Shown here piece by piece: positions 1 to 64,000 of a stretch of 64,000 nucleotides of DNA. A model generated the notes under the pieces. It had not been told where the DNA came from and made no database searches. It worked only from the letters and a program-made list of their open reading frames with translations. Where the stretch lies: the NCBI RefSeq assembly GCF_003952425.1, contig NZ_CP034449.1, positions 1,984,001-2,048,000 of the forward strand, in the 5' to 3' direction. The position numbers were made by a program, and so were the translations under genes. Position 1 is the stretch's first letter. The number at the start of each line of letters is the position of its first letter. This stretch comes from Mesorhizobium sp. M2A.F.Ca.ET.046.03.2.1. Lineage in GTDB: Bacteria; Pseudomonadota; Alphaproteobacteria; Rhizobiales; Rhizobiaceae.

Positions 1-544
1 CCCTGATCCGCCGCTCATCGCGATCGGGCGCGACCTCGGCGCCGTTGCCGACGGGAGCGCCCGGCGATTCATCGAGCGACGGCGCATCGGGAAGCGCCGT
101 CTCGTCCGGCATGATGTCGGGCACGCGCGGCAGCACGCGCGAACGCGGCTGGTCCGAAGCGTCTGGCTGCACCGGCCCGTCGACGGTGATCGAGGGTGAG
201 CGTGCTGATTGCGACGGCGGCAGCGGCGCGTCGACCGAAGGCGCGGCCGAACCGGCAGGCGCCTCGACGCGGGGCGCCGGCGCGCCATTGCTGGCCGGCA
301 CGACATTTTCCGGCGGCAACGTCACATCGGGGACGGCCGGCAGGAACTCTGATTCGATCTCGGTGATCTTGGCCTGCACCGCCTTGCGGCGGCCGATGGC
401 GGCCTCGACCGTGATGTTCGGGTTGGCCTGCAGGACGCGGTCCAGCGCGGCAAAGGCCGATCGATAGACCTTCTCTCGGAACGCCCGGTCCTCGGCATTG
501 CCTTTCTCGAAGGCATTGCGGATAGCTTTCTCGATGGGGTCCAA
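1..544 (-). CDS. Hypothetical protein with Pro/Ala-rich C-terminal half (3' end cut by window edge)
   Basis: An open frame runs from a TTG start at 544 to the left edge without a stop. The start is chosen because GGGAG lies just upstream on the minus strand and the first residues (DPIEKAIRNAFEKGN) look like a genuine helical N-terminus. Residues about 1-70 are charged and helical (KVYRSAFAALDRVLQANPN, then RRKAVQAKITEIESEF). After that the protein becomes disordered and rich in Pro, Ala, Ser and Asp. I recognise this only as a rhizobial-type hypothetical protein and assign no function. The C-terminus is outside the window. Confidence 0.7.
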   Translation of the reverse strand, partial: MDPIEKAIRNAFEKGNAEDRAFREKVYRSAFAALDRVLQANPNITVEAAIGRRKAVQAKITEIESEFLPAVPDVTLPPENVVPASNGAPAPRVEAPAGSAAPSVDAPLPPSQSARSPSITVDGPVQPDASDQPRSRVLPRVPDIMPDETALPDAPSLDESPGAPVGNGAEVAPDRDERRIR

Positions 545-876
545 GCGAGCTCCCTCTGCGCGTTCGCTCACAGTTCCCTGATCGTTAGCCGCAGGCGGCC
601 AATCGATCAACGGGCGAGCGGCTGCTTGCCGGCGTATCCAACGCCATTTCGGGGTTTTTTGCTGGAGAATCAACATTTTTCGTCACGAACACGCCGGGCG
701 ATGCGGCCGTGGGGCAGCCGGCTTGGACGCCACCGCGCGCCACGGCCGCGCGTGTTGCGCGGTAACCGTAGATGGGAATTGCCGGCAAAGAGGCCGGAAT
801 TCGCCGCTGCCCATCTTGAATTAGCGAGCGGTTGAGTCTATCACGCAGCGCATTCTGGAAGCCTGACGCTTCCCGG
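545..876. other. Intergenic region upstream of tRNA-Thr
   Basis: No frame here looks coding. It contains the divergent upstream region of the minus-strand gene starting at 544 and the leader of tRNA-Thr. The short frames in it are arginine- and alanine-rich and lack ribosome binding sites. No clear promoter consensus or hairpin was found by eye. Confidence 0.4.
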
Positions 877-952
877 GCCGCTTTAGCTCAGTTGGTAGAG
901 CACATCATTCGTAATGATGGGGTCGCGTGTTCGAGTCACGCAAGCGGCACCA
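877..952 (+). tRNA. tRNA-Thr (anticodon CGU)
   Basis: A canonical class I tRNA. The acceptor arm GCCGCTT (877-883) pairs perfectly with AAGCGGC (942-948), followed by discriminator A and an encoded CCA. The D arm is TAGCTCAGTTGGTAGAGC. The anticodon stem ATCAT/ATGAT encloses loop TCGTA, giving anticodon CGT. The T arm is GCGTG-TTCGAGT-CACGC. It would decode ACG. tRNA 3' ends are common integration sites, but I found no second copy of its 3' end in the window. Confidence 0.97.
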
Positions 953-965
953 AAAATTCAAGCAC

Positions 966-1061
966 TTAGCCGATCGCCTCGCTCGATTTGTCCGAGTGGC
1001 GGCGGAAGTTCTCTTCCAGCATCTGCAGCGACGGCGCCTCCCAAACTGAACCAAAAAGGGC
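966..1061 (-). pseudogene. Possible C-terminal gene remnant
   Basis: Just beyond the tRNA, one minus-strand frame ends in TAA at 966 and reads like the tail of a protein (VWEAPSLQMLEENFRRHSDK). No start or upstream continuation is visible. It could be the truncated end of a gene displaced by recombination next to tRNA-Thr, or chance. The family is not recognised. Confidence 0.2.
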
Positions 1062-1070
1062 ACTGAAGAG

Positions 1071-1105
1071 CGGGCAAGTCACTCAAAATCGGGCAAGTCA
1101 CTCAA
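1071..1105 (+). repeat. Tandem 16-bp direct repeat (CGGGCAAGTCACTCAA x2)
   Basis: Two exact copies of CGGGCAAGTCACTCAA sit at 1071-1086 and 1090-1105 with a 19-bp period, about 225 bp upstream of the dehydratase start. The spacing is near two helical turns, so a regulator-binding role is possible. Simple duplication is equally possible. Confidence 0.45.
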
Positions 1106-1330
1106 GTTGAACAACAGCCGCGCATGTTGTCTGCGAGCACTGACGTCTTGACCAGGTCGTAGGCAGGTCTCGAAATCCCGGCGGTTACTCATTTCCGTAA
1201 GCGCCGCGCCTATCTCCAAGGTTCCGGTTGTGATGGCAGCCAGGGCAGGCCCTTCGGCGAGATTCGATGCAGGCCATTGTGTGACGATCGGGCATTCAAT
1301 AGTCTTTCCGTTGGGTCGAGGAATGCACGC

Positions 1331-3598
1331 ATGACGCCGAAACTGAACCGCTGGAAGCGCTTCGCCGACTGGGACGAGCGGCCGTTGCGGCTGGACAAGT
1401 TCGCGGCGGAAGACCCTGCCAATGGCTTCTCCGCCTTCTCCAGCCCGGCCGATCCCAAACCCGGCATCGGCATCAACGGCGGGCGCGTCGTGTCCCTCGA
1501 TGGGGTGCTCGAGCACGACTACGACATGATCGACCGCTTCATCGCCCGCCATCACATCGACCCGGAGGTGGCGCCGGAAGCAATGGCCCTGGAGTCAGCG
1601 ACCATTGCGCGCTGGCTGGTCGACATGAACGTTCCGCGCGAAAAGCTCGTGCGGCTCGCCCACGGCATGACGCCTGCGAAACTCGCTGAGGTCGTGTCGC
1701 AGCTCAACGCGCTGGAGATCGCCTTCGCCTACTCAAAGATGCGAGCACGCAAGACTCCAGGCAACCAGGCGCATGTCACCAACGGCAAGGACGACCCGCT
1801 CCAGCTCGCCGCGGACGCCGCAACCGCCGTCGCCTTCGGCTTCGACGAGATCGAGACTACGATGCGCGTGTCGCGCAACGCCTGGTCCAACGCGGTGGCG
1901 TGTGCGGTGGGCGGCGCCGTCGGCCGCTGGGGAACGCTGTTCCAATGCTCCAGCGAGGAGGCGGAGGAACTGCGCATCGCCATGGCCGGCTTCACGTCCT
2001 ATGCCGAAACCGTTTCCGTCTACGGCACTGAAAAGTCGTTCACCGATGGCGACGACACGCCGTGGTCCAAGGCATTTCTCGCCGCTGCCTATGCCTCGCG
2101 CGGCGTCAAGATGCGCTGTACGTCGGGTGCCGGCTCCGAATTGCTGATGGGCTTCCATGAAGCAAAATCGCTGCTTTACTTGGAGGCGCGCTGCCTCTGC
2201 CTGCAGCGCGGCATGGGCGTGCAGGGCACACAAAATGGCGGCATTGACGGCGCGCCCTTGACCGCCACCATACCTGGCGGGGTCCGCGAGTTGATGGCTG
2301 AGAACCTCATCGCCGTCTGGCTCGATCTCGAATGCGCATCAGGCAATGATGCGCGCTCCACCGAATCGGAAATTCGTGTCGGCGCCAAGATCCTTCCCTA
2401 CCTGATTGCCGGCTCAGACCTGATCTGCTCCGGGATGGGATCGATCCTGAAATACGACAATTCGTTCAACCCTTCGCTGATCAACGGCGAGGAGCTGGAA
2501 GACTATATGGTGCTTCAGCGGGATTTCGAGGCCGATGGCGGGTTGACGCCGCTGCCCGAGTCCCGCGCGATCGAGTTGCGCGAGCGGGCGGTGGCGGCGA
2601 TCGCCGCGGTGTTCGAGGAGCTCGGCCTGTCGACACCGACCGAGGACATGAAGACCAGCGTGGTTTATGCCTCCGGTTCCGACGACACGCGCAGCCTGAT
2701 GCCGCGCGACGTGAGCTTCATCAGCGAGGCCATCAAGGAGCGCGGCATCACCGTGATCGACGCGGTCAAGGCGCTGGCCAACCGCGGTTTCCGAGAAGAG
2801 GCCGAGAACCTCCTGAACGTGGTGAAGCTGCGCCTTTCCGGCGACTATCTCCAGACCTCGGCCATGATCCGCAATGGGCGGATCGTCAGCGCGGTCAACG
2901 ACCCGAACGACTATCTCGGCCCCGGCTCCGGCTATCGCGTGTCCGAAGAACGGCGCCTGCAGCTCAACGACATCCGCGATGTGCTGGATCAGAAAGAAGT
3001 GCTGCGCTCGGAGGCCCTGCACGAGAAGGACGAGGCAAGGCGCGTCCGCTATCGCAACCTTGGGCCGGCAGCCAACGGGTCGGCGACCGACGATTTGGTC
3101 ATCGGCATCAGCCCGGCCTTCGGCTTGAAGCTCTACCGGACGACGGCCGGACATCGGCTGTCCGAAGTGCTTGGCGCCATGCTGGATGCGATCCGCGCGC
3201 GCGGGCTTAAGGCGCGCGTCGTCCGCTTCCGCCATACGGCTGATACTTCCTTCCTTGGCCTGTCCGCCGCCCGGCTTGCCGGCAGCGGCATCGGCATCGG
3301 CATCCAGGCCAAGGGCACGGCCGTCATCCATCAGCGTGACCGACAGCCGCACAACAATCTGGAACTGTTTTCCAATGCCCCGATCACCAGGCTCGAGCAC
3401 TATCGCGCTCTCGGTGCCAATGCGGCGGCCTATGCGCTGGGCGAAATGCCGGAGCCCATCGTGGTGCCGCAGCGAGGCGAGGCCATGGGGTCGCGCTATC
3501 ATGCGCGCGTCGCCCTCATCTACGCCATCGAAACCGGGCTGACCGAGGCCGGCGCGGCTCCCGAAGAGGTCGACGTCGTCCTGACGGGAGCGCAATAG
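1331..3598 (+). CDS. B12-dependent diol/glycerol dehydratase, fused large (alpha) and medium (beta) subunits
   Basis: Adenosylcobalamin-dependent dehydratase that converts 1,2-propanediol or glycerol (or a related diol) to the aldehyde. Residues about 1-555 match the PduC/DhaB large subunit and contain AHVTN, SVYGTE, GVQGTQNG, LDLECASGND and CSGMGS, which carry the family's substrate-binding His, Glu, Gln, Asp and Ser. The remainder matches the medium subunit PduD (VIGISPAFGLKL, GSGIGIGIQAKG, HQRDRQPHNNLELFSNAP). In enteric bacteria these are separate genes, so the protein is a natural alpha-beta fusion. ATG 1331 is preferred over an upstream TTG at 1277 because GAGGA lies about 9 bp upstream and the sequence aligns from there. 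The stop overlaps the start of the small-subunit gene. No PduGH-type reactivase is encoded in the window. Confidence 0.93.
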   Translation: MTPKLNRWKRFADWDERPLRLDKFAAEDPANGFSAFSSPADPKPGIGINGGRVVSLDGVLEHDYDMIDRFIARHHIDPEVAPEAMALESATIARWLVDMNVPREKLVRLAHGMTPAKLAEVVSQLNALEIAFAYSKMRARKTPGNQAHVTNGKDDPLQLAADAATAVAFGFDEIETTMRVSRNAWSNAVACAVGGAVGRWGTLFQCSSEEAEELRIAMAGFTSYAETVSVYGTEKSFTDGDDTPWSKAFLAAAYASRGVKMRCTSGAGSELLMGFHEAKSLLYLEARCLCLQRGMGVQGTQNGGIDGAPLTATIPGGVRELMAENLIAVWLDLECASGNDARSTESEIRVGAKILPYLIAGSDLICSGMGSILKYDNSFNPSLINGEELEDYMVLQRDFEADGGLTPLPESRAIELRERAVAAIAAVFEELGLSTPTEDMKTSVVYASGSDDTRSLMPRDVSFISEAIKERGITVIDAVKALANRGFREEAENLLNVVKLRLSGDYLQTSAMIRNGRIVSAVNDPNDYLGPGSGYRVSEERRLQLNDIRDVLDQKEVLRSEALHEKDEARRVRYRNLGPAANGSATDDLVIGISPAFGLKLYRTTAGHRLSEVLGAMLDAIRARGLKARVVRFRHTADTSFLGLSAARLAGSGIGIGIQAKGTAVIHQRDRQPHNNLELFSNAPITRLEHYRALGANAAAYALGEMPEPIVVPQRGEAMGSRYHARVALIYAIETGLTEAGAAPEEVDVVLTGAQ

Positions 3599-4017
3599 TG
3601 ACCCTTACGCGTGCCGACTATCCGCTCGCCGAAACCCAGCCTGGCGCCGTCACCGGCAAGCACGGCAAGGCGCTTCCGGAGATAACGCTGGATGCGGTGC
3701 TTGCCGGCGAGGTGACGATGGAAGACCTCCGCATCACGCCGCAAGCGCTGCAGGCGCAGGCCGACGTGGCGCGCGATGTCGGCCGGCCGACCCTCGCCCT
3801 CAACTTCGAGCGCGGGGCAGAGCTGGTCGAGGTGCCGCAGGATTTCATCATGCAGGTCTACGAACTGCTGCGCCCAGGCCGCGCCAAGTCCAAGGAAGAA
3901 TTGCTCGAGGCCGCCGCCACGATGCGCGAGACCTACCAGGCCGAACGCATCGCCCGTTTCATCGAGGAAGCCGCCGAGACCTACGCGGCGCGCGGCCTTT
4001 TCACGTTCCGCTTTTGA
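3598..4017 (+). CDS. Diol/glycerol dehydratase small (gamma) subunit
   Basis: A 139-residue protein starting at GTG 3598 that overlaps the previous stop (TAGTG), indicating translational coupling. It matches PduE/DhaC small subunits: a YPLAETQPGAVTGKHGKAL N-terminal segment, then ITLDAVLAGEVTMEDLRITP and a helical C-terminus with YELLRPGRAKSKEELLEAA. It completes the alpha-beta-gamma dehydratase with the fused gene upstream. The length is slightly below the roughly 140-175 residues usual for the family. Substrate preference (propanediol, glycerol or another diol) cannot be read from it. Confidence 0.92.
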   Translation: MTLTRADYPLAETQPGAVTGKHGKALPEITLDAVLAGEVTMEDLRITPQALQAQADVARDVGRPTLALNFERGAELVEVPQDFIMQVYELLRPGRAKSKEELLEAAATMRETYQAERIARFIEEAAETYAARGLFTFRF

Positions 4018-4044
4018 AGGACCGCCCGCTTCTGAAAGGACCGC

Positions 4045-4743
4045 ATGAGCTGGAAAACCGGATTCCGTTCGCTCTACTACCTCGGCGCACCCGAGCCGGA
4101 TGATCCGGTGCTGGTGCCGGCACAGACCGCCATCCTGATCATCGACGTTCAAAACACCTACCTGGAACGGCCGGATCGCGCGTCGCTTTCACCGCAGGAA
4201 CAGCAGCGCTACGATCTGTGGACGCCGTTCCACGAGCGCATGCACGGCGCGGTCATACCGAACACGGCAAGATTGCTGGAGTTGGCACGGGCAAATGGCA
4301 TCGAATGCCTTTTCGCCCGCATCGCCTGCCATACCAAGGACGGGCGCGACCGCTCGCTCTCCCAAAAAATGCCGGGCTGGAACAATTTGCTGCTGCCAAA
4401 GAACGACGCGGCATCGCAGCTCGTAGCCGAGCTTCAGCCGGCAGGCGACGAAATCGTGGTGACCAAGACCACCGATTCCGCGCTGACCGGGACAAATCTG
4501 CGCCTCATCCTGCACAATCTTGGCATCAGGAACGTCATCTGTTGCGGCATCTTCACGGACCAGTGCGTGTCTTCGACGGTGCGCAGCCTGGCCGACGAAA
4601 GCTATGCCGTCATCGTGCTCGAGGATTGCTGCGCGGCGGCGACCGACGAGCTTCATCGCAAGGAGCTCGAAATCATCAACATGATCTATTGCCACGTCAT
4701 GTCGAGCGCCGAGCTTTGCAAAATCATGGCCTTGGCAAAGTGA
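4045..4743 (+). CDS. Isochorismatase-family cysteine hydrolase
   Basis: A 232-residue member of the isochorismatase-like hydrolases (amidohydrolases such as N-carbamoylsarcosine amidase, biuret hydrolase and RutB). The catalytic triad is visible: Asp34 in LIIDVQNTY, Lys141 in IVVTKTTDSAL and nucleophile Cys174 in GIFTDQCVSSTVRSLADESY. The presence of the Cys indicates amide hydrolysis rather than isochorismate cleavage. It starts 27 bp after the small dehydratase subunit and is probably co-transcribed. The substrate is unknown; a nitrogenous compound related to the diol or amino alcohol handled by the neighbours is my inference. Confidence 0.88.
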   Translation: MSWKTGFRSLYYLGAPEPDDPVLVPAQTAILIIDVQNTYLERPDRASLSPQEQQRYDLWTPFHERMHGAVIPNTARLLELARANGIECLFARIACHTKDGRDRSLSQKMPGWNNLLLPKNDAASQLVAELQPAGDEIVVTKTTDSALTGTNLRLILHNLGIRNVICCGIFTDQCVSSTVRSLADESYAVIVLEDCCAAATDELHRKELEIINMIYCHVMSSAELCKIMALAK

Positions 4744-4842
4744 TGCCGCGTCCGTAGTGTCAATACAGCACTCGCAGGCCGGGACACATCGGCCGCCACG
4801 TGCGGGGAACTGCATACAGCTGTCACGAATGGAGAGGGCTTC

Positions 4843-6369
4843 ATGGCCACGGAAACTGCAAGCGGGACGATCGACGTCTCGAAGAGTAACAGCATCAACC
4901 TTTTGCACTCGAAAGCCGTGGGGCTTGCGGGGGTGCTCTTTCTGGCCGTCACCGGCGCGGCGCCAATGTCGGCGATGCTGGGCAATGTGCCGTTCGCGGC
5001 AGGCTACGGCATCGGCAAATACACGCCGGCCGCCTTCCTGATGGCGACGATCGTGCTGACCATCTTCTCGGTCGGCTATGCGGCGATGGCATCGCGGGTA
5101 TCGTCCGTCGGTGGGTTCTACTCATTCATCAGCCAAGGGCTCGGCCGCGAGGTCGGCATGTCGGCCGGCATTGGCTCGCTCGCCTGCTACTCGCTGTTCG
5201 AGGCCTCGCTCACTGGTTTGTTTGCATTTTTCGGCAATCTTTGGATTTCCCAGCACTTCGGCATCAACGTGCCGTGGATCGTGCTCGCGCTCGCTATGAT
5301 CGTGGTCATCGCGGCACTCGCCTATCGCGACGTGAAGGTGTCGGCACGGCTGCTCGGGATCGCCCTCATTCTTGAAGTGATCATGCTGGTGATCTTCTCG
5401 CTGGGCGTGCTTTTCGCTCATGGTGGGACGAATTTTTCCGGCGATTCGCTCAATGTGTTCAAGGTGTTCACGCCTGTCGCCGAGCAGAAGGTCGGCGAAG
5501 TGGCCATACCCGCCGGCGAGGCCGCCGTCGGTATCTTCATGGCGTTCTGGTCGTGGGTCGGATTCGAGATGGCGCCGAACTACGCCGAGGAATCGCGCGA
5601 TCCAAAGCGCATCATTCCGCAGTCGCTGCTGATCTCAGTCATTGGCCTCGGCCTGTTTTACACCTTCGTCAGCTGGTGCGCGGTGGCGGCCTATCCCACC
5701 GAGGCCGACATGGTGGCCAAGGCCTTCTCCGACGGCGTGAACTTCTTCCTGACACCCATTCAGACTTTTGTCGGCGGCTGGGGCTATCAGCTGATGTCGC
5801 TGCTCATCCTCACCAGTTCCTTCGCCTGCGGCATGGCCTTTCACAACACCGCTTCCCGTTATTTGTACTCGCTGGCACGCGAGGGCGTCCTGCCACAGGC
5901 GATCGCGGAGACGCATGATCACCACAAGAGCCCTCACAAGGCCTCGGCCCTGCAGTCGGTTCTGGCGGCGATATGGGTCCTGCTCTACGGTCTGGCCTAC
6001 GGCTTCGACGATCCGTCGGGACAGGCCTGGCTGGGCGTCTACACGCTGTTTGCGGTGCTCGGCACCGGACTGCTGCTGGTGCTGCAGGCCGTCGTCTCGC
6101 TGGCGATCTACATGTGGTTCAAGAAGAACGGCGGCGGCAGCCTGCTGGCGACGGTCATCGCGCCGTTGATCTCGCTCGTGGTCCAGCTGGTCCTGGTCTA
6201 CACGCTGGTGGCCAATCTCGCGACGCTCGGCGGCACCAATGGCTTCGCCAGGAGCATCCCCTATGTCGGGCTTGCGATCCTTATCGTCGGCCTGATCTGG
6301 GGTTTCGTGCTGAAGTCCACCAACCCCAAGGCGTACGCCAACATCGGTCACATGGTGAACGAAGGCTAA
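4843..6369 (+). CDS. APC-superfamily amino acid/amine permease
   Basis: A 508-residue polytopic inner-membrane protein with about 12 hydrophobic segments. The first helix carries GLAGVLFLAVTGAAPMSAM, like the TM1 GxG-type motif of amino acid-polyamine-organocation transporters. The central motif FWSWVGFEMAPNYAEESRDP matches the TM6-TM7 region (GFE...EE.K.P) of this superfamily. ATG 4843 is preceded by GGAGAGGG. It lies 100 bp after the hydrolase and before an SDR gene, so it probably imports the substrate of this operon, perhaps an amine or amino alcohol. Direction and substrate are inferred only from context. Confidence 0.9.
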   Translation: MATETASGTIDVSKSNSINLLHSKAVGLAGVLFLAVTGAAPMSAMLGNVPFAAGYGIGKYTPAAFLMATIVLTIFSVGYAAMASRVSSVGGFYSFISQGLGREVGMSAGIGSLACYSLFEASLTGLFAFFGNLWISQHFGINVPWIVLALAMIVVIAALAYRDVKVSARLLGIALILEVIMLVIFSLGVLFAHGGTNFSGDSLNVFKVFTPVAEQKVGEVAIPAGEAAVGIFMAFWSWVGFEMAPNYAEESRDPKRIIPQSLLISVIGLGLFYTFVSWCAVAAYPTEADMVAKAFSDGVNFFLTPIQTFVGGWGYQLMSLLILTSSFACGMAFHNTASRYLYSLAREGVLPQAIAETHDHHKSPHKASALQSVLAAIWVLLYGLAYGFDDPSGQAWLGVYTLFAVLGTGLLLVLQAVVSLAIYMWFKKNGGGSLLATVIAPLISLVVQLVLVYTLVANLATLGGTNGFARSIPYVGLAILIVGLIWGFVLKSTNPKAYANIGHMVNEG

Positions 6370-6448
6370 AGCGCTACCGCCCAGAAATCCTTGCGACAAC
6401 GGGGACGGGGTATCACTCTGTCCCCGTCTCATTTTGGAGCTTCAGATC

Positions 6449-7213
6449 ATGACCCAGTCTTTGAAGGGCCGGTCCGTCGTTGTTACCGGCGGATCGAAAG
6501 GCATCGGCAAGGGCATATCGCGGGTGTTCGCGCTGTCTGGCGCCAAGGTCGCCATCATCGCGCGCCATCTCGACCAGGCCGAAGCCGCTGCCGCCGAGAT
6601 CGGCCACGGCGCCTTTGGCGTGGTTGGCGATGTCACCTCGCTCGCCAGCATCGAGAGCGCTTTTGGGACAGTGGCCGGGAGAAACGGGGGCATCGACGTG
6701 TTGTGCGCCAATGCCGGAATTTTCCCGCAGGCCCGGCTCGAGGACATGACATCCCAACAATGGGACGAAGTTGTCGACACCAACCTCAAGGGTACCTTCC
6801 ACGCGGTCAAGGCAGTCGTTCCCTACCTCAAGAGATCCGACCAGGGCCGCATCGTGCTGACGTCGTCGATCACCGGCCCGGTCACCGGCTTCCCCGGTTG
6901 GTCGCACTACGGCGCCACCAAGGCGGGGCAGCTCGGTTTCATGCGCACGGCCTGCATCGAACTGGCCAAATACGGCATCACCGTCAACGCCGTCATGCCG
7001 GGCAACATCATCACCGAGGGCCTAGTCGGCCTGGGCGAGGATTACCAGAAGACGATGGCCGCCTCTGTCCCGCTCAAGCGGCTTGGAACCGTGGAGGAAA
7101 TCGGCTACGCCGCACTCTACTTTGCGTCGAAGGAAGCCGGCTACGTGACCGGGCAGACGATCATCGTCGATGGCGGCCAGATCCTTCCGGAGAGCCTGGA
7201 GGCACTGGCATAG
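6449..7213 (+). CDS. SDR-family oxidoreductase
   Basis: A 254-residue classical short-chain dehydrogenase. It has the nucleotide-binding TGGSKGIGKG, the NAG motif in LCANAGIFP, a catalytic Ser in SSITGP, YGATKAGQ with catalytic Tyr and Lys, and the C-terminal VTGQTIIVDGGQ. ATG 6449 is preferred to TTG 6434 because GGAG lies 9 bp upstream. It follows the permease by 79 bp and ends at a strong hairpin. In context it could oxidise or reduce the alcohol or aldehyde linked to the dehydratase reaction. FabG-like naming would be only a family label. Confidence 0.9.
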   Translation: MTQSLKGRSVVVTGGSKGIGKGISRVFALSGAKVAIIARHLDQAEAAAAEIGHGAFGVVGDVTSLASIESAFGTVAGRNGGIDVLCANAGIFPQARLEDMTSQQWDEVVDTNLKGTFHAVKAVVPYLKRSDQGRIVLTSSITGPVTGFPGWSHYGATKAGQLGFMRTACIELAKYGITVNAVMPGNIITEGLVGLGEDYQKTMAASVPLKRLGTVEEIGYAALYFASKEAGYVTGQTIIVDGGQILPESLEALA

Positions 7214-7237
7214 AGCGGTTCGTGACGAACCGCTCTA
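7211..7237 (+). terminator. Bidirectional hairpin between convergent genes
   Basis: A perfect 12-bp stem, TAGAGCGGTTCG / CGAACCGCTCTA with loop TGA, starts in the stop codon of the SDR gene. The convergent kinase gene ends at 7322. There is no long U-run, but TCTCTTT follows. The next about 80 bp (GGGAAAGCGCTACGCGCTTTTC) resemble palindromic intergenic repeats common in rhizobia. Confidence 0.7.
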
Positions 7238-7321
7238 TCTCTTTGCCTGACGCAATTCCCCAGGGAAAGCGCTACGCGCTTTTCTCGGGAAAACCGTTTC
7301 ACGCCTTTCCTACGATTGCTG

Positions 7322-8332
7322 TCAGGAAAACTTGCTCAGATAGGCCTCGCACAGCCCGACGGTTCCCTCGGTGTATGGGAAGCCCATCGACTTGGCGAGG
7401 TCCGTTTCAGCGTGCGAGCCGATCCAGGCAACCAGCAACAGGCGGCGCAGCATCACGAAGGTCGGGATTTCGTCCTCGTCTGCCCTCGGCAGGTCAAGCA
7501 CGCGGCGATAGCCGGTCGTCCACGACTGGATGAGATCGGTTGCCTGCGGCTCATGCTCGTAGAAAGAGATGGGTGTAGCGGCGTCGTACATAAACCAGCC
7601 GAAGCCGCAGTCGTCGAAGTCGATGACCTTGACCGTCTTGCCGTCGATCAAAAGGTTGGCGAGCCGCAGGTCGCAATGGATGAGGCCAAAGCGGTCATGG
7701 CCCTTGCCGAAGGCGGCGAGCCTGCGGCAGATCAGCTCCGCACTGCGGCCAAAGAGTTTGGCTTTCGCGGCGTCGACGCCCATGCCGTCACGCCAGCGCC
7801 CCCAATGGGGGTTTTCCTCGCCGAGACTTGTCTCGAAATCCCACACGTGGCGAGTGAACCAGGATGGGCGCTTCCATTGCCGGGCGTGGATGTGCATGCG
7901 AGCCGTCACCTCGCCAAGCACCTCGAAAGGTTCGGCGAGCGCTTCGCCTATGCCCGGCTCCGAACCGGTCTCCCATTGCGACAGCACGACATTGCGGGGT
8001 TGCGCCAGCCTGGCATGGCCGGCACGCTGGATCTGCTCGCCATCCTTGCCCGCCACCGGCACGGGGGTGGGCACGATCCCGGTCTGGCGCAAATCGGTCA
8101 GCCAGGCCAGTTCGGACTGGATGGCCGTCCTTGAATGGTAGCCGTCGCGATGAATGCGGAGCGCCCAGCGCCGGCCGTCGGGAGCCGCAACCTTATAGGT
8201 TGCGTTCTCCGACAGGTTGATCATCGTGACGGAGACGTCCGCCGGCAGATCGTAGTTGGCGATGGCCGCCTCTGCCGTCTCCTGCAGGATGCCGAGTTGC
8301 TGGTCATGGGTGAGCGCGTCGAAATCCGTCAC
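7322..8332 (-). CDS. APH/choline-kinase-fold phosphotransferase
   Basis: An aminoglycoside-phosphotransferase-fold kinase. The catalytic loop LIHCDLRLANLL and the metal-binding VIDFDDCGFGWFMYD are intact. The N-terminal lobe includes INLSENATYKV and ALRIHRDGYHS, like homoserine/hydroxylysine/amino-alcohol kinases. GTG 8332 is preferred because AGGA lies 6 bp upstream; a longer frame from TTG 8398 adds a low-complexity basic segment. It lies just downstream of the class III PLP enzyme on the same strand. That pair recalls the hydroxylysine kinase/phospho-lyase and aminopropanol kinase/phospho-lyase systems, in which the kinase makes an O-phospho amino alcohol. That assignment is inferred from the pairing. 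Confidence 0.85.
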   Translation of the reverse strand: MTDFDALTHDQQLGILQETAEAAIANYDLPADVSVTMINLSENATYKVAAPDGRRWALRIHRDGYHSRTAIQSELAWLTDLRQTGIVPTPVPVAGKDGEQIQRAGHARLAQPRNVVLSQWETGSEPGIGEALAEPFEVLGEVTARMHIHARQWKRPSWFTRHVWDFETSLGEENPHWGRWRDGMGVDAAKAKLFGRSAELICRRLAAFGKGHDRFGLIHCDLRLANLLIDGKTVKVIDFDDCGFGWFMYDAATPISFYEHEPQATDLIQSWTTGYRRVLDLPRADEDEIPTFVMLRRLLLVAWIGSHAETDLAKSMGFPYTEGTVGLCEAYLSKFS

Positions 8333-8448
8333 TGTCCGTCCTGCCCTATCTTTGCACCCTTGTCCCCTGCCGGAACCCTGCGATCCCAGCAAGTCCAACC
8401 GCCAGCCCGCGCTGGACGCCTGGCAGTTTCAACCAGGTTTGGACCATG

Positions 8449-9732
8449 TCAATTCGCCTTGCCTGCCTGATGCAGCAGCTCCCGGGCGCGCGGCATTGCC
8501 GCATCGAAACGATTCATGATGTCCTGGCAGGTTTCCCGATCCAGAAGCACGCCGGGCTTCCACTGCAGCACCCGCTTGTCGAGCGACGAGAAGATCGCCC
8601 AGACGCCCTGCTCGTAGAGTGCGCGTGACACGAAGACGGCGCCCTCCGGGTGATTGCTGAATTCCAGGCCGAGGATCACGCCTTTCTGGCGCACGCCGGT
8701 GAAGATGTCGCCGTGCCGAGCCAGCATCTCGCCCATGGCCTGTGCCATGAACTCGGTCACGGTGCCGACATTGGCAACCAGCTCAGGCCGCTGCAGCATC
8801 TCGATGACCTTGTGGGCGACGACACAGCCGAGCTCGGCCCCGCCGGTGGTCGAGATGTGGGCGGCCCCATCCTCGTTGAGCCAGCCGCCGGCCCTGTCGT
8901 TCACCAGCGTCGCGCTGATCGGATAGAGGCCGCCGGACAGGCCCTTTGCCGTCACCATGATGTCCGGCTGGACGCCATAGGCCTGCCAGCCCCACATGCT
9001 GCCGGTCCGCATCAGGCCGGTCTGAACCTCGTCGGCGATGTACATCGCGCCATGCTTTTCGCACAGCGCCTTGCAGGCGCTGAGATAGCCGTCCTTCGGC
9101 ATCGGGAAGCCGTAAGTGGCGGGGATCGTCTCCATGATCAGCGCCGCGACGTCTTCGCCCTGCAGCGCCTGCTCCATGGCGTCGATATCGTTGAAGGGGA
9201 CCTGGATGAACATCTCCGGCTGGTCGGAAAGAAAGATCTTGGTGAAGCGATCGTCGCCGGTCGCCACCGCGAGCCCCGAATGCCCGTGATAACCCTTGAT
9301 GATCGATACGATCTTGCGCCGCTTGGTGGCATAGCGGGCACTCTTGATGGCGATGTCCACCGCCTCCGCGCCGCCCGGCGCGAAGACCGCATATTTCATT
9401 CCCGGCGAGACATCGACGAGGGATTCGGCCAGCGCCGTGCGCGCCACGGAGGGGAACCAGTGATTGCCGATGTCGAAATAATCGAGCGCGCTCTTCAGGG
9501 TCTCGACCAGTTCCGGGTTGCGGTGACCGAGATTGTAGGTGCCGCCATTGAGGTGCAGGTCGATCAGGCGGCGGCCCGACATGTCGTAGAGGAAATAACC
9601 TTCCCGCTTGCCGATCACCAGATCGATCCCGGCTTTCTGCCAGAACCTGGTCTTGTCGGGATTCCAGAAACGGATTGCCTTGTCGAAAAAATCCTGCTTC
9701 GACTCGAACTTGAAGGGGCCGAAGTCGTACAT
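8449..9732 (-). CDS. Class III PLP-dependent aminotransferase or phospho-lyase
   Basis: A fold-type I class III PLP enzyme of about 427 residues. The PLP lysine lies in VTAKGLSGGLYPISA, the cofactor Asp in YIADEVQTGLMRTG, and the phosphate-binding GGAEAVDIAIKSARY is present. ATG 9732 (MYDFGPFKFES) is chosen because GGGGA lies upstream; the TTG-type extension to 9771 is unconvincing. Related proteins include ornithine/GABA-type aminotransferases and the ethanolamine-phosphate and phosphohydroxylysine phospho-lyases (AGXT2L family). The adjacent APH-fold kinase favours a phospho-lyase yielding an aldehyde, phosphate and ammonia. A true transaminase role cannot be excluded. It is divergent from the SDR at 9835. 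Confidence 0.87.
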   Translation of the reverse strand: MYDFGPFKFESKQDFFDKAIRFWNPDKTRFWQKAGIDLVIGKREGYFLYDMSGRRLIDLHLNGGTYNLGHRNPELVETLKSALDYFDIGNHWFPSVARTALAESLVDVSPGMKYAVFAPGGAEAVDIAIKSARYATKRRKIVSIIKGYHGHSGLAVATGDDRFTKIFLSDQPEMFIQVPFNDIDAMEQALQGEDVAALIMETIPATYGFPMPKDGYLSACKALCEKHGAMYIADEVQTGLMRTGSMWGWQAYGVQPDIMVTAKGLSGGLYPISATLVNDRAGGWLNEDGAAHISTTGGAELGCVVAHKVIEMLQRPELVANVGTVTEFMAQAMGEMLARHGDIFTGVRQKGVILGLEFSNHPEGAVFVSRALYEQGVWAIFSSLDKRVLQWKPGVLLDRETCQDIMNRFDAAMPRARELLHQAGKAN

Positions 9733-9834
9733 GCCTGTTTTTTCCCCAGAGATTGATCGGCGCGCACCCAAGCCGGCGAGGCTCGTCCGCCGGATGATGC
9801 AGGATTACGGGCCAGGGAGAAAGGGGTCTGAAAG

Positions 9835-10596
9835 ATGATCCTGAAGGACAGGACCGCAATCGTCACCGGGGCAGGATCGGGCATCGGCAGGGCGGCAGCT
9901 CTGATTATCGCGCGCGAGGGTGCGGTGGTCGGCGTGGCGGACCGCAGCGCTGACGGCGCGAACGCGACCGTCGACCAGATTGTTGCCGCAGGTGGCCAGG
10001 CGAAAGCGCTTGTGTTCGACCTGACCGACGATCAGGCGCTTGAAGCCTGTTTCCGCAATTTCATCGACACACAAGGCAGGATCGACATCCTGCACAATCA
10101 TGCCGGCGTACAGGTAGAGGGTGACGTGCTCGGTGTGAGCGTCAAAGGCTTCGACACGTCCTGGACGCTCAACGTGCGTGCTCACTTCCTCGGTGCCCGC
10201 ATCGTGATGCCGTTCATGAAAAAGGCGGGTCGCGGGGTCATCCTCAACACGTCATCGAGCTCCGGCGTGCTCTACGACCGCGAGATGATCGCCTATACGA
10301 CGACCAAGCACGCGGTGATCGCGATGACGAAGCAGATGGCGGGCGACTACGGCCGCTTTGGCATTCGCGTCAACGCGCTTTGCCCCGGTTGGGTCGACAC
10401 GCCGTTCAATGGCCCTTTCATCGCCCAGATGGGAGGGCGGGAAGCCATCGAAGCCTACATCCGCGAAAAAGTGCCGCTTGGTCGTTGGGCAAGCGTCGAA
10501 GAAATCGCGGAGGCGGTGCTGTTTCTTGTGTCCGACCGGTCTTCGTACATGACGGGCCAGATTCTGGTTGTCGATGGAGGAGAGACGGTGATCTAG
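9835..10596 (+). CDS. SDR-family oxidoreductase
   Basis: A 253-residue classical SDR. It has cofactor motif TGAGSGIGRAAA, HNHAG in place of the usual NNAG, catalytic Ser in NTSSSSGV, catalytic Tyr and Lys in YTTTKHAVIA, and C-terminal MTGQILVVDGGETVI. It is transcribed divergently from the PLP enzyme, with about 100 bp between the starts for shared regulation. An Asp in the VADRSADG segment suggests an NAD preference. It probably oxidises or reduces an alcohol/aldehyde of the same pathway. Confidence 0.9.
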   Translation: MILKDRTAIVTGAGSGIGRAAALIIAREGAVVGVADRSADGANATVDQIVAAGGQAKALVFDLTDDQALEACFRNFIDTQGRIDILHNHAGVQVEGDVLGVSVKGFDTSWTLNVRAHFLGARIVMPFMKKAGRGVILNTSSSSGVLYDREMIAYTTTKHAVIAMTKQMAGDYGRFGIRVNALCPGWVDTPFNGPFIAQMGGREAIEAYIREKVPLGRWASVEEIAEAVLFLVSDRSSYMTGQILVVDGGETVI

Positions 10597-11473
10597 GCGT
10601 GGGCTTCGGGAGGTTATTCGGACCGGACCGAGGAGACTGGAGTTACCAGGCTTCAGCACGCGTCGGAGGGTCCGAATGGACATCCAAGAGAATGCCCCGT
10701 CCCGCTACGTCTCACAGGTGACATCAACCTACCGAGAAATTAACCAACGGGCCCAAAATCATTCGATCTAAAACTCATCAATTTATCTGGCAGCGCTCGC
10801 TTGATTCCCGAGGCATAAGCGCAAGGCATTGATATGTAATAGTTGGTGGGCCCGGAGGACGTATTGAGTACATTGATTATTTATTTTTCGTGGGTCGAAA
10901 TCAGAAATCTTCCCGCATCGTTCCGTATGGTTCTGTGACGCAGTCGACTTTAGCTAACCCCAATGCCTCCTTTGCAAACATACGCGGCCCTTCGGAGCCA
11001 TGTTCCAAAATGACCGCAATGGGGCCGGAAGTGCCCGACCGGTTTCGGGATGATGCTGCCGACAAGCCGCCGTTTGTTTTGATGCATGTCTCCCACAATC
11101 GCTGCACATTTCTGGGAGACATGCACAGTAGCCGCCCTGCCCGACCATTCTTGAGGCCAGGCGTGCAAATTCCCAATTGCAACTTTCCGCAACCGGCCAA
11201 ATCGCGTTTTGGACGCGAAATGCGCAAAGTCAGGCGGTTGCAAATGACGCCTCGGCTGAAGGCCGCACCATCCCCGGCGAAGACATCGGCTCTCTCCACC
11301 TTAGGAGGCTGATACGGAACTTCGAAGTCGTTGCGGCGTTGCAGAGGTCGGAGAAGTGTTCTTTTCCATCGAGCGTTGCTACCATAGCCAGCTCATTGTG
11401 AAGCCGCTCACATCTGGCGTTCAAGAATTAACTATTGTAGGTTGTGGTAGGGTTGGGGAAATTGCTGATCTCC
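10597..11473. other. Long intergenic region with no convincing gene
   Basis: About 880 bp of lower-GC sequence separate the catabolic block from the regulators. Two overlapping opposite frames of about 130-140 codons (10890-11312 plus, 10901-11299 minus) have no ribosome binding site or recognisable domain. The only clear structure is the inverted repeat at 11083-11125. It may contain promoters or a small RNA, but I cannot identify one. Confidence 0.4.
11083..11125. repeat. 13-bp perfect inverted repeat with 17-nt spacer
   Basis: TGCATGTCTCCCA (11083-11095) and TGGGAGACATGCA (11113-11125) are exact reverse complements around a 17-nt spacer. There is no U-run, so an intrinsic terminator is unlikely. 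It could be a regulator-binding site, a structured RNA or a small mobile-repeat remnant. Confidence 0.6.
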
Positions 11474-12178
11474 ATGCAGACATTGTCGCAATTCATAGGC
11501 CCACGTCCGGTTGGGGAGACGTGGTCGAAGGCTGAGTGGGTCAACACCCATTTTCTCGGTGTTACCCCAAGAGCCTACAAACCCGATTCGATCATATGTC
11601 GCCAGGATGACGACGACGATACGATATTCATCGTAAAGTCAGGCTGGACCCTGCTCTACCGCGGGCTGCCGGACGGAGAACGGCAGATCATTGACACTCC
11701 CCTTTGGGGAGACATTGTCGGCTTCCGCTCCGTAGACGGACCACGGTTCGCTTCGCTAGCATCCATAACCGATGCGACTGTTTACCCGATACCAAGGAAG
11801 GCCTTGGTCGAGGGAATCTTGTCCGAGGCTACTTTCGGCAGCAAGATTGCCCACTCCCTGGCACGGATGAATGCCATTCTAGCCGAGCACCTAGTGAATG
11901 TCGGGCGGCGCAATGCAATGAGCCGGACCGCCCATTTCCTGCTCGAATTGGAGGAAAGGCTCTCCAACGTTGGCCTGTCCGCTCACGGGAAGTATGACTG
12001 CCCTCTCACTCAGAATGAACTGGCGGACATCCTCGGAATGACCCCCGTTCACGTGAACCGGACATTGAGGGAACTCCGCAGTGCCGGTCTTGTCTCGTTC
12101 AAGGCTGGCCATGTCGAGATTCTCAACCGCAAGAACCTCGTAAAATCGGCCGGGTTTGAGAAAGAGTACCTCAGCTAG
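11474..12178 (+). CDS. Crp/Fnr-family transcription regulator
   Basis: A two-domain Crp/Fnr-type regulator of about 234 residues. It has an N-terminal cyclic-nucleotide-binding-like beta-roll (IICRQDDDDDTIFIVKSGW, then DIVGFRS), a dimerisation helix, and a C-terminal winged helix (LTQNELADILGMTPVHVNRTLRELRSAGL). No Fnr-type N-terminal cysteine cluster is visible, so it is not an obvious oxygen-sensing Fnr. GTG 11444 is an alternative start; ATG 11474 gives a cleaner N-terminus. It may control the neighbouring regulator and EPS genes, but that rests only on proximity. Confidence 0.88.
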   Translation: MQTLSQFIGPRPVGETWSKAEWVNTHFLGVTPRAYKPDSIICRQDDDDDTIFIVKSGWTLLYRGLPDGERQIIDTPLWGDIVGFRSVDGPRFASLASITDATVYPIPRKALVEGILSEATFGSKIAHSLARMNAILAEHLVNVGRRNAMSRTAHFLLELEERLSNVGLSAHGKYDCPLTQNELADILGMTPVHVNRTLRELRSAGLVSFKAGHVEILNRKNLVKSAGFEKEYLS

Positions 12179-12311
12179 ATTTCTCCTGGCGAATCCAGCC
12201 TGCTCCCGCGATCGGTTTTCAATCAGCAGGCATAGCGGCGTGCCTGGGAACCTGTGGCGCGGCGTCTTCAAGGCCTGGTCGGCACCGCCTATTTGCAAAT
12301 TTACCAAAAAT

Positions 12312-12334
12312 TAACCTAGGTTAGCGACCGCTAA
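12312..12334. promoter_or_regulatory. Overlapping palindromes upstream of LuxR-type gene
   Basis: TAACCTAGGTTA (12312-12323) is a perfect 12-bp palindrome. It overlaps a second inverted repeat, TTAGCG-AC-CGCTAA (12321-12334). The pair lies about 155 bp upstream of the regulator start at 12489. This arrangement fits an operator for a dimeric regulator, possibly the adjacent Crp/Fnr or LuxR protein. No binding partner is known. Confidence 0.45.
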
Positions 12335-12488
12335 TAATACCACCCTAGAGTACGTTAGCCGTTCTTCGCTGGGGTAGGCGGGAACAGCTGTGTGGTCAGG
12401 ATGAAGCGATCCAGCCTAAAAATTCCAAATTCTGGAACAAGGGATGGTCGGCCGCCGGGGGCGGCTCGTGGGCAATAGGGTGGGTAAT

Positions 12489-13235
12489 ATGAGTTCCTCA
12501 GCTGGACTGGTTAATTACACCTCTTTGAATCAGCCAAGGGTTTCGAGTAACGGAACCGAAAATGCTCGTCATGAGCAGTGCCTTCTCATACTGGATGGAA
12601 GGGCCTTGGACCGAGAATGTCTTGCATCGGCCCTCGTAGACCACGAACTTGGCATGGCGGTCGCAGCCATGGGTTCGATCGAAGAATGGCGCATGAAGAA
12701 GGGCTCAGCCCCTCCCCTGGTCGCCATACTCTTCAACCTTGGCGGTCGGAAGGTCACCGATCATGTCACGGCCGACGAGATCAGGCGCATATCGTCTGAG
12801 TTCAAATCGATCCCTGTAGTTGTCCTGGCGGACAATGAGGACCTTGCACAGATATTGGCAGCACTCGAATGTGGCGCACGAGGCTACATTCCGACCTCAG
12901 TCGGTATCGATGTGTGTGTCGAAGCAATCAACCTTGCTGCAGCAGGAGGTATCTTTGTTCCGGCAAGCAGCGTTCTCTCCATGCGGCATCTGATCGAGTC
13001 AGAAAGCCGCGACACGCAGCCTTTGTCGAGAATGTTCACTCTAAGGCAAGCCGAGGTCGCCCAAGCGCTCTGCCGCGGGAAAGCCAACAAGGTCATCGCC
13101 TATGAGCTGAACCTGCGTGAAAGCACCGTGAAGGTGCATATCCGAAACATCATGAAGAAACTGAAGGCGACCAACCGCACGGAAGTCGCCTACAAGGTCA
13201 ACGATCTCTTCGCGGAAGGAGCTCTGCGAAAGTGA
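12489..13235 (+). CDS. LuxR/NarL-type response regulator (degenerate receiver)
   Basis: A receiver-like domain is followed by a LuxR helix-turn-helix. The N-terminal region (CLLILDGRALDRECLASAL, IPVVVLADNEDLAQILAALECGARGYI) has the CheY fold, but the usual phospho-acceptor Asp after strand 3 is replaced in the segment VAILFNLGG, so phosphorylation is doubtful. The C-terminal FTLRQAEVAQALCRGKANKV and ESTVKVHIRNIMKKL form the DNA-binding domain. ATG 12489 is chosen over GTG/TTG starts around 12444 for its compact N-terminus. It resembles the regulator on the opposite strand at 14213, and both flank the EPS genes, suggesting EPS control. Confidence 0.85.
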   Translation: MSSSAGLVNYTSLNQPRVSSNGTENARHEQCLLILDGRALDRECLASALVDHELGMAVAAMGSIEEWRMKKGSAPPLVAILFNLGGRKVTDHVTADEIRRISSEFKSIPVVVLADNEDLAQILAALECGARGYIPTSVGIDVCVEAINLAAAGGIFVPASSVLSMRHLIESESRDTQPLSRMFTLRQAEVAQALCRGKANKVIAYELNLRESTVKVHIRNIMKKLKATNRTEVAYKVNDLFAEGALRK

Positions 13236-13502
13236 AGGTCGAGGATCCTCATTGCAGTGACTAGAGCGGAATGAAATTGCCTCCGGTCACCAAGAGGGCG
13301 AGTTCAACCTGGTGTCGATGCTGGACCCACCGCGCCCGCCGGCGCGGCGCGTCCACACGATCCTGCTCAGTTCTGGTCAGCGCCTTTTTTGTGGGTGTGC
13401 ACGAATTCGCAGACCGAGCGCGCGACCTTCAGGCCGCTCGTCAAATTCGGTCATAAACCCGCGCAAGGTGACGTCTTTCTTCGGGAGCGCCCGACCAGCC
13501 GG

Positions 13503-13859
13503 TCACGCCAAGCTCCCGATATAATCTTCGGCTGGTAGCCGCTGGCCTGGCGCAGCGCCGCCCCCGGTCTCGTCCATCCGCTTCAACCGCTCAGTCGCTG
13601 AACTAGAGAAGGTATGTCTGCCCACCCAGCTCAGGGCTTCCTCGATCGTATCGAAATTCTTGTGCTGCCCGCTTAGCAACCCGAAGCCTGTCTCGAGGAA
13701 CCATTTGCCCTTTGTCGAGTAGGCTTCCTCGTCGATGCGAGTAAGGACTGCAACCAGTTGATCGAACTTCCAGACCAGGAGCCCCGACTCTCCGCCCACG
13801 ACCGTTCCAATTCGGGCTTCGTTGAGCGAAAATCCAGGAGCAATTTGTGCGTTATCCAC
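13503..13859 (-). CDS. Hypothetical protein of about 118 residues
   Basis: The frame has balanced, globular-looking composition (SGLLVWKFDQLVAVLTRID, then FDTIEEALSWVGRHTFSS) and an AGAGG about 10 bp before GTG 13859. A TTG at 13883 would extend it by eight residues. No domain is recognised. It lies between two LuxR-type regulators, convergent with the first and in the same direction as the second. Its role is unknown. Confidence 0.5.
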   Translation of the reverse strand: MDNAQIAPGFSLNEARIGTVVGGESGLLVWKFDQLVAVLTRIDEEAYSTKGKWFLETGFGLLSGQHKNFDTIEEALSWVGRHTFSSSATERLKRMDETGGGAAPGQRLPAEDYIGSLA

Positions 13860-14212
13860 CTTGATGCATCCTCTCAACTTCAAAAAAGGATGTTGAAAAT
13901 CTGTTAGCTTTAAATGGGCTGCTTCTGTCCCTCGCCCGACGACACAGGCAAATTTTTGTTAGCACACCGTCGGGCGAGTTCAAGCCTTTTCACCGATGAT
14001 CCACCGCTCGTTTTTCGCGAGATGTAACTGCCAAAGAATTTGGCCTGCCTGAGCTGAAAGCCGTGGCAAAATAGTCGACTCCGCGCAACCCGGCGAGCCC
14101 AGCGAATGTCTCCCGGTCGAACCCAGTCCTTCGAGCGTTGAGTTAGCTGCAGGCACATTGTGATTTCGCACGAAGCTCGGCCTGCGACCACGAGCAGCCC
14201 GGCGGGACTATA
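13860..14212. other. Intergenic region between hypothetical gene and LuxR-type gene
   Basis: About 350 bp with short, non-convincing frames on both strands. It contains two short, similar segments reading CCCGACGACACAGGCAAAT and CACACCGTCGGGCGAG that could pair as a weak hairpin (CGTCGGGCGAG against CTCGCCCGACG). This might serve as a terminator for the minus-strand regulator ending at 14213, but the U-run is poor. Confidence 0.35.
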
Positions 14213-15043
14213 TCAAGAAGAGGCGGCGGTCACATCGGATGAGTGCTTGAGGAAGCGGTATCCCTTTTGTGCTCCAATCAGCTCTTGCTGATCGTGGGAG
14301 GGCTGAATGGCGATCTTTTCGTTCCCTGACAGGCCATTGCCGGACGAGGGAGTGAGCACGCCGTGATTCATCGCCCAAACTGCAGCCTGAGTACGGTTGC
14401 GGACCCGAATTTTTCGAAGGATTGCCTTGACGTGTACTTTCACCGTAGCTTCGGCGATGTCAATTTTGCGCGCGATGATTTTGTTAGACTCTCCTTCGAT
14501 CAAGCAACGAAGGATACATTTTTCTCGATTCGACAAAACTGACAGCTCTCTATCCTCGTCCTCGATTTCAACAGCCACGCTTGCCAAATCACGCACCGCA
14601 TCATACTTCATAATGGGCCAAATTTCTTGAATAAAAGTCGATGTTTCCGCAGGTAACACGGTCTGGCCAAGCATAACCAATTCGATGGCCTTGATGAAGG
14701 TTTCACGAGCAGCGGCTTTGGTCAAATACGCGTCAGCCCCCGCGCGAAAGGCTGAAACTATATCGTTCGATCGACACTGATCGGCTAGCGCCACGACATG
14801 GCTGGTCGGATACATTGCTTTAAAGTCTGCAATTTGCCCAAATCCGGCATCCCCCCCAGTGCCGTCTACATCCACGATGAGCAAGATGGACCGGTGCTGG
14901 GGTAGCGATTTCTGCAGAAGATCGTGAACACAAGCCGCAGAGGAGAGAATACGAAATTTTTCTGCATCCAGGATTCGAATAAGACCCTCTCGAAGTAATT
15001 CGTTCGCCCCGACAAGCACTGTTACAAACGATTGCCTTGTCAT
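14213..15043 (-). CDS. LuxR/NarL-type response regulator
   Basis: A receiver domain (VTVLVGANELLREGLIRIL, then SILLIVDVDGTGGD) carries a candidate phospho-acceptor Asp, with KAAARETFIKAIELV in the usual Lys region. A LuxR helix-turn-helix follows (LSNREKCILRCLIEGESNK, IAEATVKVHVKAILRK). ATG 15043 is preferred because AGAGGAAG lies 6-7 bp upstream; the longer frame to 15115 is arginine-rich. A C-terminal tail of about 55 residues follows the HTH. It is divergent from the EPS export gene with a repeated operator-like element in between, so EPS regulation and autoregulation are likely but inferred. Confidence 0.88.
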   Translation of the reverse strand: MTRQSFVTVLVGANELLREGLIRILDAEKFRILSSAACVHDLLQKSLPQHRSILLIVDVDGTGGDAGFGQIADFKAMYPTSHVVALADQCRSNDIVSAFRAGADAYLTKAAARETFIKAIELVMLGQTVLPAETSTFIQEIWPIMKYDAVRDLASVAVEIEDEDRELSVLSNREKCILRCLIEGESNKIIARKIDIAEATVKVHVKAILRKIRVRNRTQAAVWAMNHGVLTPSSGNGLSGNEKIAIQPSHDQQELIGAQKGYRFLKHSSDVTAASS

Positions 15044-15632
15044 CACAACTTCCTCTAACCTGTGGCGCTCGACGTCCCTAAGACCCGGTGTAGTGCCCGG
15101 CACGCAACGCGCCAACCGCCCTAATTCCTTGGCCTAAATTACCTTACGCCACGATATCCCATGCCAAGATACCCTCTTTAGGCGCCCAAATACCCTCTTT
15201 AGGCGTAGGGCAGCATCGTCGAGGACTATCCGGATTCTCAAACCCAAAGCCTCGATCGGGTTTGCGGCTAGGAGGCGTATATGGTGATCTCCTCGTTCTC
15301 CAAAGCTTGGACGATGAAATCGGGAGGATGTCCCAGCCGTCCTGCAGATGTATGTTGGGCCGCAGGCGGTTCGAGACGCTTTGTCGGCCGACCAATCCCG
15401 GCTGTTCGCCGCGTTCGATCGCCTTGTCTCGTTTGCCGTCAAAGAGGTTCGTCTGCGGCGCAGCAATCTCATCATTGAACGAGCCCGCGCAGGCGGTGTT
15501 TATCCGGAAGGAGTGCCCACAAAGGATAGTTGTGCCGTTGGAGGTGAAGGGTCACGATAAGGCGCAGCCTTTGCTCGGCTCGACCAGTTCGAGACGGGAT
15601 GGTCACCACTGAAAAAGTGAAGGTCACGTGCC
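15044..15632. other. Divergent regulatory region between LuxR gene and EPS export gene
   Basis: About 590 bp without a convincing gene. It holds the tandem repeat at 15169-15205 about 130 bp upstream of the minus-strand regulator, and the leader of the EPS export gene. Frames of 65-135 codons here lack domains and ribosome binding sites. Confidence 0.5.
15169..15205. promoter_or_regulatory. Tandem operator-like repeat (ATACCCTCTTTAGGCG x2, 21-bp period)
   Basis: Exact 16-bp copies at 15169-15184 and 15190-15205 have starts exactly 21 bp apart, two helical turns. They would place two regulator dimers on the same DNA face. The location, in the divergent promoter region of a LuxR-type regulator and an EPS export gene, supports an operator. 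The binding protein is unknown; the adjacent regulators are candidates. Confidence 0.6.
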
Positions 15633-17567
15633 ATGGCAATAGAGACAAAATACAATTCCGAACCCGCCTCCGAACCCGTCGCTTCCTCGTCAAATTCGGC
15701 CCGGAGTGGCATGAAGGGCGTCCTGCTTGTCATGGGGCTCTCCAGCGTCGCCGCTCTGGGAGCGGGCGCGATCAGAAACTGGGAGGCCCTCAGGGATGCC
15801 TCCGGACCCGCGATGCAGAAGGTCGAGGACGTCTCCGGAGCCCTGACGCAGAGGGTCGAGGAGGTTTCCGGAACCCTGGCGCAGAGGGTCCAGCAGGTTT
15901 CCGGAACCACGGCGCAGCGGGTCGAGGAGGTCTCCGGAACCCTGGCGCAGCGGGTCGAGGAGGGTTTCGGAGCCCTGGCGCAGAAAGTCTCTTCTGCTAT
16001 TGACAGCTGGCAAGATCAACCAGCTCAAACCATAGCCGAACCGTCCCGCGCGGTCATGCCTGGATCGGGTACGTTGGCCGCCGCTTTCACCGCACCGAGT
16101 GCCGCGCCTGTCATCCTTAGCGCTGAGGGTTCCAAAACTCCCGGAACGGGACCGGATTCGTCTCCTGCTGCGTCGATCGAAAGGAACGCAGCCCCTGCCG
16201 TCGCCACCAATTCCGAGCGCTCCGGAACACGCGGCATTGAACCAAACGCGCCAACCGGCAGCCCGTTCGGCGTCGGCGACCGCCTCAAGCTCGCGTTCTA
16301 CGAGCGAGTCGACGTCGAGGAAGACAAGTGGGGAGGCACGTCCTCGGCCTCGGCCCTGGGCGGCATCCTGCAGCGTCCGGAACTGAGCGGCGAATATACT
16401 GTTCAGGAGGACGGCACGATTTCCTTGCCCTTGCTTGGCTCCGTTCCGGTCGCCAACCGGTCGGCGCAGCAAGTACAGGACGACCTGGTGGAAACCTTCA
16501 ACCAACTTCTTGGCCGCAAGGGGCTGGTCAACATCCTGTCGCTGGAGCGCTCGCCTATTTACGTGCTGGGGCCGGTCAAGAATCCAGGCTCGTTCAAGTA
16601 CGCGCCCGGCATGACGATCCTACATGCCGTCGCGCTGGCCGGCGGACTGAACCAGAGCTCGAGCGAGCCGTGGCAGCAGATCGAAGCCGTGCGTGAAACC
16701 CAGAAGCGGAGCGGGGCGATCGATGCCATGGTGAAACTGCTCGCGCGCGCGGCCGTCCTGGAAGCCGAGCGCGACGGGACGGCGCCCAAGATCCCGTCCC
16801 AGTTGCTGGAATTGGCCGGCCCGACCGAAGCCGCCAATCTCGTCAATGAGCAGAGCGACCGCCGTAATGCCCTCGCCATGGCCCGCAAGTATCGCGAACG
16901 CGCGAGCCTGGCGGCGCTGGAGGCAGCCAAGCAGGATGTCGTCGCGTATGGACACATGGAATCGCTGGACGAGCTCGTCAAGCTGCGCCAGGAGCGCGTC
17001 AACACCATGCAAACGCTTGTGAACCGCAAAGTTCTCAACGTGACCATGATGGACCAGGCCCAGGCCGAGCTGTCTGACGCGGAACAACGTCGGCAGGACG
17101 CCCTTAACCGGTTCTCGAGCGCCAAGCAGCGCGTCGCTTCGCTGGAGGCTGAGGTGATGCAAGCCCGCGCCGACCACACGAACGATCTTGAGGTCGAGCT
17201 TGAGACGACGGAGAATCAGATCGCGACCAATGTGCACGACTTGAACGCCAGCGAAGGCGTCCTGTACACGTTGCCGGTGACCCGCGCCCAGTTTGCGGCC
17301 CAGTTCACAGCGAACGCGAACAGGGTGACCTATCAAATCGTGCGGCAATCGCCAGCCGGGCCGGTCAGCATCGAGTCCGACGGGATGACCCTTTTGCGGC
17401 CAGGCGACCTCGTCAACATAAGCATGGACGAAAGCCAGCCAAGAGAGCCAGCCGGCTCGCCGGTTCCAACCTCGTTGCCGACCGGCGACAACCTGCCGGC
17501 CGCGAGCACTCTCAACGAAGCAGGGCCTGGGCGCGTGCTGGCTGATCAGATGATCAATCCGAATTGA
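15633..17567 (+). CDS. Exopolysaccharide export protein (Poly_export/SLBB family, ExoF-like)
   Basis: A 644-residue envelope protein. An N-terminal hydrophobic segment (GVLLVMGLSSVAALGAGA, residues about 29-46) is followed by five 11-residue repeats (64-118) and a Pro/Ser/Thr-rich linker. A polysaccharide-export domain begins with FGVGDRLKLAFYERVDVEED and includes GEYTVQEDGTISLPLLGSV. An SLBB-like region follows (ILSLERSPIYVLGPVKNPGS, YAPGMTILHAVALAGGL), then a long coiled coil and a second beta-rich segment (DGMTLLRPGDLVNISM). This is the layout of ExoF-type rhizobial EPS exporters, but the repeat-bearing N-terminal extension is unusual. ATG 15633 is preceded by AAGG. Confidence 0.88.
   Translation: MAIETKYNSEPASEPVASSSNSARSGMKGVLLVMGLSSVAALGAGAIRNWEALRDASGPAMQKVEDVSGALTQRVEEVSGTLAQRVQQVSGTTAQRVEEVSGTLAQRVEEGFGALAQKVSSAIDSWQDQPAQTIAEPSRAVMPGSGTLAAAFTAPSAAPVILSAEGSKTPGTGPDSSPAASIERNAAPAVATNSERSGTRGIEPNAPTGSPFGVGDRLKLAFYERVDVEEDKWGGTSSASALGGILQRPELSGEYTVQEDGTISLPLLGSVPVANRSAQQVQDDLVETFNQLLGRKGLVNILSLERSPIYVLGPVKNPGSFKYAPGMTILHAVALAGGLNQSSSEPWQQIEAVRETQKRSGAIDAMVKLLARAAVLEAERDGTAPKIPSQLLELAGPTEAANLVNEQSDRRNALAMARKYRERASLAALEAAKQDVVAYGHMESLDELVKLRQERVNTMQTLVNRKVLNVTMMDQAQAELSDAEQRRQDALNRFSSAKQRVASLEAEVMQARADHTNDLEVELETTENQIATNVHDLNASEGVLYTLPVTRAQFAAQFTANANRVTYQIVRQSPAGPVSIESDGMTLLRPGDLVNISMDESQPREPAGSPVPTSLPTGDNLPAASTLNEAGPGRVLADQMINPN
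15822..15986 (+). repeat. 33-bp tandem repeat encoding five 11-residue units
   Basis: Five in-frame units follow the pattern VEEVSGTLAQR (residues 64-118 of the export protein). A degenerate unit, LRDASGPAMQK, precedes them. The 11-residue periodicity fits a hendecad (right-handed) coiled coil. Near-identical DNA units imply recent expansion. Confidence 0.85.
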
Positions 17568-17584
17568 CGCCTAACAAACGGGTT

Positions 17585-17613
17585 TGCCGTCGGGGTGGCA
17601 ATTCCCAACGGCA
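17585..17613 (+). terminator. Putative hairpin after EPS export gene
   Basis: TGCCGTCGGG and CCCAACGGCA form a 10-bp stem with one mismatch and a 9-nt loop, beginning 18 bp after the export gene stop. No U-run follows, so intrinsic termination is uncertain. Confidence 0.35.
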
Positions 17614-17840
17614 GCCCGAGCTATAGCGTTGGCAAAGTACTGACGGCATCGTGCTGAAGACTGAAGCTGCCTCTTTCGAGGAGCCTCATTTGCCTGTTAT
17701 TTTGCCTTGATTCAACGCAATAGCGCAATGGAAGCTACTCGGTCGGAAAAGTATTTGAAAGAGGGGAGCATGTCAGGATCTCGCTACGTCTCTCAGTTAT
17801 CAATCGCTACATCTCAGATTTCAATGCGAAGCGCTATCGT

Positions 17841-19004
17841 GTGGCTTCAGACGAGCATGCCATGCCTCAGGATACGGTGATCGACGTTAGTGTGGAGACC
17901 TTGCAGAACATCGAGAAACTTGAGACCGATTGGAAGGAGCTCGAAGCGCGAGCCACCCACTCATTCTATCTATCCTGGTTGTGGATCGGAACGTGGCTAC
18001 GGCATCTCCCGGCGGGTGCGCAACCACACGTCTTAGTCGCTCGGACGTCAGGCAAGATTGTCGGCTTGGCGATTATTTGCCGTCGGAGGACGTGGAGTTT
18101 CGGGCCGCATGCGCGAGCGCGTTGGCTGCTCAATGAAACCGGAGACGTTCGTTTCGATCGACTGTTCATCGAGTACAACAATATTCTAGCGGAGCGATCC
18201 CTGGCCGATGCCGTTAGAGCGGCATGCCTCGAGGCCTTGGCACGTCACTTGCGCTACTCCGACCAGCTGGTGCTCTCTGGAATTGATCAGGACTTTGACT
18301 CAGCCGCTTGTCGCACCGCGGGGCGAGCTGGGTTCCTTGCCGAGGTCAAAGCGGTAGATACGGCACGATGGATCGATTTCACCAAAGTCCGCCAGAAAGG
18401 CGGAAATTACCGCGCCACGTTGGGCCGAAATACTCGTCAAGCGGTAAGCCGTGCCATGCGGTTATATGCGGAACGCGGCCCCATTGAGTTCCGGACGCAG
18501 GAAGCGACAGCTGACGCGCTCGTCGCGTTTGATTTGCTCGCCGAGCTCCATCAGGCGCGGTGGAGACATAAGGGATCCTTTGCCAACCCGAGCTTCCGTC
18601 GCTTTCACGAGGACCTTATTGCGCGGGGAGTTCCCACGGGGACCGTCCGCATCTCACGGACTTTGGTTGGGGAGCAGACAATTGGTGTTTTGTACAACTT
18701 CGTCCATGACGGGCGTGTTCTCAACTATCAAAGCGGCTTTGTGTTTGAGCGCGACGGCCGGCTCAAACCCGGGCTTATCAGCCATGTGCTGGCGATTGAG
18801 GATAGCATCGGACGCGGGGAGTGCGGCTACGATTTTCTGGCAGGCTCCGCCGGGCACAAGTCACACCTGGCCAATGCGGAGCAGCCTTTGCGGTGGATCG
18901 CGATAGGCAGAGACAGTCCAGAGCGCCGCATTGAGGCAAAGCTGCGCGGGGCCAAGGGGGTGCTGGGGACCATTGCTGCTCATGTGAGACAGGCCGCGGC
19001 TTGA
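17841..19004 (+). CDS. GNAT-fold transferase of the CelD/BcsL (Acetyltransf_6, FemAB-related) family
   Basis: A 387-residue protein with the two-part GNAT/Fem-like layout of CelD/BcsL proteins: HSFYLSWLWIGTWLRHLPAG, LVARTSGKIVGLAIICRR, DQLVLSGIDQDFDSAA, then the second half with ELHQARWRHKGSFANPSFRR, GVLYNFVHDGRVLNYQSGF and YDFLAGSAGHKSHLA. Family members are annotated as acetyltransferases in polysaccharide clusters. The superfamily also contains Fem/leucyl-phenylalanyl transferases that take aminoacyl groups from tRNA. It starts at GTG 17841, with ATG 17862 as an alternative. An odd tRNA gene lies 125 bp downstream and NRPS genes follow. The donor substrate cannot be read from sequence. Confidence 0.82.
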   Translation: MASDEHAMPQDTVIDVSVETLQNIEKLETDWKELEARATHSFYLSWLWIGTWLRHLPAGAQPHVLVARTSGKIVGLAIICRRRTWSFGPHARARWLLNETGDVRFDRLFIEYNNILAERSLADAVRAACLEALARHLRYSDQLVLSGIDQDFDSAACRTAGRAGFLAEVKAVDTARWIDFTKVRQKGGNYRATLGRNTRQAVSRAMRLYAERGPIEFRTQEATADALVAFDLLAELHQARWRHKGSFANPSFRRFHEDLIARGVPTGTVRISRTLVGEQTIGVLYNFVHDGRVLNYQSGFVFERDGRLKPGLISHVLAIEDSIGRGECGYDFLAGSAGHKSHLANAEQPLRWIAIGRDSPERRIEAKLRGAKGVLGTIAAHVRQAAA

Positions 19005-19120
19005 GATGTCGACCAAAAAGGGAGCTGCCATTCTGATCGAGTCTTTGAGGCCGGCTCTTGGACCTTGAAGCGGCAGGTCGGCTGTTTGGCAAGGGAGGCA
19101 AGGAGAGGTTGAATTTGTCT

Positions 19121-19220
19121 AATCTATGTTTCAGCGTGGCGGAATTGGTAGACGCACCGCACTGTTGATGCGACGCCGCAAGGCTTGTAGGTTCGACTCC
19201 TACCGCTGGAGCCATAGATT
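19121..19220. repeat. 8-bp inverted repeat bracketing the unusual tRNA
   Basis: AATCTATG (19121-19128) and CATAGATT (19213-19220) are exact reverse complements. They flank the tRNA and include the last two bases of its encoded CCA. They would extend the acceptor helix in the precursor transcript and could affect 3' processing. Confidence 0.6.
19130..19214 (+). tRNA. Chimeric class II tRNA with GUU (Asn) anticodon
   Basis: An 85-nt tRNA with encoded CCA. Acceptor TTCAGCG (19130-19136) pairs with CGCTGGA (19204-19210) with one U-G wobble, then G73 and CCA. The D arm GCGGAATTGGTAGACGC is typical of tRNA-Leu. Anticodon stem CCGCA/TGCGA has a C-A mismatch at 27-43, and loop CTGTTGA gives anticodon GTT (19164-19166). 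A long variable arm has stem GCC/GGC around GCAA. The T arm is GTAGG-TTCGACT-CCTAC. U1-A72, G73 and GUU are tRNA-Asn features; the body is Leu-type. Position 37 is G, whereas ANN-decoding tRNAs normally carry A37 for t6A. Annotation software may call it Asn, Leu or undetermined. Confidence 0.85.
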
Positions 19221-19625
19221 CTAAAACGCAACGTAGCGACCATAACCGATCGATAGTCAGAAGAGGTAATCCGAATTGGATCTTAACTGACGATGGCATC
19301 GCAAGCGACGCGCGGAGACTGCTTTGATCTGACGCGATTCCGCATCCAAGTAACTTCGGCCAGCAGCCTACTCGTCAGAACAGGGAGATCACTGGGCGCG
19401 AGTTCATTGCCAAGATTGGTGTCAAGATAAATTTGGCCGTTTCGCCTCCGACAGCCCCTCGCAGCAGCAGCATTTCTAGGTGGCTTTATAGCCCCCCATC
19501 CATACATCAAAATACCCACCCGCCGCTCCTTGCTTTCGCCCTTACGTGATTGTTTCATCGGGAATCGCATGAACGGCGCTGCCGTTCTTATGCGCATGAG
19601 CGTTCCCAGCGATCGGGAGCCACGT
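19215..19625. other. Intergenic or leader region before PPTase gene
   Basis: About 410 bp between the unusual tRNA and the phosphopantetheinyl transferase start. A minus-strand frame over this area (19283-19981) is a shadow of the transferase gene. In-frame alternative starts for the transferase exist at 19530 (TTG) and 19569 (ATG). No other gene or clear promoter was seen. Confidence 0.4.
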
Positions 19626-20351
19626 ATGACTTCTGTCTGCCCCGTGCTCGAGTTCATCCAATTTTCTGGCGCTCCCGTGGAGCCGGAACCGCCCCCTTCA
19701 TACTCTTTGGATAAAGTCGGGCTGAGACCCGGGATCATAATGCCGATTTTCGAGAAAGATGGTTTAGAGGTCTTGGCATTCATGCTCGACACGGAGCAGA
19801 ACGTCATCCGCGAGATAGGCGTTTGCCTCAACGAAGAGGAACGTCGGCGCGCCGATGGTTTGAGACTGGAGCGGGATCGCCGCCGCTTTGAAACTACCCG
19901 TGGGCTGCTGCGCCGGGTCCTCGCTTCCAAACTGGGAATCTCGCCGTCCGACCTCGAGATAGAATATGGAAGCCTAGGCAAACCCTACCTCTCGCGACGC
20001 ATGCCTGCTCGCGATTTGCACTTCAGCGTCTCACGATCCGGAGATGTCGCGGTCGTCGCCCTCTCGACCCGGGAGGAGGTTGGGGTGGACATCGAGGCCG
20101 TTCTCCCTGTGCCCGAAGCGGACGAGATCGCAGCGCTCTGCTTTTCCGCCTCCGAGTACCAGTCTTACACCGCCCTTGGCCCGCAAGACCGGCCGGAAGG
20201 CTTCCTCCGGCGCTGGACCCGGCTGGAGGCTGTCTCAAAGGCCCTTGGGTGCGGTTTAGGACAGCCCCTTTCTTGGGAGGAAGAGGACTGGACTTTCCAT
20301 AGCTTCGTACCGAAACCCGGGTACATCGGGACCGTGGCAGTCCGGAATTGA
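19626..20351 (+). CDS. Sfp-type 4'-phosphopantetheinyl transferase
   Basis: Converts apo carrier proteins to the holo form using CoA; the obvious client is the PCP domain of the NRPS at 21496. Sfp-family motifs are present: LHFSVSRSGDVAVVALS, the metal-binding GVDIEAVLP, and RRWTRLEAVSKALGCGL corresponding to the W-KEA-K motif, with Arg replacing the usual Lys. The N-terminal half includes NEEERRRADGLRLERDRRRF and GKPYLSRR. ATG 19626 is chosen because GGGAG lies 6 bp upstream; ATG 19569 would add 19 residues. It starts the NRPS gene set, 92 bp before the next gene. Confidence 0.88.
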   Translation: MTSVCPVLEFIQFSGAPVEPEPPPSYSLDKVGLRPGIIMPIFEKDGLEVLAFMLDTEQNVIREIGVCLNEEERRRADGLRLERDRRRFETTRGLLRRVLASKLGISPSDLEIEYGSLGKPYLSRRMPARDLHFSVSRSGDVAVVALSTREEVGVDIEAVLPVPEADEIAALCFSASEYQSYTALGPQDRPEGFLRRWTRLEAVSKALGCGLGQPLSWEEEDWTFHSFVPKPGYIGTVAVRN

Positions 20352-20443
20352 GTGGTAGTCCGGAATCGAAATGTCGGCGATGCCGTCATTCACTTACGAT
20401 GCACCACAGATAAGCGAGGAGGGCAACCAACTCGAGAGGCCCT

Positions 20444-21460
20444 ATGTTGGCGGACGTGATGCAGATCCCGGAGTTTCTCGCAGACCTCGCGGTCAAGGAC
20501 ATCAAGGTTTGGGTAGAGGGTGACCGGCTGCGCTGCAACGCCCCGGCTGGCGCACTGACTGCCGAGTCTTCCAACCAGTTGCGTGAGCGGAAGGGCGAAA
20601 TCATCGCGTTTCTGAACATGGCCACGGCGGCAGCTCAGCAACAGCCAGCAATCATTCCCCTGCAGTCTCGCGGAACACGCACGCCCATTTATGCCGTGCC
20701 CGGGCATATCGGGGCGCCCTTCTCATTCTCGGACCTGTCGAAGCACCTGGGTGGCGATCAGCCGTTCTACGCACTCCAACCGTCCGGCTTCGATGGGCAG
20801 AGCGAACCGATGGAACGCGTCGAAGATATTGCCGAGTATTTCGCCCGCCAGATCGTCGCATATCAGCCCACCGGTCCCTACATCATCGCCGGTTACTGCT
20901 CCGGCGCTGCAACCGCTCTCGAGCTGGCGAAAATCCTGCGTCAACGCGGAGCGGAGGTCCCGTGCATGGCGCTCTTTGGCCCTCTGCACCCCATCATCTT
21001 TAAGGAATTGCCGCGTCAACTATATTTCTTTGCCAATCGCACCGCCGATTCATTCCTGCGAGAGATAGCAAAGCTGCCGACCTTCGGAGCTCGTCTCCGG
21101 TATTTCGGCAGGCGTCTCCAGAACCTTGGCGGGCACGTCGGCGCCCTCGTGACCCCCAAAGAGCCTGTCACGACCGATCCGGTGCTGGCGAGCAGAGCTC
21201 GACTCAAATCCACGGCGATCACGGCTTTGCGGCGGTACATCCCCACTCCGTATTCGGGTCGAGTATTCATATTCCTTCCGAACAAGGCTTGGATGCGATC
21301 GGGTGCGGCACCGCGCCAATGGCTTCGAGTGATGCCCCAAGCCGAATTTTATTTCGGGCCCGAGGACTGCAACGATAGCCGTATGCTGGAGGAGCCGGAT
21401 GCGCCTGCCATCGCAGAACTCTATCGCCAGGCAACCCGAAGGGCTGGGCGATTGACGTGA
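20444..21460 (+). CDS. TubC-type docking domain fused to an alpha/beta-hydrolase thioesterase
   Basis: Residues about 7-58 (FLADLAVKDIKVWVEGDRLR, LRERKGEIIAFL) match the TubC N-terminal docking domain of NRPS/PKS proteins. Residues about 70-335 form a thioesterase domain (IYAVPGHIGAPFSFSDLS, FYALQPSGFDG, YIIAGYCSGAATALELA). The nucleophile position in GYCSG is Cys152 instead of the common Ser. The C-terminal segment FGPEDCNDSRMLEEP lacks the His expected before the ML motif, so the active site looks atypical. ATG 20444 has GAGAGG upstream. It probably docks with and off-loads or edits the A-PCP product; loss of hydrolase function is possible. Confidence 0.82.
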   Translation: MLADVMQIPEFLADLAVKDIKVWVEGDRLRCNAPAGALTAESSNQLRERKGEIIAFLNMATAAAQQQPAIIPLQSRGTRTPIYAVPGHIGAPFSFSDLSKHLGGDQPFYALQPSGFDGQSEPMERVEDIAEYFARQIVAYQPTGPYIIAGYCSGAATALELAKILRQRGAEVPCMALFGPLHPIIFKELPRQLYFFANRTADSFLREIAKLPTFGARLRYFGRRLQNLGGHVGALVTPKEPVTTDPVLASRARLKSTAITALRRYIPTPYSGRVFIFLPNKAWMRSGAAPRQWLRVMPQAEFYFGPEDCNDSRMLEEPDAPAIAELYRQATRRAGRLT

Positions 21461-21495
21461 TTGATCTTTGATTTCTGCACTGGGGAGCGTATCTG

Positions 21496-23508
21496 ATGAA
21501 CGAGGTCCTGCCTATCGCGGTGAAGGGCGTAGCGCTCTCCCCGCTGAAAGATGCCGATCATAAGACGCTGGTTGTCGAGTACAACGCTACGGCAGCACCC
21601 TACCCGTCGGACAGGACGATCATCGATCTCTTCCGGGACCAGGCGAGGCGCAGTCCTAACGCCGAAGCGATCCGTTTCGGCGACGCAACGCTGACGTACC
21701 GGCAGCTCGACGAACGCTCCAACCAGATGGCCATGCATCTGAGCTCGACCGGCGCTGGGCCAGGTCGGATTGTCGTTGTGTTCATGGAGCATTCCATTGA
21801 GGTCGTCGTCGCGATCTTGGGCGTCCTGAAGTCGGGCGCGGCCTACGTGCCGGTGGATGCGGCGACGCCGAAGGGGCGTCTCGCAACGATCCTGAAGGAC
21901 ATTGCCAACGGGACCGACGGGCGGGCGCCGGTGGCGATCACACAGGCGCGCCTTCAATCCGTCATTTCCCCGAACCTTGCCGACATTTTCCTGCTCGACG
22001 CCGATTTCGGGCCGATTTTGAATCAGCCGGATTCGGCCCGGCCGTCCGCTGCCACTCCGGACAGCGCCGCCTATATCATTTTCACTTCCGGCTCGACCGG
22101 CACGCCCAAGGGCGTTGTGATCGAGCACCGGAACCTGGTGAACTACATCTGGTGGGCCGCTCGGGTGTACGGTTCCAGCGAAGGTGACGCATGGCCCCTT
22201 TTCTCATCCCTGGCCTTCGACCTGACCGTTACCACGCTCTATACGCCACTCGTCACCGGCGGCCGCATCGTGGTCTATCGCGGTGATCCCGGAGTCCAGA
22301 GCATGGTCGTGCTCAAGGTCATCGACGACAATGCCGTCAATATCATGAAGCTGACGCCGGCGCATCTCGCGATGATCCGCGACCGCAATCTCGAGACCAC
22401 AAGGCTGCGCAAGTTCATCGTGGGCGGCGAGGACTTCAAAACCGAATTGGCTCGCGATATCACCAACGCCATCCCCCATCCCATCGAGATCTACAACGAG
22501 TACGGACCAACCGAAGCCACGGTGGGCTGCATGATTCACCGTTTCGACATCGACCGGGATCAATCCGCATCGGTGCCGATCGGCGTTCCGGCCGCCAATG
22601 CGGGCATCTACGTCCTCGACAAAGCACATCGACCGGCCGCCCCCGGCACCATCGGTGAGATGTTCATTGCCGGCGACGGTCTCGCGAGGGGCTATTTCAA
22701 TCGCCTTGACCTGACAGACGAGCGTTTCCTTACGGTCACCGATCCTCGCGATGGGTTTTCGAAACTGCGGCTGTACAAGACCGGGGATCTCGCCCGCTGG
22801 AACTCGGAAGGGCGCCTGGACTTTCTCGGCCGCGCCGATCATCAGGTGAAGATCGGTGGCGCACGTGTCGAGCTGGGCGAGATCGAAGCCCGGCTTCTCA
22901 AGCATCCGCACGTTCAGGAATGCGCTGTCACCGCCATCGCCAACCCGGCGACGACACCAAGGACGGTCGAAACGGGCGATCTCAAACCGCCAGCGGCAGA
23001 AGACGGCATCGCGCGACTTGTGGCTTACTATGTCTCGTCGAAACCCCTGACCGTCGCGGAGCTGCGCGCGCACCTCGCCGAAGAACTCCTGGGATCCATG
23101 ATTCCGACGCACTACGTCTGCCTCGAACGGATGCCGCTCACGTCCAACGGCAAGATCGACCGCTGGTCGCTTCCCGAGCCGACGGCGGAGAACTTCCAGC
23201 CTGCGCAAGAATTCGCCGCCCCGTTGACGGAGACCGAGAAGACGCTGGCCGCGCTGTGGTGCGATCTCCTCAAGGTCGAGGCAATCGGCCGTCGCGACAA
23301 CTTCTTCGACTTGGGCGGGGAGTCGCTCCTGGTGATGCGGGCGGTGGCGCGCATGCGCAAGATCTTCGGCGTGGACGTGCAGCTTCGCAATCTCTTTGAG
23401 CGCCCGACGCTCGCCGAACTGGCGGAAGCGATCGACGGAATGCGTTGGGTGGCAAATTCCAAAGGCTCCCCACTCTCGGAGGGACCGAGAGAGGAGATCG
23501 AACTCTAG
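21496..23508 (+). CDS. NRPS adenylation-PCP module, predicted Asn-activating
   Basis: A 670-residue stand-alone module without a condensation domain. Adenylation core motifs are intact: A3 FTSGSTGTPKGV, A5 NEYGPTEATVG, A7 LYKTGDLARW, A8 GRADHQVKIGGARVELGEIE and A10 NGKID. The PCP site is DNFFDLGGESLLVMR, with Ser as the pantetheine attachment site. Reading the specificity pocket by alignment to PheA gives D-L-T (FDLTVT), K (MKLTP), I-G (FIVGG), E (YNEYG), V-G (ATVG) and K: DLTKIGEVGK, a recognised Asn code. ATG 21496 is preceded by GGGGAG. It lies between the thioesterase and acyl-CoA dehydrogenase genes on the same strand, so Asn-S-PCP may be oxidised or transferred in trans. Confidence 0.9.
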   Translation: MNEVLPIAVKGVALSPLKDADHKTLVVEYNATAAPYPSDRTIIDLFRDQARRSPNAEAIRFGDATLTYRQLDERSNQMAMHLSSTGAGPGRIVVVFMEHSIEVVVAILGVLKSGAAYVPVDAATPKGRLATILKDIANGTDGRAPVAITQARLQSVISPNLADIFLLDADFGPILNQPDSARPSAATPDSAAYIIFTSGSTGTPKGVVIEHRNLVNYIWWAARVYGSSEGDAWPLFSSLAFDLTVTTLYTPLVTGGRIVVYRGDPGVQSMVVLKVIDDNAVNIMKLTPAHLAMIRDRNLETTRLRKFIVGGEDFKTELARDITNAIPHPIEIYNEYGPTEATVGCMIHRFDIDRDQSASVPIGVPAANAGIYVLDKAHRPAAPGTIGEMFIAGDGLARGYFNRLDLTDERFLTVTDPRDGFSKLRLYKTGDLARWNSEGRLDFLGRADHQVKIGGARVELGEIEARLLKHPHVQECAVTAIANPATTPRTVETGDLKPPAAEDGIARLVAYYVSSKPLTVAELRAHLAEELLGSMIPTHYVCLERMPLTSNGKIDRWSLPEPTAENFQPAQEFAAPLTETEKTLAALWCDLLKVEAIGRRDNFFDLGGESLLVMRAVARMRKIFGVDVQLRNLFERPTLAELAEAIDGMRWVANSKGSPLSEGPREEIEL

Positions 23509-23583
23509 CTTGCCGGAATGCCCCGGCCTTCGGCACCGATCCAGGCGGTGCCTTTGCATTGGATGCATGCAGAGCGGACGAAG

Positions 23584-24756
23584 ATGATGGACAAAGCTTG
23601 GGTATCGGCACGAGAACCCGGACTGCCTTGGGTGGCGGCGGAATATGAGCTCTTGCGCGACCAAGTGCGCCGGTTCGTCGATGAGGAAATCAAGCCCTGT
23701 GCGGATCCCTGGGAAGAGAACGGATTCATTCCTCGTCCGATCCTGCGCCGCATGGGCGAACTCGGCTTCTTCGGCATCCGCTACCCTGCCGAGTATGGTG
23801 GCGCCGAGATGGACGCGGTCGCATCAACGGTCTTCGCCGAGGAGCTCGGGCGCTCGACCTACGGCGGCGTCGCCGATGCAATGCTGGTCCATGCCGACAT
23901 GGCTTCCTTATACGTCTTTCATGACGGCACCAAAGCCCAGCGGGCGCGCTGGATGCCGGGCATAATCAGCGGCGAGGTGATCACCGCGGTCGCCATCACG
24001 GAGCCTGATGCGGGCTCGGACGTGAAGGCCATCCGCACACGCGCGCTGCGAGATGGCGACTCCTACGTGCTCGACGGCACGAAGCTCTACATCACGAATG
24101 GCGTCCACGCGGATCTCTACTGTGTCGCAGCCAAGACTGATCCCTCGGCAGGAAGCCACGGGATCACTATGTTCCTCGTCGAGAAGGGGACGCCAGGCTT
24201 CAGTGTCGCGCGCGAGTTGGACAAGCTCGGCTGGCGTTCCTCCGATACGGCGGAGCTCGTCTTTGATGGTTGCCGCATCCCTGCCGAGAACGTGCTCGGC
24301 ACGGAGGGACAGGGCTTCTACTCCATCATGCGCAACTTCCAGAATGAGCGCCTTGTTCTCGCAGGTATGGCGATAGGGATGGCCGAGGCCGCGATCGACA
24401 TGACCCTCTCCTGGGTGAAAACTCGCCGCGCATTCGGGGGCGTCCTATGGGACATGCAGGCGATCCGACAACGCCTTGCGATGCTCTCTGCGAAAGTGGC
24501 GGCAAGCCGTGAGTTTCTCTATGCCACCGCCTGGCGCATGGCGGCGGACGATGATTGCCTGCGCGAGATCTCGATGTTGAAGGCCATCTGCGGCGAACTT
24601 GTCAACGAAGTGTTGTATGCGTGCGTGCAGTTCCACGGCGCCATGGGCGTTATGCGAGAGAGTCCGATCGAGCGCATAGCGCGTGACGCCCGCGTCTTAT
24701 CCATCGCCGGCGGCGCGACGGAGGTGATGCTGGAGGTAGTCGCCTCGATGGCGTGA
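23584..24756 (+). CDS. Acyl-CoA dehydrogenase, possibly acting on carrier-bound aminoacyl group
   Basis: A FAD-dependent acyl-CoA dehydrogenase of about 390 residues. Motifs include ITEPDAGSDVKAIRTRA and LYITNGVHADLY in the FAD/substrate region, RRAFGGVLWDMQAIRQRLA, and HGAMGVMRESPIERIARDAR near the C-terminus. The usual C-terminal catalytic Glu of medium-chain enzymes is Gly here (IAGGATEVML). A Glu in NERLVLAGMAIG occupies the isovaleryl-CoA dehydrogenase position (about residue 255). It follows the NRPS gene by about 75 bp. Relatives beside stand-alone A-PCP modules desaturate aminoacyl-S-PCP, as in prolyl-to-pyrrolyl conversion, so an Asn-S-PCP substrate is plausible but inferred. ATG 23584 or 23587 is the likely start. 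Confidence 0.88.
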   Translation: MMDKAWVSAREPGLPWVAAEYELLRDQVRRFVDEEIKPCADPWEENGFIPRPILRRMGELGFFGIRYPAEYGGAEMDAVASTVFAEELGRSTYGGVADAMLVHADMASLYVFHDGTKAQRARWMPGIISGEVITAVAITEPDAGSDVKAIRTRALRDGDSYVLDGTKLYITNGVHADLYCVAAKTDPSAGSHGITMFLVEKGTPGFSVARELDKLGWRSSDTAELVFDGCRIPAENVLGTEGQGFYSIMRNFQNERLVLAGMAIGMAEAAIDMTLSWVKTRRAFGGVLWDMQAIRQRLAMLSAKVAASREFLYATAWRMAADDDCLREISMLKAICGELVNEVLYACVQFHGAMGVMRESPIERIARDARVLSIAGGATEVMLEVVASMA

Positions 24757-24813
24757 GCCCAATGCGCGGCACTGAGGACATCGCTCTCTGGCGTTGATTA
24801 TAGGAGGGCTGCG

Positions 24814-24930
24814 TTAAGGGCCCTTCGGACGGTGGGTAGGGTAGCTGATGGGGTCTTTCGGCTGTTTTTCCCCACCCGCTCTCAGGCGGCGCTGAAGGAA
24901 AGCATAAGCGGTCATTGTCATGGGCGCCCG
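24814..24930 (-). pseudogene. Probable transposase C-terminal remnant
   Basis: A short minus-strand frame reading APMTMTAYAFLQRRLRAGG and ending at TAA 24814 resembles the C-terminal tail of rhizobial IS4/IS701-like transposases (TAYAFLQ.RRL). No terminal inverted repeat or upstream transposase body is intact. It lies in the convergent gap between the acyl-CoA dehydrogenase and the GH16 gene, and suggests a past insertion. Confidence 0.35.
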
Positions 24931-25094
24931 TCGATGCAGGCCCCGGCAGGGGCGGACTGCGTCACGTCGGTGGTCGCCGATCCGGCGCCCACCGACGGCT
25001 TGCATCCGTTGCGCTGGCCGTCTCGCTGCTCGCAGCTTAGTTCCTGCTCCGTTCTGTCGAGCGGTACATACGCTCACTTTCGTGTCGTCACTCC

Positions 25095-25940
25095 TCAATG
25101 CTGTCGGTCCATGTTCAGGTGGTAGACCTGAACGTCGGTCACCTCCAGTTCGAGCGTTGCCGGGGTCGAACTGTCGTAGGCCGTGTGCCAGCCAGACGCG
25201 CTGCTGTTGGCGACACTCAGACTAATGAGCAGGGTCATGGCACCGGTCGGCACGTTCGTAGTGACGGTTCGCTTGAGCACACCATCGAAATAGAACTCGA
25301 TTGACACCCCCGGTATGTACTCCATGCCCCAGACGTGATAGCCGACCGACAGGTCCACACCAGCATCGAAGAACCGCTGCTCGTTGGTGGCAGCCAACAA
25401 AGCGTTTGCCAGCACCGCGTTGGCCGACACGGAGCCGCTGAGGAACCCGCCCTCCTGCGTGTCGATCTCGGCCCCGCCCTCGAGATGCCAGAAGCCTGGC
25501 CATCCGCCAGTGCTGACGTCCGGTTGCTTCATGCGTATCTGAGCGTAGCCACCGGCAAACGTGAACTTGCCGTGCGTGCAGATAGCGCCCGACTTCCACG
25601 TGTACCCGGCGAACCGGTTGCTTCTCGTCGCAACGATCTTCAAGCCTGATGGGCCAGTGCTGATCTGGGCCGGGTCGAAGTACTCGGCGTCGAACCCGCC
25701 AGCGTTCATCGCGGAGTACGGCGACGGCACGCTCTGCTGCCAGATACCGTTCTGGTCCGCGATCGCCGGTATCCACTTCGTGGAGTCGAGCGAGTGCTCG
25801 GTGAAGGTGTCCTCGAATATCAGCTGACTGGTAGTGTACCCAGCTGGCGGCGGCAGCGACGACCCACCGCCCCCACCACCCGTGTCGCACGAGACGATCA
25901 TAAGCGTTGTGAAAGAAATGTACTTCGATATACTTTTCAT
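25095..25940 (-). CDS. GH16 family beta-glucanase, predicted lipoprotein
   Basis: A 281-residue secreted glycoside hydrolase. A lipoprotein signal is visible (FTTLMIVSC, lipobox I-V-S-C at about residue 18), followed by a Gly-rich spacer. The GH16 fold starts at LIFEDTFTEHSLDSTKW. The active-site motif EIDTQE provides the nucleophile Glu, assisting Asp and acid/base Glu. GGYAQIRMKQPDVSTGGWPG and VGYHVWGMEYIPGVSIEFYF are typical substrate-cleft strands. It probably trims a beta-linked EPS at the cell surface, as ExoK-type glycanases do. A second, type I-secreted GH16 protein is encoded at 48481. Confidence 0.88.
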   Translation of the reverse strand: MKSISKYISFTTLMIVSCDTGGGGGGSSLPPPAGYTTSQLIFEDTFTEHSLDSTKWIPAIADQNGIWQQSVPSPYSAMNAGGFDAEYFDPAQISTGPSGLKIVATRSNRFAGYTWKSGAICTHGKFTFAGGYAQIRMKQPDVSTGGWPGFWHLEGGAEIDTQEGGFLSGSVSANAVLANALLAATNEQRFFDAGVDLSVGYHVWGMEYIPGVSIEFYFDGVLKRTVTTNVPTGAMTLLISLSVANSSASGWHTAYDSSTPATLELEVTDVQVYHLNMDRQH

Positions 25941-26559
25941 ATTGCCCTACTCGTAACGAGGGCTTGACCAAGATGCAATTGCGATGGTCGCCGCCGCTCA
26001 CCGATGGCACGGCCAATCTTAAAGCGAAACGACGAGGAGCAGATAGTCGATCGTGAACTATGACAGGTTAGCTCGACTATATTGCGCGGCAGGTGGGCCT
26101 CGACGCGATCATAGGGGCACGAGATTATAGAGGTATCAGTCGGTTTAGCGCTGCTGCCTTACCCTCTTTGTCCTCGCCGCGCATTATCCGACCGCCGCAA
26201 CGCCTTCGCCTCATTCCATGTCGCACGGCAAACGTCGCGCTCCTCATCCCGTGTGAACTCGACATGACCTTGGGATGAATCGGCTCGTTCGGCGCCGTCG
26301 TGAGGTACTCCGCGGCCCGGGCAAGGCTTGACCTTCGTCGATCGGTCGCCGTTGAATTATCCAGCCCATTGGCCTTGGGGCGGCGTGTCGATGCTGATCT
26401 TCGGGTGGTACCTCTTTAGTTCTCGCGATCAGACCTTGATCGAGTGATAAAGTCTGCACAACTGAACGAAGATCGTTGCGGTGCCGTCGCCCGAGCGACT
26501 CCCCTCCGAGCGGGCCCCTCGACAAGCCACTGGCAATAAATCTGCTGGATGGTTCCTGA
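25941..26559. other. Intergenic region upstream of GH16 and FkbM genes
   Basis: About 620 bp between divergent genes. Frames on both strands lack ribosome binding sites and domains. One minus-strand segment around 26250-26420 reads like broken coding sequence (RYHPKISIDTPPQGQWAG), but I cannot identify it. Promoters for both flanking genes are presumably here. Confidence 0.35.
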
Positions 26560-27369
26560 ATGCTCGCAGTCTTGCTCAGAGATTCGGCTATCAAGCTGTA
26601 TGTGCTGACCGCCAAGCTCGGCCTGCAGCGTCTTGCGATCTTCCACCGCGCCTATCTTGCGCTTTATCCCCTCTACAAAAGGTATTTTGAAGCAGGCCCG
26701 ATCGATCAGCTCAGGGAATTCGTGCCAGGCGGATCGCTGGTCATCGATGTCGGCGCCAATGTCGGCTTCTTCACGCTCCGCTTCGCTGAATGGGTCGGCG
26801 ACGGCGGAAAGGTGATCGCCATCGAGCCTGAGGACCAGAATTACAGCGGCCTGATTTCCGCGCTCGAGCACGCAGGTTTCCTTGGCCGCGTTGAGGCGCT
26901 GAGGGTGGTCGCCGCCGCCGAGCCCGGCACGACCTTTCTCGAAATCAACCCGCTTTACCCGTCCGACCACAAGCTTTCCCGGAACGGCACCGGCGTGCCG
27001 GTCACCGCCGTCACGCTTGACGGGCTGCTCGCGGACAAAGGAGCCCGGCGCCCGGCGCTCGTGAAAATCGATGTGCAGGGCGCCGAACTGCTGACGCTTC
27101 AGGGCATGATGGAGATCCTGAGGTTCGCCCGGCCGGCCCTGTTCGTCGAACTTTCCGACCAGGGATTGAACAAGTTCGGGGCGTCCGTTTTGGCAGTCCT
27201 GCGCCTCTTGTCGGATAACGGATACGAGGGATACTTGCTGTCCCGGACCGGGCGTCGAAAGGCAAGCCAAGCCGAGATTGAGGCCAGAACAACCGGAACC
27301 GAATCTGCCGATGTGCTGTTTCTTCCTGACAGGCCGGCGAACAGCGCTTCGCACAGCTCCTTGAACTGA
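26560..27369 (+). CDS. FkbM-family SAM-dependent methyltransferase
   Basis: A 269-residue class I methyltransferase. The SAM-binding motif is LVIDVGANVGFFTLRFAEWV, followed by VIAIEPEDQNYSGL. The FkbM signature VKIDVQGAELLTLQGM is clear. FkbM proteins in polysaccharide clusters O-methylate sugars. It is next to the EPS assembly genes but in the opposite direction to them, and is probably monocistronic. ATG 26560 lacks a strong Shine-Dalgarno; no better start is visible. The final 25 residues are Ser/Ala-rich. Confidence 0.87.
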   Translation: MLAVLLRDSAIKLYVLTAKLGLQRLAIFHRAYLALYPLYKRYFEAGPIDQLREFVPGGSLVIDVGANVGFFTLRFAEWVGDGGKVIAIEPEDQNYSGLISALEHAGFLGRVEALRVVAAAEPGTTFLEINPLYPSDHKLSRNGTGVPVTAVTLDGLLADKGARRPALVKIDVQGAELLTLQGMMEILRFARPALFVELSDQGLNKFGASVLAVLRLLSDNGYEGYLLSRTGRRKASQAEIEARTTGTESADVLFLPDRPANSASHSSLN

Positions 27370-27455
27370 ACGCCGTTCGTTAGCCTTTTTCGGAAACCGG
27401 CTTCTTCGTCGTACTTCTGAGTGACGGAGGAATCGCGCATCAGCGTCCTAGAATT

Positions 27456-27780
27456 TCATCGCGACTTCCATAGCGGCCTTGGCAGTGCCTTGGTAGCTAG
27501 CGCTGGATGTTGGTTTCCCGGTCGCGCTTGCTCGCTCACATGCTCGCGCAGGATCGCCTCGAATTGCGCCCTCCGCTGGTCATTCAGCGTGTCATAGAAA
27601 TCCTCAAGCACGGCCCGTCACCGATTTGACGCTATCCAGCATCACATCGAGCGGCTTGCGGACCGCAGCCCTTCGCGCCGGCGACGTCATCACACCACTT
27701 TGGGCAATTGAAGCTTCGACCACGTCGCTCAGGCTTGCGCGTTCGAGCATCACAAGCGGATCCGCACAAGGCGATCCGTC
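27456..27780 (-). pseudogene. Spy/CpxP (LTXXQ)-like protein remnant, frameshifted
   Basis: One minus-strand frame reads VRKPLDVMLDSVKSV and ends at TGA 27604. The continuation shifts frame to VLEDFYDTLNDQRRAQFEAI and ends at 27456. Together they resemble rhizobial Spy/CpxP-type LTXXQ proteins (MLxxVKxVRPxLxxFYxxLxxxQxAxF). The gene is broken by a frameshift and truncated at its 5' end against the flippase gene. Confidence 0.45.
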
Positions 27781-27782
27781 TT

Positions 27783-29120
27783 TCAAGTCAGGAGCGGCGA
27801 CGGGGGCGATTCTTCGTTCACGACGCCGGCGGCAGAATCAGATTTTATTGCGAAGGTCAAAGTCAGGGCCGCGCACACGCCCTCGATGCTGGTGGCGAGC
27901 GTCCAGCCCAGGACCAGGCCTTCAAGTCCACCAAGCCTCGCTCCAGCTATCACCAAGCCCAGCTCCAGCAATCCGCCAAGCGCGAACCAGCGAGATGCCT
28001 TGCGCATCCTGTCGCCCAACCGCGCCAGCGTGCAGGCATGAAATTTAAGCGTTGTTCCCAGCAGGCTGAAGCCAAGGAAGCGCAGGCTCGAACCGGCGAT
28101 CTCAGCATAGGCCGGATTGAAGACCGCAAGGATCTTCTGCGAATAGGTGAAGATGAAAACGGCGCAGACCAGCGAAAAGAGCAATGACGCCATAACCGAT
28201 ACAAGGATGTCGTGTCTGGATTGTTTCGGGCTCGCTCTCACCACGGGGAACAGGACCGTGGCCATGGCCGCGGGAATCAATGAGGCGATGGTGACCAGCA
28301 TCCATAGGGATACGAAAGCGGCATTGATGGCCGGAGACAGGAGAACCAGGACAACGTAGGGCATGATGATGCCGGGAGCCTGCAAGGCCACGTCGAGCAC
28401 GTAGTGGTCGAAGACCTTGCCCCGCAGCGTACGGAGCAGCTGGAAATCGGGAGGCCCAACGAGACGACGCGCACCGCCCCGGGTCAACAGGTCCACGCCG
28501 ATGATGGACGCCAGAAGACCGGCCACCCAGCTCAGAATAAGCGCGGTATGGGAGGTGTAGCCGCCAACCGCGGCGGTGGCGATCAGCATCAGCTTCAACG
28601 TGCAGAACAGCACTTGCCGGATCATCCTGCCGGTGGCGCGCAGGGTGCCCAGGAACGCCTGGTCGGCCAAGATGGCGAGAACGGTCAGACCGCAGCCGAG
28701 GACGAATGCAACTCCCACGAACCAGCCGCCGATCAGCTCGGTAGAGCTGCCGAAATACGCATGCCCGAAGACGAACAACAAGGCCAGCCCGACCCCCAGC
28801 GCCACCCCGAAGCACAGTGCTGCGGCCACCAGGCCGCGCTCCCTGCCGGGATTCCGGACGATCTCACCCACCAGCATAGTCCCGAGTCCCGCCTCCCCCA
28901 GCGTGCCGATAAGTCCCATCACGGACAGCAAGGCAGAGGTGTTGCCGATCACCTCCGGCGGAAACAGCCGCGCCGCGAGCCACCAATAGACGAACCCGAG
29001 ACCGGCCGCCGCAACCGTTCCGGTTGCCATGGCGCCGGAATTCATCACGAACGCGGCGCTCTTTCGAAGCTCTCGGCGCACGCGAGCAAATGCCGTCCAG
29101 GAGTGGTCTACCGACATCAT
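27783..29120 (-). CDS. Polysaccharide flippase (MATE/Wzx-like membrane protein)
   Basis: A polytopic membrane protein of about 445 residues with 12-14 hydrophobic helices. It begins with a basic cytoplasmic stretch and GAMATGTVAAAGLGFVYWWL, as in Wzx/RfbX and MATE-like lipopolysaccharide exporters. The start is ATG 29120 or 29117, immediately after the stop of the upstream glycosyltransferase at 29123. Longer frames to 29516 run through that gene and are spurious. It is the last gene of the minus-strand EPS assembly block and probably flips undecaprenyl-linked repeat units. Confidence 0.85.
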   Translation of the reverse strand: MMSVDHSWTAFARVRRELRKSAAFVMNSGAMATGTVAAAGLGFVYWWLAARLFPPEVIGNTSALLSVMGLIGTLGEAGLGTMLVGEIVRNPGRERGLVAAALCFGVALGVGLALLFVFGHAYFGSSTELIGGWFVGVAFVLGCGLTVLAILADQAFLGTLRATGRMIRQVLFCTLKLMLIATAAVGGYTSHTALILSWVAGLLASIIGVDLLTRGGARRLVGPPDFQLLRTLRGKVFDHYVLDVALQAPGIIMPYVVLVLLSPAINAAFVSLWMLVTIASLIPAAMATVLFPVVRASPKQSRHDILVSVMASLLFSLVCAVFIFTYSQKILAVFNPAYAEIAGSSLRFLGFSLLGTTLKFHACTLARLGDRMRKASRWFALGGLLELGLVIAGARLGGLEGLVLGWTLATSIEGVCAALTLTFAIKSDSAAGVVNEESPPSPLLT

Positions 29121-29122
29121 TA

Positions 29123-30385
29123 CTATCCCGAACTTTGCTGTGCCGGCACCACGGACCTTCCAGGGGCTGGGCGAAGGACGTCCCGATACACCTGCTCGAT
29201 CCGGGTCACGACCGCTCCGGCCTTGAGGCGCTCGATCCTGGCGAGGCCTGTCGCCTCCAGCCGGGCGAGCAAGGCGCGGTCCTCGAGAAGTCTCTGCATT
29301 GCGCTGGCGAGGGCGTGCGCGTCGCCGCTCGGCACGAGAAGGCCTGTTTCGCCATGATCGACGATATCCGGCATGCCGCCGATGTCGGTTGCAACAACTG
29401 CCTTTCCGGACGCCATCGCTTCCATGATCACTGTCGCGCAGGCTTCTGGCCCCACCGACGGCAGCACGCCGAACAGTGAGCGCCGCCATGCATGCATGAT
29501 GGCAGAATGCGGCCACATGCTGAAGACTTGAACGTTCGGCGGAAATTTGGTTGGCGTATCGGGGACCCGGCGCCCGATCAGGACCAGTTGTGGCGCCCGC
29601 TCCAGGCTGGCATAGGCTTGCAGGAGAACGTCAATGCCCTTGAGGCGCGTCAAGTCACCGACGAACAGGATGAATCCATCCCCGGGGAGCTCCCGCAGGC
29701 AGGCGTCTTCTGGGCCAAGCACTCCGACATCGTCGGGCACGAAGTTGGGGATAACGTCGTAAGGGGCGTGGCCTTGGGTGAGTCCGTTGTGACGGGCCAC
29801 CGCGTGGCTCACCGCGATAAAGCGGTCCACCACGCGCCGAGCGGCGAAGCTCGACGCCCAATTGCCCAAGGTGGTCACAGCTGCCTTCACCGCCCCGTAA
29901 TGCCCAGTGGCGCAAGGCAGGCACTTGGCCGCCGCGGGGCCACTGCAGAGCTGGGCGCCCAAGTGCATGAAGTTCTTCTTCGCGCAGACAAGGCCGTAAT
30001 CATGGAACGTAACCACGAGGCGTGCCCCACTCAGACCTTTGAGCGGCAGGAAGGACGCGTAAATCCAGTTGTGGGCGTGAACGATGTCCGGCTCCTCCTG
30101 GGCTACCAGCCGCTTCAGGGCGAGCATCAGTTCGGGATCCGGGAAGGGCGGCGCATGGCGGCGCTCGGGATCGGCGTGAAGGCCCGACAGACGCTGGAGC
30201 GTGCCGCGCAGGCGATGCACGCGGACCGCGCCGTCCAGCTCGGTTTCGGGCGATCCGGGATGCCACAATGTCCCGACGCTGACATGATGGCCTCGCCGCG
30301 CCAGCGCCGCGCCCAGATTGCGGACGTGACGCTCCTCTCCCCCGATTACCGGAGGATAGAACTGCGATAGCAGCAGGATGCGCAT
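29123..30385 (-). CDS. Family 4 glycosyltransferase
   Basis: A 420-residue GT-B enzyme. The N-terminal MRILLLSQFYPPVIGGEERH carries the Gly-rich GT4 loop. The C-terminal half has FILFVGDLTRLKGIDVLLQA and the donor-binding EX7E region PEACATVIMEAMASGKAVVA. VHAHNWIYASFLPL and FIAVSHAVARHN match typical GT4 acceptor-side segments. It probably adds one sugar of the EPS repeat unit at the inner membrane. It is separated from the upstream membrane gene by 15 bp and abuts the flippase, so all are likely one operon. Confidence 0.9.
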   Translation of the reverse strand: MRILLLSQFYPPVIGGEERHVRNLGAALARRGHHVSVGTLWHPGSPETELDGAVRVHRLRGTLQRLSGLHADPERRHAPPFPDPELMLALKRLVAQEEPDIVHAHNWIYASFLPLKGLSGARLVVTFHDYGLVCAKKNFMHLGAQLCSGPAAAKCLPCATGHYGAVKAAVTTLGNWASSFAARRVVDRFIAVSHAVARHNGLTQGHAPYDVIPNFVPDDVGVLGPEDACLRELPGDGFILFVGDLTRLKGIDVLLQAYASLERAPQLVLIGRRVPDTPTKFPPNVQVFSMWPHSAIMHAWRRSLFGVLPSVGPEACATVIMEAMASGKAVVATDIGGMPDIVDHGETGLLVPSGDAHALASAMQRLLEDRALLARLEATGLARIERLKAGAVVTRIEQVYRDVLRPAPGRSVVPAQQSSG

Positions 30386-30400
30386 GGTCGAGCCTTCATT

Positions 30401-31159
30401 TCAGAAGCGCGGCACCAGCGTCGAAACGCTGCGATACAGCCGGTTGTCTTGCGGTCGATAGAGCCTTGCTTCGGCCCTCTGGCGGATTGCTACGACGGGC
30501 ACCGGGATTTCTTGCGCCCAGGTGGCGCCCGGCGCGACGGGGACCGATCGGAAAACGGCGAACGGTTGCCCATCAAGGGTGATTTCCACGTCGAACCGCT
30601 GAGTTTGGGTCTCGGCGCTCCTGATGCCGACCGTGATCCGGCCGTGCTCGCCACTGGCTGATGGCAACAACCAGAACTCGGTATATTTGAATTCCCGGTG
30701 GACCGCTTCGTCTCTGACGGCAAACGCATAGGCCCCGGTCGCCACAAGCACCGCTAGCATGAGCACGGCCCCCTGCCAAACCCGGACCCGCGCCAGAGCC
30801 GGCCAAGCTGGCAGATCGGGAGTGTCGCGGCGGACGGCGGCCACCAGCGCCGCGGCGGCCGTCACGGTCCAAAACCACAGCGCCCAGCCGAGCGGCGTGA
30901 GGGAGCCTGCGGCGTTCAGTGCAAAGCCCCCGGCGATGCCGACGGCGAGGCTTGCTCCGACCGCGTAGACGATGTGTTGCAACGCGGAGGTCGTGCTGAC
31001 GCCAATGGCCCGCAACACCGTATGGCCTGGGACGAGGAACACCACGGGTGCGCCGAGGGCAACCCGGAGGAGCGCGCTGTCGCTGAAAGCAACGGCCGCC
31101 ACCGCGGCCCCCGCCCACAGGCAGGCGGCCAGAAGGCCCCGCTTGCTAATGGTTCTCAT
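30401..31159 (-). CDS. Membrane protein with C-terminal extracytoplasmic domain (DUF1616-like)
   Basis: A 252-residue protein with about five transmembrane helices (ALLRVALGAPVVFLVPGH, LGWALWFWTVTAAAALVAA, AVLMLAVLVATGAYAFAV). The soluble C-terminus has beta-rich sequence (RITVGIRSAETQTQRFDVEI, APGATWAQEIPVPV). This layout resembles DUF1616-type proteins found with polysaccharide genes. It overlaps the upstream polytopic protein by 14 bp, showing translational coupling. The function is unknown; a partner in polymerisation or chain modification is possible. Confidence 0.65.
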   Translation of the reverse strand: MRTISKRGLLAACLWAGAAVAAVAFSDSALLRVALGAPVVFLVPGHTVLRAIGVSTTSALQHIVYAVGASLAVGIAGGFALNAAGSLTPLGWALWFWTVTAAAALVAAVRRDTPDLPAWPALARVRVWQGAVLMLAVLVATGAYAFAVRDEAVHREFKYTEFWLLPSASGEHGRITVGIRSAETQTQRFDVEITLDGQPFAVFRSVPVAPGATWAQEIPVPVVAIRQRAEARLYRPQDNRLYRSVSTLVPRF

Positions 31160-33128
31160 GCAATTCCCTCACGTCGTAGATGACGATCCAGCCATTGTCA
31201 TAGACGCGGGTGACGCCCTTGACGTCATTGAACTTGAGGAGCGCTGCACCCGAGATCGGCGTTCCCTGCCGCCGTTGCCACGGCTGAAAGTAAAAGCCGA
31301 GCACTGGTGGAGCCGTGCTCAGGCGCCGGTCAACCAGCAGGAAATCGATGTTGCTTCCCGCCAAGGCCCAGAACTCCCCTGGCCCCAATGTGTCGACCTC
31401 GAATATGCTCGCGGAATCGATGCCTTCTCTGATCTTGACCCTGACGTCCTGCCGGCCGTAGCTCGCAAGCAGAATGCTGTTGATGCGGTCGGAGATGAAG
31501 CGGTTGCCCGCGCCGAGCCATTGCTTGGCCCAGCGTGCCGTTTCGATCCCCATGGGCTCGATTGATTCCTGATCGGCCGCCACCCTATAGCGCCCATCGA
31601 TCGGATTAATCGAGGCGCTCGCGACGCCGCCCAGGACGATGACCGCCAGAGCGAGGGTCGGCGCGATGCGGCGCCACCCGTGCGGCGCGCGGCCCTGCCA
31701 GAAGTGGACGATGCTCACTGCGACGACCAGCCCAACGCCGATGAACACGAACGTTCCCATGCGGTTGCCGATTTCCCATCCGGCGCTGGTCAGTCGGAAG
31801 GCCACGGAGACCGGGAGCCCGAAGGCCAGCAAGGTGAGGAGCAGGACGCGGCTGTCACGCCAGCGGCATTTGAGAATGTCCCGGATCGGAAGCCAACCCG
31901 GCGGCCGCGCACCACCGAGCGCTGCGATGGCAAGTGACCGAAAGAATCCTGTTGCCAGTCCGAGTGCCAGCAGCAGGAGCGCCAGCAAGGTGGTCAGTTG
32001 CAGGTAGAGGGCCTTGGCCGGCGCTTGAAGATGCTCCGTCGCCGGGGTGGCGGTGCCAAGGATCATGCCAATCAATGAGTGGAAGCCGGCCCCGATCACC
32101 GGGCCGAGATAGCCTGCGAGTGGGATGCCACGGAACTGCATCCACAGGAACGGCAGGGCTATGGCCAAGATCGCCGTGAAACCCACGCCGATCCTGGTCT
32201 CAATCCGCATGGGATCGTGACGGCGCAAAGCTTCGAGACCCGCCAACGCTCCGAAATAGATGGCGGCGAAGGCGGCCGAGACGTGATGTGTGACCGCGAG
32301 GCTTGCCAACAGCAAGGCTATCAGCCCGAGCGACTTCAGCCTCGGTCGCCCGACAAGATCCTTGGACGCCGCTTCGACCGCGAAAGCCAGCACACACAGC
32401 ACGATGCCGAGGCTCTGGTAGGAGAAACTTGAGTCGAACAGGAAGAAGGTTGAGCAGCCCATGTAGGCCAGACAGGCGATAGCTGCGATACGCGGCGATC
32501 CGACGATGCTTTCGAGGAACAGAAACAGGGCACCGATGAACGTGCCCTTGAGGATGGCCAATAAGAGCGTTCCCGCCACTAACAAGGGCAGTCCCGTCAG
32601 ATCGACGATCGCCGTCGTCAAGATTTCCAGGGCGGGATACGTTGGCCCGATCGGGAAAAGCGGGTTGGGCAGGAACAGCCGGCGGGCCGTGATGAGATCG
32701 TCGGCTGCGATCCAGTGCAAGAACTCGTCGTAACCGCTGAAGCTCGTCGGGGAATAGACCTTCTTGCAATAGAACAGAGCTTCGACAAGCAGGAACAGGA
32801 GGAACAGGCGCTCACCTCGGGCTGTCGTTGGCCAGGCGATGCGGAGGCTGGTCGGAACGATCAGTAGGACCATACCGGACCAGAAGAGCGCGGGCGGCAC
32901 GTCATAGCCCCGGCGCCCGGTTGCGTGCCCGGCCACGACCAGGAGCAGAGCCGTTGCGACGGTCAGGCACAGTATCGCGATCCAACCGTATTTGGCCCGT
33001 TGCGGCGGGGCATCGGCGCTGCCGCCGTGAAGATCCGGACCGATAACGGCCGATAAGAGCCGTATCCCGGCCTGGAGTGGTTTGATCCTGGTTCTCGCGG
33101 TGAAATGAGCCTGCGTCATCAGCATCAT
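31146..33128 (-). CDS. Large polytopic membrane protein, Wzy/GT-C-like
   Basis: A 660-residue protein with 12 or more hydrophobic helices. A periplasmic-type loop near residue 130 (YSPTSFSGYDEFLHWIAADD) contains acidic residues like the catalytic loop of GT-C enzymes, and a long soluble C-terminal part includes INPIDGRYRVAADQESIEPM and KQWLGAGNRFISDRIN. Such proteins act as EPS polymerases or undecaprenyl-linked glycosyltransferases. The start overlaps the stop of the upstream GT4 gene (ATGA). I cannot decide between polymerase and GT-C glycosyltransferase. Confidence 0.7.
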   Translation of the reverse strand: MMLMTQAHFTARTRIKPLQAGIRLLSAVIGPDLHGGSADAPPQRAKYGWIAILCLTVATALLLVVAGHATGRRGYDVPPALFWSGMVLLIVPTSLRIAWPTTARGERLFLLFLLVEALFYCKKVYSPTSFSGYDEFLHWIAADDLITARRLFLPNPLFPIGPTYPALEILTTAIVDLTGLPLLVAGTLLLAILKGTFIGALFLFLESIVGSPRIAAIACLAYMGCSTFFLFDSSFSYQSLGIVLCVLAFAVEAASKDLVGRPRLKSLGLIALLLASLAVTHHVSAAFAAIYFGALAGLEALRRHDPMRIETRIGVGFTAILAIALPFLWMQFRGIPLAGYLGPVIGAGFHSLIGMILGTATPATEHLQAPAKALYLQLTTLLALLLLALGLATGFFRSLAIAALGGARPPGWLPIRDILKCRWRDSRVLLLTLLAFGLPVSVAFRLTSAGWEIGNRMGTFVFIGVGLVVAVSIVHFWQGRAPHGWRRIAPTLALAVIVLGGVASASINPIDGRYRVAADQESIEPMGIETARWAKQWLGAGNRFISDRINSILLASYGRQDVRVKIREGIDSASIFEVDTLGPGEFWALAGSNIDFLLVDRRLSTAPPVLGFYFQPWQRRQGTPISGAALLKFNDVKGVTRVYDNGWIVIYDVRELHENH

Positions 33129-34270
33129 ACCCTCGTCGCGGGAGGCCAGGATGTCACGCCGCCGGAGGCTGAGCGGACCGCGGATCGGCTGCCCAGGACG
33201 TTACAATAGACGTCACTCAGTGCTTGCGCGCAGGCATCCCAGTCGGGCAGCGCCAAATCCGGGACCTCCCGATGGGCCTCCAGTTCCTCGGCCATGGCGG
33301 CGGCCAGCTCTCCCGCATCGGCGTTGCACGAAATCGCCCGACACAGACCATTGGCAGCCAGCTCCCGCAGACCGGACGTGTCGCTGACGAGGACCGGACG
33401 GCGCAGCGACAGGGCTTCCATCACGGCGACCGGATGGGCTTCGTATTCGCTGAACAGCACGAACAGCGCGGCACTCGCCAATAGATCTGCCATTTTCTGC
33501 CGCTCTGAGGCGCGGATACCAGCAATTGTGACCCGCCTCTCAAGGCCGAGCGTCGCGGCTAGGCGCCGCAATTCTCCCTCGTACGGGCCAGTACCGACGA
33601 TGTGCAGTCGCACGTCCGGTACCCGGCGGATCAGGGCGGGCAAGGCCGCGATCGCCCGGTGATGGCCCTTGTAGCGCTCCAGCCTACCGCCCGAGACGAT
33701 CAGGTGAGGATCGACCTTGACGCCGGGGCTCGGAGCCGGCATCGAGGCGCCATTCGGGATAACGGCAAACCGCTCCCGCGGCACGCCCATCCTCCTGCTG
33801 AAGAAATCGGCTTCGAATTCGGAGACGCCGATCAGCCGCTCGGCCCGGGCTACCATCGGCTGGAGCAGCATATGCTGGGTGCTGCGAATGGCGTTGCGAA
33901 GCCGGGAGGAATGCCCGCCGCTGTGGAAGGTCAGGACGAACGGCAGTTGCCCGCGCACAGCTGCGAGCAGTCCGATCGGCACCACGAAAGTGCTGTAACC
34001 CTGGAAGTGGATCAGATCCCAAGCCCCGCGCCGGATCGCGGTATAAATGCCGGGTGCCACATAGAGGTCCAGTTCCCTTGGCCAGGCTGGGACACGCCGC
34101 ACACGCATGCCGCCCACCTCCTCCTCAACCGGCAACTCCCCTGAGGGATCGGTAGTGAGCACGTCGACCGCATGGCCACGCGCCACCAAGCGGGGTCCGA
34201 CTTCCTGGATGTGAGTTTCAATGCCGCCCATGAAGGGGTAACAGCGAGCGGCAACCATCAGGATTCGCAT
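33125..34270 (-). CDS. Family 4 glycosyltransferase
   Basis: A 381-residue GT-B enzyme. The N-terminal MRILMVAARCYPFMGGIETH carries the Gly-rich acceptor loop. LIVSGGRLERYKGHHRAIAA is the donor-domain start, and FVLFSEYEAHPVAVMEALSL contains the EX7E-like nucleotide-sugar motif. It probably transfers a hexose in EPS repeat-unit assembly. It lies 5 bp downstream of the GT2 gene and overlaps the next gene by 4 bp. The final 25 residues are Ser/Arg-rich and may be non-conserved. Confidence 0.9.
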   Translation of the reverse strand: MRILMVAARCYPFMGGIETHIQEVGPRLVARGHAVDVLTTDPSGELPVEEEVGGMRVRRVPAWPRELDLYVAPGIYTAIRRGAWDLIHFQGYSTFVVPIGLLAAVRGQLPFVLTFHSGGHSSRLRNAIRSTQHMLLQPMVARAERLIGVSEFEADFFSRRMGVPRERFAVIPNGASMPAPSPGVKVDPHLIVSGGRLERYKGHHRAIAALPALIRRVPDVRLHIVGTGPYEGELRRLAATLGLERRVTIAGIRASERQKMADLLASAALFVLFSEYEAHPVAVMEALSLRRPVLVSDTSGLRELAANGLCRAISCNADAGELAAAMAEELEAHREVPDLALPDWDACAQALSDVYCNVLGSRSAVRSASGGVTSWPPATRV

Positions 34271-34275
34271 CAGGC

Positions 34276-35082
34276 CTACCCGCCGTCATCAAAGGCTGTC
34301 GCGCCCCGCCCGTGTTGTTGGTACACCCACTCACGCAAGATGGTCTTGAGGACGCGCCAACCGTCCGGGATGGCACGCAGATGGCTCACACCACTGATGC
34401 GCGAAGCTTCGAAACTCGGCACCTCGACGATATTGAGGTGGTTCTTCAAGGCCCGCACGTTGATGAGGGTCTCGATCTCGAACCCATCGCAGTCGCAATT
34501 GAGCGTGCTGACATGCCTGGTCCAGAAGGCAATGTATCCGTAACATAGGTCGGAGAACCAACCGCCATAGAGGAGTCGCACGAATAGGGTCAGCCCTCTG
34601 TTGCCGACCATCCGGAAAAGCGACATGTCGTCGGTGCCGGCGCCCTGGATAAAGCGTGAACCTTTGACGAGATCCGCGCCGGCCATCAGCGCGCTGACAA
34701 AGACGATCGCCTCCTCAGGGACCATGGAGCCATCAGCGTCCAGCATGACGATGATGTCGCCTGTGGCGGCCCGGAATCCCGCTTGCAGTGCGGCACCCTT
34801 GCCCCGGCGGGGCTCCAAGACAACCTTTACGTCCCCGCGTAGGCGGCGCGCGACCGCGACCGTGTCGTCGGTCGAACGGCCATCCACGATGATGATCTCG
34901 TGCGCCCAGTTGGGGATGCGCGGCAGAAGCCAAGGGAGGTTCTCGGCTTCGTTGAGCGTCGGCACGATGAAGCTGACTCGGGGTAGGGCCAACGATTGCC
35001 GCAGCCCGAACTTGATTGGGTCAGGCGGCGACACGGCACTGACAGGGGCGAGAACACTAGCACTGGAGAGACCGGCATTCAT
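34276..35082 (-). CDS. Family 2 glycosyltransferase (dolichol-phosphate-mannose synthase-like)
   Basis: A GT-A enzyme of about 268 residues. VSFIVPTLNEAENLPWLLPR begins the fold, IIIVDGRSTDDTV carries the nucleotide-binding Asp, and DIIVMLDADGSMVPEEA holds the DxD motif. The C-terminal part (YGYIAFWTRHVSTLNCDCDG, FEIETLINVRALK) matches DPM1/GtrB-like enzymes that load a sugar onto polyprenyl phosphate. ATG 35082 is preferred to TTG 35115, though neither has a strong ribosome binding site. First gene of the minus-strand assembly operon. Confidence 0.87.
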   Translation of the reverse strand: MNAGLSSASVLAPVSAVSPPDPIKFGLRQSLALPRVSFIVPTLNEAENLPWLLPRIPNWAHEIIIVDGRSTDDTVAVARRLRGDVKVVLEPRRGKGAALQAGFRAATGDIIVMLDADGSMVPEEAIVFVSALMAGADLVKGSRFIQGAGTDDMSLFRMVGNRGLTLFVRLLYGGWFSDLCYGYIAFWTRHVSTLNCDCDGFEIETLINVRALKNHLNIVEVPSFEASRISGVSHLRAIPDGWRVLKTILREWVYQQHGRGATAFDDGG

Positions 35083-35115
35083 GGTAGCGCTGCACGATCG
35101 AGCGATGGGACCCAA

Positions 35116-35742
35116 GGGGCGGGTTGGAAACGCACCAAGACTGCCGATAGGCGTCCGGCGCGATGATGAGAGGAATGATAGGTCCCGGAAAGAACCTGCC
35201 CCAGAATGGCGGCCATATCCCCGGGTTCAGCTATGTTGATCATATGGAGACTCCCGGACGTGACGAAAGATGAGATGAAACAAGACTGAGAGATTGAAAT
35301 GATTGAACCTTCCTTGGCCTGAGTTAAGCAAGGATTGCTGATGCGACGCCGCAATGGAAGCTTCAATAGATGGTTAGAAGGCACCAAAGGTGATTAGCTC
35401 TTTGTGGTTATCCCTTCAGGTTAGTTCGCGCCAACCGCCATGACAGATGGCACGGCAGTGGCACGATCACCTTCAGCGGCTGCGGCAGCAGCGCTGCCGC
35501 CGGTAGACCTGAGGAGCCGCCAGCAGCGCGATGCGTTCACGCCCGCGAGGACAATCATCGAGCTGCGGCTGGGATCCAAATCCCCGGACGACAGGCTCTC
35601 GGAGCAAGCAGGGTAGAAGGCAGCGAAGATCGCCGGCGCGATGAACCTCGCGCGAAACGTCGACATTGCCACTGGCCAGAAGCCGCGGGGCCCCGCATGT
35701 GGGCTCGCTTCTTCATCCGGCCGTAATTTCCCGAGCTACCCC
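35116..35742. other. Intergenic region with promoter of EPS assembly operon and a tRNA-like fragment
   Basis: About 630 bp without a convincing gene. Frames at 35421-35672 and 35555-35788 are Ala/Arg-rich and lack domains. It holds the leader of the minus-strand operon. The segment 35339-35354 (TGATGCGACGCCGCAA) is identical to 16 nt of the anticodon/variable arm of the unusual tRNA at 19166-19181. Confidence 0.4.
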
Positions 35743-37338
35743 TTAATCTTGCGCGCCAGAAGGGTCGAGGGCCCGACCGCCTGGCCACGCTAACTGTTCT
35801 GGACGAGAAAGGGGCCGCCCATGCGACGCTGAGGGCGGCACATCGGGCGCAAACAGCCGATACGAAGTTGTGACCTGGCGCAAGCCACGGACATGACCGA
35901 ATAGGTCGATCACCTCCAGGCCAGACCGGCGGTTATAGGTGTGACACCCGAACGCTCCGGACGAAATGCCACCAATCGGGGTCTGGGCAAACTCCGACTC
36001 GCCGAGCGCATCGATCCGGCAGAACGTCACCGCGCCGCCGTAGCTGCGAGCGCAGTTCTGGACTGGGCGTAGCATGCGTCCGCCGTGTCGGATAACGGCG
36101 CCTGCGGGGCGGCTGAGCGCAGCATCGAGCAGAATGGGGTTTGCGGCATGGGGCGTCCAAGGTTTCGTCAGGCTCGCGGCATGGTAGAGGCTAAGAACAT
36201 CCCAGGACGTGGACCTCCACAGCCTTGGGCTGACGAAAAACCAAAAGCCGCCCTCATGGCGCAGCGGCGTGGTGTCGTACCCCTCAATGCCTTCCAGGAG
36301 GCAGGCCTCCCGCTTCCACCGGTACGGGAATTCGACCGCCCTGTAGAGACTGACATTCCTTGCCGCACCCGATTCGGGGATCATCCAGACCTGCCCGTCC
36401 TGCTCGAACACGAACGGGTACGAGAGGTGGTGCGGCTCCTCCAGGACGATCTGAGGTGCGCCGGCGGCCCCGCTCCGGTCCGCTGTCACGACCGCAATGC
36501 ACCCCCGGTTCTTTGAGTAGAGGTACTGTTCGACGAAGATGAAATCTTGCCCCTGATGCCGGAACGGGAACGGGTCGGCAAGGAAGCTGCCGGTGTCCCC
36601 GGTAAGCACGCTGAAAGCTGCTTGGCCTTTATCGAGCAGGCTCGCTACCTGGTCGAAGCGCCAGCCAATCCCCCATGACCTGCCGCCTCTCGACAATCTG
36701 TCCAAGAACTCGATTGCCTTCGATACCGCCGTTGCGGTCTCCCATGCAATGGCCGAAACCGCGCCAAGGGAAGGCGCCGCCGTCGGTGGACCGGGGACAC
36801 CGGACGAAGCTGAACTGGTTTCCCCGCGCAAGGCTTTTAGGATCAGCGCCACAGCGCAGGAGAGAACGCTGTCGAGGCCCGCCGTGAATACTTTACGGTC
36901 CACACTGGCCGGACGTGCCATCCACGGCTGCGACGGGCGCGCCGTGTCGTGCAGTTCGACGAGAAGGTCCTGATCATTCGCCAAGGCCGTCATGACTCCA
37001 ATCTCGCCCGGTAGCCCGTTGAAGAGCGGAGTGAGCACGCGCCGTCCCGACGGGAGCGGCTCCTCGCCGCTCAAGTTGATCACCACATCCACTTGGTCGG
37101 CCGGGGGTGGCGGCAGGGATCGCAGCTCCGCCTCTACGGAGTCGGTGACACCGTTGGCGCGGTAGCCATAGAGCAGTCGTTCGAGTTCGAGCAGCAGCCG
37201 GAAGATCAACGGCAGCGGGCGGCAACCGGCCGAGAATGCGCAAGAGACATCGTTGCCGGGCACTTCAGTAAGCGCTTCTGCCAGCCAGAGGTGCCATCGC
37301 AGTAGCCGGGACGGATCGAGATTGAGGCAGATGCGCAT
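35743..37338 (-). CDS. Beta-propeller protein resembling GINT1-type glycosyltransferases
   Basis: A 531-residue protein. The N-terminal third (MRICLNLDPSRLLRWHLWLA, VDVVINLSGEEPLPSGRRVL) resembles formyltransferase-like segments of some polysaccharide proteins. The C-terminal two thirds form repeated beta units (GSFLADPFPFRHQGQDFIFV, PHHLSYPFVFEQDGQVWMIP, GGFWFFVSPRLWRSTSWDVL) like the five-bladed propeller of GH43/GH32-like folds seen in plant glucosamine inositolphosphorylceramide transferase. ATG 37338 is chosen; TTG 37362 is weaker. It is likely involved in EPS or glycolipid sugar transfer, but the activity is unproven. It is transcribed separately from the operon at 35082. Confidence 0.7.
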   Translation of the reverse strand: MRICLNLDPSRLLRWHLWLAEALTEVPGNDVSCAFSAGCRPLPLIFRLLLELERLLYGYRANGVTDSVEAELRSLPPPPADQVDVVINLSGEEPLPSGRRVLTPLFNGLPGEIGVMTALANDQDLLVELHDTARPSQPWMARPASVDRKVFTAGLDSVLSCAVALILKALRGETSSASSGVPGPPTAAPSLGAVSAIAWETATAVSKAIEFLDRLSRGGRSWGIGWRFDQVASLLDKGQAAFSVLTGDTGSFLADPFPFRHQGQDFIFVEQYLYSKNRGCIAVVTADRSGAAGAPQIVLEEPHHLSYPFVFEQDGQVWMIPESGAARNVSLYRAVEFPYRWKREACLLEGIEGYDTTPLRHEGGFWFFVSPRLWRSTSWDVLSLYHAASLTKPWTPHAANPILLDAALSRPAGAVIRHGGRMLRPVQNCARSYGGAVTFCRIDALGESEFAQTPIGGISSGAFGCHTYNRRSGLEVIDLFGHVRGLRQVTTSYRLFAPDVPPSASHGRPLSRPEQLAWPGGRALDPSGAQD

Positions 37339-37617
37339 TGTTGTTCTCGCAACCGATTTCAAAAGGACGCCAGCTCACAACTCCACGATGACAAAGCAGC
37401 AGCGCGCCCCGCAGCGCGAGGATGGTTTCCGCCCAGTGCATTCCGGAGGCTCACCGAATATCTGATTTGGGAGATGGCTGACAGCACGGGTCCCCACTCG
37501 AGCGGCTGGAAGCGGCCAGGCACTACTATGCCCGATCGACGCTCGCCTGTGCGAGGTCAGAAGGGGTAGTCCTTCGGGGCGCTTGCGCTGTGCCTCCGGC
37601 AGGAGTCACGTGGAGGA

Positions 37618-38224
37618 ATGAATGTCGACTGGCAACGGACAAGATATGGACTGCGTAACGCGTGGTGGTTTGCGCTCTTGCTCGCGTTCATATCCGTTCC
37701 GGCACTCGCGAGCACCCCGAACGATCCGTCGGCAACATCCTTCATCAAGACTTCCGGAACGAACTTCACGCTGAACGGCCGCCTGTTCTTCGTGACCGGC
37801 GTAAACAACCACTATCTGACCTACGGTTCGCACTATGAGGTCACTCGCGTTCTCGACGACGCGGTGGCGATGGGCGCCAATGTGGTCCGCGTCTTCCATA
37901 AACCTGTGATCGGGTCGCTCGACGGAAGCGTCCCCAACGATCTGGAATTGGCGGCTTGAAGGCGAAACCAGCAATCTCGCAGTCAACGGTACGTATCCGC
38001 TGTACTGGGATCCGAGTCAAAACAGGATGGCTATCAATGACGGCGCCTACGGCATGCAGAAGGTTGATTTCCTCGCTGCAGGACAGCGGACGCTATCCTG
38101 TCGACGAATACACCAGTTCGATATCCACCGTGACGGTGGTGCGCTCTGGAACATCCTCAAAGCCGCCACGGCTCGGGCGACGCAGACACGCGATGCCAGC
38201 TCGGCCTCAGAAGCCACTCACTAG
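37618..38224 (+). pseudogene. GH5-like (mannan endo-beta-mannosidase type) gene, frameshifted and truncated
   Basis: The first 113 codons give a signal peptide (FALLLAFISVPALA) and the GH5 start FIKTSGTNFTLNGRLFFVTG, then NNHYLTYGSHYEV. At about 37930 the frame is lost: the reading frame continues as DLELAA and stops, while the +1 frame gives TIWNWRLEGETSNLAVNG, then YPLYWDPSQNRMAINDG, as expected for the family. After QKVDFLAAG the similarity ends, so the catalytic domain is missing. One-base indel plus 3' deletion: a non-functional remnant. Confidence 0.75.
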
Positions 38225-38229
38225 CTGCC

Positions 38230-38343
38230 ATGACTGAAGCTTGCATTGTGATCTGCGCCTCCACACTCGATCGCTGGGACGATTTGAACGCGGCCGTCAG
38301 GGCGGTGCGCCGCCAGGCCCGCCGCGCCCGCGAGCCCTGGTGA
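38230..38343 (+). pseudogene. GT2 glycosyltransferase N-terminal stub
   Basis: A 37-residue frame, TEACIVICASTLDRWDDLNA then AVRAVRRQARR, matches the beginning of ExoM/GT2-like proteins (V-IC-YT-DRWDDL-AAV-S). It stops at TGA 38341. The following 130 bp are open in other frames but not recognisable. Probably the 5' remnant of a deleted glycosyltransferase. Confidence 0.5.
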
Positions 38344-38478
38344 TCTTCCGTGGTGAGAACCGCCCTCCGGGCAGGCCGAATCCGGTGCGCGGAAGCCTGG
38401 CGTTTAAAACCTGGACCATCGCACCCTTATCGAAGAGTTTGGACAGACACGGGCAGCTCAAGTCGGGAGAATTCCTAG

Positions 38479-39633
38479 ATGCGTATTCTGAAGCTTGCGC
38501 AATCCTATCCGTCGACTGGCGTTGGCCAGGAGGGCCACGTCCGGAACCCAAGTATCGATCTCGCCCGCGGCGTTAATGACGTTGCCAAAACCGGTCAGCC
38601 GCGGTCGAAAACCGGGCAGTCCGAGGATGGCGTCAGCAGCGAACGCCGCCCCCCTACGATCTCAGTAATTATCTGTGCCTACACTGCGGACAGATGGGCA
38701 CTGCTGCTGAGGTCGGTGGCCTCGGCTCAGGAGCAGACATTGCAGCCCTGCGAGATCATCGTATGCGTCGACCAGCCCCTATTCCGCCGTTGTGCCGCCC
38801 AATGGGCTGACTTCGCTGCATCCACCCCCCCAATACGAGTGATCCAGAACAAATGGGATGGGCATCTCGGGTCGGCCCGAAACACGGCAGCCGAGACGGC
38901 TGCCGGAGAGATCCTGGCGTTCCTGGATGACGATGCGGCGGCCGACAAGGACTGGCTCGAGGTTCTCACCGCCCCGTACCAGGACGAGCGCATCGGCGCC
39001 GTCGGCGGGCGTCCCATTCCGGTGTTCGAGGTTGGCCGCCCGGACTGGTTCCCTCTACAGTTCGACTGGGTGTTCGGATGTGCTTACGATGGCCTTCCGA
39101 CCAGCCGAGGCCCTTTGGCTCACCTCATCGGAGCCAACATGTCGGTGCGGCGGACCCTCCTCGAGCAGGTAGGAGGATTCCATTCCGACCATCACGACGA
39201 CATGGACATGTGCCACCGCGTGGCGCACATCAAGGGCAGCGAGGCGGTCATCTATGAACCGGCGGCGACCGTCCGCCACTTTGTGCCCGCCTCACGGCCG
39301 ACCTGGAAGTACTTCTGGCGCCGCTGCTTCTTCGTCAACAAGGGGAAAGTCGAGGCCTTTGCCCAGATGGGCGAAGCCGCCACACTGGGTGCCGAGACCC
39401 GCTTCGTCTGGCACGCGCTGACCAGGGGCGTGCCGCGCGAGATTTTGCAGGCGGCCAAGGGCGACGCCCACGGGCTGGCGCGGTGCGCGGCAATAATCGT
39501 TGGCGTGGGCCTTGCCGCGGCAGGCCATGTCACCGGCCGGATCGCGCTGCTGCGCCGCCGGCGCCAGCTGCGCCAACAGGCAAACAAGCAGATCCTGGAC
39601 GCAGCCGCGCAAGGCGTTAGGCGTGGGAAGTAG
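38479..39633 (+). CDS. Family 2 glycosyltransferase with a GT4-derived N-terminal fossil
   Basis: A 384-residue protein. From residue about 60 it is a GT2 enzyme: TISVIICAYTADRWALLLRS, EILAFLDDDAAADKDWLEVL (DxD region), GANMSVRRTLLEQVGGF and DDMDMCHRV. The first about 45 residues (MRILKLAQSYPSTGVGQEGH, VRNPSIDLARG) instead look like the start of a GT4 protein such as the one at 29123, with substitutions. No alternative start lies between, so the GT2 seems to be translated from the old GT4 initiation site. It probably adds a sugar in EPS synthesis. One base separates it from the GMC gene. Confidence 0.82.
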   Translation: MRILKLAQSYPSTGVGQEGHVRNPSIDLARGVNDVAKTGQPRSKTGQSEDGVSSERRPPTISVIICAYTADRWALLLRSVASAQEQTLQPCEIIVCVDQPLFRRCAAQWADFAASTPPIRVIQNKWDGHLGSARNTAAETAAGEILAFLDDDAAADKDWLEVLTAPYQDERIGAVGGRPIPVFEVGRPDWFPLQFDWVFGCAYDGLPTSRGPLAHLIGANMSVRRTLLEQVGGFHSDHHDDMDMCHRVAHIKGSEAVIYEPAATVRHFVPASRPTWKYFWRRCFFVNKGKVEAFAQMGEAATLGAETRFVWHALTRGVPREILQAAKGDAHGLARCAAIIVGVGLAAAGHVTGRIALLRRRRQLRQQANKQILDAAAQGVRRGK

Positions 39634-41253
39634 ATGCCGTCTTCGCTAATCATCGGGTCGGGTCCGGCTGCAGCCGCCGCCGTGTTGGCGCTGTCCGAAA
39701 AACCGGACGAGAAGATAACCGTGTTCGACCCGGGCACCGTGCTGAACGCGGAGACCCAGGAGGTCATAGCCAGGCTGTCTAGGCTGCGTGTCGACGACTG
39801 GGATGAAGAGGATGTCCGCCGGATCAGCCAGCAGCCCAAGCCGGTCCAGTCCGACTCGCTGCCTGAAAAGAGAAGCTACGGATCCGATTTCCCGTTTGCC
39901 AACAAGGGCCAGCTCGACGGCGTCCATTCCGTGAGCAGAGTGAACCCGGCGGTCATATCGAGCGCCTACGGGGGGTTCAGCAATGTCTGGGGGGCCCAGA
40001 TCATGCCCTTCAGCGCCGCCACGTTCAAGGGATGGCCGTTCGGCTTCTCGGATATGGAAGAGCACTATCGGACGATTCTGGGTCACATACCTTTCGCGGG
40101 AGAGTCCGACGATCTCGAGGAGTGGTTTCCCCTCATCGGATCCCCGGACGCGCTTCCGCCGCTGGCGCCGCGGACACAAATGGTCCTGGCCAACTACGAC
40201 CGGCACCGCGAGCGAGTGCGCTCCACCGGAATAACGATAGGCCGCGCCCGGCTCGCCTTCGCTGCCCCTCAATGCCAGCCCTGCAGCCTGTGCATGACCG
40301 GGTGCCCACGGTCGCTGATCTTCTCGGCCTCGCACAGCTTCGATCGCTTCCGGCGCAACGGGAGGATCGACTACCGCAGCGGGTTGCTCGCGGTGCGAGT
40401 CGAACAGGAGGGCGACACGGCCGTCGTGCACGCACGGGAGCTGTCGAGCGGCCGGATCCAGCGATTCACGGCCGACCGGGTCTTCGTGGGCTGCGGAGCA
40501 ATCGGGACCACAAGGCTGATGCTGGGCTCGCTCGGATCGAACCAGCCGGTGCATCTTTCGGAATCTGCTCAGTTCGTTCTTCCAATGATTTCCATGAAGC
40601 CAACTCCCGACCCACGTGCAAGGCGCGAGTTCACACTCAACCAGTTCACCATGGTCATCGCCCGGGACGACGAAGGCTTGGATGTTTCACAGATTCACTT
40701 CTATCCGTTCAATCAGGCATATTACGATGCGCTTCCCGGTTTCCTCAAACACCGCGCCGCCGCCTTCGCGACCGATCGGCTGCTCAGCCGGTTGACGGTA
40801 GGCCTGGGCTACTTGCCGTCCTGGGCGTCACCCAAGATCCGAGTGAGCGCCCAGCTGTCCGCAGCAGCTCCTGACGAGCTCCCCCAGATCACTCTCACTT
40901 CGGAGGGCTTCAGCGAGGCCAAGGTCAGGGGCAAATGCGTGCCTCCAATGCTGCCTGACGTGATAAGCCGGATCCGCAGGGCGGCACCTTACCTTGACTT
41001 GTGGCCAGTCACGCCGCGGATGCTGTGGTCGGGCGGAGCCAAAAGCTACCACTTTGGCGGCAGCTTTCCTCACGCCAATGAGCCGGATTCCGGGAGTGCG
41101 ACGACAGACCGCCTTGGGCGGCTGGCGCGCTGGGACCGGATCCATCTCATCGACGGGTCGGTTTTCCCAAATGTTCCGGCTACCACCTTTACGCTGACGG
41201 TGATGGCCAATTCGCATCGCATCGCCCGCGAAGCGATGCAGCTGACGGCTTGA
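39634..41253 (+). CDS. GMC-type FAD oxidoreductase with a CX2CX2CX3CP cluster
   Basis: A 539-residue flavoprotein. The dinucleotide-binding motif LIIGSGPAAAAAVLAL is at the N-terminus, and the GMC C-terminal domain ends with RIHLIDGSVFPNVPATTFT and TVMANSHRIA. AYGGFSNVWGAQIMPF is a typical flavin-region segment. Residues 214-225 (CQPCSLCMTGCP) form a ferredoxin-like CX2CX2CX3CP motif that may bind an Fe-S cluster or zinc. It starts directly after the GT2 stop and precedes an epimerase, so it probably oxidises a sugar or polysaccharide intermediate. The substrate is unknown. Confidence 0.83.
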   Translation: MPSSLIIGSGPAAAAAVLALSEKPDEKITVFDPGTVLNAETQEVIARLSRLRVDDWDEEDVRRISQQPKPVQSDSLPEKRSYGSDFPFANKGQLDGVHSVSRVNPAVISSAYGGFSNVWGAQIMPFSAATFKGWPFGFSDMEEHYRTILGHIPFAGESDDLEEWFPLIGSPDALPPLAPRTQMVLANYDRHRERVRSTGITIGRARLAFAAPQCQPCSLCMTGCPRSLIFSASHSFDRFRRNGRIDYRSGLLAVRVEQEGDTAVVHARELSSGRIQRFTADRVFVGCGAIGTTRLMLGSLGSNQPVHLSESAQFVLPMISMKPTPDPRARREFTLNQFTMVIARDDEGLDVSQIHFYPFNQAYYDALPGFLKHRAAAFATDRLLSRLTVGLGYLPSWASPKIRVSAQLSAAAPDELPQITLTSEGFSEAKVRGKCVPPMLPDVISRIRRAAPYLDLWPVTPRMLWSGGAKSYHFGGSFPHANEPDSGSATTDRLGRLARWDRIHLIDGSVFPNVPATTFTLTVMANSHRIAREAMQLTA

Positions 41254-41260
41254 GCGTTCG

Positions 41261-42160
41261 ATGCGGGTCGGTATCACCGGAGCGAACGGATATGTCGGGA
41301 CCATCCTGCGCGCCGCCTTCGCCGAACAAGGGCATAAGGTCATCGCCTTCGCCCGTCCGAACCGGGTGGCCTCCGAATCTGCCGCCAGCGTCGCCGAGTG
41401 GCGCCCATATGAGATCAAGCGCCCGCCGTCAGGGGCCGCATTCAGCGACCTGGATGTGCTCATCCACGGTGCATGGGACCTGACCCTCGTCAGCGCCGGC
41501 GATGTGTGGGGCACCAATGTGTCAGGCTCGCAGCACCTCCTCCGCAATGTCGCCGCCGCAGGGGTTCGCCGGGTTATTTTTATCTCCTCGATGTCCGCCT
41601 ATAAGGGAACCCAACAGTTGTACGGTCAGGCGAAACTGGCCTGCGAGCGCACGGCGGGCAGTCTGGGAGCTGTCTCCACCCGGCTCGGCCTAGTGTACGG
41701 CCCCGGTTGGGGCGGGATGGCAGGCGCGCTCCGCAAGCTCACCACGCTGCCGGTTACACCTCTCATCGGGGCGCAATCCCATCAGTTCATGGTGCATGAG
41801 GCGGACATGGCAGCCGCTATGGTGCGTATTGCCGAGTCGGACATGCCCCTGCCGGAACCGGTAGGGCTGGCCAACCCCGAACCGGTGCCGTTCCGACGGC
41901 TCATGAACGAGATCGCCGCATCGCAAGGCAGAACACTGCGTGCCGTCGCCGTGCCCTGGCAGCTTGTCAGTGGCGCCCTCAAGGCAGCTGAGGCGGTGCA
42001 TGTCCCCCTGCCCTTCCGATCCGACTCCATCCTCGGGCTCGTGCGCCCGGCGCGAGAGGTTCCCGGCGTAGAGCGGCTCAAGCAGCTCGGTATCGAGTTT
42101 CGGAGCTTCTCGATGGATGGCGACCGCCCCTCATCCGGGACATTGCGTCGGTATGCTTAG
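41261..42160 (+). CDS. NAD-dependent epimerase/dehydratase
   Basis: A 299-residue extended-SDR protein. The N-terminal GITGANGYVGTILRAAF is the Rossmann GxxGxxG loop. FISSMSAYKGTQQLYGQAKL provides catalytic Ser and YxxxK (YGQAK). TRLGLVYGPGWGGMAGAL and FMVHEADMAAAMVRIAE are conserved epimerase segments. It probably acts on a nucleotide-activated sugar of the EPS. It is 7 bp after the GMC gene and likely in the same operon. Which sugar cannot be inferred. Confidence 0.87.
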   Translation: MRVGITGANGYVGTILRAAFAEQGHKVIAFARPNRVASESAASVAEWRPYEIKRPPSGAAFSDLDVLIHGAWDLTLVSAGDVWGTNVSGSQHLLRNVAAAGVRRVIFISSMSAYKGTQQLYGQAKLACERTAGSLGAVSTRLGLVYGPGWGGMAGALRKLTTLPVTPLIGAQSHQFMVHEADMAAAMVRIAESDMPLPEPVGLANPEPVPFRRLMNEIAASQGRTLRAVAVPWQLVSGALKAAEAVHVPLPFRSDSILGLVRPAREVPGVERLKQLGIEFRSFSMDGDRPSSGTLRRYA

Positions 42161-42506
42161 TCGAGGGCCAGTTCGATCCGACAGAGACGCAAACGGCGAG
42201 ATTGTGCGGCCGGCACGACCGCCAGAATCCGCAGCAGCGTCGCCCCACAGCGGGCGCGATGCGATTCAGTCCGGATCAGCAAAATGGGGCTACCCCCGAG
42301 GAATAATCGCGGATCGAAGAAAACCATGCAATGATTCACAGAGACGCAAGAGACGCATGACCTCAAAGACGGGCGCAGAGCTTAATGCCGAGCCCCGGTC
42401 GAACTCGCGGCTGTCCAGCGGTGAAGGCTCGCAAACGGAAGTCATTGCAGAATCCGGAAGACTTTGGCGCGAAAGCTTGCGCACAAGAGGCTAAGGGGCA
42501 ATCCGA
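42161..42506. other. Intergenic region before heptose gene set
   Basis: About 345 bp. A 125-codon frame crossing this region is arginine- and serine-rich with no domain and is rejected. ACAGAGACGCAA occurs twice, near 42180 and 42339. The promoter of the heptose operon is presumably here. Confidence 0.35.
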
Positions 42507-43484
42507 TTGGTTGAACCGCGCGCCATCTTCATATCGGGAGTGGCCGGCTTTGTAGGAAGCAGGCTTGCACGGATCTTTATTGATCGTGGATATTCGGTCT
42601 TTGGCTTTGACAACCTGTCGCGAGGTTCTCGGGAAAACCTGAACGAGCTTCTTACGCATGAGAGGTTCATTTTTGAGAAAGTGGATCTCTCAGACGCGGC
42701 TGCGGTGAGAAGCCGCTTTATGAACTGTCACAGTCGCATTCCGATTTCCGAAGTCTGGCACATGGCTGCCAATTCGGACATTCCTGCAGGAATCACCGAT
42801 GCCTCTGTCGATCTGCGCGATACCTTTCTAACGACGTTCAACGTGTTGGACTCAATGAGGGAGGCGGGAGTTCCGTTCCTTGCTTTTGCATCCAGCTCAG
42901 CCGTGTACGGCGATTTGGGGGAGGCTCCGATCAGAGAGGATGTCGGGCCGCTGCTGCCGATTTCCAACTACGGCGCCATGAAGCTAGCATCGGAAGCGCT
43001 AATCAGCGCGGCCGTCGAGAACTGGTTGGGGCGGGCCTTGATCTTTCGCTTTCCGAACGTGATCGGCATTCCGGCAACACATGGCGTCATTCTGGATTTC
43101 GTCAGAAAGCTAAAGATCACACCAAACAAGCTGAACGTTTTGGGATCGGGCCGGCAACGGAAGGCCTATCTTCACGTCAATGATCTGATCGATGCGATCG
43201 TCTACCTGCGTGCAAACGCATCCGAACGGCTTGGCTGCTACAATATCGGCCCCGAGGACAAAGGGGTAACCGTCAGCTTCATAGCGGAAACCACTGTCGA
43301 GGCTGTCGCACCGGGCGCGGGGATCGAATACGGATTTGAAGATCGCGGTTGGACGGGGGATGTTCCCCGGTTTTCCTATGACGTAGCAAAGCTCCGTGCA
43401 CTCGGTTGGCGGCCCCAGCTTGGATCGGCCGACGCTGTCCGAAAAGCCGTCGTGGAAATCGTACGGCAGGAAGGACACCCGTGA
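42507..43484 (+). CDS. NAD-dependent sugar-nucleotide epimerase/dehydratase
   Basis: A 325-residue extended SDR. FISGVAGFVGSRLARIFIDR is the cofactor loop, FASSSAVYGDLGEAPIRED the catalytic Ser region and NYGAMKLASEALISA the YxxxK motif. The TTG start at 42507 follows AAGGGG with suitable spacing. It overlaps the next gene (TGATG), so it is part of the heptose operon. It may modify GDP-heptose, for example as an epimerase or dehydratase toward a GDP-6-deoxyheptose, or act on another nucleotide sugar. That choice is inferred from neighbours. Confidence 0.85.
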   Translation: MVEPRAIFISGVAGFVGSRLARIFIDRGYSVFGFDNLSRGSRENLNELLTHERFIFEKVDLSDAAAVRSRFMNCHSRIPISEVWHMAANSDIPAGITDASVDLRDTFLTTFNVLDSMREAGVPFLAFASSSAVYGDLGEAPIREDVGPLLPISNYGAMKLASEALISAAVENWLGRALIFRFPNVIGIPATHGVILDFVRKLKITPNKLNVLGSGRQRKAYLHVNDLIDAIVYLRANASERLGCYNIGPEDKGVTVSFIAETTVEAVAPGAGIEYGFEDRGWTGDVPRFSYDVAKLRALGWRPQLGSADAVRKAVVEIVRQEGHP

Positions 43485-45406
43485 TGCAGGCCGTTGTACT
43501 TGCCGGTGGTCTGGGGACACGGCTCAGGGGCCGGATCGGTGATCTGCCCAAGTCGCTGGCCAACATTGGTGGCAAGCCACTTCTCGAGCATCAAATCCTC
43601 CTAGCCAAGCAACACGGGATCGAGAGGATCTTGATCCTGGTGAACCACGCAGCCGAGCAAATCGTGGATTTTTGCAATCAGCGCGGGAATTGGGGGATTG
43701 AAGTTCGTTGCGTAGATGACGGTGCGCCTCGCGGGACTGCCGGGGCGGTTCTGTCCGTTCTGCATCTGCTCGACGAGGACTTCCTCACGATCTACGGCGA
43801 CACGATGCTCGACGTCGATCTCACCCGCTTCAAGTGCTTCCATGAAAGACACGAGGCAGCAGCCGCGACTATTTTCACCCATCCGAATGATCACCCGCAT
43901 GATTCCGATCTGATCGAGACGTCGGAAGATGGCGTGGTTACCGCGTTCCATCCATATCCACACGATCCCGGTTGCTTTTATCCCAACAAAGTCAGCGCAG
44001 CTCTTTACTACATTCGAAGACAAGCCTTGTTCCCGTGGCGCGCCGCGGCAACTCCGCTCGATTTTGGCAAGGATCTCTTTCCTGAAATGCTTCGGGCCGG
44101 CGCGGAGATCAGAAGCTATAGCAGCCCTGAGTACATTAAGGACGCGGGAACCCCGGCGAGACTTGACAAGGTCTGCGCCGACCTTGCCTCCGGCCGCATA
44201 GCCCGAGCTTCACTCGCTTCTCCGCAGAAAGCAGTATTTTTGGACAGGGACGGGTGCATCAATATCGACGATGGGCATATCGATCGTCCCGAACGCTTCA
44301 AACTGATCGAGGGGGCCGCGGCCGCGATCGCCTGTTTCAACCAGGCCGAATACCGGACAATCATCGTCACAAACCAACCCGTTGTGGCGAGAGGAGATTG
44401 CTCTGTACGAGACTTGCGGATGATCCATAACAAGATGGAGACCGAGCTTGGCCGCCAGGGGGCTTTTGTCGATGCCATCTATTACTGCCCGCACCATCCA
44501 GATCGCGGCTTTGCCGGTGAGGTGGAAGCGCTAAAGGTCCACTGTGAATGCCGCAAGCCCGCCACCGGGTTGGTCGACGAGGCGGTCGAGGCGTTCAATA
44601 TCGATCGCAGACAATCCTGGGTCATCGGCGATTCCTCTACCGACGTCGCGCTCGCAAAACGGTCCGGCATCAGATCGATCCTGGTCGAGACGGGCGCGGG
44701 CGGGCTGGACAGCAAGTATCATGTCATGCCCGACTATACCGTCCCGGATTTGTTCGAGGCTGCCAAGTTCATTCTCACCGTTCATCCGACCTTGGTGGAC
44801 ACGGCATCCGATCTGATCGCGCATGTTAAGCCGGGTGACGTGTGTTTCGTGGCAGGGCTCTCCCGAAGCGGAAAGAGCGTCCTTTCCAGCGCTATCGCCG
44901 AGGTACTTCGCGGCCGCGGCTTTGATGCGCAAGTCGTTGCCCTTGATCGCTGGATACGGTCCGCCGCCGATCGCGAAGCAACGGTGATGGGTCGCTACGA
45001 CATGAACGAGATTAGGAAGGTTGTAAGCCGCCTGGTGGGCGTTCGTTCTCGCGAGACGCTCGATCTGCCCTATTACGAAAAGCTGAGCCGCGTATCGCAT
45101 CCAAGATCGGAAAAGGTAAGCATTTCTCCGGAAACCGTCCTGGTCGTGGAAGGAGCCGTCGCTCTTTCGCTGTCCGATGTGGTTTTGCCGGGTCGTGCAC
45201 ACACATTCTTCGTTGATATCGATGAGGAGCTGAGGAGGCACCGAGTGACGCGGGAATACTCGCGTCGAGGCGTGGATCGGGAGGCTGCAGCGCGTATCTA
45301 TAGTTCCCGCCAGGAGGACGAGACACCAATCGTTTTGGCATCGCGGTCGAGCGCCAACCAGTGCGTCCGATTGCGGGCGATCGAGCTGATTGAGGCCGTC
45401 GGATGA
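43484..45406 (+). CDS. Trifunctional fusion: HddC-like nucleotidyltransferase, GmhB-like phosphatase and P-loop kinase
   Basis: A 640-residue protein of three domains. Residues about 1-240: a sugar-1-phosphate nucleotidyltransferase (VVLAGGLGTRLRGRIGDLPK, DEDFLTIYGDTMLDVDLTRF), matching HddC. About 243-440: a HAD phosphatase of the GmhB type (AVFLDRDGCINIDDGHIDRP, IIVTNQPVVARGD, and zinc ligands in YYCPHHPDRG and HCECRKP; WVIGDSSTDVALA). About 455-640: a P-loop kinase (FVAGLSRSGKSVLSSAIAE, then a uridine-kinase-like core). It would carry out heptose-1,7-bisphosphate dephosphorylation and GDP-heptose formation. The kinase substrate is unknown. ATG 43484 overlaps the upstream stop; the longer frame from 43406 is spurious. 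Confidence 0.9.
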   Translation: MQAVVLAGGLGTRLRGRIGDLPKSLANIGGKPLLEHQILLAKQHGIERILILVNHAAEQIVDFCNQRGNWGIEVRCVDDGAPRGTAGAVLSVLHLLDEDFLTIYGDTMLDVDLTRFKCFHERHEAAAATIFTHPNDHPHDSDLIETSEDGVVTAFHPYPHDPGCFYPNKVSAALYYIRRQALFPWRAAATPLDFGKDLFPEMLRAGAEIRSYSSPEYIKDAGTPARLDKVCADLASGRIARASLASPQKAVFLDRDGCINIDDGHIDRPERFKLIEGAAAAIACFNQAEYRTIIVTNQPVVARGDCSVRDLRMIHNKMETELGRQGAFVDAIYYCPHHPDRGFAGEVEALKVHCECRKPATGLVDEAVEAFNIDRRQSWVIGDSSTDVALAKRSGIRSILVETGAGGLDSKYHVMPDYTVPDLFEAAKFILTVHPTLVDTASDLIAHVKPGDVCFVAGLSRSGKSVLSSAIAEVLRGRGFDAQVVALDRWIRSAADREATVMGRYDMNEIRKVVSRLVGVRSRETLDLPYYEKLSRVSHPRSEKVSISPETVLVVEGAVALSLSDVVLPGRAHTFFVDIDEELRRHRVTREYSRRGVDREAAARIYSSRQEDETPIVLASRSSANQCVRLRAIELIEAVG

Positions 45407-46404
45407 TCATCAGTCAGACGCCGCTTCGAGTGAGCTTCGTGGGAGGTGGCAGCGATCTGCCTGCCTTCTATCGGGAGGAAGGCGGCGCCGTCCTAAGCGT
45501 TGCTATCGACAAGTACGTCTACGTGAATGTGAACCGCAAGTTCGATAACGGCACTCGAATCGCTTATTCAAGAACGGAAGAAGTCGACAGCGTCGAGGAT
45601 ATCCAGCATCCGATTGTCAAGGCGACGATGGGATACCTTGGGATATGCGGGGGCATTGAGATAACGACTATTGCCGATATTCCATCCAAGGGCACCGGAC
45701 TTGGATCATCGAGCGCTTTTACGGTTGGCCTTCTGCACGCGCTGAACGCGTTTCGGGGGCAATATGTCTCGAAGGCAAAGCTCGGCGCCGATAGTTGTTG
45801 CATCGAGATCGAACTTTGTGGCGCGCCCATTGGAAGGCAGGATCAATACGCCGCCGCCTTCGGCGGATTGAATCTCATCGAGTTTCACCGCGATGACAGC
45901 GTTTCGGTGTCACCGCTCATATGCCCGCGTGATTTCATCGCTTCGATCGAGAAGCAAGTTCTCATGTTCTACACCGGCATTACGCGCAGTGCTTCGGACA
46001 TTCTCGTGCGACAGTCGGAGTGCATCGCAAGAGCTCCGGACAAGCGCAAAGCGCTCAGGCGGATGGTCGGGCTCACCTATCAGCTTCGTGATGAGCTGCA
46101 TCGATGCAACCTCGACGCCTTCGGCGAAATCCTCCACGAGAACTGGCTCTTAAAAAAGAGCCTCTCTGAGGAAATCACGAACGATGCAATCGATCACTGG
46201 TACCAGACCGCGATGCGGGCGGGTGCCACGGGCGGCAAGCTGCTGGGAGCAGGTGCAGGAGGTTTTCTCATGTTCTTCGCACCTCTCGATCGCCACGACG
46301 CAATCAAAGCGGCCCTTAGGGACCTGAAGCACTTCCCTGTCAAGTTCGACTTCGCCGGGAGCCGCATCGTTCACTATCAACCGACATCGGAGTCCATCCA
46401 ATGA
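45403..46404 (+). CDS. hddA: D-glycero-D-manno-heptose 7-phosphate kinase (HddA-like GHMP kinase)
   Basis: A 333-residue GHMP kinase. PLRVSFVGGGSDLPAFYREE is the N-terminal signature, GTGLGSSSAFTVGLLHALNA the ATP-binding motif 2, and GATGGKLLGAGAGGFLMFF the C-terminal motif 3. The GGGSD start is typical of HddA and related heptose/fucose kinases. It phosphorylates heptose-7-phosphate at O-1, producing the 1,7-bisphosphate for the GmhB domain upstream. It overlaps that gene by 4 bp and the isomerase gene by 4 bp. Confidence 0.9.
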   Translation: MIISQTPLRVSFVGGGSDLPAFYREEGGAVLSVAIDKYVYVNVNRKFDNGTRIAYSRTEEVDSVEDIQHPIVKATMGYLGICGGIEITTIADIPSKGTGLGSSSAFTVGLLHALNAFRGQYVSKAKLGADSCCIEIELCGAPIGRQDQYAAAFGGLNLIEFHRDDSVSVSPLICPRDFIASIEKQVLMFYTGITRSASDILVRQSECIARAPDKRKALRRMVGLTYQLRDELHRCNLDAFGEILHENWLLKKSLSEEITNDAIDHWYQTAMRAGATGGKLLGAGAGGFLMFFAPLDRHDAIKAALRDLKHFPVKFDFAGSRIVHYQPTSESIQ

Positions 46405-47108
46405 AGCATTTTGGCGGCAGTACTCAATCAACCGACATCGGAGCCCGCCCAATAAAAAATCTTGGCGGCAGTGCTCAAGCCTATTTCAAGAAACTCGAGA
46501 TCGTCCTGGCTTCATTGGACCACGAAAGCATCGATAATGCAGTGGCCTTGGTCGCGCAGGCACAGGAGGATGGCAAGCAGATAATCACGCTTGGAAATGG
46601 TGGCAGTTCGCTCACGGCGCTGCATTTCATCACGGACTGGAACAAGAGCATCTATCTTTCCACGAAGCGCCCGTTTCGTGGCCGGACGCTGATCGACAAT
46701 GTGGGCCTTACGTTTGCATACGCGAACGATGTTTCTTTCCAGGATGTGTTCGTCGAGCAGCTAAAGAACATCCTGAACGAGGGCGACTTGGTCATCGCGA
46801 TTTCGGGAAGCGGAAATTCGGAAAACGTTCTGCGTGCCGTTCGATACGCCAATGATCATGCCGCAGTTACGCTAGGGCTTTGCGGATATGGCGGAGGAAC
46901 GCTCAGGCAGATCGCCCAACATGTGGTTTGGGTCAATGTGAATGACATGCAAATTGCGGAGGACATACATTCCATGTTCGGGCATGTCGTCATGCAGCGT
47001 CTTTGTCTTGCGGGTACACAAAAGTGGAGCGATCGGCGAGAGCGGCGCAGCGCTGCTGGCGGCTTCAATGCAAATCCAGCTGGCGCCGAGACGAGCTGGC
47101 AATCCTGA
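46401..47108 (+). CDS. gmhA: Phosphoheptose isomerase (GmhA-like SIS protein)
   Basis: A 235-residue SIS-domain protein. ITLGNGGSSLTALHFITDWN and VIAISGSGNSENVLRAVRYA are the sugar-phosphate-binding motifs, and IAEDIHSMFGHVVMQ carries the family's C-terminal Glu/His region. It isomerises sedoheptulose-7-phosphate to D-glycero-D-manno-heptose 7-phosphate, the first step of the pathway. The first 25 residues (MKHFGGSTQSTD, IKNLGGSAQAYF) contain two copies of a similar GGS motif, and the last 30 residues are an unusual low-complexity tail. Last gene of the coupled heptose operon. Confidence 0.9.
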   Translation: MKHFGGSTQSTDIGARPIKNLGGSAQAYFKKLEIVLASLDHESIDNAVALVAQAQEDGKQIITLGNGGSSLTALHFITDWNKSIYLSTKRPFRGRTLIDNVGLTFAYANDVSFQDVFVEQLKNILNEGDLVIAISGSGNSENVLRAVRYANDHAAVTLGLCGYGGGTLRQIAQHVVWVNVNDMQIAEDIHSMFGHVVMQRLCLAGTQKWSDRRERRSAAGGFNANPAGAETSWQS

Positions 47109-47121
47109 TCGAGAACAAGCG

Positions 47122-47460
47122 ATGCAGCATTATCGGCTCTACGTTCTGGACGACCGCGGCCAGTTCAAGGGCGGCATCAACCTTACCTGCATAGACGACG
47201 TTGCGGCGAAAGAGCAGGCCAGGCTGTTAGCAGATGGCCACGAAGTGGAGCTTTGGCGACTCGTTGCGCGGTTCAAATCTGACAATCCGCGGAGCCGTCC
47301 CGCGGCGACGAAGCGCATGCGCGCCGTGGCGCCACGCTCCAGCCATTTCAACAAGGTACCCAAGCATTCGCACTCTCCCCTTGGATGCGGTTGCGCGTCT
47401 TGGCGCTGCTCAGATCTTGATAATATGATCCCGATTCAGGCACTTTGGCATTGCGATTGA
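47122..47460 (+). CDS. Small hypothetical protein (rhizobial type)
   Basis: ATG 47122 (MQHYRLYVLDDRGQFKGG, then DDVAAKEQARLLADGHEVEL) starts a protein like the common rhizobial small proteins that read as QHYRLY-LD--G----G--L-C-DD--A-E-A. The first about 50 residues fit. The later part (RSRPAATKRMRAVAPRSSHF) is atypical, so the original stop may have been lost. GAGAAC precedes the start. Function unknown; it is 13 bp after gmhA. Confidence 0.55.
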   Translation: MQHYRLYVLDDRGQFKGGINLTCIDDVAAKEQARLLADGHEVELWRLVARFKSDNPRSRPAATKRMRAVAPRSSHFNKVPKHSHSPLGCGCASWRCSDLDNMIPIQALWHCD

Positions 47461-48077
47461 ACGGCTGCGCGGCGCTGTAGAGACCGCGCTCGATCACGAT
47501 ACCAGCCAGCGGATGACGCGGGCATTGCGGCTGCGTGGCTAGCGACGTGACGCAGTGACATTTATAGAGACTGGAACGTGGTCAACGCCTTAACGGCTGA
47601 GCTCGGCCAAGCACATCGGCGCGCAAATGGTGGTCGAACATCCGGCCGGGTGCGACAACAGGCTCGAAGGCTCGTCAGCGATGCGCCATCGCAAGACATC
47701 CCACCCATCCCTTTCGACTACCTCAAATGCGAACGACCCGCGCGAGCCAACGGGCACCCAAAGCGACCGCAACATTTAAACCGACAGATACGATCGTGGC
47801 AGGCCATCTGGGAGGGTGCCCCGGCGCGGTCCGTTGATCACTTTCCATATTAGAACGTGTTAATAAGTTACATTAGGAATGTGTTAACAATCACCCGCCG
47901 AGCCTCATTCTCGCCGCAAATCGTAGTATGGTCGCCTGTGTCATATACATCGTCTTCGAATAATTTACGCAGGTACAAGACGGTGTCTGAGCAAGTTTAA
48001 ATGCGGAAATGCCTGTGTTTACTTAGGGGTGCGGGCGGAATGAGAACAAAAAAGACGCAATGAACTAAGGGACTACT
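47461..48077. other. Intergenic region, no recognised gene
   Basis: About 620 bp with stops in most frames. A 91-codon frame at 47578 has no ribosome binding site or domain. AT-rich stretch 47850-47900 contains two similar boxes, ACGTGTTAATAA and ATGTGTTAACAA, about 27 bp apart, which could be part of a regulated promoter. Confidence 0.35.
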
Positions 48078-48257
48078 GTGCTTATACTTAATAGCAAGCT
48101 CGGCGGCGCGCCCGCCGGGAGACATGCGGTCGACTTCAATTCGGCTGCGGCTCAAATCGTTGAAAGCCTTGTGCGCGTTGGCAGCGACACCGTACACGGG
48201 TTCAGGGGCGAGAACCTGACAAGCATTCCCGTCGACAAGACTCGTCTTCGATGGTGA
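48078..48257 (+). CDS. Possible small protein of 59 residues
   Basis: GTG 48078 is preceded by AAGGGA at good spacing. The frame reads LILNSKLGGAPAGRHAVDFN, then SAAAQIVESLVRVGS, with plausible composition. A second tiny frame (MVKSTLSPLDISVWG) overlaps its end. It may be real or the 5' remnant of a larger gene. No family recognised. Confidence 0.3.
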   Translation: MLILNSKLGGAPAGRHAVDFNSAAAQIVESLVRVGSDTVHGFRGENLTSIPVDKTRLRW

Positions 48258-48318
48258 AATCAACGTTGAGCCCGCTCGACATCAGTGTCTGGGGCGAAGA
48301 CACCCAAATCTCCGCTAC

Positions 48319-48411
48319 TTTGTAATCAGTCGCGTTGCCTATGCGAGTTTGAAATCAGTTCTCGTAGCCCAGCTACGAGTTTGAAATCAGTTCGCGTTGC
48401 CTAGCTGCGCG
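48319..48411 (+). repeat. Three degenerate tandem repeats of about 32 bp
   Basis: Units start TTTGTAATCAGT (48319), TTTGAAATCAGTTC (48348) and TTTGAAATCAGTTC (48380), each followed by a CGTtGCCtAgCT-like segment. The middle unit contains the inverted repeat CTCGTAGC-CCA-GCTACGAG (48361-48379). They lie just upstream of the secreted glycanase gene and may be regulatory. Confidence 0.6.
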
Positions 48412-48480
48412 TGCGACGTCTCACGCACTTTGGCGATGCGCGGCAGTGAATTTTTTTCAACGCCCAAGAAGGATCACGGA

Positions 48481-50124
48481 ATGACTCTTTCCGCACCAAC
48501 AGGCTTTGCCTCGAGCGACCTCGTCTATGAGGAAAACTTCTCCGGCACGGCGCTCGACAGCGATTGGCATACCTATATCACCAGCAATGCCGCCAACGGC
48601 TGGGCCTGGAATAGCAATGGGTCGGGAGGAAGCACGCCGGGCGGCCCATATAATGCCGACTATGATATGCCGAGCCAGGTGTCGGTGAGCAACGGGACCT
48701 TGGATCTCACGGCGATCAAACAGCCCATCAGCGGCATAAATCAGGGTGGGGTGGCACAGACATTCCCGATCACGTCCGGCGCCGTCAGCAGCTACGGCAA
48801 CTTCGAATTCAACGGCGGCTACCTTCAGATCAGCATGAAGGCGCCGAGCGGCGGAGGCGCATGGCCAGGCCTCTGGCTGATGCCCGGCGACGGCGCGGGC
48901 AGCAGCGGCGACAATTTCGAGCTCGATATACAGGAGGGTGGATTTACCGGTTCTGGGCCGGCGGACAACAATTTCTCCTGGCACCTCCACGGACCGTCAG
49001 GGTGGGTCGGCGACACCATCGACAGCGGCATCAACCTCACGGGCGGCTTCCACACCTACGGCATCAACTGGGTGCCTGGTGAATCGATCACCTGGTATCT
49101 GGACGGGCAACAAATGGCGCAAGTGACCAGCGCACAGGTCGCGATCCCGGATGAACCGATGCAATTGATGATGAACATGGGGGTCGCGAATTCGAACGCG
49201 AGCGGATGGCATACGGCTCTGGATGGTTCGACCCCATCGTCGATGCAAATGCAGATCGACGGGGTTCAGCTTTATCAGAAGGCGGGCAGCGGCGACACCG
49301 TCACGGGTGCCAACGTCGCTCCCTCGACGACGTCATCGATCCAGACCCCTACGACAGCACCAACCACCCCAACGACCTCGACGACTCCAACCACCCCAAC
49401 GAGACCAACCACCCCGTCAGTGATCGCGCCGGTCCTCACCATCGCCGACCCAACGCTCGACGTGAACGGGCTGGGCGGTACGGTCGACCTCGGGGTCAAG
49501 GTGACAACGACCGACCCCAACGATCTCGTGACCGTGATGGTGACGGGCTTGCCTAAGTACGAGACGATCACCGACAAACTCGACGGCAAGACGTTCAGTG
49601 GCAAGAGTATCACCTTGACGGCCGCGCAGGTCGACAGCGGATTGACGCTGCAATCGAACTACAGGGGCGCGGCTCATCCGGTTGCGACACTCACGCTGAC
49701 GGCAACGGCGAAGGATCCGGCCACAGGCGCCGTCTCGACAGCCTCGCCGCAGACCATCGCCGTAACGGATCCTCGGCCTGCCGCCACCACGACTTCGCCG
49801 CGGGTGATCGCCCAGACGGATCATGAGCATGCTCCCGCTAGGTCGCTAGCGTCCTTGTCAACCCGGCGCTTTGCTTGGCTGAACGAGCACAGGGACTTGG
49901 TCGCCGGCACCGCTAAGACCTTGGCGTCGCAAAACATTACTATGGCGGATCATCCGCTTGCGTCCGGCACGAGTAGAGCGTCCCTCGCAAGCCAGAGTTT
50001 TGCGCTGCTGAACCAGTACCTGGCCGGCAACTCTGGCCACGTCGATCACGGTCAGATCGTGGCGTCCTTGTCGAATGGAACCAACTGGAATCACGACTCG
50101 TACCTGACCAGACCGCAACATTGA
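48481..50124 (+). CDS. Type I-secreted GH16 beta-glycanase
   Basis: A 547-residue protein without an N-terminal signal peptide. The GH16 domain is at residues about 5-265: DLVYEENFSGTALDSDWHTY, GGYLQISMKAPSGGGAWPG and active-site ELDIQEGG (E-x-D-x-x-E). A Thr/Pro linker follows, then a beta-sandwich-like domain (VLTIADPTLDVNGLGGTVDL). A C-terminal tail has two related segments (LASLSTRRFAWLNEHRDL and LASQSFALLNQYLAGN). The adjacent ABC/HlyD genes and lack of signal peptide indicate type I secretion, as for ExsH-like glycanases. No classical RTX nonapeptides are seen. ATG 48481 has AAGGA upstream; the frame from 48397 is longer but unlikely. Confidence 0.88.
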   Translation: MTLSAPTGFASSDLVYEENFSGTALDSDWHTYITSNAANGWAWNSNGSGGSTPGGPYNADYDMPSQVSVSNGTLDLTAIKQPISGINQGGVAQTFPITSGAVSSYGNFEFNGGYLQISMKAPSGGGAWPGLWLMPGDGAGSSGDNFELDIQEGGFTGSGPADNNFSWHLHGPSGWVGDTIDSGINLTGGFHTYGINWVPGESITWYLDGQQMAQVTSAQVAIPDEPMQLMMNMGVANSNASGWHTALDGSTPSSMQMQIDGVQLYQKAGSGDTVTGANVAPSTTSSIQTPTTAPTTPTTSTTPTTPTRPTTPSVIAPVLTIADPTLDVNGLGGTVDLGVKVTTTDPNDLVTVMVTGLPKYETITDKLDGKTFSGKSITLTAAQVDSGLTLQSNYRGAAHPVATLTLTATAKDPATGAVSTASPQTIAVTDPRPAATTTSPRVIAQTDHEHAPARSLASLSTRRFAWLNEHRDLVAGTAKTLASQNITMADHPLASGTSRASLASQSFALLNQYLAGNSGHVDHGQIVASLSNGTNWNHDSYLTRPQH

Positions 50125-50130
50125 TCGCCT

Positions 50131-50162
50131 CCGCACCCAGGGGCTCCAGCGCCTGGGTGCGG
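50131..50162 (+). terminator. Strong hairpin between glycanase and ABC transporter genes
   Basis: CCGCACCCAGG and CCTGGGTGCGG form a perfect 11-bp stem with a 10-nt loop, beginning 7 bp after the glycanase stop. No U-run follows. It may partly terminate or stabilise the glycanase mRNA while allowing lower expression of the secretion genes. Confidence 0.6.
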
Positions 50163-50232
50163 CACCGTCAAGTTTGTGAATCTGAGAAGGAACATCGAAC
50201 GCGGACGCGTATCCGCGAAGGGTTAAGCCAGA

Positions 50233-52875
50233 ATGGCGATGCAGAACGAGAATGCCCACGCCGCAGACTTTGGACTTCGAGCCCTGGCTCTGTTCCTTCG
50301 CTTTCATGGCGTGAACGTTAAGCCCGACCAGATCCGCGATCGCTGTGGCGGCGGCGGTGCAATCGGCATCCGCGCGATGCTTCGTTGCGCCCGCGAGTTC
50401 GGGCTCAAGGTCGGTTCGCGCAAGACACAGTGGAAACAACTTGCGGATATCCGGTTGCCCGGCATCGCTTCACTGCATGATGGTGGATTTCTGCTTCTCG
50501 GAAAGGTCAGCGACAAAGGCGCGGTTGTGCTGCATCCACCCTCTTCAAATGCGAAGCTGATCACGCGAGCGGAATTCGAAGCAATGTGGGACGGCCGTTT
50601 GATCTTGGCTGGATCACAGAACGTCGCGCAGCGGGCGCTCCATGCCCTTATTGGCCGTGGGCGTGATCTGGTACGGCGCGCCAGCAGTACCTTGATGCGT
50701 GTTCGTTTCGCCGATCGACGCGATGAGGCCGCCCAGACGGCGGGCACTGCGTCTGAGTGCGGCGATGACCCAAGGCTCGTCGCCTTGGCGATATTGCTGC
50801 GTTGCCATGGCATCGCGGCCGAGCCGGACCAAATTCGGCATCGCATGGGCGCGGCGCGAGTGGGCGTTACCGAAGTGCTGCGCTGTGCAAAAGATTTCGG
50901 ACTCAAGGCTCGGGCACAGAGGACGAGCTGGAATCGGCTTGCGGTTACTCCGCTGCCGGGAATCGCCGTGCTTCGGGACGGTGGATTCCTGATCCTCGGC
51001 AAAGTCGTCGACGACAAGCTCCTCGTTCAGCGCCCATCGTCGCCGCAACCCATTACAATGAGCCAGGCCGAACTTGAGTCCATCTGGGACGGCGATATCA
51101 TCCTGATGACCCGGCGCGCTGCCCTTACGGACCTGTCCCGGCGGTTTGACATCGGCTGGTTTCTCGGCGCGGTCCACAAATACCGCCATCTTCTCGGCGA
51201 AGTGCTGATCGCGTCATTCTTCCTTCAGGTCTTTGCCCTCATCTCGCCCCTGTTCTTCCAGGTGGTCATCGACAAGGTGCTCGTGCATCGAAGCATGAGC
51301 ACGCTCGACGTCCTGGTCGCGGGCCTTATCGCGCTGACCGTTTTCGAAACTGTTCTCGGCACGCTGCGCGTCTATCTGTTCGCGCACACGACGAACCGCA
51401 TCGACGTCGAGCTCGGCGCCCGGCTGTTTCGTCACCTGATGGCGTTGCCGATCGCATATTTCCAGACACGCCGCGTCGGGGATTCAGTCGCACGCGTCCG
51501 CGAGCTCGAGAATATCCGGCAGTTCCTGACGAGCTCGGCGCTCACGCTTGTCATTGATCTCGTCTTCACCGTCGTTTTCCTTGCGGTGATGTTCTATTAC
51601 ACAACTCCGTTGACTCTGATCGTCCTGTCGTCGTTCCCATTCTACATCGGCATTTCTGCGGGAGCTGCGCCGCTGTTTCGCCGGCGCCTCGATGAGAAGT
51701 TCGATCGCGGCTCGGAGAATCAAGCTTTTCTGGTCGAGACCGTGACGGGCGTCGAGACGCTGAAGGCCATGGCGGTCGAGCCGCAGATGCAGCGCCGCTG
51801 GGAGGAGCAGCTCGCCGCCTATGTGACCGCAAGCTTCCGCGTGCTCAGCCTGAACAATACTGCGAGCCAGGCGGTGCAGATGATCAACAAGCTGGTCGTC
51901 GCCGCAACCCTTTACTTCGGCGCCAAGCTCGTGATCGGCGGCGACCTGACCGTCGGCGAGCTCGTCGCATTCAATATGCTGGCCGGGCGCGTGAGCATGC
52001 CGGTGCTGCGGCTCGCGCAGATCTGGCAGGATTTCCATCAGGCCCGCCTGTCGATCGATCGCCTTGGCGATATCCTCAACACCATTCCCGAGCCAAGCTT
52101 CAATCCTGGCCGCGCCGCATTGCCGGCAATCCGCGGGCAGGTGACATTCGAGCATGCGACTTTCCGCTACCGGGTCGACGGCCCCGAGGTGCTGCACGAT
52201 GTCTCGTTCAGCGTCGAGCCCGGTCAGGTTATCGGCATCGTGGGCTCCTCGGGGTCAGGCAAGAGCACCGTCGCCAAGCTGATACAGCGGCTCTATGTGC
52301 CGGAGAGCGGACGCGTGCTGGTCGATGGCGTCGATCTGGCGATGGTCGACCTAACCTGGCTTCGACGCCAGATAGGTGTCGTCTTGCAAGAGAACGTGCT
52401 CTTCAACCGATCCATTCGCGAGAACATCGCGCTCGCTGATCCGGCTATGCCGATGGACCGCGTCATTGCAGCGGCATCGCTGGCCGGCGCTCACGACTTC
52501 ATCCTCGAGCTGCCGGAGGGATATGACACCATCGTGGGCGAACGCGGCAGCAGTCTTTCCGGCGGGCAGCGCCAGCGTGTCGCAATCGCTCGGGCACTCA
52601 TTGCCGATCCGCGCATCCTTATCCTCGATGAGGCGACCAGCGCCCTGGACTACGAAAGCGAGCGCGCCATTCAGCAGAACATGAAACGAATCTCTGCAGG
52701 CCGAACCGTCTTCGTCATCGCTCATCGGCTCTCGACCGTGCGCCACGCGAACCGGATCATCACGATAGAGCATGGCCGTATCGTCGAGGATGGTACCCAT
52801 GATGACCTGATCCGCTCGAACGGGCGTTACGCAAACCTCCACTATCTGCAGGCTGGCATCCATGAAGTCCGCTAG
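50233..52875 (+). CDS. Type I secretion ABC transporter with two tandem C39-like domains
   Basis: An 880-residue HlyB-type protein. Two N-terminal C39-like domains at residues about 10-127 and 177-295 are clearly duplicates: PDQIRDRCG versus PDQIRHRMG, LRCAREFGLK versus LRCAKDFGLK, LPGIASLHDGGFLLLGKV versus LPGIAVLRDGGFLILGKV. Neither has the catalytic Cys at the usual N-terminal site, so they are CLD-type substrate binders. A transmembrane domain (about 305-600) follows, then an ATPase with GSSGSGKST, LSGGQRQRVAIARAL, ILILDEATSALD and AHRLST. Family members normally have one such domain and about 700-730 residues. It probably exports the GH16 protein upstream. Confidence 0.92.
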   Translation: MAMQNENAHAADFGLRALALFLRFHGVNVKPDQIRDRCGGGGAIGIRAMLRCAREFGLKVGSRKTQWKQLADIRLPGIASLHDGGFLLLGKVSDKGAVVLHPPSSNAKLITRAEFEAMWDGRLILAGSQNVAQRALHALIGRGRDLVRRASSTLMRVRFADRRDEAAQTAGTASECGDDPRLVALAILLRCHGIAAEPDQIRHRMGAARVGVTEVLRCAKDFGLKARAQRTSWNRLAVTPLPGIAVLRDGGFLILGKVVDDKLLVQRPSSPQPITMSQAELESIWDGDIILMTRRAALTDLSRRFDIGWFLGAVHKYRHLLGEVLIASFFLQVFALISPLFFQVVIDKVLVHRSMSTLDVLVAGLIALTVFETVLGTLRVYLFAHTTNRIDVELGARLFRHLMALPIAYFQTRRVGDSVARVRELENIRQFLTSSALTLVIDLVFTVVFLAVMFYYTTPLTLIVLSSFPFYIGISAGAAPLFRRRLDEKFDRGSENQAFLVETVTGVETLKAMAVEPQMQRRWEEQLAAYVTASFRVLSLNNTASQAVQMINKLVVAATLYFGAKLVIGGDLTVGELVAFNMLAGRVSMPVLRLAQIWQDFHQARLSIDRLGDILNTIPEPSFNPGRAALPAIRGQVTFEHATFRYRVDGPEVLHDVSFSVEPGQVIGIVGSSGSGKSTVAKLIQRLYVPESGRVLVDGVDLAMVDLTWLRRQIGVVLQENVLFNRSIRENIALADPAMPMDRVIAAASLAGAHDFILELPEGYDTIVGERGSSLSGGQRQRVAIARALIADPRILILDEATSALDYESERAIQQNMKRISAGRTVFVIAHRLSTVRHANRIITIEHGRIVEDGTHDDLIRSNGRYANLHYLQAGIHEVR

Positions 52876-54286
52876 CCGAAACATCGTCCCATTTCCGAGA
52901 GCCCAAGTTCGCCGCCACGAGCACGAAGTAGCGTTCCTGCCGGCAGCGCTCGAAATCACCGAAACGCCACCGTCGCCGATCGGTCGCGCGATCGCGGCGA
53001 GTATCGTCGCAGTCTTCTGCGTCACGCTGATTTGGGCGTCGTTAGGCAGCATCGATATCGTCGCAACGGCGACGGGCAAGATCGTGCCAGACGGGCGCAC
53101 CAAGCTGATTCAGCCGTTCGAGACGGGCATTGTCCGCGCCATCAATATACGCGATGGACAGAACGTGAAGGCCGGTGACGTGCTGATCGAGCTCGACCCG
53201 ACCATGACGGAAGCCGACCAGCAGCGCCAGAGAAGTGATCTCCTTTCGGCCGAACTCGACGTCGCCCGGCTGCGCGCCGCGCTCGCCGAGGATCCACTTG
53301 CGGCCTTCCGGCCGCCGCAGGGCGCGAGCGCAGTGGACATCGAGATGCATCGTCAGTTTCTGATCAGTCAGGTCGCCGAACAGAACGCCAAGCTCGCGGA
53401 GATCGAGCGCCAGCAGAATCAGAGAGAAGCGGAACGATCAACGACCTTGGCAAGCGTCGCGAAGCTCCAGGCTACAACACCGGTGCTGCAGGAGCGAGTC
53501 GATATTCGCAAAAAGCTCGTCGACAACGCGCTTGCTTCGAAGGTCGACTATCTCTCCGAGTATCAGGAGTTGGTCGGCCTTCAGCAGGATCTCAACCTGC
53601 AGCAGAGCCGGCTGCGCGAAGCCGATGCAGCCATCGCGGTGCTAAGGGAAACGAGAGAAAAGACCGTCGCGGAGTATCGGCGCGCGACCTATGACGCACT
53701 CGCGAAAGCCGACCAAAGGGTTGAGAGTGCCGAGCAGGAGGAGACCAAGGCAGAGCAGCGCACGAAGTTCCAACGATTGACCGCGCCGGTCGACGGCGTC
53801 GTACAACAACTCGCCGTTCACACGATAGGAGGCGTGGTCACGCCTGCTCAGCCGCTGGCCGTGGTGGTTCCGAGCGAGAGCCATCTCGAAATCGAGGCCA
53901 TGCTCTCCAACCGAGATATCGGATTCGTCCACCCGGGACAGAAGACAGAAATCAAGGTCGACACATTCAACTTCACCCGCTACGGGCTTCTTCATGGAGA
54001 AGTGCTCAGCGTGTCACCGGACGCCATACCTCGCGAGAGGCAGAGCGGTTCGAACGACCGCGCATCGGGCGCAGAGCAGAGCGACAGTGAGCCGAGGGGT
54101 CAGGAACTGGAATATGCCGCGCGCGTTTCGCTTGACCGTGCGTACATGCAGGTGGACGACAAGCTCGTCAAGCTCAGTCCGGGCATGGCGGTGACGATCG
54201 AGATCAAGACTGGCGCGCGCAGTATCATTGGCTACTTTCTCTCGCCGCTGGCGAAATACAAACACGAAGCGCTGCGAGACCGTTAA
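52862..54286 (+). CDS. HlyD-family membrane fusion protein of type I secretion system
   Basis: A 474-residue adaptor. One N-terminal transmembrane helix (AIAASIVAVFCVTLIWASLG) is followed by the HlyD lipoyl half (GIVRAINIRDGQNVKAGDVL), a long alpha-helical hairpin rich in Glu/Gln/Arg, the second lipoyl half (LTAPVDGVVQQLAVHTIGGV) and a beta-barrel with C-terminal LSPGMAVTIEIKTGARSI. It connects the ABC protein to an outer-membrane channel of the TolC type, which is not encoded here. The start overlaps the ABC gene by 14 bp. Confidence 0.93.
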   Translation: MKSASRNIVPFPRAQVRRHEHEVAFLPAALEITETPPSPIGRAIAASIVAVFCVTLIWASLGSIDIVATATGKIVPDGRTKLIQPFETGIVRAINIRDGQNVKAGDVLIELDPTMTEADQQRQRSDLLSAELDVARLRAALAEDPLAAFRPPQGASAVDIEMHRQFLISQVAEQNAKLAEIERQQNQREAERSTTLASVAKLQATTPVLQERVDIRKKLVDNALASKVDYLSEYQELVGLQQDLNLQQSRLREADAAIAVLRETREKTVAEYRRATYDALAKADQRVESAEQEETKAEQRTKFQRLTAPVDGVVQQLAVHTIGGVVTPAQPLAVVVPSESHLEIEAMLSNRDIGFVHPGQKTEIKVDTFNFTRYGLLHGEVLSVSPDAIPRERQSGSNDRASGAEQSDSEPRGQELEYAARVSLDRAYMQVDDKLVKLSPGMAVTIEIKTGARSIIGYFLSPLAKYKHEALRDR

Positions 54287-54435
54287 GAAAGCGCACGAGA
54301 CATCCTTGCGGCCGTCGCAGGGGTGCTTCAATAGGATGGGGGCAAACCGGGGCATTCGGACTACCCCAATTCATGAAGAGAGCTTAGGCTACACAGCGTG
54401 CTAGGATCGTTCCGTGCGCAATTGCGGATGGAAAC

Positions 54436-54909
54436 GTGACGCTCAACCTAGTCGGTCAAGCCAAGTCGAACATATTCGCCTTCGAAACCAGCGCTCTCGT
54501 CAAAGCCACTGGCTTCCGGGAATGCGACACGTGTTGGTGGTTGGGGCATCCAGGCTCCGAGAAAGAGCCCGAGTTCAATTTGATGGTGGTACAGGCGCTC
54601 GGCATGGGGCTCGGCTTCGATGACGACGGCGACCGCGATTGCGACGTCGATGGAGGCCGCGAGATTTTCGCAGACAAGTTTGGCGTCATGCTGGCGCGGA
54701 ACATCTCCGCGCTGGATCCGAAATCTACGTTCGTCATGGACGTGACGCCGACGGGGCTTTTCATGACGGACCCGGCTCTCGCGCAAAATAATTCCATGAG
54801 CGACTACTGGAGGACCGGGCACTCCTGCATCAAAAGGCGTGCTGCCGAGCTCCATGCCATGGCCCTGCGCCGCAATCCAGAAGTCGGCGCCTACAGCCAA
54901 ACATTCTGA
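54436..54909 (+). pseudogene. Phosphomannomutase/phosphoglucomutase fragment
   Basis: A middle piece of a ManB/ExoC-type hexose phosphomutase. LGFDDDGDRDCDVDGGREIF corresponds to the metal-binding GFDGDGDR motif with a substitution, and FADKFGVMLARNISALDPKS, DVTPTGLFMTDPAL and YWRTGHSCIKRRAAEL match the following domain. The N-terminal phosphoserine domain and the C-terminal domain are absent, so it cannot be functional. It lies just before a broken mannose-1-phosphate guanylyltransferase gene. Confidence 0.7.
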
Positions 54910-54922
54910 GAGGAACTGGACC

Positions 54923-55560
54923 ATGCCGGGCCGGATCGTATGTTTTGTCATGAGCGGGGGCGTTGGTTCACGGCTATGGCCGCTCTCGCGCGAAGACAAT
55001 CCCAAGCAATTCCACGACATTTCCGGCGACGGATCCATGCTTGCGAAGACCGTTCGGCCTCAAGGCCCGGTCCGAAGGTGAGACCCCAATCTACCTGATA
55101 GCGTCCGAGCGACATGCCGATCGCGTCATCTCCGACATCAGTCCACTCGGATAGGACGGCGGCAGACCGATTTTCGAGCCAGTTGGCCGCAACACCGCCG
55201 CGGCAGTCGCCATAGCAACCCTGCAGACGATCTTCGAGCATGGCTCCGACGCGCTTGTGCTCGTGGTCCCCTCCGATCATGAGATATCAACCGAGGCGCA
55301 ATTCTGGGAAACCGTCGAGATGGGCCGGCCTGTGGCCGAGTCAGGACGCCTTGTCATATTCGGCATCAAGCCGACACATCCGGAAACCGGGTACGGCTAC
55401 ATCGAGGTTGCGGCAAATGCTGACGGCGTGGCCGCCGTTGCGCGCTTTGTCGAGAAGCCCGATGCCGAGACAGCTCGCCAATATGCGTCTTCGGGGAGGT
55501 TCTATTGGAACGCCGGCCTGTTCCTGTTTCGAGCGGACACGATGCGCAGGCATTTCTTGA
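54923..55560 (+). pseudogene. Mannose-1-phosphate guanylyltransferase domain, frameshifted and with an internal stop
   Basis: The start reads MPGRIVCFVMSGGVGSRLWP, then LSREDNPKQFHDI, the pyrophosphorylase signature. Near 55060 the frame shifts by one base to GETPIYLIASERHADRVISD. A TAG at 55152 interrupts it, after which the same frame continues as PIFEPVGRNTAAAVAIATL, LVVPSDHEI and TGYGYIEVAANADG. Near 55550 a second frameshift leads into the intact frame of the AGE-family gene. At least three lesions: the guanylyltransferase is very probably dead. Confidence 0.78.
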
Positions 55561-57220
55561 GTTCCGGCCAGATATCTGGGACAGCGCCGAACGGGCCTAT
55601 AAGACCGCACGGGACGACGTTTCAGGCATCTACCTACCACGGAGCTTCTACTCAGCTGTCCCGTCGAGTTCGATCGACTACGCCGTCATGGAGCGTGCCC
55701 ACGACATCGCGATGGTTACGGCCTCCTTCCGCTGGAATGATCTTGGATCGTGGCAATCGCTGCTCGAAGCCAGCCCTGTCGACAGCGACGGCAACGTTGT
55801 GATGGGAGATGTCGTCGCGATGGACTGCAGCAGGTCCTACCTTCGAAGCCAGGGCAGGCTGCTGACCGTCGTCGGAATGAAGGATGTGGCGGTGGTGGCA
55901 ACACCGGACGCGGTATTTGTTGCCCCCGTCAGCCACAGCCAGAACGTCAAGAAGGTTGTCGAGCAGTTGGAGAAGAGCGGACGACTCGAAACCAAGTTCA
56001 CGGCGTCGGAAGACCGGGTCATCGTCAGTGGGTCATGGCGCAAGCGCGTCGAGCACTGGCTTTTCGACGAAACACTGCCGGTATGGTCCACTGCAGGGGT
56101 CGACGATGTGTATGGCGGATTTCATGAGTCGCTCGGTTTTGATGCGAGGCCGCTACGCAAGCCCAAACGCATGCGGACAATGGCACGTCAGATCTACGCT
56201 TTCGCGGTGGCCAAGGAACGCGGTTGGCCTGGGCCCGCCGACAAACTTCTCAACCACGGGATCGACTTCATCGCGAAATGCGGTCGTACCGACCGTGGCG
56301 GCTGGGTACGCACCCTAAAATGCGACGGCGGCGTGGCTGATCCGGCGGAGGATGCCTACGACCAAGCCTGTGTGCTGCTGGCGCTTGCCCATGCTCATCG
56401 ATGCGGCCACCAGGATGCCCTACGGCTTGCACAAGAGACATTTCATTTCATCGACACGCATCTCGAGGATGCCAGCCTGAACGGCTTCCTCGAGAGCCCC
56501 GTCTGGAGCGGGGTGCGGCTCTCGAACCCTCACATGCACATGCTGGAATCCTTCCTTGCCTGGCATGGCGTCACGGGCGACCGCGCATACCTGCGTCGCG
56601 CGGCACGCGTCATCGATCTCTTTCGATGCCATTTCTTCGACCAGGAGAGCTGGACACTTGGAGAACGCTTCGACGTCGATTGGCTGCCGTTGCCGGGAGA
56701 CGAGGGACAGTGGACCGAACCAGGCCACCATTTCGAATGGGCCTTCCTCCTCGTCGATTTCGCGCGGGCGAGCGGCCAGAAGGACTTAGTTGCGTTTGCG
56801 AGAAAGCTCTATTCGTCGGCGGTTGCCAGCGGTTTGAACCGGGCCACGGGTCTGGCCTATGCAGCCGTCTCGCGCCACGGACTGCCCCTCGACCGTCTTT
56901 CGCGAAGCTGGCCGCAGTGCGAGGCGATCAAGGCGGCAGTTGCGCTTGATGGTATTGGCGGGCCTGACTTGAAACCCGAGATCGAAGCGCGCGTTGCCCG
57001 GCTCTTCAGATGGCATATCGATCCCGCACCACTTGGCTTATGGATCGACAGGATTGATGAGCGCGGAAGGTCAGTAGCGACGGAGGTCCCCGCGAGCATC
57101 TTCTACCATCTGGTCACAGCTTTGATGCAGTACCTGGACAAGACCGGGGGACAGGTCGAGGCTTTCCCGCTGCCAGTTTCGGAAACCGGTAAGTCCTCTC
57201 TTAGGCAGGTCTACGCCTGA
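55505..57220 (+). CDS. C-terminal part of GMP synthase fusion with AGE-family (mannose isomerase-like) domain
   Basis: An intact frame of 571 residues. Its first about 170 residues continue the guanylyltransferase fold (IDYAVMERAHDIAMVTASFR, WNDLGSWQSLLEASP). The remainder is an N-acylglucosamine 2-epimerase/mannose isomerase domain: VYGGFHESLGFDARPLRKPK, RQIYAFAVAKERGWPG, NPHMHMLESFLAWHG and EPGHHFEWAFLLVDFARAS carry the conserved His/Arg/Glu residues. The parent gene was a two-domain GDP-mannose pyrophosphorylase/phosphomannose isomerase-like enzyme. Whether the remaining frame is translated is uncertain, because the natural start lies in the broken part. Confidence 0.65.
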   Translation: MERRPVPVSSGHDAQAFLEFRPDIWDSAERAYKTARDDVSGIYLPRSFYSAVPSSSIDYAVMERAHDIAMVTASFRWNDLGSWQSLLEASPVDSDGNVVMGDVVAMDCSRSYLRSQGRLLTVVGMKDVAVVATPDAVFVAPVSHSQNVKKVVEQLEKSGRLETKFTASEDRVIVSGSWRKRVEHWLFDETLPVWSTAGVDDVYGGFHESLGFDARPLRKPKRMRTMARQIYAFAVAKERGWPGPADKLLNHGIDFIAKCGRTDRGGWVRTLKCDGGVADPAEDAYDQACVLLALAHAHRCGHQDALRLAQETFHFIDTHLEDASLNGFLESPVWSGVRLSNPHMHMLESFLAWHGVTGDRAYLRRAARVIDLFRCHFFDQESWTLGERFDVDWLPLPGDEGQWTEPGHHFEWAFLLVDFARASGQKDLVAFARKLYSSAVASGLNRATGLAYAAVSRHGLPLDRLSRSWPQCEAIKAAVALDGIGGPDLKPEIEARVARLFRWHIDPAPLGLWIDRIDERGRSVATEVPASIFYHLVTALMQYLDKTGGQVEAFPLPVSETGKSSLRQVYA

Positions 57221-57589
57221 CTTGACGGTCCCTCGTCAGGCGGAATGCAGTGCAAGCTCGCTGGGCTGCCGAAGGGCTTCACGCTGCTCGGACTGAAAAG
57301 GTCGTTTGGCGCCTATCTTCGTCGAAGTCGAGCCTTCGACCAGCGGCTCATGTATGTATTAGACAGATTGGCAGGCGTAGGCTTCTGCCTCCAGCGCTCA
57401 AGCTTTTCGTGCCTGGTCGCCCCTGCTGAGATCCTTCGGGCGCTCATTTTCCGGCGTCACCCCGACGCCATGCGTTGTAAACATTAGCAAATGCTGATAC
57501 ATGGGTGACGGAGCCGGCTGGCTCACAACGGCAGGCTCAAGGCCCGGCAGTCATACCCGCACACCCAAACGGCAAGATTGTCGGGCCGC
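57221..57589. other. Intergenic region after AGE-family gene
   Basis: About 370 bp. An 80-codon frame at 57245 has no domain and weak initiation. No terminator-like stem was clear by eye. Confidence 0.3.
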
Positions 57590-57790
57590 TTACGGACAAG
57601 TCATCCAACGCTTGCGCTGCTCCGGCGTCATAGCGCGGTTTGTAAGCTGAAGATTCCGATCGTCACAGCCGGTCGGTCTGACATTCGCTGCAAAGGATGA
57701 TCTTGAGCAAGTCCCATGAAGGCATGGCTGGTCTGGCCCGAACCGGCGCACTGGCTCGCCTGCGCGTTGGGTCAGACAGGAATGACGCTC
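57590..57790 (-). pseudogene. Broken small CxxC protein (copy 1)
   Basis: Minus-strand segments in shifting frames read RRFGPDQPCLH, DLLKIILCSECQTDR, DDRNLQ and TPEQRKRW. They match the copy at 60898-61074 in the same order, including the LLKI-CxEC core. At least two frameshifts break it. The family is a small rhizobial protein with a single CxxC, perhaps zinc-binding. Confidence 0.45.
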
Positions 57791-57906
57791 CGATGCTGCA
57801 GCGAATTTCATCGCCGACCATTGGTACCCTCCTCTCCGCCCCTATCGAACTCGCCGGCGACTGGGGCCGCATGATCCCTCGTTCCGCCGATTAGATCCTT
57901 GAGCGC

Positions 57907-58638
57907 ATGCGCCATGCATGTCTTGACGGTGTCCGCCTCGTCTCCGATCGTCAACCGACAAAGCTCCGCGTCGAGGAGCATACCGCCGGTCCGCCCTCCA
58001 TATGGCTACATCCTGATGGGAACAGCATGGCATGGATCATCGTCGACATCGGCGAGCGGGACTGGTCGAAGCTTGCCTACCAGTTCGGCCATGAACTCAG
58101 CCATGTGACAGCCAACAACTGGCAGGCGGACGCCAAGCCGGCACCTCCTTGCCAGTGGCTCAAGGAGGCGATGGTGGAGGCCTTCTCGCCGCGTGGTCTG
58201 GGACTTTTTGCAAAAAGCTGGAAGACGGACCTGCCCTTTGCCGGCGACAACGCTTTCGGCGACGCCATTGCCGGATATCGCGAGGATATCATCATACGCT
58301 ATAGCAGGCTCGCCGACAGCCAGGGGCTCGCCCGCGATTCTGCAGCATGGTTCTCCGACAACCGCAGCGCCGTTCGCCCAAGCCAGTCCCTGACCATTCT
58401 TGCCCAGTACCATCAGGCTCCGGACAGTGTCGAGGCGCTTGGCGCATTCAACTGCTGGCCAGAGCGCACAGCTGTTCCAGCCAGCCAATATCTCCAACGC
58501 TGGAAAGCGAGCTGTGCCGAGTTGCGCGCCTCGACGCAACGGCGGTCAGCTGACTGGCCGCGGCGGCGACATCATCATCGACGATCCCCTGAAGGCGGAG
58601 GATGCACATTCCGAAACGGCGCGCAACAAGTGCGCTGA
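57907..58638 (+). CDS. Hypothetical protein with HExxH motif, C-terminus fused out of frame to phage DNA
   Basis: Residues about 1-210 form a globular protein: MRHACLDGVRLVSDRQPTKL, WLHPDGNSMAWIIVDIGERD and YQFGHELSHVTANNW, a zinc-metallopeptidase-like HExxH followed by QWLKEAMVEAF with a Glu that could be the third ligand. From about residue 212 (after CAELRAST) the frame runs antiphase over a terminase gene and reads as Arg/His-rich nonsense, so the native C-terminus was probably lost. Related proteins are rhizobial hypotheticals. Peptidase activity is untested. Confidence 0.6.
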   Translation: MRHACLDGVRLVSDRQPTKLRVEEHTAGPPSIWLHPDGNSMAWIIVDIGERDWSKLAYQFGHELSHVTANNWQADAKPAPPCQWLKEAMVEAFSPRGLGLFAKSWKTDLPFAGDNAFGDAIAGYREDIIIRYSRLADSQGLARDSAAWFSDNRSAVRPSQSLTILAQYHQAPDSVEALGAFNCWPERTAVPASQYLQRWKASCAELRASTQRRSADWPRRRHHHRRSPEGGGCTFRNGAQQVR

Positions 58639-59506
58639 ATGGGTCCGAACGACTTTGATGTCGCGCTTCGACAACCCGGCCACCGGCGCCGTTATCCTTG
58701 TCATGCAGCGTCTCCATGTCGACGATCTGGCGGGTGTCCTTTTGGAGGCGGGCGGCTGGGATCACCTCAATCTCTCCGCAATTGCCGACGAGGACGCCCG
58801 AATTCCAATGAGCGCAAGTCGCTGGCAGGAGCGCAAGATCGGTGACCTGCTCCATCCCGCTCGGCTCGGAATGCCTGAGCTTGACAGGCTTAAGCGCGAT
58901 CTCGGGTCGCTCACCTTTTCCGCCCAATACCAGCAGTCCCCTGCCCCGGCGGATGGCAACCTCGTCAAACGCGCTTGGTTTCGCTACTACGACCTGGCTC
59001 AGTTCGATCGTCGTTCAATGACGATCGTGCAGAGCTGGGATACCGCTCTGAAGGGCGACCCGAGTTGCGACTATTCGGTCGGCTCGACCTGGGCGAAAGA
59101 CGATACCAAGTACTACCTCCTTGACCTCGTCCGTATTCGAGCGTCTTACCCCGACCTCGTCAAGGTCGTCCGCCAATCCATCGATGAGCACAACCCGGAC
59201 ATCGTCCTGATCGAAGATGCAGGCTCAGGTTCGAGCCTGATCGCGGATCTGGATAGCCAAGCCATCGCCACCACCCCGGTAAAAGCTCGGATCGACAAAG
59301 AGGCCCGTTTGATCCGCGCAGCAGCGATGATTGAAAATGGCAGCGTCTACCTGCCGAAAGACGCGCACTGGAAGGACAACTTTATCCTTGAGGTGCTTGC
59401 CTTTCCGAACGGCAGGCACGACGACCAGGTCGACTCCATGTCCCAGGCCTTGATCTGGATGAAAGACGACAAGCCGACGGGTGGGTTCTACATCGGGAAG
59501 TGCTAG
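58545..59506 (+). pseudogene. Phage terminase large subunit, N-terminally truncated
   Basis: Frame continuing to 59506 reads LTGRGGDIIIDDPLKAEDAH, VILVMQRLHVDDLAGVLLEA, FSAQYQQSPAPADGNLVKRA, then the nuclease domain with VQSWDTALKGDPSCDYSVGS, IVLIEDAGSGSSLIADL and NGRHDDQVDSMSQALIW. These match the end of the ATPase and the complete C-terminal part of a phage large terminase. The Walker A region is missing. The junction at about 58540 with the HExxH gene marks a deletion. Confidence 0.8.
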
Positions 59507-59911
59507 CCGGCCCGTCGAGCGATCGATGTCTGCAAAGGGGCCGAAAGCGGATGGTCAGCTTATGGCGTCGCCCGTCGAATGCGGACAAAAGTGGCCCTTT
59601 TTGTAATGAAAAGCCCACCACCGGAGCACAGTGGTGGGCCTGACATGGCACTAGGAATGGAGAGCCGATCTGAGGGACGTTGGATCGGCCGCCCGACACC
59701 GAACTACGAGATGCGCCTCGTGTTCCAGCCTAATCGCCCTCGGGCTGCTACGGTGCTGTCGATTTCCTTCTCGACACGTTGTTCTGGTTTGAATACCGGG
59801 CGACCCTAGTACATGGCAATCGCCCTTCTGGTGAGCACTGCTTGGCGCCTGGCGGACGGCTGTGCGCTGAGGCGGAGGCAGTTCGGACGACACAGCTCGA
59901 CTAATGGCCGG
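59507..59911. other. Intergenic region after terminase remnant
   Basis: About 400 bp. Frames of 76-105 codons on both strands lack domains. The only clear element is the minus-oriented hairpin at 59613-59639. Confidence 0.35.
59613..59639 (-). terminator. Intrinsic terminator, minus orientation
   Basis: GCCCACCAC and GTGGTGGGC form a perfect 9-bp stem with a 9-nt loop. Read on the minus strand it is followed by TTTTCATTA, so it would stop transcripts coming from the YidB-like gene side. Confidence 0.6.
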
Positions 59912-60364
59912 CTAGGCCCCGGTACGTGGCGGCACCCGATCAAGAAGAGTAATGTCCTCCGAGCCTGCAGCGGGCATTTCGCCATTCGGAGTCAACTTGT
60001 TGATCGCCTCAGGCAAATCACGCGTTATCCTGGCGATCAGTTCATCCCGGGACAAGCCCGTCTGCATTGAAAGCGAAGTCAGCGTTTCATCGTCGATCGC
60101 CGTCTCGACCTCTTTCGGCTCGATGGGTTGGTTCGGGCCGGGGCTGACCCAGGAATCCACCTTAGACCCGGCTCCCGCATTCCTGAATCGCTCGACGATA
60201 TCGCCTAGCGCTGTCCCGGAAACGCCTTTGGATAGTTGGTCCAGTATGCCGCCCTGCGGATTGTTCGGATCGCGACTCCCGCGCAGCAATTCCCCGATCT
60301 TGTCGCGATTTTGGTAGGCGAGCACGCCTAATATGGCCACAGCCAATCTGCCCAGATTTGCCAT
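59912..60364 (-). CDS. YidB/DUF937-family protein
   Basis: A 150-residue protein. LAVAILGVLAYQNRDKIGEL starts it, GGILDQLSKGVSGTALGDIV is the linker, and LTSLSMQTGLSRDELIARIT with DLPEAINKLTPNGEMP is the YidB C-terminal core. ATG 60364 has GAGGATGATCA upstream. YidB-like proteins are widespread in Proteobacteria with unknown function. It is transcribed alone, toward the minus-oriented terminator at 59613. Confidence 0.85.
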   Translation of the reverse strand: MANLGRLAVAILGVLAYQNRDKIGELLRGSRDPNNPQGGILDQLSKGVSGTALGDIVERFRNAGAGSKVDSWVSPGPNQPIEPKEVETAIDDETLTSLSMQTGLSRDELIARITRDLPEAINKLTPNGEMPAAGSEDITLLDRVPPRTGA

Positions 60365-60639
60365 TGATCATCCTCCCAGCAATCACAGGGAAGCAGTTGT
60401 GGGCGGAAAGGTTCCGTAGCGGACGAAAAGTAGCCGGCAGCGTGTTGGAGCAAGATCGGCGGCATATCAGCTTCATTAGACAGAAGGCTACGCAGCCAAT
60501 TGCCTATGATTGAGCCGCTGCCCCGGATATATCGTTCTACACAATCCTCAATTGGTGGACTCCCGCGATATATCGGCAGCTAGTGTGTTCCGCCGTCAGG
60601 CCAGAAGGAGGGCATGCCTGCGGAATCCGGGAGGAAACG

Positions 60640-60843
60640 ATGACTGCAAAAAAAGAAGACTACCGCACGAACAGAGCTGACTATCTGCTTGCCGCGAAGA
60701 AAGGTCGAGCGACCGCTGATGATGATCGCAATGAGTCACTCGCAAGGGAGATGTGCCAAAAAGACTGGCGCTTAGCCGCGTTGGCCGCAAATCCCTGTAA
60801 CAGCTTGCCGGAACCGAGGAAGCCAAGCCGCCCGCTTCTGTAA
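60640..60843 (+). CDS. Small hypothetical protein, charged
   Basis: ATG 60640 is preceded by GAGGAAAC. The 67-residue product (MTAKKEDYRTNRADYLLAAK, then DDDRNESLAREMCQKDW) is strongly charged, with a Pro/Ser-rich end. The strong ribosome binding site and composition support a real gene. No family recognised; longer frames from 60583 are less likely. Confidence 0.6.
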   Translation: MTAKKEDYRTNRADYLLAAKKGRATADDDRNESLAREMCQKDWRLAALAANPCNSLPEPRKPSRPLL

Positions 60844-60897
60844 GAGCGGAAACTCGCCTATTTGGGTAAGGCGCCCAGCCCTTCCGCCGCTCCGGCG

Positions 60898-61074
60898 TCA
60901 GAGCATGGTTGTGAACTGCAAGTTCCGATCATCGCGGCCAGCGGCGCGGCATTCGTTGCAATAGTTGATCTTGAGCAGATCCCAATGAAGGCAGGGCTGG
61001 CCCGGCCCGAACCGCCTAGCCAATGAGGCGACGTTGAGTACCGCCCCATGGAACAATTTCTGGGCGCTCGGCAT
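60898..61074 (-). CDS. Small CxxC protein (copy 2), possibly truncated
   Basis: ATG 61074 to TGA 60898 gives 58 residues: MPSAQKLFHGAVLNVASLAR, RFGPGQPCLHWDLLKINYCN, then ECRAAGRDDRNLQFTTML. A CxEC pair may bind zinc. A copy at 57590-57790 extends further (TPEQRKRW), and here one extra base near the stop would restore a similar extension, so a frameshift may have shortened it. No strong Shine-Dalgarno. Confidence 0.4.
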   Translation of the reverse strand: MPSAQKLFHGAVLNVASLARRFGPGQPCLHWDLLKINYCNECRAAGRDDRNLQFTTML

Positions 61075-61104
61075 TGTTTGTCGAATTCAACGGAGGGCCA
61101 GCCA

Positions 61105-61341
61105 ATGTCCATCATTGAAAGCATCACCGGCATCTTCTCATCGAAGGAAGAGCCGAAAAAGGGGCGTGCAAGAAAGGCTGCTGCGCCGAAGAATGCAGCT
61201 CCGAAGAAAGCCGCTGTTAAAGCGTCCGCTGCCAAGGAAGCCGGTGCCGCACCGGCGATGTCAGCCCACTCGAAAGACTCTGCCTCAAAGGGTAAGTCAG
61301 GGCAGCGCAAGGCGGCCGCCAAAAAGAATGCAGTCCACTGA
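61105..61341 (+). CDS. Lys/Ala-rich small protein, histone H1-like
   Basis: ATG 61105 is preceded by GGAGGG. The 78-residue product begins MSIIESITGIFSSKEEPKKG and continues with repeated AAAPKN, AAPKKA and AAVKAS units, resembling bacterial H1-like nucleoid proteins. It ends at 61341 directly before a strong terminator. DNA binding is likely from composition but not proven. Confidence 0.7.
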   Translation: MSIIESITGIFSSKEEPKKGRARKAAAPKNAAPKKAAVKASAAKEAGAAPAMSAHSKDSASKGKSGQRKAAAKKNAVH

Positions 61342-61347
61342 CGAAAG

Positions 61348-61373
61348 AACCCCGCGAAAGCGGGGTTTCTTTT
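61348..61373 (+). terminator. Intrinsic terminator
   Basis: AACCCCGC-GAAA-GCGGGGTT is a perfect 8-bp stem with a GNRA tetraloop, followed by TCTTTT. It lies 6 bp after the Lys/Ala-rich protein gene. Confidence 0.9.
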
Positions 61374-61600
61374 ACAGAACCGCCCGACGCCGGTTAACTC
61401 CCCAGGATCTCGGCCCGGCGCCTGCTTTCAGGAATTCACCCTACGAAGGCGCCGGCCGTTCTTAGCGGAGACGGCCAGAGGTCGGAAACGGCAGCTGCGT
61501 AGATAGCTCTAAGTTGCGGATTACTTCATGAGCGAAAAAGCCCGTTGCCAATGCCAAGGAGACGGGACAAGCCACCGAGCTCCAACAAGGAAGGGACCAC

Positions 61601-61822
61601 GTGTCCAAAAGCTTTTTCGTCGAAGAGATGGCCGGCGATTTGTCGACCGCAAGCGGCGAAATTACTGCGGAGACGCCTGAAGAGGCCGTCGCCCGCGTGA
61701 TTAGCGACGCTGTTGTAACGGAAAATTGGGAAGCCGGCGCCGACGAGAAATGGGTCAGAGTGACAGATAGCGAGCGCGGTATAATCTATCGATTTCAAAT
61801 CCCGCCTAAGACGGCTGACTAG
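61601..61822 (+). CDS. Small hypothetical protein, paralogue of the gene at 63831
   Basis: GTG 61601 follows AAGGAAGGG at good spacing. The 73-residue protein reads SKSFFVEEMAGDLSTASGEI, then TPEEAVARVISDAV and KWVRVTDSERG. The pattern VEEMAG-...-AxTxxxA...-WVRVT-E is shared with the partial protein at the right window edge. The pair defines a small family with unknown function. Confidence 0.6.
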   Translation: MSKSFFVEEMAGDLSTASGEITAETPEEAVARVISDAVVTENWEAGADEKWVRVTDSERGIIYRFQIPPKTAD

Positions 61823-61985
61823 CCGGGCCTGTTCCCTCAATCTGGGTTGCAGAGAGGTACCGCATCCCTGCAATCTCTTCAGGTATCCGTAAGCCGGAGG
61901 CCTCCCGACACAAAGTCGTTCGTGCCGCTTCTCTGGAGGCGCAGCGTCCGTCTCCTCCCCGAATGCAAGGACTTCGCTCCTGCCG

Positions 61986-62270
61986 TTGAACCTCCACGTC
62001 CCACGACCGTTGAGCGCGACCAAGACCTATCGCCAGGGAGTGCAAACGACCAAACCGATCGAGAGCTGGAACGATACGTACAAACCAGTTGAGCTTGCCC
62101 AGAAATACGGTCTAACAATCGGGCAGGCTAAGATCGTCATCAGTTCCAACGGCCCATCGAGACATGGCTGCGAAGTGGGAGCGGAGGCTTTCCGGAATGC
62201 TTTGAAGATGCGGACCGGGCGGAAACCTTCACGTCATCGCTCCGCCGGTCCAAATCCCCGGGCAGGTTGA
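61986..62270 (+). CDS. Small hypothetical protein, DUF3606-like core
   Basis: The segment SWNDTYKPVELAQKYGLTIG, then QAKIVISSNGPSRHGC, resembles short rhizobial DUF3606-type proteins (AQK-G-T--QA---I---G). The start is unsure: TTG 61986, TTG 62010 and GTG 62040 all lack a clear ribosome binding site. Function unknown. Confidence 0.4.
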   Translation: MNLHVPRPLSATKTYRQGVQTTKPIESWNDTYKPVELAQKYGLTIGQAKIVISSNGPSRHGCEVGAEAFRNALKMRTGRKPSRHRSAGPNPRAG

Positions 62271-62339
62271 CCCAAACTCCATCAATCGGAGCGAATTGCT
62301 TCAAGCACGGCCTGATAAACGCTGCGGGTATCTTCCTCG

Positions 62340-62560
62340 ATTTCGTTGCTGTTGATGCCGTCTGCCACCGCCTTCGCGGTGAGTGCCGCGGTCTGGCTAG
62401 TCATCTTCAGTGGCTCTCGGCCGCCGCCGGCGGCTACCTCGCCGGACGTTTGCGAACGAAATGGGTCAACACTCACACGGACGAGGTCTATTTCCGCGAT
62501 ACCGCACATGGCTTTTTGGCGTGGGCCTTGGCGACGCCCAATCACCAGCGCCAATGCGCC
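62340..62560 (+). pseudogene. Membrane protein remnant, frameshifted
   Basis: One frame gives PSATAFAVSAAVWLVI and a second, shifted near 62400, gives LQWLSAAAGGYLAGRLRTKW and HTDEVYFRDTAHGFLAWALA. Together they match a rhizobial multi-pass membrane protein whose conserved loop reads GGYLAGRLRTKWV and DTAHGFLAWA. Both ends are missing. Just beyond, a minus-strand fragment (SGNIEDAKNKAKAVADKAAQ, stop at 62563) resembles the tail of a CsbD-like protein. Confidence 0.5.
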
Positions 62561-62777
62561 AATCAAGGCTGATGTTGCGCTGCCTTGTCGGCGACGGCCT
62601 TGGCTTTGTTTTTCGCGTCCTCGATGTTCCCCGAGACCGCATCAACACGCTTCGTGGCGCAGCCTCTTCGCCGATGCAAGGTCGCTCGGCACGTTGTGAC
62701 GCCACTGTGAACGACGCTTCGGTGTTGCCACCCGTGAGCTTCGGCGGCAAGTCAGTGGAAGAGAAACCGGCCGGCGA

Positions 62778-63086
62778 CTAGATCCGCGTCACCTTGTCGA
62801 GATGCAGTCGCAGCCTTTGGCCTTCAGCATAGTTCAGAGCATATTGCTCGCTCACAAAGGTGCGGGCGCTTTCTTTCCCGTCCTCCTGGACGAGGACGTG
62901 CCATTCCCCACAAACCTCGGTTATCGAGACGGAATTCACGGTGCAATGCTCTGCGCTATAGGGATTGAGCAACGGTCTCGTCTCAATCAGTAATTCGCGC
63001 GACCGCTCGATCGCTTCCTTCGAGCTTGCGATGAGTACGACGTCGAGCGCTGTTTGGTTTGGGCAAGTGGAGACTGGATCGGCCAA
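62778..63086 (-). CDS. Hypothetical protein of 102 residues
   Basis: TTG 63086 is preceded by GGGAG at 7 bp on the minus strand. The protein reads SSKEAIERSRELLIETRPLL, then EVCGEWHVLVQEDGKESARTF and YALNYAEGQRLRLHLDKV. It resembles a rhizobial small-protein family in which SITE--G-WHVLVQEDG is conserved. Probably cytoplasmic; function unknown. Confidence 0.6.
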   Translation of the reverse strand: MADPVSTCPNQTALDVVLIASSKEAIERSRELLIETRPLLNPYSAEHCTVNSVSITEVCGEWHVLVQEDGKESARTFVSEQYALNYAEGQRLRLHLDKVTRI

Positions 63087-63409
63087 CGAATTGCTCCCGG
63101 TCTGGGTTCAGACAAGAGCGCGGTCGGTGTGTCTCTCAGCCGCCGATGTCCACAAGGTCGTTACCGGCGATAGGTCACTTATGCGCCCGTGCCGCATCGC
63201 CACCAACCACATTTGATATGGCAGTAGTCGCACGTTCCATCACAAGAGCCCGTTCGCCTGGGGAGGGTCGAACGGGCTCCGGGGTCTGGGCCCCCGGCTG
63301 CGCTGGGACCTCGGCACGAGCTGCGCAGCGAAACACAACAAGGCGGCTGGCGGATTGTTCCATTAGCTGGCGCTTGCGAACCTATCTGCCGCTCCGGCAT
63401 TGTAATGGC

Positions 63410-63712
63410 ATGGCCAAGGGCAGCATAAAGGTCGGCGACGAGGTCGCCATAACGGCAACCGTGCGCAAGCGCGTGACAGAGGACAGGATCAGCGTTTTGA
63501 TCCCGTCGTACCATCAACCACATTCGATCGTGGACACCACGCCTCACATCAGCAGCGGGCAGCAGATCGAGATTGTGGGAGAGGTCACACGCGTCGACGA
63601 GGACACGGTGACGATCGGCGGCAAGGATCTCGGGATAACGGTCAAGACGAACACTGTGCGGCTGGTGACGAGCCACGTTCCACCTATGAGGAAGGCACCC
63701 TCCGCTAACTAG
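63410..63712 (+). CDS. Small beta-rich hypothetical protein
   Basis: ATG 63410 starts a 100-residue product (MAKGSIKVGDEVAITATVRK, then HISSGQQIEIVGEVTRVDED and TVTIGGKDLGITVKTNTVRL) that looks like a small all-beta domain. ATG 63405 is out of frame. The longer frame from 63059 is Arg/Ser-rich and unlikely upstream of 63410. The ribosome binding site is weak. Function unknown. Confidence 0.55.
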   Translation: MAKGSIKVGDEVAITATVRKRVTEDRISVLIPSYHQPHSIVDTTPHISSGQQIEIVGEVTRVDEDTVTIGGKDLGITVKTNTVRLVTSHVPPMRKAPSAN

Positions 63713-63830
63713 GCAACTTAGTCGCCTGTGGAGCGCCGTTCGCCTAGGTCGGCTCGCGCGCTCGCACCTCTGAGCCGCAACAAGGCCTGGCGATCATCGT
63801 TGGAGCGGTGACCGAAACGGGGCGCTATGC

Positions 63831-64000
63831 ATGAAAACCTACCAAGTCGAGGAGATGGCCGGCGAGACGCCGGTTTCCCGTAACACAGTCACCGCCAAGT
63901 CGCCGTGGGAGGCTGCGACCCTCAGTACCAAGAAAGAGGTCCAGGCGCGCAGAGAAGAACGGCTATGGGTTCGCGTTACCGAAGAAAGCGGCCGCGCGGT
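63831..64000 (+). CDS. Small hypothetical protein, paralogue of 61601 (3' end beyond window)
   Basis: ATG 63831 begins MKTYQVEEMAGETPVSRNTV, then TAKSPWEAATLSTKKEV and ERLWVRVTEESGRAV, and remains open at the right edge. It shares the VEEMAG start and WVRVT end pattern with the protein at 61601. The two lie about 2.2 kb apart in a block of small genes. The stop is outside the window. Confidence 0.6.
   Translation, partial: MKTYQVEEMAGETPVSRNTVTAKSPWEAATLSTKKEVQARREERLWVRVTEESGRA

Follow-up and report, generated by a model that had tools for sequence, protein, structure and literature searches.

A class II tRNA with asparagine identity elements as a possible dedicated donor for a FemX-like transferase in a Mesorhizobium EPS locus

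We analyzed a 64,000-nucleotide stretch of the genome of Mesorhizobium sp. M2A.F.Ca.ET.046.03.2.1 (the window). At 17841-24756, within a polysaccharide locus, it encodes a tandem GNAT, a tRNA, a PPTase, a thioesterase with a TubC docking domain, an A-PCP protein, and an acyl-CoA dehydrogenase. Our best explanation, which we hold tentatively, is that the tRNA is a dedicated, probably nondecoding Asn-tRNA that would donate asparagine to the FemX-like transferase, in an EPS-locus gene set that would use asparagine twice. The fuller account, in which a tRNA-Leu was remade into a nondecoding asparagine acceptor and became the dedicated donor for this transferase alongside an Asn-loaded carrier protein, is possible but doubtful.

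The gene set and the distribution of its tRNA

The gene content of the original prediction (GNAT, PPTase, docking thioesterase, acyl-CoA dehydrogenase, and A-PCP) was borne out by Pfam domains. Pfam also identified the EPS genes expected on both sides, with an export protein upstream and glycosyltransferases downstream (Table 1). The tRNA and the A-PCP gene had been placed within 2.4 kb of each other, and we measured 2.28 kb from the end of the tRNA to the A-PCP start. The gene set was found again in six further species, and thus it is not a chance assembly.

Table 1. Features of the polysaccharide locus, in window coordinates
Feature	Coordinates	Strand	Evidence
Polysaccharide export protein (Poly_export, SLBB), upstream EPS gene	15633..17567	+	Pfam PF02563, PF10531
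Tandem-GNAT transferase, CelD/BcsL-like, FemX-like predicted fold	17841..19004	+	PF13480, 91.5 bits
Class II tRNA, Leu-type body, Asn identity (GUU, U1-A72, G73), encoded CCA	19130..19214	+	ARAGORN, Rfam, alignment
Sfp/HetI-like phosphopantetheinyl transferase	19530..20351	+	PF01648, PF22624; NF042922 below cut-off
Thioesterase, N-terminal TubC docking domain	20444..21460	+	PF18563 TubC_N, PF00975
Stand-alone A-PCP protein, code DLTKIGEVGK, Asn predicted	21496..23508	+	PF00501, PF13193, PF00550
Acyl-CoA dehydrogenase-type flavoprotein, N, middle, and C domains	23518..24756	+	PF02771, PF02770, PF00441
GH16 glycoside hydrolase	25095..25940	-	PF00722
FkbM-type methyltransferase	26560..27369	+	PF05050
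Protein without Pfam match, between cassette and GT1 (position conserved)	27783..29516	-	Gene position
Glycosyltransferase group 1	29123..30385	-	PF00534
Glycosyltransferase group 1/4	33125..34270	-	Pfam
Glycosyltransferase family 2	34276..35115	-	PF00535

The true start of the PPTase may be internal to the listed frame. The listed start of the protein without a Pfam match overlaps the neighboring gene, and its real start is probably later; a flippase role for this protein is a guess. Two terminator-like sites were found, both inside the GNAT gene, with 1.6 expected by chance, and a promoter scan upstream of the tRNA gave 0 sites, versus 0.8 expected by chance.

By pattern search, the tRNA is present in 7 of 146 Mesorhizobium genomes, and the identical seven hold the GNAT and a close A-PCP homologue. 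The E-value cut for A-PCP admitted ordinary NRPSs (103 of 146 genomes), and we counted the seven genomes with matches of at least 82% identity. The tRNA was never found without the gene set, either among the 146 genomes or in an order-wide pattern search, whose second match (G492, one mismatch, with GTA at the anticodon place) was left out of the count. On plasmids, a sequence search returned 25 records; the best identity was 81.5% over 76% of the tRNA length, and the record with the best coverage was 77% identical over 87%.

The tRNA is 95.5% identical among the seven loci, versus 77% and 82% at the third codon positions of the GNAT and thioesterase genes. Its 100-base flanks are 50% and 35% identical. 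This conservation bears on an unlikely but serious alternative, in which a tRNA-Leu from a mobile tRNA array landed between the GNAT and PPTase genes and changed identity, the linkage has no pathway role, and the GNAT uses acyl-PCP or acyl-CoA. The anticodon stem does resemble that of tRNA-Leu(CAA) from a tRNA array of another Mesorhizobium (L002). The window's tRNA also borders the cassette on its left, an edge that many Bradyrhizobium-type clusters lack, and tRNAs are often found at island boundaries, according to excerpts of PMC3399842. Against this account, the tRNA is far better conserved than its flanks, it never occurs without the set among the 146 Mesorhizobium genomes, and three separate features all specify asparagine identity. 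It is also retained where the PPTase match is gone (G147) or only fragments are left (G122) and where two genes lie between it and the GNAT (G147 and G135).

A leucine-type tRNA body with asparagine identity elements

ARAGORN called the gene tRNA-Asn (gtt), 85 nt, at 19130-19214, and it matched Rfam RF00005 at 45.9 bits (cut-off, 29). The original prediction of an Asn-type tRNA stood for the anticodon, G73, and U1-A72, which are its only Asn-like features. It did not stand for the body, which is class II and tRNA-Leu-like. The 85-nt tRNA has a 3-bp variable arm with a GNRA-type loop in place of the short class I variable loop of tRNA-Asn, its long variable arm and D arm are those of tRNA-Leu, and its closest sequences are tRNA-Leu genes. 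This body rules out reading the gene as a plain Asn tRNA. The anticodon GUU, the discriminator G73, and U1-A72 are present in 7/7 Mesorhizobium copies, and the A73 of tRNA-Leu is present in none. By the usual Leu numbering, base 20a reads A, and hence there is no U20a.

In the organism's own genome, U1-A72 is confined to the Asn tRNAs, the Gln tRNAs, and the class II tRNA. G1-C72 is found in the Ser tRNAs and in all five Leu tRNAs, the latter with A73. The class II tRNA shares GUU, G73, and U1-A72 with the own-genome tRNA-Asn and its class II body, D arm, and variable arm with the own-genome tRNA-Leu; neither of those tRNAs combines both sets. According to excerpts of PMC9976931, GUU and G73 contribute to Asn identity in bacteria, and GatCAB recognition follows the rule of U1-A72 without U20a.

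Charging of the tRNA with serine (or leucine), its asparagine look being incidental, is very improbable. SerRS could accept a class II body that carries G73, and excerpts of PMC9976931 state that changing A73 to G73 can convert Leu identity to Ser identity. The same excerpts give G1-C72 and G2-C71 for bacterial tRNA-Ser, in contrast to U1-A72 and U2-G71 here, and they describe bacterial Ser and Leu identity as independent of the anticodon, yet GUU is invariant here amid drifting neighbors.

The cloverleaf is intact, with an encoded CCA, normal G18-G19, and normal D-loop and T-loop signatures, and the 18 pairs outside the anticodon stem are invariant in all seven copies. The minimum-energy fold of the RNA (z, 0.09) is a structure other than the cloverleaf. 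In the anticodon arm, the anticodon stays constant in 7/7 while its neighbors drift: U33 is kept in six copies and is A in the other; position 37 is G in four, A in two, and C in one; and position 39 is altered in one. The 27-43 pair is unpaired in 5/7 copies, and 31-39 is unpaired in 1/7. Asn tRNAs usually carry A37 (the t6A site), and U33 with A37 is usual for decoding. The canonical tRNA-Asn of the same genome has A37, which the window's tRNA lacks. The drift at 33 and 37 and the unpaired stem positions argue against an additional translational Asn tRNA, perhaps one that meets a pathway-driven drain on asparagine. The intact cloverleaf, CCA, normal loop signatures, and invariant GUU would all fit such a tRNA, which we consider fairly improbable.

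The pair A51-U63 is said to weaken EF-Tu binding. We rejected evasion of EF-Tu through the T stem, since A51-U63 occurs in 13 of 48 own-genome tRNAs (the class II tRNA counted; positions were counted at fixed distances from the 3' end, and one Cys tRNA was misplaced as a result).

Asparagine supply in Mesorhizobium and Bradyrhizobium

A script read the same A code, DLTKIGEVGK, from the window's protein and from 25 homologues. The comparison covered 31 sequences in addition to the reference. We set aside one short fragment and four A-PCP-TE proteins that are 28% identical and of a different type; the 26 kept are the protein of the window plus the 25 homologues, and two of the homologues are partial. 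We located the ten code positions from A-domain motifs, and we take the code to mean Asn. The A-PCP protein is thus predicted from its sequence to activate Asn. Excerpts of PMC12283262 treat this code among the Asp/Asn codes and also fit it to "Cya-3."

In Bradyrhizobium, the GNAT is present in 18 of 19 cassette genomes, versus 25 of 265 genomes overall (Fisher p 2.5e-21, in a test that ignores kinship), and the two co-occur even where they are not adjacent. Seven Bradyrhizobium genomes encode the GNAT but lack the cassette. We found no tRNA in the 19 cassette stretches. For 12 of the 18 strains with both GNAT and cassette, a pattern search of the complete genome also found none; the other six were checked near the loci. 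Asparagine synthase B (AsnB) is encoded beside the GNAT or the cassette in 14 of these 18 genomes and in 0/7 GNAT-only genomes, with matches at 28-34% identity (L153, L196, L202, and L236) excluded (Fisher p 0.0007 for AsnB with the cassette among GNAT genomes, again ignoring kinship). The asparagine theme of the original prediction was thus upheld by the constant A code and the Asn/GatCAB identity set of the tRNA, and AsnB linkage adds a third signal.

On the GNAT tree, AsnB linkage changes once, the tRNA once, and the cassette four times, and a sign test had too few independent pairs. The tRNA is a Mesorhizobium trait. With a single change apiece, the tRNA and AsnB linkage count as one event each and not as many tests.

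The GNAT, tRNA, and A-PCP had been proposed to form one system, recognizable by co-occurrence. This held in the same seven Mesorhizobium genomes but not in Bradyrhizobium, where the GNAT and cassette occur without the tRNA and the GNAT occurs without the cassette; the three parts are therefore not one obligate system. Either the NRPS set without the tRNA or the tRNA without the set was to count against the proposal. The first was seen, in Bradyrhizobium, and the second never was. The tRNA-free Bradyrhizobium cassette also favors linkage without a pathway role, and under that alternative the GNAT must use acyl-PCP or acyl-CoA in Bradyrhizobium unless ordinary Asn-tRNA serves there.

AsnB linkage in Bradyrhizobium and tRNA linkage in Mesorhizobium never occur together in the loci examined. 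This pattern would suit tRNA-dependent asparagine synthesis, in which Asp-tRNA is amidated by GatCAB and asparagine is freed for the A domain, replacing the linked AsnB of the Bradyrhizobium type. Consistently with this, a model search of the own genome found no AsnRS over the cut-off (the matched gene was AspRS), and GatB, the GatCAB subunit searched, was over its cut-off. In contrast, an AsnB that scores over the cut-off is already encoded in the genome and can feed the A domain, and we saw no enzyme in the locus that releases asparagine from tRNA. We regard this synthesis route as improbable.

The transferase, a proposed pathway, and related systems

The sole Pfam match of the GNAT at E <= 0.001 is PF13480, and the FemAB profile was unmatched. 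A sequence-profile search of the PDB gave six weak matches, the best at E 0.06, and thus no relative. The original prediction tied the GNAT to aminoacyl-tRNA-dependent transferases and called for structural modeling. The predicted fold is FemX-like, with FemX, FemA, Sbb17/Sba18, and MprF-type enzymes leading the structural Z list. However, a control relative (~32% identical), whose locus has neither the cassette nor the tRNA, ranked FemX-type enzymes in the same way, and the acetyl-CoA tandem GNAT 2wpw stood among the FemX rows of the Foldseek list (ranks 6, 7, and 10). The fold therefore does not show tRNA use, and we dropped it as proof. The GNAT may transfer an amino acid from tRNA.

In the pathway that we propose, the PPTase would prime the A-PCP protein, which would activate free Asn and hold it as Asn-S-PCP. 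Asn may be oxidized on the PCP by the dehydrogenase, perhaps to a desaturated product, and freed by the docking thioesterase. AspRS would aspartylate the class II tRNA without discrimination and GatCAB would amidate it, giving an Asn-tRNA poorly suited to decoding. We propose this route because the own genome shows no AsnRS, and AspRS is presumed nondiscriminating for the same reason; it fits general bacterial models and scores under the "aspS_nondisc" cut-off. The FemX-like GNAT would then move Asn from the class II tRNA to an amino group, putatively that of a PCP-bound Asn residue (compare PacB with Ala-tRNA) or of an EPS-pathway amino sugar or lipid.

A trio of A, PCP, and acyl-CoA dehydrogenase proteins, the same kind as here, carries out prolyl-PCP oxidation in the RedW/PigA systems. 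Those use Pro, in contrast to the Asn code here, where a TubC thioesterase and a GNAT are extra, and the dehydrogenase scored far below the cut-off of RedW model NF045652 (241.5 versus 650 bits). The GNAT appears from its model to share the tandem-GNAT fold of FemX-type transferases, but it is ~10% identical to Weissella FemX and the FemABX peptidoglycan transferases, lacks a FemAB Pfam match, and lies in an EPS/NRPS setting. For the aminoacyl-tRNA-dependent peptide synthases PacB (pacidamycin) and Sbb17/Sba18, a dedicated tRNA gene was unreported in the literature searched.

Isoacceptors reserved for Fem enzymes are described for the nonproteinogenic tRNA-Gly of Staphylococcus aureus in excerpts of PMC4052509. 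These have an altered G18-G19 and weak EF-Tu pairs, whereas the tRNA here has a normal G18-G19, a Leu-type body, and Asn identity and, unlike them, lies among the genes that go with its presumed user. The tRNAOther of Bacillus cereus is a nontranslational tRNA-like gene directly after a thioesterase gene at an island edge; in the excerpts of PMC3399842, it is poorly charged and part of a regulatory RNA, with no tie to a Fem-like enzyme or NRPS. The literature searched, with most subscription journals outside its coverage, held no report of a tRNA such as the one here.

If our explanation is true, a tRNA gene is encoded beside its presumed nonribosomal user, with the identity swap legible in the sequence. 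The locus would then make tRNA use by CelD/BcsL-type GNATs of polysaccharide loci directly testable, and it sets three asparagine sources (A domain, AsnB, and Asn-tRNA) around one transferase across two genera. If the tRNA is indeed a dedicated donor, tRNA dependence may extend to other CelD/BcsL-type GNATs in EPS loci.

Gene order around the tRNA

ARAGORN found two tRNAs in the window, which is part of a 7.37-Mb single-contig genome. One of them, an 85-nt tRNA with the anticodon GTT, was also matched by the Rfam tRNA model (45.9 bits). The gene for a tandem-GNAT transferase, whose nearest named relatives come from Mesorhizobium, ends 126 bases before the start of this tRNA, which is followed on the same strand by genes for a PPTase, a TubC-docking thioesterase, an A-PCP protein, and an acyl-CoA dehydrogenase (the cassette). 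Polysaccharide genes flank the set on both sides. The ARAGORN, Rfam, and Pfam calls thus confirm the original observation that a GNAT, an Asn-type tRNA, and an A-PCP set share one locus. A promoter scan of 17500 to 19700 found none, but with 0.8 expected by chance this carries little information. The tRNA may be cotranscribed with the GNAT gene.

The leader AATCTATG and CATAGATT, a stretch overlapping the CCA end, are complementary. Among the seven Mesorhizobium loci, the resulting 8-bp stem, which closes off the tRNA precursor, is present in G000, G139, G096, and G135; it lacks one base in G061 and is absent from G147 and G122 (G numbers are genomes, G000 being that of the window; L numbers are loci fetched from relatives). 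Two of the seven hold two extra genes between GNAT and tRNA. By profile searches of the L059 copies, one encodes a Pyr_redox_3 flavoprotein, and the protein of the other gave only a weak carbamoyl-phosphate-synthase-like match (29 bits; cutoff, 218).

Coordinates of the features in the window, its genome, and related loci
Feature	Source	Position	Remark
GNAT gene (PF13480)	window	17841-19004	same strand as tRNA and cassette; Pfam
Locus tRNA	window	19130-19214
Leader	window	19121-19128
Complement of leader	window	19213-19220
tRNA-Gln genes	G000:C1	4878420-4878513, 525998-526092, 6926144-6926237
tRNA array	L002	802-1825
Extra GNAT-tRNA genes	L059	7410-9996
Extra GNAT-tRNA genes	L063	7965-10611
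Interrupted A domain	L063	1484-4453
Interrupted A domain	L121	13603-16575
Second A-PCP-TE protein	L182	4475-7090
GNAT relative	L155	10001-11035	about 32% identical

Identity, charging, and conservation of the tRNA

We compared the tRNA with 47 other tRNAs read from its genome. Its tRNA-Leu D arm and 3-bp variable arm are Leu-like, whereas U1-A72 and G73 are not. U1-A72 is otherwise confined to the Asn and Gln tRNAs of this genome, and G1-C72 and A73 are found in each of its five Leu tRNAs. According to passages in PMC9976931, A73 is part of bacterial Leu identity, Asn identity lies in the anticodon and G73, and U1-A72 is required for amidation of Asp-tRNA-Asn. Judged by these features, the tRNA is a chimera, more unusual than first described, with a Leu-type body and an Asn identity. 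Outside the carriers, the closest sequence (89% over bases 6 to 50) was a tRNA-Leu(CAA) from another Mesorhizobium, where it belongs to a tRNA array (L002); its anticodon stem (CCGCA/TGCGG) is identical in G147 and G122 and one base off in the window (CCGCA/TGCGA). That array comprises eight genes (Pro, Leu, Ser, Ser, Tyr, Leu, Cys, and Ser). Two of the three tRNA-Gln genes of G000 have a TTG anticodon and differ in sequence and N73.

A genome without AsnRS but with GatCAB makes Asn-tRNA by AspRS and GatCAB. A profile search of G000 found no AsnRS over the cutoff, the weak match being the AspRS gene, and found GatB, the GatCAB subunit looked for. The AspRS fits general bacterial models and is under the cutoff of the "aspS_nondisc" model; because AsnRS is missing, we infer that it accepts tRNA-Asn.

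All seven GNAT-carrying Mesorhizobium genomes (six fetched loci and the window) have the 85-nt tRNA-Asn(GTT), and the Leu-bodied GTT pattern matched the same seven of 146 Mesorhizobium genomes. The seven were also the matches in a pattern search of 26 genomes; the pattern was absent from the other 19 of these, which are genomes of GNAT relatives from other groups. An order-wide draw of 397 genomes, containing none of the other six carriers, gave only the window's own; one further match lacked GTT and was not counted.

Among the carriers, the tRNA averages 95.5% identity, and 9 of its 85 columns vary. Agreement at third codon positions is 77% in the GNAT gene and 82% in the thioesterase gene, and the 100-base flanks of the tRNA are 50% and 35% alike. 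All 18 pairs of the acceptor, D, variable, and T stems are invariant, as is the anticodon GUU, and the variable-arm loop, read from the alignment, is GNRA in all seven. Unpaired cells are confined to the anticodon stem. The variable positions are 13, 33, 37, 39, and 43, plus two each in the loops of the variable arm and the T arm (alignment column numbers run one above tRNA positions past the D loop); Asn tRNAs need A37 (t6A) and U33. The parts needed for folding and charging are thus kept, while positions relevant to decoding are loose.

The GNAT, the cassette, and asparagine synthase in Bradyrhizobium

We searched 265 genomes of Bradyrhizobium, the genus of G173 (locus L124, B. pachyrhizi). 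A close A-PCP homologue was found in 19 and the GNAT in 25; 18 of the 19 have both, the exception being G194. The A code DLTKIGEVGK does not differ between the window's protein and 25 homologues, of which 6 are from Mesorhizobium and 19 from Bradyrhizobium. Among the 18, GNAT and cassette adjoin in four (G171, G173, G222, and G368), lie about 9 to 36 kb apart in seven, are on separate contigs in six, and in G280 share a contig at a distance of 6.3 Mb. A GNAT without an adjacent cassette is often inside a polysaccharide cluster (L130, L131, L133 to L139, L238, and L242), and in three of these genomes (G181 to G183) the cassette is elsewhere in the genome. Cassette presence changes four times on the GNAT tree. 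We concluded that the GNAT-cassette link exceeds mere neighborhood, with kinship still a factor.

The cassette is complete in five of seven Mesorhizobium loci and in 17 of 19 stretches from Bradyrhizobium, the exceptions being L183, with no thioesterase, and L198, which stops at a contig edge. The tRNA is retained in G147, which has no PPTase match, and in G122, which has only PPTase fragments. The dehydrogenase is below the cutoff of every named family (best, NF042972, 306 bits; cutoff, 640).

The A domain is interrupted after about residue 490 by about 300 residues in L063, L121, L195, L196, and L200 (one Mesorhizobium genome, G135, and three of Bradyrhizobium, G171, G172, and G368). Of these inserts, only that of L121 was profiled; it is similar to the N-acetyl sugar amidotransferase WbuX (TIGR03573, 140 bits; cutoff, 203.2). 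Four Bradyrhizobium loci with adjoining GNAT and cassette (L182, L195, L199, and L200) have a second A-PCP-TE protein 5' of the GNAT, with a fatty-acyl-ligase-like A domain in L182. The GNAT relative in L155 is from Photobacterium alginatilyticum, the only record among 38 loci not named as an alphaproteobacterium.

In ten Bradyrhizobium genomes, AsnB (in L182, NF006949, 831.6 bits; cutoff, 499) is the immediate neighbor of the GNAT, and in the four of them fetched more fully (L232 to L235) the two genes are tail to tail; in a further four genomes it lies downstream of both GNAT and cassette. It is thus linked in 14 of the 18 genomes with both, all except G172, G181, G182, and G183. Within 13 to 15 kb around each GNAT, none of the seven GNAT-only Bradyrhizobium genomes had a linked AsnB (one had a 30% match). 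In G194, which has the cassette and no GNAT, an AsnB of 56% adjoins the cassette. AsnB is missing from both the window and the Mesorhizobium stretches that were fetched; G000 has one over the cutoff. Linkage of an Asn source to the set in both genera, AsnB in Bradyrhizobium and an Asn-type tRNA in Mesorhizobium, is suggestive and not a repeated test, because each changes once on the GNAT tree.

Possible role of the tRNA in the set

We found no tRNA of any kind in the 19 Bradyrhizobium cassette stretches (9 to 20 kb) or in 12 GNAT stretches (13 to 15 kb), and the Leu-bodied GTT pattern was absent from all 12 whole genomes searched among the 18 with GNAT and cassette. This points clearly to a lineage-specific tRNA. 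Its absence there counts against a role in the set, as do the single event behind its linkage and the AsnB over the cutoff in G000. The tRNA may instead have come from a mobile element and have no part in the pathway. The original prediction, an Asn-derived group made by the locus and transferred from tRNA and/or PCP, stands in part: the Asn features of the tRNA, the constant A code, and AsnB as an extra Asn signal favor asparagine, but the tRNA belongs to one lineage. The predicted co-occurrence likewise held for GNAT, tRNA, and A-PCP in the same Mesorhizobium genomes and for GNAT and cassette in nearly all A-PCP-carrying Bradyrhizobium genomes, but not for the tRNA in the latter.

What is shown is limited to the genes, tRNA sequence features, co-occurrence, predicted fold, and AsnRS/GatB state; beyond these, we think that the set most likely works through A-PCP, tRNA, and GNAT together. 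The A-PCP protein would make PCP-bound Asn, AspRS and GatCAB would charge the tRNA with Asn, and the FemX-like GNAT would move Asn from the tRNA onto an amino group, either that of PCP-bound Asn or that of an EPS precursor. Desaturation of the PCP-bound residue is a possible task of the dehydrogenase. Transfer onto PCP-bound Asn would parallel PacB, for which PMC4052509 describes transfer of Ala from Ala-tRNA onto a PCP-bound residue. The Bradyrhizobium GNAT, if tRNA dependent, would use ordinary Asn-tRNA.
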